From the NCBI RefSeq assembly GCF_003003845.1, contig NZ_PVWO01000005.1:1-38337 (forward strand): DNA of 38,337 nt, given 5' to 3'. Position 1 is the first letter of the stretch, and every line of letters starts with the position of its first letter. The stretch comes from Chamaesiphon polymorphus CCALA 037. GTDB lineage: Bacteria; Cyanobacteriota; Cyanobacteriia; Cyanobacteriales; Chamaesiphonaceae. Below are positions 1 through 38,337 of the stretch, one piece after another. The translations under genes and the position numbers were made by a program. The notes below the pieces were generated by a model that did no database searches, had not been told where the DNA came from, and was given only the letters and a program-made list of their open reading frames with translations.

Positions 1-1
1 C

Positions 2-550
2 TCAAAAGATCGCTACTCTCCGCCACCCCCACCCGTAGCGGTTGCTGAAACTATCGGCGATGACAGTGAAGAAGATGGTGAAGAGGAAGACGTCAACGCT
101 TTAGCAGCCATGTTTGGCGAAGAAATTGCCGATGGCGAGGAGGATGACGATGACGATGATGACGATATCGACGAGTCTACTCCAAATGCCTATCAACAAC
201 TCGATCGCAATCGATTTTTAACCGAAGATCGCTTGCACGTCCAAGTTACGCCGCTCTCCCAAGCGACGTTGCCGCGTACTTGCTATATCGTCATCGATAA
301 GTTTGCCGAACCGATCGTCCGTCCTCTCAAGGATTTCGCCGATCTCGGTCAAATTTCTGGCGACGAAATCCAGCAACGCACTTTACCCGTGTTTGACAAT
401 CATCGCGTTGCCAAAAGATTCTCCAATCAACGCACTCAACGAGTAATTAAGGTACCGGATAGTCGGGTTTTTCAGAAAACGACTTCACACCTACGCGCCA
501 AAGGCATCGTGTGTTTGTTGGTAGATGGCAATATTTATTCGTTGAATTAG
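2..550 (+). CDS. Hypothetical acidic protein, 5' end outside window
   Basis: The reading frame is already open at base 2 and runs to a TAG at 548-550, so the visible 182 codons are the C-terminal part of a longer protein. The first half is a proline run followed by a strongly acidic, low-complexity stretch (many Asp/Glu, including an eight-Asp run), which is probably disordered. The last ~100 residues look folded, with alternating hydrophobic strands (for example TCYIVIDKF and GIVCLLVDGNIYSLN at the end). I do not recognise a domain family. An internal ATG at 110 exists, but the upstream frame has the same acidic composition, so it is not a convincing start. The stop is followed directly by a heptamer repeat array, and the gene converges on the TPR gene at 713-1759. 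Confidence 0.6.
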   Translation, partial: SKDRYSPPPPPVAVAETIGDDSEEDGEEEDVNALAAMFGEEIADGEEDDDDDDDDIDESTPNAYQQLDRNRFLTEDRLHVQVTPLSQATLPRTCYIVIDKFAEPIVRPLKDFADLGQISGDEIQQRTLPVFDNHRVAKRFSNQRTQRVIKVPDSRVFQKTTSHLRAKGIVCLLVDGNIYSLN

Positions 551-599
551 TGGATAGTGAATAGTGGATAGTGAATAGTGAATAGTGAATAGTGGGTAG
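551..599 (+). repeat. Heptamer tandem array (TGGATAG/TGAATAG), 7 units
   Basis: Seven consecutive 7-base units of the TGGATAG/TGAATAG type start on the base after the stop codon of the upstream gene. With the oppositely oriented array at 685-715 it forms an imperfect inverted repeat (about 28 of 31 positions) between two convergent genes. This is the class of short tandemly repeated repetitive (STRR) sequence known in cyanobacteria. Confidence 0.9.
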
Positions 600-684
600 T
601 AAAAACATCGATCTATACACATTGCATATAGAGGATTTTAAGCCGTCCAAATTTACGACAGAGAAATAACCATCTCAACACGCT

Positions 685-715
685 CTATCCACTGTCCACT
701 ATCCACTATTCACTA
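685..715 (-). repeat. Heptamer tandem array, inverse partner of 551-599
   Basis: Four units read on the minus strand as TGAATAG, TGGATAG, TGGACAG and TGGATAG follow directly after the TAG stop of the TPR gene (complement 713-715). Both convergent genes end in the same nonamer TTGAATTAG and then pass straight into heptamers. A transcript from either side could fold across the 85-base spacer into a long hairpin. Confidence 0.88.
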
Positions 716-1759
716 ATTCAACGGTGGAATCCTCGTCAACCCCACAACCAGATTGGGATTGTCTTGCTTGAGTCGATCTTCAAATCCATAACAACCATCG
801 CTACTAGTCCGAGCTAGTGCGGTTTTGGCTTCACAGCGTCCTGTTAGGATTTGGGCGATCGTGGAGAGCATTAAGCGATCGCGTTTTTGGTAAGCTACTT
901 CAAAGAGTTTAATCGACTCGCGCAGATCGGTATCGTTTTTCTGTTCGCGTCCGCGCATGGCGAGTAGCTGCGCCTTATAGTAGATAAGTTCGGGATTTTG
1001 CGGAGCGATTTTGAGTGCGGCATTAATAGCGACACTGGCTTTATCGTACTGTTTTAAGTCTCGATGACCGATATACATGCCGCGCAAGGCTAGATACCTA
1101 GGCTCGGCACCTTGCAATTGCTCGATCGCCTGATTGGTATCGGAGAATGGAACGTTGACGGCTAACAACAGATCCATATAACCCTTAATCAGATTGAGTT
1201 CGGAATTATTCGGTTCGAGCTTTTTGGCTTTATCGATAAATTCAAATACCTGCTGAAGCTTGCTCAAAGCACCCAAGGCACCGCCATTATCTTTTTTCAT
1301 TTCGTAGGCAGCCAGAATTGCCAAACCCACACCCTGATACAAGTTGCCGCGCATTGCATTGGTTTTAGTCAATTTTTCGGCAGCTTTGACAGTTTTCTCA
1401 CCATAGTCCTTGACGCGCTCGTAATCTCCCGAGCTAAAAGGATAGAGCGTACTCATGGCATAAGTCAGCGGTTCGTTGGGTTCAGTTAGCAGTGCGGCAT
1501 CGAGATATTGCTTGGCTTTAATATAGTCGCCATCCCTAAACATGGCTTCTTTGGCTCTCTCGACATTAGAACCCTGTTTTGTCTTAGTCCCAGCGGTGGG
1601 AAAGACCATATTACTATTTGGCTTGGCTGGTTTTTTAGCAGCTATGGCTGGGGCAACATTTAAATTTAAGCGGCTAATGGGTGAGAGGATTGCCGATTGT
1701 GCGATTACCGCACCTGTCGCGATCGCGATCGTAGCCTGTAGCGAAAACTTGAATTTCAT
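713..1759 (-). CDS. Secreted TPR-repeat protein
   Basis: The 348-residue protein has a hydrophobic N-terminus (about residues 5-40, ending near an Ala-rich APAIAAKK) that looks like a signal peptide or anchor. From about residue 65 onward there are tetratricopeptide-type helical pairs (for example GDYIKAKQYLDAALLTEPNE and KQYDKASVAINAALKIAPQN). The C-terminal motif GRCEAKTA...GCYGFEDRLKQDNP is typical of a conserved cyanobacterial TPR protein family; its two Cys could pair in the periplasm. No enzymatic motif is seen, so a scaffold role in the periplasm or at the thylakoid lumen is the most that can be inferred. The ATG at 1759 is well placed before the signal sequence. Its stop codon begins a heptamer array. 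Confidence 0.8.
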   Translation of the reverse strand: MKFKFSLQATIAIATGAVIAQSAILSPISRLNLNVAPAIAAKKPAKPNSNMVFPTAGTKTKQGSNVERAKEAMFRDGDYIKAKQYLDAALLTEPNEPLTYAMSTLYPFSSGDYERVKDYGEKTVKAAEKLTKTNAMRGNLYQGVGLAILAAYEMKKDNGGALGALSKLQQVFEFIDKAKKLEPNNSELNLIKGYMDLLLAVNVPFSDTNQAIEQLQGAEPRYLALRGMYIGHRDLKQYDKASVAINAALKIAPQNPELIYYKAQLLAMRGREQKNDTDLRESIKLFEVAYQKRDRLMLSTIAQILTGRCEAKTALARTSSDGCYGFEDRLKQDNPNLVVGLTRIPPLN

Positions 1760-1772
1760 TGATAGTAGCTAG

Positions 1773-2059
1773 TAACTAGTTGATTAGACGGGTTATGGTA
1801 AAAGTCTGTAGCTTGGCACTGATGAATTTTGAATCCAGCCGCCTCTACCAGCGATCGAGAAATTGCAATATACTATAGTGCCTGGACGCGATCGTCGATC
1901 GGAAGTTCCAATGTATTAGTATAGACTTCAAAGCGGAAAGTAGTGGATAGTGAATAGTGGATAGTGGATAGTGAATTTTTGGACGCAAGCGTCCCCACAT
2001 CCCTCCCCCATGCACGCCTATACTCTATTCCCTATCCCCTATCCCCTATTCCCTAACTC
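1773..2059. other. Divergent intergenic region with two opposed heptamer arrays
   Basis: This 287-base gap separates the divergent TPR and ABC genes. It holds a plus-oriented TGGATAG/TGAATAG array at 1944-1976 and an opposed array of CTATTCC/CTATCCC units at about 2026-2055 that ends just before the ABC start codon. Unlike the other arrays here, neither lies at a recognisable stop codon. I see no small gene or clear promoter box. Confidence 0.65.
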
Positions 2060-2719
2060 GTGCTAAAACTCAAACACCTTTCCTACCATCCACCTGCAAC
2101 CGAGCGACCGATCCTTCAGGATCTTAACTTAGAACTTCAACCCCAGCAATTGGGATTGATTATCGGTGCGAGCGGTTCGGGAAAAAGTACTTTGCTGGAA
2201 ATTTTAGCAGGATTGGCAAGTGGTACCAGTGGGGGCGTTTATTGGCGAGATCGCGTTTTGGATGCCGAACTACGTCAACAATTAGGCGGACTGGTATTTC
2301 AGTTTCCCGAACGCCATTTTTGCACCAACTCCATTGTGGAAGAATTACGCTTGGGACATCCCGAACTCGGAGCCGAACGCGTGGAACAGGCTTTGCAATC
2401 GGTGGGTTTGGCAGATTTGCCTTTACAGCTCTCTCCTCACGCCCTCAGCGGCGGTCAGCAGCGACGATTGGCTCTGGCGGTACAACTAATCCGGCAACCC
2501 CATTTGCTACTGTTAGACGAGCCTACAGCGGGCTTAGATTGGTCGATGCGCCAGCAGTTAGTCAGTTTGCTTGCCAAGCTCAAACAAGAATGGACGCTAC
2601 TAATTGTCACTCATGATGCGGGCGATTTATTGGCAATTGCCGATAAATGTTGGCAGATCGAGAGCGGAAAATTAACTGAAGCAAATCTACGCGATGGTAA
2701 ATTGACGGGAGTTAGTTAG
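2060..2719 (+). CDS. ABC transporter ATP-binding protein, EcfA-like
   Basis: A complete ABC ATPase of 219 residues: Walker A GASGSGKST at about 36-44, Q-loop in VFQFPERHF, signature LSGGQQRR, Walker B LLLLDEPTAGLD and H-loop VTHD. The QFPE-type Q-loop is characteristic of energy-coupling-factor ATPases (EcfA/CbiO). The plant plastid protein ABCI11/NAP14 has a closely similar FQFPER motif, so this may be its cyanobacterial counterpart; that link is from memory. No membrane or substrate-binding subunit is adjacent, so the transporter partner and substrate are unknown. The start is a GTG at 2060, seven bases after a heptamer array and without a clear Shine-Dalgarno sequence. Confidence 0.85.
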   Translation: MLKLKHLSYHPPATERPILQDLNLELQPQQLGLIIGASGSGKSTLLEILAGLASGTSGGVYWRDRVLDAELRQQLGGLVFQFPERHFCTNSIVEELRLGHPELGAERVEQALQSVGLADLPLQLSPHALSGGQQRRLALAVQLIRQPHLLLLDEPTAGLDWSMRQQLVSLLAKLKQEWTLLIVTHDAGDLLAIADKCWQIESGKLTEANLRDGKLTGVS

Positions 2720-2755
2720 GATAGTCGATCTTGTTACCCAGAAATATAGAAGGGA

Positions 2756-2773
2756 ATAATCAACTATCAACTA
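2756..2773 (-). repeat. Short heptamer repeat at stop of methyltransferase-GT2 gene
   Basis: On the minus strand the TGA stop of the neighbouring gene continues as two TAGTTGA units and a degenerate third. It is the shortest stop-adjacent array in the window. Confidence 0.6.
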
Positions 2774-4276
2774 TCATACAAACTTAATCTTGCGAGCCGC
2801 GTACAGACACATTTTGAGCAATACTAAACCCTCGCGGACGTGGGCGATATTTGACTTGCCATAAGTGCGCGGTTGGTAGCGAACGGGGACTTCGACAATG
2901 TGTAAATTTAATTTGGCCGCACCAAATAACAGATCGAAATCACCAAAGGGATCGAAATCGCCAAAGTAACTACGATTGGCGACGATCCGCAGATAATCTT
3001 CGCGCCACAATACCTTAGTGCCGCACAGTGTATCTTTGATATTCTGACCTAATAAAAAGGAAAAAACCAGAGCGAAAAACTTGTTGGCGACAGTATTCAG
3101 CCATGGCATTGCTGCTGGAGAATAGGGATAAACTAGTCGCGAACCATTGATAAATTCGCCCCTACCGCTGACGATCGCACTGACAAAATTGACTAGTTCT
3201 TCTGGCTGTACTGTCAGATCGGCATCTAAGATAATTAAGATATCGCCAGTTGCTTTTTCAAAGCCCAATCTCACGGCATCACCTTTGCCTTTACCTGATT
3301 GTTGGAAAGCATGAATTGTAAAATTGCCGCGATATTCTTGGACTACATTTTGCAGTTTATTCCACGTATCATCTTGAGAATGACCTTCGACAAAAATCAC
3401 TTCAGTATGTTTGCCTAATTGTGGTAATCTCTCGATCGCGGCGGCAATATTTCCGGCTTCGTTACGGGCGGGAATAATGACGCTTACAGTATAATGACGC
3501 TCGATTGTGGGAAGTTGGTGGCGTTTTTCCTCAGCCGAGAAGAAAGTCTTCTCCCCAGGAAAATAGAGCTGCTGGCGCGCCACGATATAATTAGTCAAAT
3601 TTAGACGATCGACGATCGGAATATGACTGAGATATCGATTGACCAAATTAGACAAGATTGGGATATATTTAGGCAATAACAATCGCCTACCAATTTTGAC
3701 TGGTTGATAACCAGTAATATTTAACAAGTTGATGACATCCTGCATCGACAACCAATTTTGAGGCGACTGGGGGCGGCGTTGTCCAATTCGTTCGGCAAGA
3801 TGTAATATCGGTTCCCACAGAAAGTTATGAAAATTAATTACTAATCTAGTATGAGGATGGCATAATTGTTGCAACTGTTCGAGTACCCGCTGAATATTCG
3901 TCAGATCGCCCAATACTCCAGATAGAATAATATAGTCAAATTCTGTCGCGAGGAATGGATATTTGGTACGAGTTGCTAGTGGGATATTTTCGGCATTGAG
4001 GCAATAAAAATGTAAGTCGGGATATTTAGTTTTGGCGATGTCGATCGCCGCAGATGCGAAGTCAATCCCCACACCGATATTTGGTAAGATCTTGGCGAGC
4101 AAGTTTCCAGTTCCACAGCCAATTTCCAACACATTACTACCAGCCGGAATTAAAAATTGGTGCAATCGATCGAGATCTTGGTAATAATATCGATTGCGTT
4201 TTGCCCACCAATCTAGCTTGAAGGCGATGGCATCAAAATATGTTTGAGTGCGCTCGGTAACTAGTCGATCGGACAT
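2774..4276 (-). CDS. Fused SAM-dependent methyltransferase and GT2 glycosyltransferase
   Basis: The 500-residue protein joins two enzymes. The N-terminal half (about 1-230) is a class I SAM methyltransferase, with motif I LEIGCGTG at about 50-57 and a following acidic strand end VGIDFASAAI. The C-terminal part (about 262-500) is a GT-A family 2 glycosyltransferase: VSVIIPARNEAGN, a DAD metal-binding motif in ILDADLTVQPEE, and no membrane helices of the GtrB/ArnC kind after it. DPM1/ArnC-like GT2 enzymes charge polyprenyl phosphate with a sugar. The next gene upstream is a GT39/ArnT-like transferase that uses such lipid-linked sugars, so a shared pathway is likely. What the methyltransferase half modifies (sugar or lipid) cannot be read from sequence. 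The ATG at 4276 precedes a plausible N-terminus. Confidence 0.85.
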   Translation of the reverse strand: MSDRLVTERTQTYFDAIAFKLDWWAKRNRYYYQDLDRLHQFLIPAGSNVLEIGCGTGNLLAKILPNIGVGIDFASAAIDIAKTKYPDLHFYCLNAENIPLATRTKYPFLATEFDYIILSGVLGDLTNIQRVLEQLQQLCHPHTRLVINFHNFLWEPILHLAERIGQRRPQSPQNWLSMQDVINLLNITGYQPVKIGRRLLLPKYIPILSNLVNRYLSHIPIVDRLNLTNYIVARQQLYFPGEKTFFSAEEKRHQLPTIERHYTVSVIIPARNEAGNIAAAIERLPQLGKHTEVIFVEGHSQDDTWNKLQNVVQEYRGNFTIHAFQQSGKGKGDAVRLGFEKATGDILIILDADLTVQPEELVNFVSAIVSGRGEFINGSRLVYPYSPAAMPWLNTVANKFFALVFSFLLGQNIKDTLCGTKVLWREDYLRIVANRSYFGDFDPFGDFDLLFGAAKLNLHIVEVPVRYQPRTYGKSNIAHVREGLVLLKMCLYAARKIKFV

Positions 4277-4404
4277 GGATATTTTTCATAAATAATCGTG
4301 CTTTATTATAACGTAATTTATTGAAGTATTTCAAAAGCAGACGTTAGTAACAATAGCAAGCACAGATAAATAAAATTTAACTACCACCGACGATCGGCGA
4401 TCTG

Positions 4405-6165
4405 CTATTGGAGATCGACCTCCCCAATCTTTTGAATTAGGTGCCAACCTTGGATATTATCCACAAACCGCACTCGTTCGCGTAGCGTAGGCAAAGCCTG
4501 GTCGATCTGTTGGGGTGAGATCTGCAATGTCCACGCATAGGATCGATCTGGTAAATCAGAAAATCTATAGATGTGCTTACCCAAATTTGGAGTATAAAAA
4601 CTCAAGAGGATTAGTGTTTTATGCTGGTCTATAGTAAGAGTACGATCTCGATGTTGAGATGGTTGAAAACCATTTGCAGCTACTGTATCGCTCAGTAGAT
4701 TTATGGGTTGAGTAGCAATCGTTCGATCGATTGTGAGACGCTCGAATTCAGTTCTAAATTCGGGGCTTTTATCTGCTAAGGCACTTTCCCAACCAAAGCT
4801 GAACATGGTAAACCAAGCAGGTATAAACCAACCAGCCAGCCAGTAAGGAATTTTCCCCGGTTGCCACCGTTGCCATAAGCTGGCGATACTCATCCAGCCG
4901 CAACCTAAGACGATCGTGGGTAGCGCATAAGTCCGAATTTCTGGGGTAATTATAATACTGATAAAAGACTGATTTAGCAGCACGATTATTCCCGCGATTG
5001 GCAGCAAAATCCCCAAGCCACTAAAAGCATAACTGAGCCAAGTTACCAACCGATACCAGCTCGATTTTTGACTGCTAATTTGGGTGAAATGTATGAAAGC
5101 GACTGCTGCAAGTAGTGCCATAAATGGTAATATTTGCATGATATAATAAATCATTCGCGTGCGAAATAAGCTCAATAAAACAAATAACGCGAGCGGGTAG
5201 ACTATTGATAAACTTAGAGTAGAATAATTTAGTGTTAAAAGTTTGCGCCAAATTACTATTGTCCCGATCGCGCTAAATAATGCCCACGGGAAAATATTTA
5301 GGGGCATCATCCAGAGATAATAAAAAGGGCCAGGGTTATAAGTATTAGTTTGAGACAGAAATAAGAGCTTACCAAATAGTTCTCGCACGGGCATCGCTCC
5401 GCCATGTTTGTAGCAGCTTGAAATCAGCCATAATCCAGTCGGAACTATTCCTAAAATTAAGCCTAAATAAATTCCTGGATTAGTTAAAAATAATCGATAT
5501 CGTTGACGATCGATCGCATAGGGTAATAAAGCGATAATCGGCACAAAAATCATGAATCCTTTGAGCAGAAATCCCCATCCTACCGTCGCACCTGCCAGCA
5601 GCCCCCACACCCAATTAATCTCGATGCTACGATAGAAAAATGCCAACAAACGCGGTGAAGATGATAAGCTAGAAGATTGGGTATCTGCAATCTGTAATAG
5701 TGCCCAAATGCCTAATAACTCAATCGCCACTAATGCTGTATTTTGCTGCGCTGTATGAGCTTCACTCACCCACAATCCCATCAGCATCAAGATCGCTGCA
5801 CCCAACCAGGCAATTTGACGGTTGAAGAGTATCGTACCAATTTCATACGTCAATAATACACTCGCGATACAAGCGATCGCACTAGGCAGCCGCACGCTAA
5901 ACTCATTCAATCCAAACAAATGATAAGCTAACGCAATCGCCCACTGAATTCCGATCGTGCGATCGTAAATGGGAGTTCCCCAAAATTGCGGTGTCAACCA
6001 ATCACCAGTTTCCCAGATCCAGCGAGCTTGAATGGCATAATAACCTTCATCATATGGCATCAAACTAGAACGGTCGCCATTAACTAATAATAATGGGATG
6101 GTAACGATCGCTAAACTCCATCGGGGAAATCTATTCCACAGTAATAAATAGTCGCGTATATTCAC
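4405..6165 (-). CDS. GT39/ArnT-like membrane glycosyltransferase
   Basis: A polytopic protein of about 586 residues with roughly a dozen hydrophobic segments. Residues near 40 read MPYDEGYYA: the Asp-Glu in the first external loop is the catalytic signature of GT-C enzymes of the PMT/ArnT family, which transfer a sugar from a polyprenyl phosphate carrier to protein or lipid on the outer face of the membrane. A C-terminal soluble domain of ~150 residues follows the last helix. No ATG is available; the first codons are TTG (6171) or GTG (6165), and I chose the GTG. The start lies only 16 bases from the divergent GTG of the EamA-like gene. Near the C-terminus, the segment LRERVRF comes from a GGCGTAGCC-type repeat at 4474-4501. 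The acceptor is unknown. Confidence 0.82.
   Translation of the reverse strand: MNIRDYLLLWNRFPRWSLAIVTIPLLLVNGDRSSLMPYDEGYYAIQARWIWETGDWLTPQFWGTPIYDRTIGIQWAIALAYHLFGLNEFSVRLPSAIACIASVLLTYEIGTILFNRQIAWLGAAILMLMGLWVSEAHTAQQNTALVAIELLGIWALLQIADTQSSSLSSSPRLLAFFYRSIEINWVWGLLAGATVGWGFLLKGFMIFVPIIALLPYAIDRQRYRLFLTNPGIYLGLILGIVPTGLWLISSCYKHGGAMPVRELFGKLLFLSQTNTYNPGPFYYLWMMPLNIFPWALFSAIGTIVIWRKLLTLNYSTLSLSIVYPLALFVLLSLFRTRMIYYIMQILPFMALLAAVAFIHFTQISSQKSSWYRLVTWLSYAFSGLGILLPIAGIIVLLNQSFISIIITPEIRTYALPTIVLGCGWMSIASLWQRWQPGKIPYWLAGWFIPAWFTMFSFGWESALADKSPEFRTEFERLTIDRTIATQPINLLSDTVAANGFQPSQHRDRTLTIDQHKTLILLSFYTPNLGKHIYRFSDLPDRSYAWTLQISPQQIDQALPTLRERVRFVDNIQGWHLIQKIGEVDLQ
4474..4501. repeat. Intragenic GCGTAGC-type palindromic repeat
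   Basis: The sequence TTCGCGTAGCGTAGGCAAAG lies inside the GT39-like gene and resembles the dispersed repeat copies at 12068, 30936, 31271 and 31567. It stays in frame. Confidence 0.5.
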
Positions 6166-6181
6166 ACTCAAGGACTTTATT

Positions 6182-6550
6182 GTGACCTTACCAGAATTAA
6201 TTTTACTACTAATCTCAGTTTTAGCAGGTGTATTCGGTCAATTTTTTCTCAAACTGGGAGCTGCAAAACTGGGTAAAGTTGATGTCGATAATTTTTTGAG
6301 TCACATTCTCAGCACGATCGCGATTCCAGAGTTATTAATCGGGCTAGCTTGTTATGGTACTGGGGCGATCTTCTATATATTATTACTAACGCGGGTCAAT
6401 CTTAGCGTTGCAGCTCCAGCAATCTCTCTCAGTTATATTTTCTCAGTTTTGCTTGGCCATTTCTGGTTTCGCGAGTCGATCGCGCTAGGCCAAATTTTTG
6501 GTTTAGCAGCTATTTCTGTCGGTGTAATTTTAGTCGTTTCTCACAAATAA
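6182..6550 (+). CDS. Small EamA/SMR-type membrane protein, ArnE-like
   Basis: A 122-residue protein made almost entirely of four hydrophobic helices (about 3-22, 42-65, 72-92 and 98-118), with SYIFSVLLGHFWFRE near helix 3/4. This matches the half-size EamA/SMR-like proteins such as ArnE/ArnF, which flip undecaprenyl-phosphate-linked sugars across the membrane. Next to a GT39 transferase and a GT2 charging enzyme, a flippase role is the natural inference; a small-molecule exporter is the alternative. The GTG start at 6182 is supported by AAGGA at 6170-6174, seven bases upstream, which overlaps the beginning of the divergent GT39 gene. Sixteen bases after the stop comes rsmG, probably cotranscribed. 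Confidence 0.78.
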   Translation: MTLPELILLLISVLAGVFGQFFLKLGAAKLGKVDVDNFLSHILSTIAIPELLIGLACYGTGAIFYILLLTRVNLSVAAPAISLSYIFSVLLGHFWFRESIALGQIFGLAAISVGVILVVSHK

Positions 6551-6565
6551 TTTGATAATTTAGAT

Positions 6566-7309
6566 ATGAATAATTCCTCAATTTCTAACACCGAACTGCC
6601 ACAGTTAGCAACAATATGGCAAGAAACCACCGATTGGTGTCCAACCGAATTGCAACAAGTACGGTTACAATCTCTCTATACTGCCGTAATTACTGCCAAC
6701 CAACAATTAAATCTCACTAGAATTACCGAACCAGCAGAATTTTGGGAAAAACATTTATGGGATTCGATCCGAGGAATTGGCGAACTAATTAAAATTCCAT
6801 CGGCACTTAAAGTCATCGATATCGGTACTGGTGCTGGTTTCCCTGGCTTACCACTCGCGATCGCTAGAACGGATTGGCAACTGACATTAGTCGATTCTAC
6901 TGCCAAAAAAGTCGGATTTATTAGCTCTACCGCTCCCGAACTTGGCTTGACAAATGTGCATCCAGTTGTCAGTCGAATCGAAGATGTCGGACAAGATCGG
7001 CAACATCGCCATCGATACGATTTGGCTCTCATTCGGGCGGTAGCATCGGTAAATGTTTGTGCGGAGTATGCCCTACCTTTAGTCAAAATCGGTGGCACTG
7101 CTATCCTATACCGGGGCAATTGGACGCAAGAAGAAGCCGATCTTCTAGAGTTAGCAGTGGCTAAATTAGGTGGCGAGATTAGCAAGATCGATCGATTTAA
7201 TACTCCCCTGAGCGATAGTATCCGGCACTGTATTTATCTACATAAAATCGCCGATACGCATCCATATTATCCTCGGGCTGTCGGCATTCCTACCCAAAAA
7301 CCACTGTAA
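6566..7309 (+). CDS. rsmG: 16S rRNA (guanine-527-N7)-methyltransferase RsmG
   Basis: A 247-residue GidB/RsmG protein that methylates G527 in the 530 loop of 16S rRNA using SAM. Motif I is VIDIGTGAGFPGLPLAIA at about 89-106, preceded by the family hallmark NLTRI...FWEKHLWDS, and followed by LVDSTAKKVGF and RYDLALIRAVA. Full length for the family. It follows the EamA-like gene by 15 bases and is followed by the TsaC-type gene after 76 bases. Confidence 0.95.
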   Translation: MNNSSISNTELPQLATIWQETTDWCPTELQQVRLQSLYTAVITANQQLNLTRITEPAEFWEKHLWDSIRGIGELIKIPSALKVIDIGTGAGFPGLPLAIARTDWQLTLVDSTAKKVGFISSTAPELGLTNVHPVVSRIEDVGQDRQHRHRYDLALIRAVASVNVCAEYALPLVKIGGTAILYRGNWTQEEADLLELAVAKLGGEISKIDRFNTPLSDSIRHCIYLHKIADTHPYYPRAVGIPTQKPL

Positions 7310-7385
7310 GATTGAATTTATTGCTGGCGATCGGGTTGATATTGTAAAATTAGAACTTGGATCGATATATCAACATTTATAGCCA

Positions 7386-7970
7386 GTGTCTCTAGTTTCT
7401 GTCGATCGTTTAATAGTTGCAGCTCAAACTGGTAATTTAGTCAGTTTTCCTACCGATACCGTTCCGGCATTAGCGGTACTGCCTACACATGCCGAACTAA
7501 TTTTTCAAGCTAAACAAAGAAGTCAAGATAAACCATTAATTTTAATGGCGGGTGAGATCGCAGACTTGTGGAAATTCACCAACGGTACTCAGCTAGAACT
7601 AGAGATTTGGCAAGCAGTTGCCGATCGATATTGGCCTGGTGCATTGACATTGGTCTTACCCGCATCCGATCTGATTCCGTCAGCCATGAACCCACTCGGA
7701 ACTCAGACAATCGGTGTGCGCGTGCCCGATTGCGAGATCGCTCGCTCGATCCTGTGTCAAACCGGAGCCTTGGCAACGACTAGTGCTAATTTGTCGGGAG
7801 AGCCACCCTTACTCACAATGGCCGCAATTAGCGAGAATTTCCCCCAAGTAGCCGCACTACTGGCTCCAGAGCTACCGAGCCTCGGACGACCCTCAACCGT
7901 CATTCAATGGCAGAATTCTGGCTGGAAAGTACTCAGACAAGGCGTGGTGGATTTTGTCAATCCAGGCTAA
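7386..7970 (+). CDS. L-threonylcarbamoyladenylate synthase, TsaC/Sua5 family
   Basis: A YrdC-fold protein of 194 residues that should make threonylcarbamoyl-AMP from threonine, bicarbonate and ATP for the t6A37 modification of ANN-decoding tRNAs. Visible motifs are FPTDTVPALAV, the basic KQRSQDKPLILM, WPGALTLVLP, GVRVPD and the terminal TSANLSGEP. The length fits the short TsaC form without the Sua5 C-terminal domain. The substrate-strand motif usually reads PTDTVYGL; here VPALAV stands in that place, a variation seen in some cyanobacterial copies. Start GTG at 7386, with no evident Shine-Dalgarno site. Confidence 0.87.
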   Translation: MSLVSVDRLIVAAQTGNLVSFPTDTVPALAVLPTHAELIFQAKQRSQDKPLILMAGEIADLWKFTNGTQLELEIWQAVADRYWPGALTLVLPASDLIPSAMNPLGTQTIGVRVPDCEIARSILCQTGALATTSANLSGEPPLLTMAAISENFPQVAALLAPELPSLGRPSTVIQWQNSGWKVLRQGVVDFVNPG

Positions 7971-8119
7971 TTGCTGACTAATTTAGCTCTAATTTCAGAC
8001 AAATTGCTGATTGTGGTATTTTGTGATACCGAGCTAGGATTGACTGCATTAGACTTACATCCGTAGTCAATTGCTCGATGCCCGTAAATTCTCAGTTTCT
8101 TAGACGCGCGAAAATTAGC

Positions 8120-8125
8120 TACAAT
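8120..8125 (+). promoter_or_regulatory. Candidate -10 box of rpmB
   Basis: TACAAT lies 51 bases before the rpmB ATG in an otherwise gene-free stretch. No good -35 box accompanies it, so this is a weak call. Confidence 0.3.
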
Positions 8126-8175
8126 AGGATGCTGTGTCGTCACTAAACGAACGGTATTCAAGTAGGAGGTTTTCT

Positions 8176-8412
8176 ATGTCTCGCGTATGTCAACTGACAG
8201 GTAAAAGAGCCAACAATGGGATGGCAGTCTCTCACGCTCACAATCGTAACAAAAAACTGCAACAAGTTAACTTGCAGTGGAAACGCGTTTGGTGGGCGGA
8301 AGGTAACCGCTTCGTGCGGCTAAAACTGTCTACAAAAGCAATCAAAACCTTAGAAATCAAAGGTTTGGCAGCAATGGCGAAGGATGCAGGTCTCAACCTG
8401 AACAAATTCTAG
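8176..8412 (+). CDS. rpmB: 50S ribosomal protein L28
   Basis: A 78-residue L28 beginning [15 protein letters not shown] and containing the conserved [16 protein letters not shown] segment. The frame is open further upstream to 8134, but the ATG at 8176 has a perfect AGGAGG Shine-Dalgarno at 8164-8169, six bases away, and gives the standard bacterial N-terminus. The copy carries only one Cys near the N-terminus and so is not the zinc-binding form. It is probably monocistronic, with a hairpin just after the stop. Confidence 0.96.
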
Positions 8413-8416
8413 CTCT

Positions 8417-8438
8417 AGATCCCCCGCTGGGGGTATCT
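8417..8438 (+). terminator. Hairpin after rpmB
   Basis: AGAT-CCCCC, loop GCT, GGGGG-(T)-ATCT: nine pairs with one bulged T, starting five bases after the rpmB stop. There is no strong T-tract, so it may act in termination or in mRNA stability. Confidence 0.5.
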
Positions 8439-8517
8439 GGTTGTCAATTTCATGCATACGATCCAGCCCCAGCGATTTCAATTTTTGTTCGATTTCTCAT
8501 TTAAGTGGCGACTCGCC

Positions 8518-9066
8518 ATGTGGCGGATCGGCAACAGTAATACTAACCAGACTGCTGAAGGCGGCTTTACGCTCTCGGAAGTAATCGTGGCAATTTTGCT
8601 CGTTACCACCTTTGTGGCGGTAGCATTGCAAGGCATGGTCGTCGCCATGTTGCTCAAGTCCAGATCCTTGCAGTTAGCCGAAGCTAATCGCTGGATTCAG
8701 GCAGATCTGGAGCAAATGCGATCGCAACTCACGCTAACTCAGATCCCGCTAGCTCCCCATCAATCTCGATGTCATCCAGCCACGATCGATAGTGGATTTG
8801 CCGATTTAGTTAGGGATAATTTAGCCAGCAGCAATATTACTGGTGCAGTCGATTATCAGCTCCCACCCCAAATCGCCACCAGTCAGACGGGCAAAACGTT
8901 TCAAATCGATCGCAAACTAAGGATTCCATCGAGTCCAGAAAATAGCAAAGCCAAGCTACTGGGTATTCAATATACGGTTACTCCGACGAGTGGAGCGAGC
9001 CTAGAACTCACGATTTTGCACTTTTATACCGAGGTCATTCCTGATGCGGCATTTCAATGTCAGTAA
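8518..9066 (+). CDS. Minor pilin/pseudopilin, PilV/GspI-like (HpsB-like)
   Basis: A type IV prepilin-like protein: leader ending GG, cleavage before FTLSEV with the key Glu at mature position 5, then a hydrophobic helix VIVAILLVTTFVAVALQGMVV and a globular region with two Cys (RCHPA and the final FQCQ). The frame can start at ATG 8452 (38-residue leader) or ATG 8518 (16-residue leader); the shorter leader is more usual and I use it. The region after the helix (RSLQLAEANRWIQADLEQMR) resembles the HpsB family of hormogonium polysaccharide secretion pseudopilins, from memory. It is the first of four pilin-like genes and overlaps the next by 23 bases. Confidence 0.8.
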   Translation: MWRIGNSNTNQTAEGGFTLSEVIVAILLVTTFVAVALQGMVVAMLLKSRSLQLAEANRWIQADLEQMRSQLTLTQIPLAPHQSRCHPATIDSGFADLVRDNLASSNITGAVDYQLPPQIATSQTGKTFQIDRKLRIPSSPENSKAKLLGIQYTVTPTSGASLELTILHFYTEVIPDAAFQCQ

Positions 9067-9532
9067 GGATCTCGGTTTTACTTTAACCGAATCATTAATA
9101 GTATTAGCGATCGTGGGAATTTTAATTGCCATGGCGATTCCTAGTACGATTGCCGCGATCGATCGAGCCAAGTTAGCTCAAGCCACAGATCTAGTTACGG
9201 CTAGTCTCCAACAAGCCCAACGAGAAGCCATCCGTCGCAATCGCAGTTGCACTCTGACTTTAGATAAAGCCAATCGTAAAATTGTCGGTCGAGAAGGCTG
9301 TTTATTGACTGACGATCGAATTCTACCACAGCCGATCGATCTGGACTATACAGGAGCATCCGATAGTATCGAGTATGGGATTCGCGGCAATACAACTACT
9401 AATAAAACAATAGTTTTAAAAGTCAGAAACTCTCCTTATATTCGCTGTTTGACTGTCTCTGCTCCGCTCGGCATCATTCGTGTGGGCACTTACGATAGTG
9501 CTGCTAATGCCTGCCGTAAATTTACGGGTTGA
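9044..9532 (+). CDS. Minor pilin, FimT/GspH-like
   Basis: A 162-residue prepilin with an 11-residue leader ending in Gly before FTLTES (Glu5 present), hydrophobic helix LIVLAIVGILIAMAIPSTIAAI and the segment LQQAQREAIRRN typical of GspH/FimT. The C-terminal part holds two Cys (RSCTL, GCLL) plus RCLTV and ACRKF. The ATG at 9044 lies inside the preceding gene, so translation is probably coupled. After the TGA comes the longest heptamer array in the window, before the next gene of the set. Confidence 0.82.
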   Translation: MRHFNVSKDLGFTLTESLIVLAIVGILIAMAIPSTIAAIDRAKLAQATDLVTASLQQAQREAIRRNRSCTLTLDKANRKIVGREGCLLTDDRILPQPIDLDYTGASDSIEYGIRGNTTTNKTIVLKVRNSPYIRCLTVSAPLGIIRVGTYDSAANACRKFTG

Positions 9533-9616
9533 GAGTTGGGAGTTGGGAGTTGGGAGTTAGGAGTTGGGAGTTAGGAGTTGATAGTTGGGAGTTGATAGTT
9601 GGGAGTTGATAGTTGA
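9533..9616 (+). repeat. Heptamer tandem array (GAGTTGG/TAGTTGG type), 12 units
   Basis: Twelve 7-base units (GAGTTGG, GAGTTAG, GAGTTGA, TAGTTGG, TAGTTGA variants) start on the base after the TGA stop of the FimT-like gene. The array sits inside what otherwise looks like one pilin operon and leaves about 75 bases before the next start codon. Confidence 0.92.
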
Positions 9617-9691
9617 TAATTATTTGCCTGTCAAATTCGATCGATATGCTAGCTATTACAAACAAGCGAAAAACAAATTTTAAGGGGGAAA

Positions 9692-11071
9692 ATGGCGATG
9701 AAAAAATTGTTTTTAACAACATATTTGAAATATTATTTAGCCTCGATCGAACCTTATGCTGACAGGATTAACAAGACTACAAAGCGAACGGATTGTCAAT
9801 CTCTGAGTCAATCTGGATTTTCAGTACCACTAGCATTGGGACTGGGTTTAGTAATGATTATAGTTGCAGCTAGTATTATCGGGCGTTCTCAAAGCGATCG
9901 AGATATTACTAGTTCTCAACGAGAAACTAATCGAGCGTTAAGTGTTTCTGAAGCAGGCGCGATTAGATTTCAAGCATTTCTCGATCGACATAAGTTACTC
10001 GCTACTAAAAATTTAGCTCAATGGATAACTACGTTAGATACCTTACCAAGTGTACAGGCTGGTTGTCACTCGATCGATCTGCCTATTGCCAAATACCAAG
10101 CTGGCTTATTTAAAGATAATACTTGGATCGATCTAGATCCTAGCGATCGCAATAAAGGTAGATACCAGATCGTCGATTATCAATATCAAAATGGTGTGGG
10201 CAAATTAACAGTTGCTGGCAGGATAGATGCTTACAATACCACCGATTATACTGCCAATAGTACCCTGAAAATTGATATCCCGATCGGTAGTGAATCGGCA
10301 AAAATTGCACCTCCAGCACTCTGGGCAAACACATTAAACCTCAATGCCAGCCAAAAAGTTACCGGACAAATTCGCGGCGTAACTTGTCCGCTATTACCAA
10401 TGACAGACGCCGATGGTATTGCAGGTGTGGATATGAGTAATATCGAGATCGTTAGCGGTATTCCCAGCGGTCAAATTATTGCCGATCCATTCGTCAATAT
10501 CCCCACTCCCAAAATTGCACCTACTACGGCTACTTCCATCCCGGCAATTACAACTTCGATCGAGTTACCGCGACCTACATCTACCGATACACCCGATGCG
10601 AATGGTGAATATCATTACTTCGTAGATACAGATATTCCTGGCGGAGACTCAATTAAATTACAGGATATCGATCGCATCAAAATTACCATCCCCGCACATC
10701 AAAAAATCAATCTTTATCTTAAAGGTAATATCGATTTAGCAGGTAGTCAAACCATCGGTGTCAATTCCGCTAATCCTAATTTACGTATTTATGGCAGCAG
10801 CCAAACCGTCAAATTAACTATCAAAGATAACGCAGAAATTACCGCATTTATTCACGCACCCCTAGCCGATGCTAAAAACATCAGTTCTAGTACTCCCAAT
10901 CCCGGCCAAAATATTACTGGTGCCGTTTGGGTAAATAGCTGGGATTCTACCAGCAGTTCGAGTCCGATCCCGATCGTTCAAACGGGTAATTGGACTGATT
11001 TTGGAATTGCTAAAATCGAGCAACCATCGCAACTCAGTCCGATTAGTTATTGGCAAAGAGTAGAAAATTAG
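9692..11071 (+). CDS. PilX/GspK-like minor pilin with large passenger domain
   Basis: A 459-residue protein with an unusually long (~40 residue) leader, then QSG before FSVPLALGLGLVMIIVAASII. The mature position 5 is Leu rather than Glu, as in GspK/PilX proteins that cap the pilus tip complex. The helix continues into SEAGAIRFQAFL, the typical PilX N-terminal region. The rest is a Ser/Thr/Asn-rich beta-type passenger (from about residue 150) of unknown fold. The general layout recalls Synechocystis slr2018, next to minor pilin genes. The start ATG at 9692 (or 9698) is preceded by AAGGGGG at 9682-9688. Located between the FimT-like and PilW-like genes. Confidence 0.72.
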   Translation: MAMKKLFLTTYLKYYLASIEPYADRINKTTKRTDCQSLSQSGFSVPLALGLGLVMIIVAASIIGRSQSDRDITSSQRETNRALSVSEAGAIRFQAFLDRHKLLATKNLAQWITTLDTLPSVQAGCHSIDLPIAKYQAGLFKDNTWIDLDPSDRNKGRYQIVDYQYQNGVGKLTVAGRIDAYNTTDYTANSTLKIDIPIGSESAKIAPPALWANTLNLNASQKVTGQIRGVTCPLLPMTDADGIAGVDMSNIEIVSGIPSGQIIADPFVNIPTPKIAPTTATSIPAITTSIELPRPTSTDTPDANGEYHYFVDTDIPGGDSIKLQDIDRIKITIPAHQKINLYLKGNIDLAGSQTIGVNSANPNLRIYGSSQTVKLTIKDNAEITAFIHAPLADAKNISSSTPNPGQNITGAVWVNSWDSTSSSSPIPIVQTGNWTDFGIAKIEQPSQLSPISYWQRVEN

Positions 11072-11122
11072 TCGATCGCTAGTACTAAGTAAATAACATT
11101 TAACAACATCCAGATAAATTAG

Positions 11123-11878
11123 ATGCTCGATCGACAAAAAAGTTCTCACAATCTTCTGCTTAGACAATTAGCTCGAGGTGGATTTACCTTAATTGAATTG
11201 ATAATTGCACTGGCAATTACGACAATAGTCATTAGCTTGACAGGAACTGGATTGTATGCACTAATGACTGCCAACCAGCGCAGCCAAATCGAGACAACAG
11301 ATCGTCTAGAACTAGAACAAGCTCTAGCTTTTATGACCGACGAAATCAAAATGTCCCGACAAGTGAGGACAAATATTTCGTGGCCGATTACGCCAACTAC
11401 AAAGATCGAAAATTTCAATCCCGCGTCGGGGAGTAGTGAAATTCAACCGATTTTGGTACTCATTCCAGCCTCAAGTAGCCGTCTTAAAAATCCGATTGTT
11501 TATTATCTAGCAGAGCCGCCTACTAGTAGCGTCTGGAGCGGACAGAGAGTAATTTATCGTTGGGGGCCAACACTATTACAAAATGGTAATTATAGCGATG
11601 GCAATGGTAAGGATATTGCGCTGATTTCGCCAACCGATCCGATCGGATATTATAATGAGGTGTTAGTCGATCGGATGAGCGAGGTCGCTCCAGCTCAAGC
11701 TAGTATTGCTTGCGAAAGTAGTTACAGTTATTCCATCCCCAATATCAGCACTAGATTGGGATTTTATGCTTGTATCGCTCCCGACGAAAAGTCAGTTAAA
11801 CTTTGGATGTATAAACAAAAGAGTTCATCGGCAAAAAGTGTCTCGATCGATGCTTTAGTAGTAACTCGCAGTAATTAA
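11123..11878 (+). CDS. Minor pilin, PilW/GspJ-like (HpsC-like)
   Basis: A 251-residue prepilin: leader of about 18 residues ending RGG, FTLIEL with Glu5, helix IIALAITTIVISLTGTGLYALM, then the PilW/GspJ-type segment LEQALAFMTDEIKMSRQV. The globular domain includes two closely spaced Cys (ACESS and FYACIAP). Together with the three genes upstream it completes the set of H-, I-, J- and K-type minor pilins needed to prime a type IV pilus or pseudopilus. No pilin assembly ATPase is in the window. The gene is followed after 20 bases by the JAMM protein. Confidence 0.82.
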   Translation: MLDRQKSSHNLLLRQLARGGFTLIELIIALAITTIVISLTGTGLYALMTANQRSQIETTDRLELEQALAFMTDEIKMSRQVRTNISWPITPTTKIENFNPASGSSEIQPILVLIPASSSRLKNPIVYYLAEPPTSSVWSGQRVIYRWGPTLLQNGNYSDGNGKDIALISPTDPIGYYNEVLVDRMSEVAPAQASIACESSYSYSIPNISTRLGFYACIAPDEKSVKLWMYKQKSSSAKSVSIDALVVTRSN

Positions 11879-11898
11879 TTATCTCTGGCTAGCTGTGG

Positions 11899-12366
11899 AT
11901 GACACTCATTATTAACGCTACACAAATTCAATCCATCTACCACCACGCGAAAAATGTTTATCCAGAAGAGTGTTGTGGCATTTTATTAGGTACGATCGAT
12001 AAATTAACTAAAACTGTTGTCGAAGTTATTCCGACAGATAATGCTTGGGAACAGTCAGAATCGGTCTTTGGCGTAGCCTCTTCGTTGGAGAATCTCGATC
12101 GCACTAAAGCCAGCCGTTATACCATTCCACCTCAAGATATTTTTCAAGCCCAAAAACGCGGGCGAGATCTACAACTAAATATTATCGGTTTCTTTCATTC
12201 TCACCCAGATTGTCCGGCAATACCTTCAAGTTGCGATCGCGATCGAGCCTGGGATATTTATTCTTATCCAATTGTCTCAGTTATCCAGGGTAAAGTTAGC
12301 AATTTTCAAAGTTGGGTTTTAGATTGTAATGGTATATTTCGGGAAGAAGAAATTCATCAGGGATAA
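11899..12366 (+). CDS. JAMM/MPN-domain metalloprotease (M67-like)
   Basis: A 155-residue single-domain protein with the complete JAMM zinc signature: Glu in YPEECCGILLG (about 22-32) and HxHx7SxxD in HSHPDCPAIPSSCD (about 99-112). Free-standing prokaryotic JAMM proteins cut isopeptide bonds or C-terminal extensions of ubiquitin-like sulfur carriers (ThiS/MoaD/CysO type). No such carrier or E1-like enzyme is adjacent. It follows the PilW-like gene by 20 bases and precedes an unknown gene by two bases, so it is probably expressed with the pilins. The segment FGVASSLEN is encoded by a GGCGTAGCC-type repeat (12068-12091) inserted between two conserved strands. Confidence 0.85.
   Translation: MTLIINATQIQSIYHHAKNVYPEECCGILLGTIDKLTKTVVEVIPTDNAWEQSESVFGVASSLENLDRTKASRYTIPPQDIFQAQKRGRDLQLNIIGFFHSHPDCPAIPSSCDRDRAWDIYSYPIVSVIQGKVSNFQSWVLDCNGIFREEEIHQG
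12068..12091. repeat. In-frame GGCGTAGCC repeat inside JAMM gene
   Basis: TTTGGCGTAGCCTCTTCGTT matches the dispersed palindromic repeat family seen at 30936, 31271 and 31567. It is translated without breaking the frame. Confidence 0.6.
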
Positions 12367-12368
12367 GC

Positions 12369-12740
12369 ATGAATCAATCCACAATCGATCGAACTTTTAA
12401 ATTGTGGGATTATCATACAAGCCACAATCATCTTCTACTTCGCAGTCCTAAAAGTCCTGATAGTAATCATACCCCACCTGCGAATACAAATATCGATATC
12501 AGATTTTTTGGCGTATCTTATCTGAATATACCTACACTACTCAGAGGTTGTGAGATCGTCGAAGCAAATGTTGAAAAAATAAATACGATCGATTCTCTGT
12601 TCCCCAATCGAACGGCTGAAAATAAAATATTTATTATTGTAAGTGCCGGAAGTAGATATCTCGTAGTAGCAGTTGGCTATGAGATTTCAGAAAACGATCT
12701 AGATATTTTTCAAACTATTCTCGATCGATACAATCTTTAA
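12369..12740 (+). CDS. Conserved hypothetical protein
   Basis: A 123-residue soluble protein of unknown function. It starts with TFKLWDYHTSHNHLLLRSPK, a pattern I recall from small uncharacterised proteins in several phyla, followed by a strand-rich segment IDIRFFGVSYLNIPTLLRGCEIVEA and a C-terminal strand-helix KIFIIVSAGSRYLVVAVGYE. No signal peptide, membrane segment or catalytic motif is seen. It begins two bases after the JAMM stop, so translation should be coupled and the two products may act together. A binding or immunity-like role is conceivable but unsupported. Confidence 0.65.
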   Translation: MNQSTIDRTFKLWDYHTSHNHLLLRSPKSPDSNHTPPANTNIDIRFFGVSYLNIPTLLRGCEIVEANVEKINTIDSLFPNRTAENKIFIIVSAGSRYLVVAVGYEISENDLDIFQTILDRYNL

Positions 12741-12780
12741 TTTTTCATATCAAAACAAGATCCGAGTGCTGAAAATCTAA

Positions 12781-12813
12781 CTATCCACTATCCACTATCC
12801 ACTATCCACTAAC
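12781..12813 (-). repeat. Heptamer array (TGGATAG x4) after the channel gene
   Basis: Read on the minus strand, the channel gene stop TAA is followed by GTTAG and then four identical TGGATAG units. No inverted partner is found on the other side, where the plus-strand hypothetical gene ends at 12740. Confidence 0.88.
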
Positions 12814-13860
12814 TTAACGTCGCTCGCTTACAGGCGTCAGCGGATCTAAAATTTGATTTAACACCCGCAACTGATCTGCCGTACCCATACAAATCAACAT
12901 ATCGTCACCCATAATTATTGTCTCTCCAGTGGGGCCGACAATCAGATTGCCATCCCGCCGTCTGACTGCCAATACCAAAGAACCAGATTGAGAGCGCAAT
13001 CTCGCCTCGCGGAGCGATAAACCAGCTACCGGACAAGTTTGAGCATCGATTAAAAATTCTTCCATATAAAACGATCGATCGCTAGCAACTATCCCATCCA
13101 TAAAATCCATCACCTGGGGGCGTAGAGCCGCCGCCGCCATCCGTTTGGCACCAGTAATGTATGGAGAGATCACCTTATCTGCACCCGCACGTTGGAGCTT
13201 GAGCACGGCTTCCTCATTACTAGCTCTGGCAATAGCACGAATGTTGGGATTGAGAGTTTTGGCAGAGAGAATGATATATAGATTTTCGGCATCAGAAGGC
13301 AAAGCCGCTACCAGACAAATGGCCTTTTCAACTCCTACCTTCAGCAGCGTTTCATCTAAAGTCGCATCTGCTTGAATCGCACTATGTCCCTCTGATTGGG
13401 CTATTCTAACTTGTTCGCTACTAGCATCAGCGATGACAAATTTTGTGCCCTCCGCTGCAAATTCAGTGGCTATTTGTCGCCCAATTCTCCCAAAACCACA
13501 AATAATGAAATGTTCTGCTAAAGAGTCCACGAGTTTTTGTTGTTGTGCGATTCTTCTACCTTCTATAAAATAACCTTCGACGATCGCTTCGGTAAACCGA
13601 TTGACAATATAACCGATAGTCAACACCCCAGCTACAATTAAGGCAATGGTAAAGATCCGCCCCCGATCTCCCAATTGATGAGTCTCGCCATATCCCACTG
13701 TCGTCAGGGTAATGACCGTCATATATACTGCATCTAGCCAGTGCCAGCCTTCAATGAGACTGTACCACAGCGTACCAGCAATAAATACTAATGCTAGCGC
13801 GAATCCACCTCTTTGCAAATCGGTTCTGATGCGACGATACTTTTGTTCGGCGGAATCCAT
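12814..13860 (-). CDS. Potassium channel with RCK (TrkA-N/TrkA-C) domains
   Basis: A 348-residue MthK-type channel: two membrane helices (about 18-36 and 68-88) flank the pore with selectivity filter TVGYGE at about 54-59. An RCK domain follows, with a dinucleotide/ligand-binding Rossmann motif ICGFGRIGRQIA (about 119-130) and Asp at the end of strand 2 (FVIAD), and a TrkA-C domain (about 255-340). It should gate K+ flow across the cytoplasmic membrane in response to Ca2+, nucleotide or redox ligands bound by the RCK ring. No separate RCK-only product is visible; MthK makes one from an internal start. It lies downstream of ybaB/ebfC, with a strong hairpin between them, so it probably has its own promoter. 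Confidence 0.9.
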   Translation of the reverse strand: MDSAEQKYRRIRTDLQRGGFALALVFIAGTLWYSLIEGWHWLDAVYMTVITLTTVGYGETHQLGDRGRIFTIALIVAGVLTIGYIVNRFTEAIVEGYFIEGRRIAQQQKLVDSLAEHFIICGFGRIGRQIATEFAAEGTKFVIADASSEQVRIAQSEGHSAIQADATLDETLLKVGVEKAICLVAALPSDAENLYIILSAKTLNPNIRAIARASNEEAVLKLQRAGADKVISPYITGAKRMAAAALRPQVMDFMDGIVASDRSFYMEEFLIDAQTCPVAGLSLREARLRSQSGSLVLAVRRRDGNLIVGPTGETIIMGDDMLICMGTADQLRVLNQILDPLTPVSERR

Positions 13861-13929
13861 TAAAAACGGGAAGGGGAAAGATCGGCAGAATTAACCCAAA
13901 ATTAAGGATCCAAAGGCTTTGAAGTAAAG

Positions 13930-13968
13930 ATGGGTATTGCTGACCTCATCTAGTCTAGCAATACCCAT
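13930..13968 (-). terminator. Hairpin terminator after ybaB/ebfC
   Basis: Perfect 12-bp inverted repeat ATGGGTATTGCT (13930-13941) and AGCAATACCCAT (13957-13968) with a 15-base loop. On the minus strand it follows the ybaB/ebfC stop by 38 bases and is followed by CTTTACTTC, so it likely ends the mur-ebfC transcript. Confidence 0.7.
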
Positions 13969-14006
13969 ATTATGTATTAACTCCGATCGCTCACTAGCAA
14001 CTAAAA

Positions 14007-14348
14007 TTACAATCCAGGAATATTCAATCCGCTAGTAAGTTGTTCCATCCGTTCGCGCATGGTAGCGGTGGATTTGTCATAAGCATCCATCATGGCATCC
14101 AGAACTAGTTGGGAAAGTTCTTCTGGGCTTTTCGCAGCAGCATCGGCACCGATATTCACTCTACGTGGTTCTTGGTTACCGCTCAAAGTTACAGTCACAT
14201 CCCCTGCTTGTCCTTCAATTTCCATTTGCTCCAATTCCTCTTGGAGCTTTTTCGCATCTTCTTGTACTTGTTGGGCTTTCTTGAATGCATCGGCAAGTTC
14301 TTTCATCTTACCGAGACCGAAGCCGCCAAATCCTTGTCCTTTAGTCAT
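14007..14348 (-). CDS. ebfC: YbaB/EbfC nucleoid-associated protein
   Basis: A 113-residue protein with the typical Gly-rich N-terminus ([24 protein letters not shown]), a long amphipathic helix through [18 protein letters not shown] and the conserved [17 protein letters not shown] strand region. EbfC/YbaB dimers bind DNA like tweezers. Neighbouring murB upstream is a common cyanobacterial arrangement. Start ATG at 14348. An inverted pair of heptamer arrays lies between this start and the murB stop. Confidence 0.93.
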
Positions 14349-14443
14349 AATCTTTAATCTTTAGTCAATCTAAACAATATCCCATCTTACTGGAGTCAGG
14401 GAATTCGGGGGTGAGGGTATCCGTCAGTTCCTAAATTAGGGGT

Positions 14444-14475
14444 TAGGCTTTAGGTTTTAGGCGTTAGGCGTTAGG
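14444..14475 (+). repeat. Heptamer array, left arm of inverted pair
   Basis: TTAGGCG/TTAGGCT-type units. The reverse complement of 14629-14660 matches it at 30 of 32 positions. No gene ends here on the plus strand. Confidence 0.85.
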
Positions 14476-14628
14476 GTAAAGAGATTACCCGTCTTACCGA
14501 ACCTTCTTTTATTATTTTACCCAAATACAGATGAGCGATCGAAATCGCTACAAGTAGGTGGGTACAAATATTCATTAGATAAACAATTCCTGAAACCTAG
14601 CTGTTGGGCAATGGCCACTCTACTAAAT

Positions 14629-14660
14629 CCTAAAGCCTAACGCCTACAACCTAAAGCCTA
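14629..14660 (-). repeat. Heptamer array after murB, right arm of inverted pair
   Basis: On the minus strand the murB TAG stop is followed by AA and then five units (TAGGCTT, TAGGTTG, TAGGCGT, TAGGCTT, TAGGATT). Confidence 0.87.
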
Positions 14661-14662
14661 TT

Positions 14663-15670
14663 CTAAAACTCGCCCAACATTTTAACTTCTGGTTCGAGTT
14701 CGATCGCGTGATTGGCTTTGACTTGGCTTTGAACGTAATAAATTAAAGCACGGATATCGCTGGCCGTGGCATCTTTCCGATTGATAATAAAGTTAGCGTG
14801 CAGCGTAGATACTTCGGCATCGCCGATGCGGTATCCTTTTAGCCCCAAGCCTTCAATTAAAGCAGCGGCATACTGGGGACTGGGGTTGCGGAAAACACTA
14901 CCACAGCTCGGACGATCGTATGGTTGTTTGCTGTGACGTTTTTCAAGATCGCGGAACGTGCGTGCTTTAACTTCTTCGGGATCTCCGGCTGCTTGCAATT
15001 GGAATTTTGCACTCAACACGATCCTGGCATCGCCTTGAAGATTGGAAGTGCGGTAGCTATAGTTTAAGTCAGCAGCGGTTAGTGTGGAGATCGTGCCATC
15101 CAGATTGATTACCTCTGCACTGACGAAAATCTCTTCAGTACTATGCCCGTGCGCGCCAGCATTCATCACCACAGCACCGCCTACAGTGCCCGGAATCCCC
15201 GCTGCCCACTCCATTCCACCCCAACCCCGTCGTGCAGCTTGCCAAGCTAGGCTAGCGACCATTTTACCCGCATCTGCGACGATCGTTTGAGCGTCGTTGT
15301 CGAGCTGAGTATTTACGTGCCGTAGATGGCGAGTGCAGATGACCAAACCCTGCAAACCGCGATCGCTAATTAGTAAATTCGATCCGGCTCCAATTATCGT
15401 AATCGGTAATCCTTTCTGTTTAGCCCAAGCCAATCCCCGTTGCGTCTCTGCTACCGTGCGAGGTTCGAGATACCACTGTGCCAACCCACCGACTTTCCAA
15501 GTTGTTAGACCTTTAAGAGATACATCCGCTCGAATTATCGGGCAACTAGTTGGAATTTCCAAATCATCATCAGTATTGGTAGAGATTTCCACTGACTGCT
15601 GAGTCTGCGTATTGACAATGGGCAATTTCTTGGTACTGATGCTGCTCGAAAGATCTTTGGAAAGTGTCAT
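14663..15670 (-). CDS. murB: UDP-N-acetylenolpyruvoylglucosamine reductase MurB
   Basis: A 335-residue FAD-dependent reductase that makes UDP-MurNAc. FAD-binding motifs: GAGSNLLI (about 95-102) and AGIPGTVGGAVVMNAGAHG (about 160-178). The catalytic region SYRTSNLQ and the proton donor Ser in RPSCGSVFRNP identify a type IIb-like short MurB; the final Glu of EPEVKMLGEF is conserved. The N-terminus carries about 45 extra residues rich in Ser/Thr before the domain begins (ADVSLKGLTTWKVGG), so the true start could be further in. It follows murC by 166 bases on the same strand. Confidence 0.95.
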   Translation of the reverse strand: MTLSKDLSSSISTKKLPIVNTQTQQSVEISTNTDDDLEIPTSCPIIRADVSLKGLTTWKVGGLAQWYLEPRTVAETQRGLAWAKQKGLPITIIGAGSNLLISDRGLQGLVICTRHLRHVNTQLDNDAQTIVADAGKMVASLAWQAARRGWGGMEWAAGIPGTVGGAVVMNAGAHGHSTEEIFVSAEVINLDGTISTLTAADLNYSYRTSNLQGDARIVLSAKFQLQAAGDPEEVKARTFRDLEKRHSKQPYDRPSCGSVFRNPSPQYAAALIEGLGLKGYRIGDAEVSTLHANFIINRKDATASDIRALIYYVQSQVKANHAIELEPEVKMLGEF

Positions 15671-15836
15671 GGTGGAAAAAGTAAGGTAGGTGGTTGAAAT
15701 CGGGGGTTAGTCTCAAGCGCAGCAGTCTCAAACGTTAGGGTCTAGGTCGATCGAGTTATTAGAACCATAAGCTACAGTTACAATTGCATAATTGCTAAGT
15801 TTGGAGATAAATTAACACTGATAATACACTAAATCT

Positions 15837-17270
15837 CTAAGATCGAGCGATAGTGGCGGGATGTTCGTCCCGAGCCTTAGCCTGGTAAAAATCTACAATT
15901 TCAGGAATGATTTGATTGAGATTTCCGGCACCCAGGAACAAGCAGATGTCACCTGGCTGGAGATTGTGCTTGAGAAATTGCGATACAGCGTCGAGTGTCG
16001 GTTGATAGCACACTTGAGAATGATAACGACCGATTTCGGTAACTACTTTTTCGCCACTAATGGCTCCAGTATTTTCCTCTCCCGCACTATAAATATCAGT
16101 AATGATAACTACATCTGCATCTTTAAAAGATTGGGAAAACTCCGCTAAAAATTCTAAAGTACGGCTGTATCGGTGAGGTTGGAAGATGGCTACAACTCGA
16201 CGTTCGGCACCAACTCGCAATCGAGCGGCATTGAGTGTGACGAGGATCTCACTGGGATGGTGAGCGTAGTCATCGATAAAGGTAATGTCATGCTGGTATC
16301 CTTTAAGTTCAAAACGTCGCTTGGCACCAGCGAAAGTAGCCAAGCCAGACGCGATCGATTCAAAGTCTAGACCGATTTTCCGACCGACGGCGATCGTTGC
16401 TAGCGCATTACTCAAGTTATGGTTGCCTAAAACCCCTAACTTTAGAGTGCCCAATAATTTGCCATATTCATATATTTGGGCGGAAGTTCCGGCGGAGTGA
16501 TACTGAATATTGTCGACGGTATAATCTGCTACCTGCTCCGGTTCGACGCTATAAGAAATCGTCGGCTGAATCCGCTCGCGCACGATCTGGCAATCTGCCG
16601 AGCCAATGACGATCTGACACTGGTTGCTAAATTTGGAGAAGGTCTCGATCGTCTGCTCCAGACTCTTATAATGGTCGGTATGATCCAGCTCGATATTGGT
16701 AATTACCCCAATTTTGGGGTGATGTTTGACTAAAGACCCGTCGGATTCATCGACCTCAGCGACAAAATACTCACTCGAACCAATTCTGGCATTTCCATCC
16801 CAAGCCGTAACTTCACCACCTACAACGATCGTCGGATCGACGCCAGCCGCAACGAGGAGATAGCCAATCATGCTGCTGGTAGTTGTTTTACCGTGAGTAC
16901 CCGCCACCCCAATACTCGAATATTCCCCGATCAGTGCTGAGAGTACATCCGATCGATGAAAGATCGGACACCCACGTTCGAGAGCGGCATTGAGTTCGGC
17001 ATTTTTCTTGCCAATCGCTGTCGAACAGACAATCTGCGGCGTTTGTCCAGATGAACTTCGATCGAAAAAATCTAAATTACTAGCTTCCTGGGTTAGAAAA
17101 ATGTGCGCCCCTTCTGCTGCCAACTTCTGAGTGATGTTAGTCGATCGCAGATCGGATCCCGAAACAGGCAATCCACGTCTGGCTAGAACGTAAGCCAGTC
17201 CTGACATACCAATGCCCCCAATGCCGATAAAATGAATCGGACGACCGCTAAAATCGATAGAATTACCCAT
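15837..17270 (-). CDS. murC: UDP-N-acetylmuramate--L-alanine ligase MurC
   Basis: A 477-residue Mur ligase adding L-Ala to UDP-MurNAc. N-terminal UDP-binding motif GIGGIGMSGLA (about 16-26), P-loop GTHGKTTTSS (about 119-128), central EVDESDGS and the C-terminal ligase domain with HHPSEI and FQPHRYSRT. Full length. The murC-murB order is the usual one in cyanobacteria. Start ATG at 17270; the promoter should lie in the following 460-base gap. Confidence 0.96.
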   Translation of the reverse strand: MGNSIDFSGRPIHFIGIGGIGMSGLAYVLARRGLPVSGSDLRSTNITQKLAAEGAHIFLTQEASNLDFFDRSSSGQTPQIVCSTAIGKKNAELNAALERGCPIFHRSDVLSALIGEYSSIGVAGTHGKTTTSSMIGYLLVAAGVDPTIVVGGEVTAWDGNARIGSSEYFVAEVDESDGSLVKHHPKIGVITNIELDHTDHYKSLEQTIETFSKFSNQCQIVIGSADCQIVRERIQPTISYSVEPEQVADYTVDNIQYHSAGTSAQIYEYGKLLGTLKLGVLGNHNLSNALATIAVGRKIGLDFESIASGLATFAGAKRRFELKGYQHDITFIDDYAHHPSEILVTLNAARLRVGAERRVVAIFQPHRYSRTLEFLAEFSQSFKDADVVIITDIYSAGEENTGAISGEKVVTEIGRYHSQVCYQPTLDAVSQFLKHNLQPGDICLFLGAGNLNQIIPEIVDFYQAKARDEHPATIARS

Positions 17271-17730
17271 AATATATCCTCACCAACCCGATCGAACGGG
17301 CCGTAGCAACAGGCGTTATCATATACCAATACATTGTTTATTTTCGATCGAAGTTCGTTAGCGCAGCCGCTCGCAACTAGAATCTGTACCATCCCATCCG
17401 CAAAGCAAGATCGAAATCGATCCCGCTCGAACATCCTCGCTCGACCTCAAAAGACTTTCGCCAGTTAACTTCTGCCGATCGTCGTTGTTATAACAGACTG
17501 TGGAGTGAGTCGAGCCTACCAGCGTACTGGTATAAATGAATGCTCGTATCCAGTATTTAGAAGGAGAGGATCGATTTTGCTTGAATGGAACTAACTATAC
17601 CAAATTTCACAAAATAGTCCATATCTTTAGATAAAGTTATATTTTATTGGTACCAAAAGCCTAGTTGTAACCAAAATTATTCAGGTTTGGGTACTCGATC
17701 CACTCGCGCTGGTCGATGTAAAATATAAGG
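17271..17730. other. Divergent murC/smpB intergenic region
   Basis: This 460-base gap must hold the promoters of murC (minus) and smpB (plus). A short hairpin TACCAG-CGTA-CTGGTA lies at 17517-17532, and an AT-rich block at about 17600-17720 leads to smpB (TAAAAT at 17719-17724 could be a -10 box). The reading frame on the minus strand over 17183-17434 overlaps murC and has no family resemblance. Nothing else is seen. Confidence 0.5.
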
Positions 17731-18204
17731 ATGAGCGAGAAAGAAAAATCAGACAGTATCAAAATTGTTGCCGACAATCGGCAAGCCCGGTTTCTGTACG
17801 AAATCCTTGAAACTTACGAAGCGGGGATCGAATTACTAGGGACGGAAGTAAAATCCATTCGCGCGGGTAAAGCCAACCTCCGCGATGGCTATGGTTTATT
17901 GCGCCAGGGACAAATCTGGCTGTTAAATGCCCATGTTTCCCCCCACAACACTACGGGAGCATATTTCAATCACGAACCGACACGCACCCGCAGATTGCTG
18001 ATGCACAAAGCCGAAATCCGCAAGTTAATCGGCAAAGTCGAGCAACAGGGTTTAACTCTCGTACCGTTGAAGATGTACTTCAAGCGGGGCAAGGTAAAGG
18101 TGACGATGGCCTTAGTTCGCGGTAAGAAGCTCCACGACAAACGCGACGATCTCAAGAAGAGAGACGATAAACGCGATATGGATCGGGCTATGAAACGCGG
18201 TTAG
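17731..18204 (+). CDS. smpB: SsrA-binding protein SmpB
   Basis: A 157-residue SmpB that escorts tmRNA to stalled ribosomes. Diagnostic segments: ARFLYEILETYEAGIELLGTEVKSIR, RDGYGLL, LLNAHVSPH, HEPTRTRRLLMHKAEI and the basic C-terminal tail KKLHDKRDDLKKRDDKRDMDRAMKRG that enters the decoding centre. No tmRNA gene is in the window. The neighbour downstream is chorismate lyase, 63 bases on. Confidence 0.96.
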   Translation: MSEKEKSDSIKIVADNRQARFLYEILETYEAGIELLGTEVKSIRAGKANLRDGYGLLRQGQIWLLNAHVSPHNTTGAYFNHEPTRTRRLLMHKAEIRKLIGKVEQQGLTLVPLKMYFKRGKVKVTMALVRGKKLHDKRDDLKKRDDKRDMDRAMKRG

Positions 18205-18267
18205 GTATCAAATCAAATCGGATTGTTATATGATATTAATAAATACTATTAAGATTTATTAATTATT

Positions 18268-18873
18268 TTGGCGATCGCGACCGATTACGGAGACGAAGTT
18301 CTCATCACGAAAAACTGGAATGCGCTCCAGCCAATTTGGCAAGGCGGCGCAGATCTAGTTCAAACTGGATTGCCGCACCAACAACTTCCCCCAGCATGGC
18401 AAATTTTATTGCTCGGAGATGGTTCGCCGACTCGACACCTACAACTGCTCACAGGCGAGCCGACAGAAGTTGATGTCATCGATATGTCGCCAATTGGTAT
18501 GGCGGATGATGACGCACCCAGTTCTTTACAAGTCGTACCGGGGCCGAGAGTCCGCCGTCAGGTGTGGTTGCGAACTGCTTCGGGGCAAAGGTTGGCTTAT
18601 GCAACCTCTTGGTGGGAAGCGCGACATGTAGATGAGTATTTAGAGAATAAATCTCTGCCAATTTGGGCGAGCTTGGCAAAATTACGCACCGAACTGTATC
18701 GGGATGTCCAAGGTATATATTACGGAGATTCGCCCGCACTAGCCCAAGCTTTTGGCGAAACGGGGCCGTTCTGGGGTCGTCACTATGTATTTTGGCACCA
18801 CGGCCAGCCATTGACGCTGATATATGAGGTATTCTCGCCTTATCTTCAGCAATATTTAGGAAAAATTAGTTGA
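18268..18873 (+). CDS. Chorismate lyase (DUF98/UbiC-like)
   Basis: A 201-residue protein of the cyanobacterial chorismate pyruvate-lyase family (Synechocystis sll1797 type), which makes 4-hydroxybenzoate, the head-group precursor of plastoquinone. Typical segments: PPAWQILLLGDGSPTRHLQLL, VRRQVWLRTASGQRLAYATSWW and GPFWGRHYVFWHHGQPLTLIYEVFSP. The only usable start is a TTG at 18268 immediately followed by a HIP1 octamer; no ATG lies near the expected N-terminus. The tail-making enzyme of the same pathway, Sds, is encoded 1 kb away. The TGA stop is part of a heptamer array. Confidence 0.85.
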   Translation: MAIATDYGDEVLITKNWNALQPIWQGGADLVQTGLPHQQLPPAWQILLLGDGSPTRHLQLLTGEPTEVDVIDMSPIGMADDDAPSSLQVVPGPRVRRQVWLRTASGQRLAYATSWWEARHVDEYLENKSLPIWASLAKLRTELYRDVQGIYYGDSPALAQAFGETGPFWGRHYVFWHHGQPLTLIYEVFSPYLQQYLGKIS

Positions 18874-18904
18874 TAGTCGATAGTCGATCGTTGATAGTCG
18901 ATCG
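18870..18904 (+). repeat. Heptamer array (TTGATAG/TCGATCG) over chorismate lyase stop
   Basis: Five units, TTGATAG, TCGATAG, TCGATCG, TTGATAG and TCGATCG. The stop codon TGA (18871-18873) lies in the first unit. It faces the array at 18975-19002 of the convergent gene. Confidence 0.85.
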
Positions 18905-18974
18905 TTATATTAATAGATTATTATTATATTACTTACTTGGATAATAAAAGATATCTAAATTCAGCAACACAAAA

Positions 18975-19002
18975 CTATCCACTATTCACTATTCACTATC
19001 CA
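18975..19002 (-). repeat. Heptamer array after RibD-C-like gene
   Basis: On the minus strand the TAG stop continues directly as TGGATAG, TGAATAG, TGAATAG and TGGATAG. Confidence 0.88.
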
Positions 19003-19674
19003 CTACTTTTGAACTTGATAATGTAAAAACAGTTCTTGTTCGACTCGATCGAGACTTAATAGTGTTAATTTGGGCGCATTATCTGGCGTGAACCCAGCTC
19101 CAGATACAGGCGAAGGTGCGTCGCTACCACCATAGATCGTCGGGCAAACAGTCAACCATAACTCATCGATAAAATTAGCAGCAAATAAACTTGCGGCTAG
19201 TTCCGAGCCGCCCAAGAAACAGAGATTTTTGATGTCTAATTCTACTAATTTCGATTTAACTGCTTGCCAGTCGATATCTTTGCCATCGGCTGTTTCACAG
19301 ATGAGAATGTTACTAAAACTATCCCGATTTTGCCAATCTTTAGCTCCCTCAGTGGTCGTCAATAACCACCGATCGATCGGTTGACTGAAGAACGGTAACC
19401 CAGCATCAATTTTACCACTGCGAGAAGCAATTAGTTGTGGTGGTTGAGTTGGTAATCCGCGATCGATTCTAGCTCTAATTAACTCTGGTTTTTGGACTAA
19501 GACGACACTACCACCATCGCCCAGGGTACCACTACCGACTAAGATTAAATCCGATAGAGCAATCTGTTCTTCGAGGTGTGCCGAATCTCGCTCGGAGCTA
19601 AATGTCGGTGGCGATTTCGTGGTATCAGAAATTTTACCATCGGCAGTCATGGCGAGCACGAGAGTTGTTTTCAT
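19003..19674 (-). CDS. RibD C-terminal/DHFR-fold reductase
   Basis: A 223-residue protein of the RibD_C family (dihydrofolate-reductase-like fold). N-terminal strand TLVLAMTADGKISD, DLILVGSGTLGDGG and the NADPH-binding strand LCFLGGSELAASLFAANFIDELWLTVCPTIYGG are typical of pyrimidine reductases without the deaminase half. It could serve riboflavin synthesis (reduction of diaminohydroxyribosylaminopyrimidinone phosphate) or be a general pteridine/flavin-related reductase; the substrate is not readable. Start ATG at 19674. It is separated from the upstream sds gene by an inverted-repeat element. Confidence 0.82.
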   Translation of the reverse strand: MKTTLVLAMTADGKISDTTKSPPTFSSERDSAHLEEQIALSDLILVGSGTLGDGGSVVLVQKPELIRARIDRGLPTQPPQLIASRSGKIDAGLPFFSQPIDRWLLTTTEGAKDWQNRDSFSNILICETADGKDIDWQAVKSKLVELDIKNLCFLGGSELAASLFAANFIDELWLTVCPTIYGGSDAPSPVSGAGFTPDNAPKLTLLSLDRVEQELFLHYQVQK

Positions 19675-19690
19675 GGATGGCTTAATTTAA

Positions 19691-19955
19691 ATTAATTGAT
19701 AATTGATAATTGATAATTAGGTTATTAGTATGGAAATTTAAACCTGTTATCGGTCTTCATCGATCGAATGTGAATATAGTAGGGTAGATAGACTAAATTT
19801 AATCCAAACAGAAGTTTAAATCCCCACCTAAACGGTAAATTATTTTTAGGGCGCGGTTTTCCTAGTGCAGCCATGCGGAGTAAACCTCCGCATGGCTGCA
19901 TCTGCTAAATTTAAATCTTAAAGAGCTAATTATCAATTATCAATTATCAATTAAT
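19691..19955. repeat. 265-bp element with perfect 30-bp inverted repeats and central hairpin
   Basis: Bases 19691-19720 and 19926-19955 are exact reverse complements (each made of three TTGATAA heptamers with flanks). The right arm includes the sds stop codon (complement 19951-19953). The 205-base interior has no gene but holds a hairpin. The layout recalls a miniature inverted-repeat element, but heptamer expansion in opposite directions could give the same result. I see no convincing target-site duplication. Confidence 0.85.
19866..19900. terminator. 15-bp perfect hairpin downstream of sds
   Basis: Left arm TGCAGCCATGCGGAG, loop TAAAC, right arm CTCCGCATGGCTGCA. It lies about 50 bases beyond the sds stop on the minus strand and probably ends that transcript. 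Neither side has a T-tract, so a Rho-independent terminator in the strict sense is not shown. Confidence 0.6.
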
Positions 19956-20922
19956 ATAGCCTTTTCAAGACATAATCCGTGAGATCGAATAAGGCTTGGC
20001 GTGAATCCGAAGGTGACAAACCACTTATCTGCGCCAGAGCTAACTGCGCGTGATGCTTGGCAAGTTCGCGAGATTTGGCAATTCCGTCGCTACTTCTGAC
20101 TAAACTCAGAGCTGTGGTTAATGCTGCCCCATCTTCAAACTCGGTGGCAATTAAGTCTACAAGTTGCGGATATTCTTGCATCGCATACAGTGTCGGTGCG
20201 GTAAGATTGCCACTTGCCAAGTCGGAACCCGCAGGTTTGCCCAGAACTTCATCCGAAGCTGTAAAGTCGAGAATATCGTCAACAATTTGGAACGCTAGTC
20301 CTAAATTGCGTCCGTATAGATATAATTGCTCGCACGTCGCAGTCGATGCGTCGCTGAGTAAGCCAGCAGCTTTGGCACTATTAGCCAGCAGCGAGGCCGT
20401 TTTATAATAACTTTTCTCTAGATAGGCTTCGATCGAAAAGTCCGTTTCAAATTGATTCAATCCTTGCTGAATTTCACCTTCAGCTAAGTCCATAATCACC
20501 TGTGAGAGCAGTTTGACCACTTCGAGGTTATCTAGGTTAGCCAGATACCACGAGGACTGTGCAAAGAGGAAATCTCCGGCAAGGACGGCAATCCGATTGT
20601 CAAACAGACTGTGAACCGTAGGTACGCCCCTGCGGGTATCGGCAGTATCGACCACATCATCGTGGACGAGACTAGCCGTGTGGATCATTTCGGTGATTTC
20701 GGCGAGGCGACGGTGGCGCGGGGTAATTTCTTCCCCTGGCATCGTCGCACGGGCAATCAGCAGCACGATTGCTGGGCGGACGCGCTTGCCACCAGCCCCG
20801 AATAAATGTTCGGCGGCTGCGTATAAAATTGGGTGGCGGGCACCGACTAGATTTTTGAGGTTCTCCGTCAAAACTTGCAAGTCAGCTTCAACAGGAGTAA
20901 ATACGGATTTCACTGAGGTCAT
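19951..20922 (-). CDS. sds: Solanesyl diphosphate synthase (plastoquinone side chain)
   Basis: A 323-residue all-alpha trans-prenyltransferase. First Asp-rich motif in LVHDDVVDTADTRRG, second in FQIVDDILDFT, plus GGKRVRPAIVLL and the GKPAGSDLASGNLTAPTLYAM segment. Two small residues (Ala, Ser) upstream of the first motif fit a long-chain product. The sequence agrees with the cyanobacterial Sds type that makes the C45 tail of plastoquinone-9, rather than with GGPP synthase CrtE, which lacks the VPTVHSLF element. It follows murI in the widespread order amiC-murI-sds. Its stop lies in an inverted heptamer repeat. Confidence 0.9.
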   Translation of the reverse strand: MTSVKSVFTPVEADLQVLTENLKNLVGARHPILYAAAEHLFGAGGKRVRPAIVLLIARATMPGEEITPRHRRLAEITEMIHTASLVHDDVVDTADTRRGVPTVHSLFDNRIAVLAGDFLFAQSSWYLANLDNLEVVKLLSQVIMDLAEGEIQQGLNQFETDFSIEAYLEKSYYKTASLLANSAKAAGLLSDASTATCEQLYLYGRNLGLAFQIVDDILDFTASDEVLGKPAGSDLASGNLTAPTLYAMQEYPQLVDLIATEFEDGAALTTALSLVRSSDGIAKSRELAKHHAQLALAQISGLSPSDSRQALFDLTDYVLKRLY

Positions 20923-21062
20923 CGATCGAGCGGCTCAGAGGATGAGTTTACGAAAGTTTACATATATTCTAAGCTATTTTCCCTCTACATAGGGAATTGG
21001 CGAGAATGGATTGGCTTTCGGGGTTGTTTGAGAAGGCGGTAAAATAGCTGCTCGTCAGAGTT

Positions 21063-21923
21063 CTAGCCAATATCGAGCGGTTCGGAAACTGCTACATTCG
21101 AGAGGGCGATCTGGCGAACATCGGGCATAGTTGGCAGCCATTGGGCAGCAATGTGCGTAAATTGTGCGGGTTCTCCACTGACGAAAAATTCAGTGGGCAG
21201 GGATCTGCCGTGGTTTTGAATGCCGAGGACTTGAAGTTCTTTAGCAGCGGCAGCAACTACAGCTACAGCAGGGTTGACAAATTGGACGTTTGGGGGGACG
21301 AATTGCCGAAATACTGGTTCGAGGTGCGGATAGTGGGTGCAGCCGTAGACTAGAGTATCGATCGATCGATCGAGTAATGGTTGAAGATATTCTTTGGCAA
21401 TCGCGAGGGTCTGTGGCTCGGCGATGCGGTTATTTTCGACGATGGGGACGAATTCTGGGCAGGCAACTTGCCATACTTCTGCCTGGGGGTTGGCTTCGCG
21501 AATTGCATGGAGATAGGCATTGCTGTTGACTGTGGCTGGCGTGGCAATGACCCCGATCCTTCGTCCGTAACGCGCGGCGGTTCTAGCTCCAGGTAAAATC
21601 ACGCCCAAAATCGGTAAATCGTATTCCGCACGAACGGTTTCGAGCGCGAGTGCAGAACTGGTATTGCAAGCCATGATGGCCATTTTGACCTGCTGCGCGA
21701 CCATCCAATCTAGAGTTTGGCGGGTAAATTGTAAAATTTCGGTTGCAGTACGGGTGCCATACGGAACTCGCGCTGTATCCCCAAAATACAAGACTGACTC
21801 TTGGGGAAGTTGGCGGTAGATTTCTTGCAAGACAGTTAACCCCCCCACGCCACTATCAAAGACACCAATACGATCGATTGCATTTGAGTGGATCTTGGGG
21901 GCAAAAGTGAATCGGTCTTGCAT
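21063..21923 (-). CDS. murI: Glutamate racemase MurI
   Basis: A 286-residue cofactor-independent racemase supplying D-Glu for peptidoglycan. N-terminal GVFDSGVGGLTVL with the conserved Asp-Ser, catalytic Cys in MACNTSSA (about 84-91) and second catalytic Cys in VYGCTHYPHLEP (about 195). The usual YFGDTARVPYG motif is present. Start ATG at 21923, 44 bases after the amiC stop. It is part of the amidase-murI-sds series. Confidence 0.96.
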   Translation of the reverse strand: MQDRFTFAPKIHSNAIDRIGVFDSGVGGLTVLQEIYRQLPQESVLYFGDTARVPYGTRTATEILQFTRQTLDWMVAQQVKMAIMACNTSSALALETVRAEYDLPILGVILPGARTAARYGRRIGVIATPATVNSNAYLHAIREANPQAEVWQVACPEFVPIVENNRIAEPQTLAIAKEYLQPLLDRSIDTLVYGCTHYPHLEPVFRQFVPPNVQFVNPAVAVVAAAAKELQVLGIQNHGRSLPTEFFVSGEPAQFTHIAAQWLPTMPDVRQIALSNVAVSEPLDIG

Positions 21924-21967
21924 ATTAGTAGAGAAAAATCTAGTAAAGATAAGTGGTTTATCGAAAC

Positions 21968-23452
21968 TTAGTTACGATCCTTAACGTACTGGATAATTCC
22001 CTTGGCAATAGCTTCAGCCATTACTTTTTGATAATCATCACGACGCAGACGTGCAGATTCCTCTGCGCTAGTCAAATAACCAGTTTCGACTAGAATAGCG
22101 GGGATGGTCGCTTTGCGCAAGACTAGAAACCGTGCCGAGCGAACGCGGCGATCGTTTAGATAAAAGCCATTTTTGTTGACATGATCTACTACCGTTCTGT
22201 GAACGGTCTCGGCCAAGGATTGACCGATATTGTAATGATATGTTTCCAAACCATTGACATCGGGACGATTCTCGATCGAGTTGGCATGAATGCTGATAAA
22301 AATTGTCGCTCCTGCTTCTCTAGCGATCGAGACTCGTTCGTCCAAGCCGACATAGTTGTCACCAGTGCGGGTCATTTTGACTGCTATGCCCTGTTTTTCG
22401 AGAATTTCGGCAACTCGTCTGGCAACTGGCATAATCACGTCTACTTCGCGCAAACCGCCCAATCCGATGGCACCCGGATCTCGGCCACCGTGTCCGGGGT
22501 CGAGCATCACTAACACTCTGCCACTACTCGGTCTGGCGGCGGGTGAAGTATCCTGCTTGGGCGTGGGACGATATGTTGTCGTCTGTGTTTTGGGGACAGT
22601 AATCGTTATTGCTTCTGGCTGCGGACGAACGGCAATCCGACTGGGAGAAATCGGTTGTAAATACACCCAACGGCTATCTAGATATTGGCGGACGATATCA
22701 ACTTTCACACCATCGGCACGGCGGACGAGGACGATCAGATCGTCACCTTGCGCGCTCACAGTAAGGTACCGTTGGGACTCCTTAGGAATTTGGTAAGCAG
22801 TGGCCAATTTAGCATTGGGAATGGTCACCCGAAAGCTACCAGCGCGCTCGTCCCAGATGGTAGTGTATTTGAGTTGCATCCTACTTTGGCGATCGGCTTG
22901 TACCAAAATGCCCGTCCGCGTCGGATCGATGGCGATATAATTGACCGACGAGATCGCTGTATTGACCGCGACCTTGGGGCGAATTGGTTGGGCGACGACA
23001 ACTTGACCGTTTTCATTAAACACCCCTACAGGCCCGACAGGCGCGCCTCGTGGAAAAGACTTGAGTGGTTGAGGGGTCGGGAGTTGAATCGACCACTGCT
23101 TGCTATTACTAGCTTGAATGAGAATTTGTTGCGGGTCGATCGTATAGTCAGGATCGAGTTCTAAAACCATCCGCGTGCGATCGGTATCGAATTGACCCAC
23201 TCGCAATGACTTGATGCCATTACCGAGCAACTGCGAAGATGTGGGCTGATTGAGGCGCGTATCTGGCAGATCGACGATCAATCTACTGGGATTAGCCAGC
23301 ATTTGAGCTTCAGGTTTCACTGCCGAATTCGTACTAAAGTCAATGCGATTTTCGGTCGCATTAAATTGCCACGACACCATTTCTGCTGCTGTCGCTGGCA
23401 GTGATACCATTACGAAACTAGAAATACTGGGTAATAACCAGTTGTATCTCAC
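21968..23452 (-). CDS. amiC: N-acetylmuramoyl-L-alanine amidase with AMIN domain (AmiC type)
   Basis: A 494-residue periplasmic amidase. It has a signal peptide (about 1-22), an N-terminal AMIN domain (about 25-135; RLIVDLP, LRVGQFDTDRTRMVLEL), a linker with a second AMIN-like stretch, and a C-terminal Amidase_3 domain (about 310-490). Its zinc ligands are in DPGHGG, REVD and SIHANS, and the catalytic Glu in ETGYLTS. It cuts septal peptidoglycan, which in filamentous cyanobacteria includes the septal nanopores. The start is GTG at 23452 with AGGAGT nine bases upstream. It lies 23 bases after an AMIN-only paralogue and probably shares its mRNA. Confidence 0.93.
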   Translation of the reverse strand: MRYNWLLPSISSFVMVSLPATAAEMVSWQFNATENRIDFSTNSAVKPEAQMLANPSRLIVDLPDTRLNQPTSSQLLGNGIKSLRVGQFDTDRTRMVLELDPDYTIDPQQILIQASNSKQWSIQLPTPQPLKSFPRGAPVGPVGVFNENGQVVVAQPIRPKVAVNTAISSVNYIAIDPTRTGILVQADRQSRMQLKYTTIWDERAGSFRVTIPNAKLATAYQIPKESQRYLTVSAQGDDLIVLVRRADGVKVDIVRQYLDSRWVYLQPISPSRIAVRPQPEAITITVPKTQTTTYRPTPKQDTSPAARPSSGRVLVMLDPGHGGRDPGAIGLGGLREVDVIMPVARRVAEILEKQGIAVKMTRTGDNYVGLDERVSIAREAGATIFISIHANSIENRPDVNGLETYHYNIGQSLAETVHRTVVDHVNKNGFYLNDRRVRSARFLVLRKATIPAILVETGYLTSAEESARLRRDDYQKVMAEAIAKGIIQYVKDRN

Positions 23453-23475
23453 AATACTTAACTCCTATGATGGGA

Positions 23476-23913
23476 CTATCGGGGTAAACTCGAGCGTGGC
23501 GACAAAGTTGGTAATGTTGTCGATCCGCGCTCGGGGACTGGAATAGTTACATACCAATCGATCGGATTTTCGCCCGTAAATTGTACTCGCTTGGGGTTGA
23601 GAGTATACCCAGGTTGTAGCTCTAAGACTATCCTAGTCGTATTACTGTCAAATTGCCCAACACGTAACGATCGAAAGTTACCTGACAACCGTTGAGTCAC
23701 TGTAGGCTTGGGAAAACTAATTCCTGGCAGATCGACTACCAGCCGAGTTGGATTGAATAGCATGACAGATTTGGGTTGAACCCCCGCATCGGTCTTGAAA
23801 TCTAACCTATTTCTACTCGCATCAAATTTCCATGATGCCAATTGGCCTGCATCCGCAGGGATTGCGGCCAGACAGAAGCTAAAAACACTAACCAATACAA
23901 ACTGAAACTTCAC
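23476..23913 (-). CDS. AMIN-domain-only secreted protein
   Basis: A 145-residue protein with a signal peptide (cleavage near ADAGQ) and one AMIN domain: ASWKFDASRNRLDFKT, RLVVDLPG, FRSLRVGQFDSNTTRIVLELQPGY. It is clearly related to the N-terminus of the amidase downstream, but it ends after the AMIN domain in a short Ser/Pro-rich tail. Many cyanobacteria carry two amiC genes in tandem; here the first copy has no catalytic domain. There is no amidase sequence in another frame in the 23 bases before amiC, so a clean loss or a dedicated binding protein is more likely than a recent frameshift. It may bind peptidoglycan and guide or restrain AmiC. Confidence 0.83.
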   Translation of the reverse strand: MKFQFVLVSVFSFCLAAIPADAGQLASWKFDASRNRLDFKTDAGVQPKSVMLFNPTRLVVDLPGISFPKPTVTQRLSGNFRSLRVGQFDSNTTRIVLELQPGYTLNPKRVQFTGENPIDWYVTIPVPERGSTTLPTLSPRSSLPR

Positions 23914-24749
23914 AATATTTCATCCTTAACAGTGGAATCGATGCTACAACTATCGCTCTGATGCCGTTGCTCTAAAACGGAGGCATTCGCTGTTGTGGTC
24001 AGAACTCACCAACGCTTTGCGATAAACGTCCGTACTCCCGTAACGGTAGCTTAGAGTCGATTCTCCTCTATAAAGAGGGTCGATCGACGACTACTGGGGA
24101 TTATTTTAAGATGAATCTACATATCGTATTGTTGCTGTTTGCTGCGAAAAATTAACACTTTGGACTCTATGGTAAATTACCATAAATTTGGTCTTTGGGG
24201 CTAAATTTAAGCTGCAAACTCATCTGGCATCAATTTCAAGCTGCTGTAGTAGCGACAACGCTAGCGAACGTGGATGATGTCACTACTCTCTTTTTGGCAC
24301 TTAATTTCGCTCGGTTGCCAATACTACTTTATAGATACTCTCTTGCTACTGGTGACTGCCAAATCGATCGAGTAGTTCCAAATCGACCCTAGTGCCTCAA
24401 TACTAATTATATAATTCCCGCTTTTTGAACCAGATCGGCCAAGTGGAGACTTTTGACTCAATCTACTTACCTTCGGCGTTCGAGTAAGTCAAATAGGGGC
24501 AAATGAGGGCATATTTAACTAGACCCGACCCAATAATGAAGGTATCGGCCTGTGAATTCACGATCGTCAGAGCGCATGTGCGGGGATGCTGAGACTTGCC
24601 ATTGGCTATAAATCTCAGTTTTGGCTAGATTGCTAACAGAGCTTTGCCCCTGCTCTGGCGATCGAAATTCAGATCCCGACATTCTACCGGAAAACTTCAC
24701 GCCCGGATGTATCTAACAATAGACTGACATCAAAGCGATCGCAACATCT
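23914..24749. other. 836-base region without a convincing gene
   Basis: This divergent spacer separates the AMIN/amiC operon from the GHL10 protein. Two short reading frames (24195-24392 plus, 24515-24700 minus) have no recognisable motifs. The minus-side promoter should lie near 23914-24100, where a small hairpin (CCTCTATAAAGAGG) is seen at 24066-24079. At 24467-24493 ACTTAC and GTAAGT face each other around a 13-base loop. I cannot identify a tRNA or riboswitch. Confidence 0.5.
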
Positions 24750-26054
24750 ATGAAAACTAAGCAAAATTCGGGCTGTGGCTGTTTGAAGATCCCATTGTCA
24801 GTTATCATCGCTATCCTTGGCGGTAGCTATTGGTGGTTGATTTACCAAGGTAATCTTCAGAAGATCGTCCAACTCTTTCCCGCCGTCCGAATGCCAGATT
24901 CAGTTGCAGTATTATTACCCAAAGGATCTCGCGCTCTTCAAGCTACACCAACAGCCACGCCGATAGCGATACCATCGCCGCAGGTTGCTACTGGAAACTG
25001 TATCGACAAAGGCTGCACGAATACTCAGCCGCAGCCGACAGCAGCAGTTAAATCGGTGAAAGTTACGCCACCGACGGCAACTACCTCAGCTACACCCGCA
25101 GCACCCCCTGCTGCTCCGCAAACCGCTTGGGAGAAAAAAGCCATTCGTGGGATTTATTTGAGCCGCTATCAGGTAACTAATAACGCCGACGAACAGACGA
25201 TTCGCAAACGAGTTCGTTACTATAAATCTCAAGGGATTAATACGATTATTCATGGCGTTTGGGGTAACGGCTGCACGATGTATAACAGTGAAGTTATGCA
25301 GCAAATATTAGGTGCCAAAAGTTGTCCCAATCAGTTTCAAGATAAGTGGTTAGATTGGACGATCGATGAAGCGCACAAGCAGGGAATGCAGGTTCACGCT
25401 TATTTTGAGAAGGGTATTAAAATCGATAAAAATAGTCCGATTTTCGATCGAGCGATCGCTAAAAAATGGATCGTGCCTGGTGTCGATCGTACTTATGCCA
25501 AAGTCGAACATTATGTCTTAGATGTTGAAGTGCCAGAAGTTGCCAATCTCTTTAAAAAAATGTTGGCAGAATTCGTAACTAAATATCCGCAAATCGATGC
25601 CGTCCAGTGGGATGACTATCTGGGATATCATGCCGAACTACCAGGTAAAGTAGACAGAACCGCAAGTTTGACTAAGTTTGTCAGCGAGATGATAAGCGAT
25701 ATGAAAGCCGCTAATCCACGCGTGAAATTCGATCTTTGCCATCATAATCCCTACTGGGCAAAACGTTATTTTGCTGCCGATTGGGAGAAATGGAAGGTCG
25801 ATCGGGTCTTTATTCAAAATTATAACGATAAGAATTTCCAGGAAGAACTAAACTACGCGGTTAATTATGCCGGGGTGGCAATTCTCGATAGTCAATTGCC
25901 GCGCTTTAAAGAATTGGTAGACAATCCCAAAATTAAAAGTATCCTAATTTTCCCTCTAGATGGAAAACCAGAGGAAACTGCTGCGCGGGTGCAAAAAACT
26001 AATCTGGCAAATGCCGTTAGTACAACAACGGTTCCGAAAGTAGTTGTGAAATAA
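24750..26054 (+). CDS. GHL10-family glycoside-hydrolase-like membrane-anchored protein
   Basis: A 434-residue protein. The N-terminus has two Cys followed by a hydrophobic segment (about 15-32: IPLSVIIAILGGSYWWLIY), which should act as an uncleaved membrane anchor. A Pro/Thr/Ala linker (about 60-125) leads to a TIM-barrel domain of the DUF187/GHL10 (YngK-like) family from about residue 130: RGIYLSRYQV, INTIIHGVWGNG, AHKQGMQVHAYFEKG, VDAVQWDDYLGYHAE-type motif with two Asp, and FDLCHHNPYW. Such enzymes are expected to cleave polysaccharide or glycan strands outside the cytoplasm; the substrate is not known. The gene stands alone. Confidence 0.83.
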   Translation: MKTKQNSGCGCLKIPLSVIIAILGGSYWWLIYQGNLQKIVQLFPAVRMPDSVAVLLPKGSRALQATPTATPIAIPSPQVATGNCIDKGCTNTQPQPTAAVKSVKVTPPTATTSATPAAPPAAPQTAWEKKAIRGIYLSRYQVTNNADEQTIRKRVRYYKSQGINTIIHGVWGNGCTMYNSEVMQQILGAKSCPNQFQDKWLDWTIDEAHKQGMQVHAYFEKGIKIDKNSPIFDRAIAKKWIVPGVDRTYAKVEHYVLDVEVPEVANLFKKMLAEFVTKYPQIDAVQWDDYLGYHAELPGKVDRTASLTKFVSEMISDMKAANPRVKFDLCHHNPYWAKRYFAADWEKWKVDRVFIQNYNDKNFQEELNYAVNYAGVAILDSQLPRFKELVDNPKIKSILIFPLDGKPEETAARVQKTNLANAVSTTTVPKVVVK

Positions 26055-26171
26055 AGTGACAGGATTTTAGATAGATCGATTGAGATCTTTCGGTCGATCG
26101 ATAGCTAGCAACATCTACACTACGCTATGGTTAAAGAATTTGAATAAGCGTCATTCGGCAGAACATCCAAG
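26055..26171 (-). other. Half attC-like site at the cassette end
   Basis: On the minus strand the stop of the XRE gene lies in GCCTAAC (complement 26171-26177), a perfect match to the attC outer core RYYYAAC. It is followed by TTGGATGTTCTGCC, in the place where a spacer and an L box are expected. No matching GTTRRRY core or complementary arm was found in the following 115 bases, so the recombination site appears truncated. Confidence 0.5.
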
Positions 26172-26597
26172 TTAGGCGGCGCGTGTGCGAAGCACTTGAT
26201 ATACGACACCGATAAGCCCGCACGTTAGACCCACCATGGTGCCCACAACGCCAAGAGCTATTCCGGCGTCGCCCGCCGACACTTCCCCGGCAACAAGACT
26301 GGAGTAAATCCCAATATATGCTGATGCGCCGCCTATCAACGCTCCGGCCATGCCAAGTATCGTTCCGCCCTTCAGTCCGAGTAGGAATCGACTCCTTTCT
26401 TCGCGAGTATCGTCCAACGTTTCGAGCCCAACCTCAAACACACAAGCGAGCACCTTCTTCGATTCCAACGAAGCGATTCCGTCAGTCTCGATCCGCTGGA
26501 TTGTGCGCAAACTCAGCCCTGTCGCGCCAGCTAACTCCTCCTGGGACATTGCTCGTTCTCGCCGAAGTTGCCTGATTCGATCGATATCTACCTTCAT
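26172..26597 (-). CDS. XRE-family regulator with two membrane helices (probable gene cassette)
   Basis: A 141-residue protein when started at ATG 26597: an HTH_3 domain (DIDRIRQLRRERAMSQEELAGATGLSLRTIQRIETDG) and a C-terminal part with two hydrophobic helices (GLKGGTILGMAGALIGGASAYIG and GIALGVVGTMVGLTCGLIGVVY). It may be a membrane-tethered regulator. GAGAGG at 26607-26612 is nine bases from this ATG; the open frame reaches 26624. Base use differs from the neighbours: visibly higher GC and almost no CGATCG outside the first codons. It is divergent from an integrase remnant, and its stop codon overlaps an attC core, so it looks like a captured integron cassette, perhaps from a proteobacterium. 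Confidence 0.8.
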   Translation of the reverse strand: MKVDIDRIRQLRRERAMSQEELAGATGLSLRTIQRIETDGIASLESKKVLACVFEVGLETLDDTREERSRFLLGLKGGTILGMAGALIGGASAYIGIYSSLVAGEVSAGDAGIALGVVGTMVGLTCGLIGVVYQVLRTRAA

Positions 26598-26678
26598 TTC
26601 CATTTGCCTCTCCCGTGAATGCAACCTTTTATCCTATTTAAGGTGGATCTGCTGAATTTTTCAAATTATTGAAACATT

Positions 26679-27015
26679 ATGCAAAATCCGCCCAAGAAGC
26701 TCCTAGAGCAAGTTAGAGATGCAATTCGTCTCAAGCATTATTCCTACTTTTGCGATCGTTCAACAAACCACCAGAGTCCATAGGCTGATGCTGCAACTAC
26801 TCTACGGTAGCGGACTTCGCCTTCGCGAATGTATGGAGCTACGAATTAAAGACATCGACTCGATCGTTAATCACTGCTCAACGATCGATAAATTTAAGTT
26901 TGGCTCGTTGGCGAAGCCTCTCAGAATGAGAATCGATCTGACATTGGCAGCCAACGCTACTGTGGGCGGCGTTACTTCACTACTACCTGTAGACAGATTT
27001 TTACAAATTTATTGA
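26679..27015 (+). pseudogene. Decayed integron-type tyrosine recombinase
   Basis: From ATG 26679 the frame reads KLLEQVRDAIRLKHYSY, the hallmark start of integron integrases (IntI). The next integrase-like segment, VHRLMLQLLYGSGLRLRECM and then ELRIKDID (about 26779-26865), is in another frame: the ~100 residues normally between them are deleted and the frame has shifted. This second part contains the box I Arg (GLRLRE). After IKDID the similarity ends in a stretch with a GGCGAAGCC-type repeat (26905-26930), and the HxxR and Tyr boxes are missing. It cannot be active. The orientation, divergent from the cassette gene, is that of a true integron. Confidence 0.75.
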
Positions 27016-27073
27016 ATTACCATTCGTTGGCGTAACCGCGCCGCGAGGTAATCGATTTCGACATGGTTTGTAA

Positions 27074-27958
27074 TTAATTATGAAAAGGTACTGCCAGAAA
27101 TGGTAGAAATGCGATCGAACGCCATGCCCACGATCGCCAACTAGAGTCGAGCGAACGATCTTCTGCTATCGGTTCTAAACAGCTCAATAGTGCTTCAATG
27201 CGTCGATCTAGTCGATCGATCGGGGCAACATGGCCGAACGCCGCACAGATATTATCTGCAAATACGGGCGTACTTTGGACGATCGAGAGTAGGGCTTCGG
27301 CGACTAAGAGGGGATCGGTTTGGGTAGATGCCCATCGATCGGCACGAATTTCGCGTAACATTAACAGTTCTTGCCAGATGGCTTCGGTTTGGGGCAGCCA
27401 ATTGGTAACTTGACGCACCCAGCCCCACCAGAAAAAATACCAGGTATCGCGATAGAGATAATGTGCCCGTTCGTGGGCTAAAACCGCCGCTAAATGCTCC
27501 GAACTCAATGTATCGATTAAAGCAGTGGTAACGACTAATTCCGGCTCCCAGAAGCCAATTTGGGCACTATAGAGCGTCGATAAATCCAGCAACCGCACCT
27601 GAGTATCGTTCACTGTCACGATCGGGTAAGTCCGCACCTGTTGCAGCATTTGCCAGCCAGAGCCAGCCAACTGACACCAAGAAACTGTGGCAAATCCCAA
27701 AAATCCGATCGCCAGATCGTAACTAAACCAATCATTACCCACCCAAACCATCCGTCCGTGCGGCCCCATCCAGACGATCGCGATCGCACTAGTGAATAGT
27801 AATAATGGCGGTAACAAGAAGACCGTCAAAGTGGTTTCCCAGTATTGGTGCAGTCGTTGGGATGGCGCATTGAGCCAGACGGTAGAATCTATCGGCGTCC
27901 AAGCGTAACGCAGTCCCCAAGCGAGGGCAAAAATCGCAGCCATGACAATTAGGTGCAT
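27074..27958 (-). CDS. M56-family membrane metalloprotease, BlaR1/PetP-like
   Basis: A 294-residue protein with membrane helices at about 2-18, 42-64 and 83-103 and a C-terminal hydrophobic end. The zinc protease motif is HERAH in LAAVLAHERAHYLYRD (about 175-190). It has no penicillin-binding sensor domain, so it is not a beta-lactam receptor. Synechocystis has a similar pair, PetP (M56 protease) and PetR (BlaI-type repressor), which controls the copper-dependent plastocyanin/cytochrome c6 switch; the two genes here may be their orthologues. The ATG follows the BlaI stop with no gap, so the two are translated together. Substrate expected: the adjacent BlaI-type repressor. Confidence 0.85.
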   Translation of the reverse strand: MHLIVMAAIFALAWGLRYAWTPIDSTVWLNAPSQRLHQYWETTLTVFLLPPLLLFTSAIAIVWMGPHGRMVWVGNDWFSYDLAIGFLGFATVSWCQLAGSGWQMLQQVRTYPIVTVNDTQVRLLDLSTLYSAQIGFWEPELVVTTALIDTLSSEHLAAVLAHERAHYLYRDTWYFFWWGWVRQVTNWLPQTEAIWQELLMLREIRADRWASTQTDPLLVAEALLSIVQSTPVFADNICAAFGHVAPIDRLDRRIEALLSCLEPIAEDRSLDSSWRSWAWRSIAFLPFLAVPFHN

Positions 27959-28378
27959 TTATCGTTCCTCCTTCGCTTTGCGGATCGCTTGCAGCCGTTG
28001 CGAAATCGCTTCGATCTGTTCGATGCTCGATCGATCGAGACTATCGGCAAAAGCGGCAACGACATCGGGATTGCCTACTGCCAAAAATTGCTGTAACTGT
28101 TCGTAGGCTTGAATTGCTTGCGCCTGTGCCTCGGAAACTAAGGGTTGCCAAACAAAGCTGCGTTCTTGACGATCGCATTGCAACCACCCTTTTTGAGTCA
28201 GGCGGTTGAGTACCGTTGTCACTGAAGCATACGCTAATTCGCGATCGGGGTCGCTGAGGATGCGATCGTGAACGTCTTTGACGGTGACGGCACCTAGTTC
28301 CCAGACGATTTTGAGAATTTCAGTCTCTAATGGCCCCAGCGAAAGCTGTTTGGGTCGATATTTAGGCAGAGAAACCAT
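27959..28378 (-). CDS. BlaI/MecI/CopY-family repressor, PetR-like
   Basis: A 139-residue winged-helix protein: LGPLETEILKIVWELGAVTVKDVHDRI, then ASVTTVLNRLTQKGWLQ (recognition helix region, about 50-66) and a helical dimerisation tail. BlaI-type repressors are inactivated when the partner M56 protease cuts them. The stop codon TAA abuts the ATG of the protease gene. It is divergent from a TonB-dependent receptor with 143 bases between the starts, so that receptor is a possible target, besides its own operon. I found no TACA(N)TGTA-type operator there. Candidate PetR; certainty depends on a tree. Confidence 0.85.
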   Translation of the reverse strand: MVSLPKYRPKQLSLGPLETEILKIVWELGAVTVKDVHDRILSDPDRELAYASVTTVLNRLTQKGWLQCDRQERSFVWQPLVSEAQAQAIQAYEQLQQFLAVGNPDVVAAFADSLDRSSIEQIEAISQRLQAIRKAKEER

Positions 28379-28521
28379 GCAATTTACGGCGAACTTTTCC
28401 TTAGACTAGCGCAACAATTAGCTCCCGATGTTTGACGGCTTGTCTTTTGACACCATCGATCGTCCCATTCACAATCAGTTGAGGGATTAATTCTCTAGTC
28501 CAGCAATAAATCTTAAGATCG

Positions 28522-30552
28522 GTGCTAAATTTTCAACAAATGGGTATGCAGAGCTTGAATAGACACGGTAGCCGCATTGCCATTAGATTATTGACTGCGA
28601 TGTTGCTCGTACTAGGTCATCATTTAATATCGTTCGATCGATGCTTACATGCGGCTCCGCTCGATAATTCTGATAATTCAGCCGAACCAGAACTGACGAT
28701 CGATGTTACGGGAGAACGAAAAGTAAATCTACCCAAATCGACACCAATTTACACGATCGACAGTAAACAAATCGAGCAGCAGGGTGCGAAAAATGTTGCC
28801 GATACTTTAAATAATTTACCTGGCTTTGCGATTAATAATGCTGGTTATGGAGCGGATATTCATACCGGAACTTACTATCGTGGTGCATCGATAAATCAAT
28901 TTATTATTTTGCTCAACGGTCGCCCAATTAGCAATAATATTAATACTTATCACGGTGCAACAGATCTCAATAGCATTCCCGTCGAGGCGATCGATCGGAT
29001 CGAATTATCGAGTGGTGCCAGCAATATTCTCTACGGCTCGGAAACCTTTGGCGGGGTGGTAAATATTATCACAAAAACTTATCGAGGTACTCCAGAAACC
29101 AACGTATCGGCAGAATTAGGCTCTTACGGTCGTCAAAATTATCGTGCTAGTTATACAGGTGGCAGCGATCGATTAAACTACCGCATCGGTATCGAAAAAT
29201 ATCGGATCGACAATAACTATCGCGTCCCCGTTGGAGCTGCCAATCGCGATCCAGTTACGGGAATTCTTACCAATGCCGATACCGATCTTACCAGTTACTC
29301 TGGTAATATTTCGGCCACGATCGACGATCGCAATCGTCTGGATTTCGATGCAATTAAAATTACCAGTCGGCGGGGTTTAGTTTACTTTGGATTTCCCTTT
29401 CAACGCGACAGATTAAATCATGATGCACTAAATGTTGGACTTAATTGGCGATCTCAACTTAGCAGCGATCGTAGCTCCATTCTCAATACCACTCTCAGTT
29501 TTAACCAAGATTATTTTGATACCTTTGGCCCTAGTGGTGCCAATAACCGCAGTGGTACACTCGATACCCAAGCCATAACGGGCAGAATAGACCACAAATG
29601 GCAGACTTCGGCCACAAATACACTACGCTGGGGTGGAGAAATCCAAAATCGTCAACTTAATGGCACGACGATTAGCACAGTTCCCAACCGGATTGCCTTT
29701 AACGAGACTGAAAATCGCAACGTCGTCAATACCGCTCTATTTGCCGTCAATACCTGGAAAGTTACCGATCGCACCGCGATCGATATTGGCTTACGGCAAA
29801 ATTTTAACACCCAGTTTGGTAACTATCTCAATCCCAGTCTCGGCTCCCGCTGGGAAATTAGCCCCAATCTTGCCGTGCGTGCCTCTGTCGCTGGCGCACA
29901 ACGCAATCCCGGACTCGACCAACTCTACCTCTACGATACCGTCCACGGCTGGTTTCCCAACCCCAATCTCAAGCCAGAGACGGGTGCGACTTGGACGGCG
30001 GGAGTCGATCTGGCATTTAGTCCCACTTCGACGGCTACGATTACTTACTTTGGCAGTAATTTAAACGATCGCATCGCCACTCAAGCCATCAGTCCGACTG
30101 TCACTCAGTGGACGAATATCGGACAGGTAAGCACCAATGGTTTAGAAATTGGCTTCAAACAGCAAATAACGCCCCAATGGTCGGCATTTGCCAATTACAC
30201 CTACACCGATGCCAAAATTCAGTCAGGCATAGAGCGAGGCTTGCAACTGTCTCTAGTGCCTTATTCTGTCGCTCAGTTGGGAGTCGGTTATGCCAATCGC
30301 GGCTGGGAAGTGAATCTGCTGACAAACTACAACGCAGGTACGCGCCGTGCTTTCTTTAATAACCCCGGTCAAGTTAGCACCAATTTTGTGCCATCCTTTT
30401 TCAATCTCGATCTAAGCGCGCGCATCCCAATCGGCGAGAATGTCGGACTCAATCTCTATGTCGAGAATCTCGCCGATGTCCAATACGAAAAAGTAAATCG
30501 GATCTACAGTCCCGGTAGAACTTATCGATTTGGTGTTTCGGCTAATTTCTAA
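28522..30552 (+). CDS. TonB-dependent outer-membrane receptor
   Basis: A 676-residue receptor: signal peptide (about 18-45), TonB box-like region near ELTIDVTGERK, plug domain (about 60-175; NVADTLNNLPGF, YYRGASINQFIILLNGRP, IERIELSSG-type motif IDRIELSSGASNILYGSETFGGVV), and a 22-strand barrel ending in Phe (YRFGVSANF). It imports a metal chelate or vitamin through the outer membrane. There is no AMIN domain of the kind found in cyanobacterial siderophore receptors and no ABC importer nearby, so the ligand is open. The BlaI/M56 pair is divergent. The start is GTG at 28522; ATGs at 28540 and 28546 are alternatives. Confidence 0.9.
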   Translation: MLNFQQMGMQSLNRHGSRIAIRLLTAMLLVLGHHLISFDRCLHAAPLDNSDNSAEPELTIDVTGERKVNLPKSTPIYTIDSKQIEQQGAKNVADTLNNLPGFAINNAGYGADIHTGTYYRGASINQFIILLNGRPISNNINTYHGATDLNSIPVEAIDRIELSSGASNILYGSETFGGVVNIITKTYRGTPETNVSAELGSYGRQNYRASYTGGSDRLNYRIGIEKYRIDNNYRVPVGAANRDPVTGILTNADTDLTSYSGNISATIDDRNRLDFDAIKITSRRGLVYFGFPFQRDRLNHDALNVGLNWRSQLSSDRSSILNTTLSFNQDYFDTFGPSGANNRSGTLDTQAITGRIDHKWQTSATNTLRWGGEIQNRQLNGTTISTVPNRIAFNETENRNVVNTALFAVNTWKVTDRTAIDIGLRQNFNTQFGNYLNPSLGSRWEISPNLAVRASVAGAQRNPGLDQLYLYDTVHGWFPNPNLKPETGATWTAGVDLAFSPTSTATITYFGSNLNDRIATQAISPTVTQWTNIGQVSTNGLEIGFKQQITPQWSAFANYTYTDAKIQSGIERGLQLSLVPYSVAQLGVGYANRGWEVNLLTNYNAGTRRAFFNNPGQVSTNFVPSFFNLDLSARIPIGENVGLNLYVENLADVQYEKVNRIYSPGRTYRFGVSANF

Positions 30553-30612
30553 TTAGTAATTTTTCGATCGTTGATGACTGAGCATTCAGTAGGTGGTAGC
30601 AACTAGGGTTAA

Positions 30613-31242
30613 TTACTTTACCTCGGTTGAAAGATGATACCGAACTGTGGAGATAATTGCTGGAATCTGAGAAATTCTCACATTACGATAACTAGATCGA
30701 TGCTCCAGCCCAGAGGCTGCTACAGCAGGTTTGCCAACGGGTAAAACTACTAAATTAGGAGCTTGGTTGCAGCATTTAAGACAACCAGTAGATTTTAAAG
30801 TTACACTGTCATTTAAGTCATGACTATTTAATTGTTCTACCAAAGCCGAGTATATTTCTTTGCCCCCATTATTTTGACATTGTGACTTTTGACAAATCAG
30901 AATCTTCACTTTTGGTTCGTTTTCAGGTGCGGAGATCGTTGGCGTAGCCTCTCCAGCAAAGAATCGATCTGCATTAGCTCGATTCTCTACTGGAAAAGCT
31001 GTGCGATCGACTTTTTCAATTGTAGATGCCTTAAATTTCCAATCTTTTTGAATACCTTCACACCGGAGGCGATCGCCAATAGCTAACTTATAAACCAGCC
31101 CCATCCTCAACTCTTTAGGTACCTTGATGATGACATCTCGCTCGTCGGCGGTTCTCAGGCGCAGATATTTGAGCTTGTAACCATCGATCGCGCAGACTCC
31201 TAAAAATTCCCCTTCTAGATGAAAATAAGTTTCATTAGTCAT
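30613..31242 (-). CDS. Thioredoxin-like [2Fe-2S] ferredoxin-domain protein
   Basis: From ATG 31242 the product has about 209 residues. The N-terminal 75 residues (FHLEGEFLGVCAIDGYKLKYLRLRT, KVPKELR) form a conserved module of unknown role. From about residue 110 a thioredoxin-like [2Fe-2S] domain follows with CQKSQCQNNGG and STGCLKCCNQAPNLVV, giving the Cys-4/5...Cys-x3-Cys pattern. The frame is open further upstream, but that part overlaps the neighbouring gene; the chosen ATG is 12 bases after its stop. Between the two modules the segment FAGEATPTIS is encoded by a GGCGTAGCC repeat (30936-30968). It is likely an electron carrier or Fe-S sensor of iron metabolism. Confidence 0.85.
   Translation of the reverse strand: MTNETYFHLEGEFLGVCAIDGYKLKYLRLRTADERDVIIKVPKELRMGLVYKLAIGDRLRCEGIQKDWKFKASTIEKVDRTAFPVENRANADRFFAGEATPTISAPENEPKVKILICQKSQCQNNGGKEIYSALVEQLNSHDLNDSVTLKSTGCLKCCNQAPNLVVLPVGKPAVAASGLEHRSSYRNVRISQIPAIISTVRYHLSTEVK
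30936..30968. repeat. In-frame GGCGTAGCC repeat in ferredoxin-domain gene
   Basis: CGTTGGCGTAGCCTCTCCAG lies in the linker between the two domains and is translated as part of the protein. It belongs to the same family as 31567-31644. Confidence 0.65.
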
Positions 31243-31253
31243 AAAGTAACTCG

Positions 31254-31556
31254 CTACCATTGTGATTCTCGTTCCGTTCGCGTAGCATTTGCTTGCAAAG
31301 AGGCTACACCAACGGCTTGTAGAGTAAAACAGCGATCTAACCAATCAACCAGTTGACTGCGATCGAGCGATTGCGTCCGAAACACACTCCAAACTTGAAC
31401 GACTGTGGTGGGCGTGTCTACAGTTACCGTCAATGGCTTACCTGTGGAACATTTACAAAAAATTTCTAACTCTTGAAGGCGATGATATATTTGCCAGCGA
31501 TCGCCCCAGGCTGCATCGACGATGAAGATCCAGTCTGAATAATTTACTTGTTCCAT
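31254..31556 (-). CDS. Asr1405/Asl0597-family small protein
   Basis: A 100-residue protein resembling the cyanobacterial Asr1405/Asl0597 family (from memory): WIFIVDAAWGDRWQIYHRLQELEI, CKCSTGKPLTVTVDTP, VVQVWSVFR and LVDWLDRCF. Function unknown. The family usually ends soon after the last of these segments; here about 20 further residues (VGVASLQANATRTERESQW) are encoded by a palindromic repeat (31271-31314), an apparent C-terminal extension. It stands 11 bases upstream of the ferredoxin-domain gene, so the two should be cotranscribed. A second repeat copy precedes its start. Confidence 0.78.
   Translation of the reverse strand: MEQVNYSDWIFIVDAAWGDRWQIYHRLQELEIFCKCSTGKPLTVTVDTPTTVVQVWSVFRTQSLDRSQLVDWLDRCFTLQAVGVASLQANATRTERESQW
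31271..31314. repeat. Palindromic repeat forming a gene's 3' coding end
   Basis: GTTCGCGTAGCATTTGC and GCAAAGAGGCTACACCAAC face each other across two bases. It codes for the last residues of the Asr1405-like protein. Confidence 0.65.
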
Positions 31557-31566
31557 TTTAATTGGG

Positions 31567-31644
31567 ATTCTCGTTTCGCTGGCGTAGCGTTTGCCTGTGC
31601 CTAACGGCAGGCTATCGCCAACGCAAAGAGGCTACGCCAACGAT
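31567..31644. repeat. Complete GGCGTAGCC-family palindromic repeat
   Basis: Outer arms GCTGGCGTAGC and GGCTACGCCAAC face each other, and an inner hairpin GCCTG...CAGGC lies between them. This is the longest copy of the dispersed family whose shorter copies lie in four genes of this window. Confidence 0.75.
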
Positions 31645-31752
31645 GCTTTTGTTTAAATTAAGAATACCTTAAATGATAATTAGAAGCAACAAGCTGGTAT
31701 TTATTCTCACATCGTTCGCTGTCGATTTAAAGGAGAAATCCTTGAAAGTACC

Positions 31753-31787
31753 GATAAAGCTCGATCGCAGGCCGATCGAGCTTTATC
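31753..31787. other. Perfect 15-bp inverted repeat upstream of dps
   Basis: GATAAAGCTCGATCG and CGATCGAGCTTTATC flank the loop CAGGC. It contains two CGATCG hexamers and lies 250 bases before the dps ATG. It may be a terminator, a protein-binding site or a transposon end; no T-tract follows. Confidence 0.6.
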
Positions 31788-32036
31788 AAACTGTGACCAA
31801 ATTTTATCAATAGCGAACTTACTCGATTTGACAAGGGCAACGTTTCACGAACGCTTGATGACATGCTGAATATTAGTCGCAATAAGGTTTACCGCGCACT
31901 TCTCGGCCCAAAATACTCGTGTTAAAATATTGAATCACAGACTACTTTTCTAAATCGATCGGTAGTCGTTAGTTGTCAAAGTATCGAATAGTCTAGTTAA
32001 AAATTTAACCTTTAAAAAATAGAGAGCGAGAAATTT

Positions 32037-32576
32037 ATGACAACAGCACAAAATTTAATGCGTGGATTTGGTGAGGTAGGAGCTAATGTCGTAGGCTTAG
32101 ATCTCACGGTAACTGAGCCAGTTTGTGAGGGATTAAACATCGCTTTGGCAAGTTTTCAGGCTTTGTATTTGCAATATCAAAAACATCACTTTGTTGTAGA
32201 AGGCGCAGAATTTTACTCATTGCACCAGTTTTTTGAAGATGGCTACGAGCAAGCCAAAAGTCACGCTCATGATGTTGCCGAACGGCTAGACGGCTTAGGC
32301 GGAGTCCCTGCTGCGAGTTTTACTAAGTTGGCTGAATTGTGTTGCTTCACTCCTGAAGCTGATGGTGCCTTTAACTGTCGGACGATGTTAGAAAATGATT
32401 TGGTAGGCGAACAAGCAATTATCGCCACGATCCGCTCTCAAGCCAGTCAAGCTGAAAGTTTAGGCGATCGAGCCACACGGTATTTGTACGAACAAATTCT
32501 GCTCAAAACCGAAGAAAGAGCTTATCATATCGGTCACTTTTTAGCTCCCGATACTTTAGTAAGATCTTTTAATTAA
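32037..32576 (+). CDS. dps: Dps-family ferritin-like protein (DpsA type)
   Basis: A 179-residue Dps of the cyanobacterial DpsA type. The four-helix bundle starts with [43 protein letters not shown], and the ferroxidase site at the dimer interface uses His of KHHF, His of SLHQFF and Asp/Glu of [16 protein letters not shown]. The C-terminal [16 protein letters not shown] is typical. It oxidises Fe(II) with peroxide, stores iron and protects DNA. It lies next to the Fe-S protein and TonB receptor genes. The purine-rich GAGAGCGAG before the ATG may serve as ribosome-binding site. A palindromic terminator follows. Confidence 0.93.
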
Positions 32577-32586
32577 TCGCTGAAAT

Positions 32587-32614
32587 TTAGATGGTGGTAA
32601 TTACCACCATCTAA
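32587..32614 (+). terminator. 28-base perfect palindrome after dps
   Basis: Two 14-base arms (TTAGATGGTGGTAA and its complement) meet without a loop, 10 bases after the dps stop. In RNA this folds into a stem of about 12 pairs. An AT-rich stretch with AAATTTTG follows. Confidence 0.7.
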
Positions 32615-33261
32615 CACACATCTAAATAAATTTTGACTACCCATCTAAATCGGGTGGATTTTTAGGTTCTTTCGATCGACCAGATTTTTTGACAGCATCG
32701 GCTACTAGCGATCGTCTGACTTACTTTTGTGCATCTAAATTTAGCGATAGATTTGGCGTAATGGTTTGGTGGCGCGATCGATCGCGGTAACGCTATCAGG
32801 GCAGAAAAGTTAGGAGAATCGATCGATTAAATGCTGTGTCGATCGCCTTTTACGCCTAACCTTGCCGCCGCTGTATTTGCGATCGTTGAGATTAAATAGC
32901 AATAATTTTAAAAATAGCTCCCTCGACTGCTGCCTCTATCTACATCCCAGCTTCCCAACATGTCCGACAAATTAGTCAAGGTGCCCGATCGCCAGTTGCA
33001 GGCTAATACTATAGTACGAGGGATTTACTACAACCCTGAGTGAGAGATTGCACTGCTAAGTTTGATTTATTGTCAAGCGACTAGATAGTAAATAATAATG
33101 AAGCTATCGCCGCGAAAACCCGATCCAGCAACTATTTGCCTTCTTTTTTCTGTAATATAGAAATCGATAAACCTAAGATCTCATTGTCTTGACTGCAAGC
33201 AGTGTGCTTGACAATGGCGATCTCTGCCCCACACTACCGCAGCTCTAGGAGAAGGATCATA
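32615..33261. other. Gene-free region between dps and the histidine kinase
   Basis: About 640 bases without a convincing gene. ATCTAAAT occurs three times (32629-32636, 32644-32651 and about 32732), and a weak hairpin with TTTTT follows the second. A run of CGATCG sites lies at 32780-32885. The kinase promoter is probably near 33040-33190, but no clear boxes stand out. Confidence 0.45.
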
Positions 33262-35190
33262 GTGAGCGATTTTCCAGAGGAAAGGCTATGCCAACGACGA
33301 TCGGTTTTAAGTGAATTACTGCGGCAGATGCCCCAATTGAGATCGCATTTGTATTTTAAATCTTCCCTCACTGCTTTATCGCACGCTATGGAAGATCGGG
33401 TGCTAGCCGGAACGGATCGACCGTTACTGATTGCTAGTTTTCAGCAAGAAAAGTTTTATCGCCAAGAGGCGCATCGCTATCGTCGGTTGGGCGAAATCAG
33501 CGATCAAGTTTACGTGCTGGCTGCCCCAGATACTGAATTTAGCGATCTCGTCAGCGAGTACGATCTAATACCATTCGAGCACACTGATGCGCTGGCTTCA
33601 GAATGGCATCTGGTTGCCATCGGTGCCCAATCCTCGGCGTGCTTGATCTGTCGCGAAAAAATCGTCCCGCCATCGGAGATTCCAGTCTTACCCGAAATCG
33701 ACGCATCCCGCAGATTTGAAGGGATCTGGACATTCGATCGCCAAGTAACGATCGCCGCCGCACATATCTTACTCGATCGCATCAAAGGTTATCGTCCGGA
33801 TCTGGCTGCTAAAATCGCCCAGGCCAAGCAAGAATACCTCGTCGCCGTCCCCACTATCCCCCAAGATCATTCGGCCAGTGCTGACGCCTTCGTGCAGCGA
33901 CTGGTGACATATTTGCAAGCCCGACAATACAAATTGCTCAAAGCTTACCGTTCGATCGAAGAAAAAGAAGAACGCGAACGCCTAGTCAATACAATTACTG
34001 GGGCAATTCGGCGTTCGCTCAACTCAGCAGATATTCTCCAAGTAGCCGGACAAGAGATCGGTAAGGCAACTGGAGTCAGTCGCTGCCTGATCTATCAATA
34101 TCGTAAAGACGATCGAGCTGTGACGATCTCTCATGAATATTTAGCTAATTCCGGAATTAATTCTTTAGTCGGTAAATCTTGGAATCTAGCCGACAATCCG
34201 ATCTTTAAAGAAGTCGTTACCACTCACGAATCGACATCCCTAGCCGAAGTTAGCGTTACCAAAACCTGGCAGCGCACGCTCTCCAGACAGGGCATTAGCG
34301 ACTGGTTAATCGTGCCAGTCCTCCACCAAGATCGGCTCTTAGGCGCGATCGAATTACACCAGCACGAACCTTCACCCTTACCCTGGTCGGACGATACGAT
34401 TAACCTCGTCGAAGCGATCGCCACCCAAATCGGCAGCACCCTGATTCAGGCCGAATCGTACACCAATCTGGAATATCTCAACCAGCAACTCGAAGCACTC
34501 GATCGTACCCGCGCCAATTTAGTTGCCATTACCGGACACGAACTGCGGACGCCACTGTCCACCATTCAAGTCTGTCTGGAAAGTCTCGCCACCGAGCCAG
34601 ATATGTCACTCGAAATGCGGCAAGTGATGCTCAATACCGCCTTGGGCGATGCCGAACGAATGCGAAAGCTCGTGCAAGACTTTTTGACCCTCTCTCAGCT
34701 CGAAAGCGGTCGGATTCAATGGCATCCCGAGCCGCTATCGCTCGAAGAATGCATCGATTTGGCCTTAAGCGGTCTCAATACCCGTCGCTACAATCGAGAT
34801 TTACCCAAAATTATCGTCGATTTGCCCCCCGATCTACCCTTCGTCCGTGCCGATGGCGAATGGTTAGTTGAAGTATTGACAAAATTGCTAGATAATGCGT
34901 GTAAGTTTACCACTGGCAAAGATCGGATCGCGATTCAAGCAGCCAAAACCGAATCGATGCTAGAAGTAATTGTTGCCGATACTGGACGCGGCATCGCCCC
35001 CGAACTACTACAAATGGTCTTCGAGCGGTTTTACCAAGCCGAAGGTTCCTTGCGGCGGACTGCGGGTGGAACTGGTTTGGGATTGGCGATTTGTCGCCAA
35101 ATCGTCAACGGCTGGGGCGGCGAAATTTGGGCAGAGTCTGCGGGCAAAGATTGCGGCAGTCGGTTTCACTTTACCGTGCCATCGATTTAA
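33262..35190 (+). CDS. DICT-GAF sensor histidine kinase
   Basis: Starting at GTG 33262 the product has 642 residues. A DICT sensory domain (about 15-170; LLRQMPQLRSHLYFKSSLTALSHAME, PLLIASFQQEKFYRQEAHRY) is followed by a GAF domain (about 250-425) and a kinase core: HisKA with phospho-acceptor His in TGHELRTPLS and HATPase with N-box LLDNACKFT, G1 DTGRGIAPE and G2 GGTGLGLAI. No membrane helix is seen, so it is a cytoplasmic sensor. The frame is open to 33202, but AAGGA at 33252-33256 lies five bases before the GTG at 33262. No response regulator is adjacent; two phosphatase genes follow. The N-terminal EERLCQRRS comes from a GGCTATGCCAACG repeat. Confidence 0.9.
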   Translation: MSDFPEERLCQRRSVLSELLRQMPQLRSHLYFKSSLTALSHAMEDRVLAGTDRPLLIASFQQEKFYRQEAHRYRRLGEISDQVYVLAAPDTEFSDLVSEYDLIPFEHTDALASEWHLVAIGAQSSACLICREKIVPPSEIPVLPEIDASRRFEGIWTFDRQVTIAAAHILLDRIKGYRPDLAAKIAQAKQEYLVAVPTIPQDHSASADAFVQRLVTYLQARQYKLLKAYRSIEEKEERERLVNTITGAIRRSLNSADILQVAGQEIGKATGVSRCLIYQYRKDDRAVTISHEYLANSGINSLVGKSWNLADNPIFKEVVTTHESTSLAEVSVTKTWQRTLSRQGISDWLIVPVLHQDRLLGAIELHQHEPSPLPWSDDTINLVEAIATQIGSTLIQAESYTNLEYLNQQLEALDRTRANLVAITGHELRTPLSTIQVCLESLATEPDMSLEMRQVMLNTALGDAERMRKLVQDFLTLSQLESGRIQWHPEPLSLEECIDLALSGLNTRRYNRDLPKIIVDLPPDLPFVRADGEWLVEVLTKLLDNACKFTTGKDRIAIQAAKTESMLEVIVADTGRGIAPELLQMVFERFYQAEGSLRRTAGGTGLGLAICRQIVNGWGGEIWAESAGKDCGSRFHFTVPSI

Positions 35191-35380
35191 CTCGATCTCT
35201 GGATAAATTAGTTGAAAATTCGATCGAGCGATGTTGAAAATCAGGTGAATCGAGTCTTTCTAAAGATCTGTTGAAATTCTCGATTTCTAGCGTAAACTAC
35301 AAACTGAATCCCGATACTTTTTGCTTGCAAAAAATATCTCAATCTGGATACCCCCGTCCGAACCCCCGATTTCCCAAACC

Positions 35381-37171
35381 ATGACTACCGCCCAACCCTT
35401 GATGTCTCGCTATCTCTGGGCTGCCGAACGACAAGCAACTTGGATTCCTGCCGATCGATTAGTTGAAGATAGATACCATGTTATCGCTCCTCAATTGTGG
35501 CTAGATACCAAGCCGCAAGAACCCCCAGATATATTATCGCCCCTGCCGCGTCAAGCTCTAGCCTACGCGCATCTATACCAGTACAAGCTGCATTTACCTC
35601 AACTGCATGGCTTTTGTTCGCTCAAAAGATCCCATGAAACGATCGAGATTCCCCTGCTCGAAAATATCCCGATCGATAATGAAGGCAAATTACTCCCTAG
35701 CCTGCTTGAAGCCTGGAGTACGGCAACACCACTATATCAAGCCTATTGGTTGTGGCAAGCGATCGATCTATGGGCACCGCTGGCTGGAACTGGTGTTTTA
35801 TCCAGCTTGGTGGTGATGGACAACCTCCGTGTCGATGGTTGGTGTCTGCGCTTGTGCGAATTAATTCCCGACTATACCACAGCCAGTAACAAAGTGACAC
35901 TGGCCAAACTAGGGACGTTATGGTTGCAAACCCTTGGCGGTGCCGATTTGGAAATTGCCGATCGGTTGAACGTGCTGTTTGCGAAAATGCAGGCAGAACG
36001 GGCATCTTTGCGAGATGTCTCTGCCGAACTCAATCGCATTACCATCGAGCAAGCCGCCCGACTCCCCTTGGCGTGGCAGATTGCAGGCGGGACAGATGCG
36101 GGAGCTACCTACCAGCATAACGAAGATTCATATTACCCCACGCCACTGGAACTCGCTCAAGATACTACTGGCGGCAAAATTGCTATCATTTGTGATGGCG
36201 TCGCCGGACATGAAGGCGGTGAAGTTGCCAGTCAATTGGCCGTTAAACTCCTCAAAATTGAGACCCAGATTTTGTTGCAAGAGCTGATTAACTCTCAGGA
36301 TATTGTCGCTCCCGAACAGATATGTAATACGATCGGCGCGATCGTCCGGGTCGTCAATAATACGATTACCGCTCAAAATCAAACCCAAGGCCGCGAAGAT
36401 CGCCGTCGGATGGGAACTACCATGGTAATGGCTCTCCAAGTCAATCAGCGGATTCCCAGCCCCAATGGTGTCGGCAATTCTCATGAGATTTATATCGCCC
36501 ATGTTGGCGACAGTCGTGCCTACTGGATTACACCCCACCGCTGCCAATTATTGACGATCGACGATGATATCGCCACCCGCGAAGTCAAACAAGGTCGCGA
36601 TGTCCCGTGGCATAGTGCCAATCGTCCCGATGCTACCGCCTTGACTCAAGCATTGGGGATGAAGCCTGGAGAGTCGATCAGACCTACAGTTCAACGATTT
36701 ATGGCGATCGAAGATGGAATTTTGTTACTCTGCTCCGATGGTTTGAGCGATCGCGATTTGGTCGAACGTTCGTGGCAAGATTACGCAGATCGGATCCTTC
36801 AGACAGATATTCCTCTTTCCGAAGCCGTTCAATCTTGGCTGGCTTTAGCCCATCGCCAAAATGGTGATGATAATATCTCGTTAGTACTGATGTCTTGTCA
36901 GGTATCGACCCACAAATCGCGGCTGGGCAGTCAATTAGTACCCCGTAGGTCGGACGATGAAGACTCTTCAGAAGACGATTTTGGTGCCAAATTACAGTTC
37001 AAATTTAGTAGATTTATTAACTTATTCCTATGGCTAACTACTAGTATCGGTCTACTCGCTGCCATCGCAATCGCGATCGCTTTTTTCTATCCTGGCTGGG
37101 TTGAAAACATGCGCCACCAATTATTTCCAGATCGATCTTCGCAAACAGAGCTAAACAGCTCGAACGATTAG
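35381..37171 (+). CDS. PP2C-type Ser/Thr phosphatase with N-terminal extension and membrane anchor
   Basis: From ATG 35381 the product has 596 residues. An N-terminal ~230-residue region of unknown fold (LWAAERQATWIPADRLVEDRYHVI...) precedes a PP2C domain (about 235-490) with YQHNEDSYY, ICDGVAGHEGGEVAS, HVGDSRAYWI, LLLCSDGLSDRD and GDDNISLVL, so the metal-binding Asp residues are complete. One membrane helix (about 550-575, LWLTTSIGLLAAIAIAIAFFYPG) lies near the C-terminus and keeps the enzyme on the inner face of the membrane. The frame continues up to a TTG at 35321, but that part is Pro-rich and unlike the family. The arrangement suggests removal of Ser/Thr phosphates placed by a Hanks-type kinase that is not in the window. 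Confidence 0.88.
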   Translation: MTTAQPLMSRYLWAAERQATWIPADRLVEDRYHVIAPQLWLDTKPQEPPDILSPLPRQALAYAHLYQYKLHLPQLHGFCSLKRSHETIEIPLLENIPIDNEGKLLPSLLEAWSTATPLYQAYWLWQAIDLWAPLAGTGVLSSLVVMDNLRVDGWCLRLCELIPDYTTASNKVTLAKLGTLWLQTLGGADLEIADRLNVLFAKMQAERASLRDVSAELNRITIEQAARLPLAWQIAGGTDAGATYQHNEDSYYPTPLELAQDTTGGKIAIICDGVAGHEGGEVASQLAVKLLKIETQILLQELINSQDIVAPEQICNTIGAIVRVVNNTITAQNQTQGREDRRRMGTTMVMALQVNQRIPSPNGVGNSHEIYIAHVGDSRAYWITPHRCQLLTIDDDIATREVKQGRDVPWHSANRPDATALTQALGMKPGESIRPTVQRFMAIEDGILLLCSDGLSDRDLVERSWQDYADRILQTDIPLSEAVQSWLALAHRQNGDDNISLVLMSCQVSTHKSRLGSQLVPRRSDDEDSSEDDFGAKLQFKFSRFINLFLWLTTSIGLLAAIAIAIAFFYPGWVENMRHQLFPDRSSQTELNSSND

Positions 37172-37394
37172 AGCTTGTAAAATCTAACCATACAGACAAG
37201 ATCTGGCAATGGAGCTACATGAGTTGCTGCACATTCGCTGCTCTCTGGCACCCTATGCGCCCCGATCCCCCTCCAGTAGCTAAATGTTAGATTCAGCCCT
37301 TAGATCTAGAAATTGAGCAATAATGAGGACATAGGATCGACATTGACGATCTGACGCCCAACGTGCGAACGAGATCGCTACCCTACGGCTGAGG

Positions 37395-37413
37395 GATCGG
37401 TTAACAACCGATC
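37395..37413 (+). other. Hairpin in leader of PPP-type phosphatase gene
   Basis: GATCGGTT, loop AAC, AACCGATC: an 8-bp stem that ends 25 bases before the ATG. It may affect translation. No Shine-Dalgarno site is visible for this gene. Confidence 0.45.
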
Positions 37414-37438
37414 GATATCCTCCAGTACTAAACACTCT

Positions 37439-38197
37439 ATGTTTAACTTTTTCCAGTCAAAGAATAGCACTAAACCCCGACAGTTTGCCATCGGAGACGT
37501 TCACGGTCATTACGACGGGATGCTGCAACTGATTAATTTTTGTAAAATCTCACCAGAAGATCGGGTGTATTTTTTAGGCGACGTCATCGATCGCGGCCCC
37601 AAAAGCGCGCAGGTAGTCAAGTGGATTCGGGAGCGCAATTATCCCTGTCTGATGGGCAATCATGAAGTAATGTTATTGACATCACTCAATCATGGCAAGA
37701 TCGATGAAATGTCCTTACGTCATTGGTTGCCCTCTGGGGGCGATACCACCTTGGAAAGCTATGGCGACGGCGGCATTCCCGAGGATGACATGAAATGGTT
37801 TGCCAGTCTGCCATCTTATCTCGATTTAGGCAATGTATTTCTAGTTCATGCGGGTGTCGATCCATTTCGATCGCTCGATAAGCAAAATAACGAACAATTT
37901 TGCTGGATTAGAGAAAAGTTTTTGAGCAATCAGTTTCCCTACTTTCCCGACAAAACCATCATTACCGGGCATACGATTACCTTCACACTCCCCGGCGTGA
38001 AACCCGGAGAAGTCGCTCAAGGCCCCGGCTGGCTGAATATCGAAACAGGTGCCTATCACCGCAAAAGCGGCTGGATGACCGCCCTAGACATTACCAATGC
38101 CCTGGTATACCAGGTCAATGTATTCTCCGGAAAACAGCGCAAACAACCACTCGATCGAGTCGTCAAAGTAGTCGAACCAAATCGGGTCAAGTTTTAA
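37439..38197 (+). CDS. PPP-family metallophosphoesterase (PrpA/ApaH-like)
   Basis: A 252-residue calcineurin-like phosphatase. All metal and phosphate motifs are present: IGDVHGHYDGM (about 18-28), GDVIDRGPKS (about 47-56), GNHEVM (about 79-84), FVHAGVDP and the final GHT. This fits the bacterial PrpA-type Ser/Thr phosphatases or the symmetric Ap4A hydrolases (ApaH); length and motif spacing fit both. It is the third signalling gene in a row after the kinase and PP2C genes and lies 267 bases beyond the latter. A heptamer array follows the stop after 13 bases. Confidence 0.9.
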   Translation: MFNFFQSKNSTKPRQFAIGDVHGHYDGMLQLINFCKISPEDRVYFLGDVIDRGPKSAQVVKWIRERNYPCLMGNHEVMLLTSLNHGKIDEMSLRHWLPSGGDTTLESYGDGGIPEDDMKWFASLPSYLDLGNVFLVHAGVDPFRSLDKQNNEQFCWIREKFLSNQFPYFPDKTIITGHTITFTLPGVKPGEVAQGPGWLNIETGAYHRKSGWMTALDITNALVYQVNVFSGKQRKQPLDRVVKVVEPNRVKF

Positions 38198-38210
38198 TCG
38201 ACCTCAGTTA

Positions 38211-38237
38211 GAGATGGGAGTTGGGAGTTGGGAGAGG
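38211..38237 (+). repeat. Heptamer array (GAGTTGG type) after PPP phosphatase gene
   Basis: GAGATGG, GAGTTGG, GAGTTGG and a partial unit start 13 bases after the TAA. The unit is the same as in the pilin operon array at 9533-9616. A possible opposed CTATCCA-like fragment lies at the window end (about 38319). Confidence 0.8.
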
Positions 38238-38337
38238 ATGTAGAGGATAGGCAATAGTTGCTTTACTTATGCCGTCGAGTACTAGAACAGGACGCTTGCA
38301 TTTAAACTTTCTATTCAGTATCCACTACCTATAATAC

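Follow-up and report, generated by a model that had tools for sequence, protein, structure and literature searches.

Does a small regulator gene lying back to back with scraps of a tyrosine recombinase mark the site of a former integron? Integrons are known mainly from proteobacteria. The locus considered here lies in contig C525 of a 6.09-Mb draft cyanobacterial genome (756 contigs; G000), and the window is the whole stretch of 38,337 nucleotides of this contig that was analysed. An earlier note had read part of it as a dead integron platform with a single fixed cassette. The window very probably does contain such a dead integron, with one cassette fixed by the mechanism proposed below. The recombinase fragments are those of an integron integrase (IntI) that is dead, part of an attI site survives, the adjoining gene is foreign and has an attC core at its stop codon, and a full-length homologue of that gene is of cassette origin. 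In addition, and beyond the earlier note, the relic coincides with a break in synteny and is not isolated, being one of many similar wrecks in the genus. Features of the locus are collected in table 1.

Table 1. Features of the integron relic (positions in the window).
Feature	Position	Strand	Basis
Whole relic segment	26072..27071		non-syntenic kilobase; the blocks on either side lie 1.14 Mb apart in relative G006
Possible attC 5' arm remnant (TTGGATGTTCTGCCGAATGACGC...)	26142..26170	-	inferred only; weak unscored resemblance to sister-locus attC 5' arms
attC R'' core GCCTAAC over stop codon	26171..26177	-	sequence; no GTTRRRY partner left
Cassette gene: XRE-type HTH and two long glycine-rich helices (probably membrane), 143 aa	26172..26603	-	PF01381, 34.7 bits; TAA stop inside attC core
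Ribosome-binding sequence GGGAGAGG of cassette gene	26607..26614	-	sequence
Cassette/attI joint GTTGCAT	26619..26625	-	alignment with relatives; one mismatch from GTTRRRY; within proximal attI repeat
Proximal attI and intI leader, outer attI repeats (~98 bp) missing	26624..26678	+	94% over 124 bp to attI+intI reference
Candidate Pc: TTGAAA (26664-26659), 17 bp, TTAAAT (26641-26636)	26636..26664	-	conserved among aligned attI copies
intI remnant, codons 1-23	26679..26747	+	96% aa identity to G008 IntI; DNA match
intI remnant, codons ~114-151, box I arginine region included	26747..26860	+	DNA identity 89% (G008), 92% (G002)
intI remnant, final codons plus 34 bp of 3' flank	26855..26905	+	86% over 51 bp to G008

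The best reference for the integrase fragments is the intact IntI of another genome of the genus (G008, L047). This protein has 321 residues counted from the aligned methionine and scores 451 bits against TIGR02249 (cut-off 265), which identifies it as an integron-type tyrosine recombinase. The window aligns with the G008 locus in three collinear blocks: 26624-26747 (94% identity), 26747-26860 (89%) and 26855-26905 (86%). The two peptide stretches named in the earlier note, KLLEQVRDAIRLKHYSY and LLYGSGLRLREC..ELRIKDID, are both present and derive from one intI, from codons 1-23 and ~114-151, respectively. A single internal deletion had been assumed between them; with the third block, previously unlisted, there are two, removing codons ~24-113 and ~152-316. 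Only ~1 and ~3 nt of common sequence are found at the joints, which resembles illegitimate deletion. Of the residues that a functional integrase needs (R, K, HxxR and Y), the K, HxxR and Y positions have gone with the deleted codons. The locus is thus a relic and no active integron, and the platform is dead, as had been proposed. The 98-amino-acid ORF at 26719-27015 was rejected as a gene, being a chance read-through of the intI pieces. An origin of the fragments in a Xer or phage tyrosine recombinase, which the earlier note had named as the finding that would overturn its reading, could draw on their generic match to PF00589 in Pfam. It is refuted by the present results and retains practically no probability: NCBIfam ranks IntI (TIGR02249) first with 37.3 bits, against 23.9 bits for XerC, the DNA is 86-94% identical to that of the intact, high-scoring IntI of the same genus, and the attI upstream is conserved. 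A separate and more diverged intI 3' remnant occurs on contig C301 of the same genome (L224:4706-4804; 73% over 33 aa, one stop).

In relatives, attI occupies ~140 bp upstream of intI and consists of four imperfect palindromes (TTAGGCGGAAACTTTCCACCTA and so on), its homology ending at TAATAATAG^TTRRRY in the cassette-side writing. This would possibly be an undescribed attI architecture. The window keeps the inner part only, and the outer repeats carrying the regular crossover are lost; the 41 bp at 26624-26664 are 95% identical to the genus attI (E 1e-11). The earlier note had found neither an attI core nor the second half of attC. The latter is indeed absent; the former survives as the inner part at 26624-26678. 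The joint with the cassette reads GG^TTGCAT and falls in an inner repeat instead of at the usual outer crossover, a point that counts against a dead integron. A regular crossover at 26624 was rejected, since the joint has one mismatch and this inner position. The best-conserved part of attI contains, on the minus strand, TTGAAA-N17-TTAAAT, ~32 nt ahead of the cassette start codon. A strict consensus promoter scan reported no promoter at 26664-26636, because the second hexamer has no A at position 2. This result counts against a Pc, and the element is therefore treated as a candidate only, which may still drive the fixed cassette.

The regulator gene is a single small ORF (likely start ATG at 26603, stop TAA at 26174-26172), divergent from intI and placed as a first cassette would be. 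Gene order and orientation are thus those of intI-attI-cassette, as first suggested. GCCTAAC does lie over the stop (minus strand, 26177-26171), so that the gene ends within R''. Among the 176 stop-to-stop ORFs of at least 60 aa in the window, two have RYYTAAC over the stop, and the coincidence of stop and core is weak taken alone. No GTTRRRY partner for GCCTAAC was found downstream; the attC is incomplete, which again counts against the reading. A scan of the window for paired attC cores returned only two pairs, 434-547 and 37182-37292, both far from the locus and probably due to chance. The claim of a deviating base composition held: GC content is 55.3% in the gene and 45.7% in the window, a value reached by 0.1% of 432-bp windows, and the foreign composition begins at the attI joint.

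Homologues of the regulator are absent from the 60 cyanobacterial genomes searched, the gene's own genome excepted, and the common cyanobacterial context that would have spoken against a cassette was not encountered. Gammaproteobacteria have HTH-domain relatives and a few full-length relatives. Three of the latter align at ~40% identity. Two (L065, L067) lie in contexts without visible attC; the third (L066/L227:7405-7842, genome G139; 39% identity over the full length) is a cassette within a gammaproteobacterial attC array, flanked by an attC at 7206-7301 and the start of the next at 7850. This array (L227, G139 C28:14000-30000) has at least six clear attC sites; the one at L227:3871-3931 is a perfect site of 61 bp. 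Genome G139 yielded no IntI that passes the TIGR02249 cut-off. The G139 cassette gene resembles the window gene in combining an HTH with two glycine-rich helices. It differs in setting: it stands in a run of well-formed attCs, whereas the window copy is single and without a complete attC. Searches with the regulator protein gave no match in viral contigs and matches confined to the HTH part in plasmids; its DNA gave nothing useful in plasmids. An AlphaFold2 model built from a 4-row alignment (mean pLDDT 83.5, pTM 0.50) comprises a four-helix HTH followed by helices 67-104 and 110-142. The two long helices, hydrophobic and rich in glycine, are suggestive of a hairpin in the membrane, and the regulator may act from there.

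The chromosomal setting was compared with that of the relative G006 (chromosome of 6,284,095 bp). Window positions 18209-26071 and 27072-38201 are each collinear with one region of this chromosome, and the relic sits exactly on a synteny breakpoint, since the two regions are 1.14 Mb apart in G006. Directly after the left block G006 has an IS-type transposase gene at the breakpoint (L138:10840), so that the rearrangement may be G006's. In the right block, the G006 gene for an M48 peptidase is followed by diverged attI-type palindromes, which share the AACTATTATT left end (L139 ~9650-9800). The match is weak by BLAST (77% over 53 bp, E 5e-4) and was counted against the dead-integron reading. The M48 gene neighbours an attI-type relic in both window and G006, which suggests that the integron at this locus is older than the species split. 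On the simplest reading, it was probably present before the two species diverged. An Rfam search and a tRNA scan of the window returned no matches.

The 140-bp attI was used as a BLAST query against 11 genomes, and 23 loci were then read. Copies lie at ~20 loci, spread over the genus and a neighbouring one (g2). The window's own genome has three (on C202, on C141 and in the window), G006 five, G007 four, G001 several and g2 two. The loci include C202:1418 (L175) and C141:3300 (L176) of G000; others, in G006, G007, G001, G005 and G009, are among L175-L192. Nearly all start at RYYYAAC|TATTATT, and the first gene pointing away from intI nearly always differs between loci. By-eye sequence assignment of these genes gave a methyltransferase, a GNAT acetyltransferase, HicA/HicB-like and BrnT/BrnA-like pairs, and glycosyltransferase-like and AraC-like genes. 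Several are followed by attC-like sites, as on C141 of G000, where GCATAACAACGCCC...AACGTTAGAC has the stop inside the core. True arrays of paired attCs are present in G009 (L228) and G002 (L048).

Truncation of intI in these copies is strikingly uneven. In 17 of the 18 truncated copies the gene is cut within ~35 codons of its start (homology ends at 145-260 of the reference, with the ATG at 153). Breakage spread uniformly over attI and intI, as the test assumes, would give ~3 early ends in 18 (p 3e-13). Removing one known duplicate leaves 16 of 17, and taking just the longest copy from each genome leaves five of six (p ~5e-4); the copies were found through attI, and their relatedness is only partly removed. 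Shared neighbours connect complete and truncated states. A gpmI gene flanks both the intact intI of G008 and a decayed one on C33 of G001, and a desaturase region is common to the nearly complete intI of G002 and the truncated intI on C26 of G007. These pairs speak for decay in place rather than for a mobile repeat. Several N-terminal-only intI fragments per genome were also seen in other cyanobacterial families (G014, G024, G029, G047 and others), a hint that 5'-biased decay extends beyond one genus.

The dispersal of attI and intI starts could alternatively reflect a self-moving, MITE-like repeat family. There are ~20 copies with a common left end, and most of them end within 145-260 of the reference; full matches number at most five per genome. 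The explanation is nonetheless unlikely. The left joint is the integron crossover and adjoins a different gene each time, with attCs after several; the right ends vary between copies; and unequal loss of intI beside the same neighbours, at the G002/G007 loci and the G008/G001 gpmI loci, is the mark of decay in place. The attI was found neither in PLSDB plasmids nor in phages. Decayed integrons thus account better for the family of loci than a mobile repeat does.

Two further explanations concern the window alone. The XRE gene might be an unrelated horizontal insertion, or a chromosomal gene that has an integron relic next to it by coincidence, with a chance GCCTAAC stop. The missing second attC half is compatible with this, as are a chance frequency of ~1% of ORFs for RYYTAAC over the stop and the lack of visible attC near two of the three full-length relatives. 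Such a coincidence is very unlikely, given that the gene lies, with respect to attI, exactly where a first cassette would lie and in the same direction, like its counterparts at the ~20 sister copies, that the remaining full-length relative does stand as a cassette among attCs, and that the foreign composition sets in at the attI joint. Assembly error is the other concern: in a draft of 756 contigs a multi-copy attI could have joined an XRE gene and an intI remnant from different loci, and the window does unite blocks that G006 holds at a distance of 1.14 Mb. Exact identity with any other attI copy of the same genome extends over 34 bp at most, however, a short stretch on which to base a misjoin. 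In G006, independently, the M48 gene also has an attI-type relic at its side, and the IS-type element there offers a different source for the rearrangement. A chimera is accordingly highly improbable, and a dead integron with one fixed cassette remains the best explanation.

The proposed course of events is as follows. A chromosomal integron of a Chamaesiphon-like lineage would have acquired a proteobacterial-type cassette encoding a regulator of the XRE type, probably anchored in the membrane. Two illegitimate deletions may afterwards have stripped intI of most of its length and, with it, of the catalytic lysine, HxxR and tyrosine positions. With the outer attI repeats and the attC 3' half also lost, the cassette would have no usable excision site. 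The presumed end state is a gene that is fixed, has a ribosome-binding site to itself and lies downstream of the candidate Pc in attI. The gene may be in use and under selection, and the attI promoter may be the reason why attI and the intI start persist. A tentative extension, to which we give rather less than even credence, is that integron loci of the genus decay convergently, keeping attI with its promoter and one cassette while intI is cut early. In this scenario delivery would be one-way, the promoter would be domesticated and many sites would be seeded, by way of an attI architecture not described before.

Related systems are known. In Xanthomonas, intI has been inactivated and cassettes fixed (PMC12444791), and intI pseudogenes make up about a third of intI genes (PMC2426708). 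The window resembles such sedentary chromosomal integrons in its intI-attI-cassette order, in the loss of intI through deletions and frameshifts and in later cassette fixation. Xanthomonas-type integrons occupy one ancestral site; the present loci are cyanobacterial and number many per genome, their intI is cut near the start with attI kept, and their attI is made of four imperfect palindromes. Like CALIN elements or single attCs without integrase, the window has a cassette without a working integrase; unlike them it retains attI and the intI start, and its cassette has the attC R'' core only. Truncated attI sequences occur in cassettes (PMC12901181). Such Delta-attI-type cassettes of mobile integrons share the joining of a truncated attI to cassette genes, but there the attI piece is a recombination site in an active array, whereas here it lies upstream of the gene, in place, beside a dead intI. 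Integrons in Cyanobacteria have been mentioned at phylum level (PMC9668308). The literature searched, with most subscription papers outside the search, barely describes cyanobacterial integrons and yielded no account of this genus or of multi-locus attI wrecks.

The kind of locus is therefore already known; the window is a well-supported new member of it in a poorly described phylum, and the genus-wide pattern is unexpected. A cyanobacterial gene whose family also travels as a gammaproteobacterial cassette suggests that cassettes move between phyla. That attI and the intI start are kept at ~20 dead loci prompts a testable idea on why cassettes outlast their integrases, namely that it pays to keep the promoter but not the recombinase. 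If this is true, integrons would act as one-way delivery devices, the promoter being domesticated along with the captured gene.
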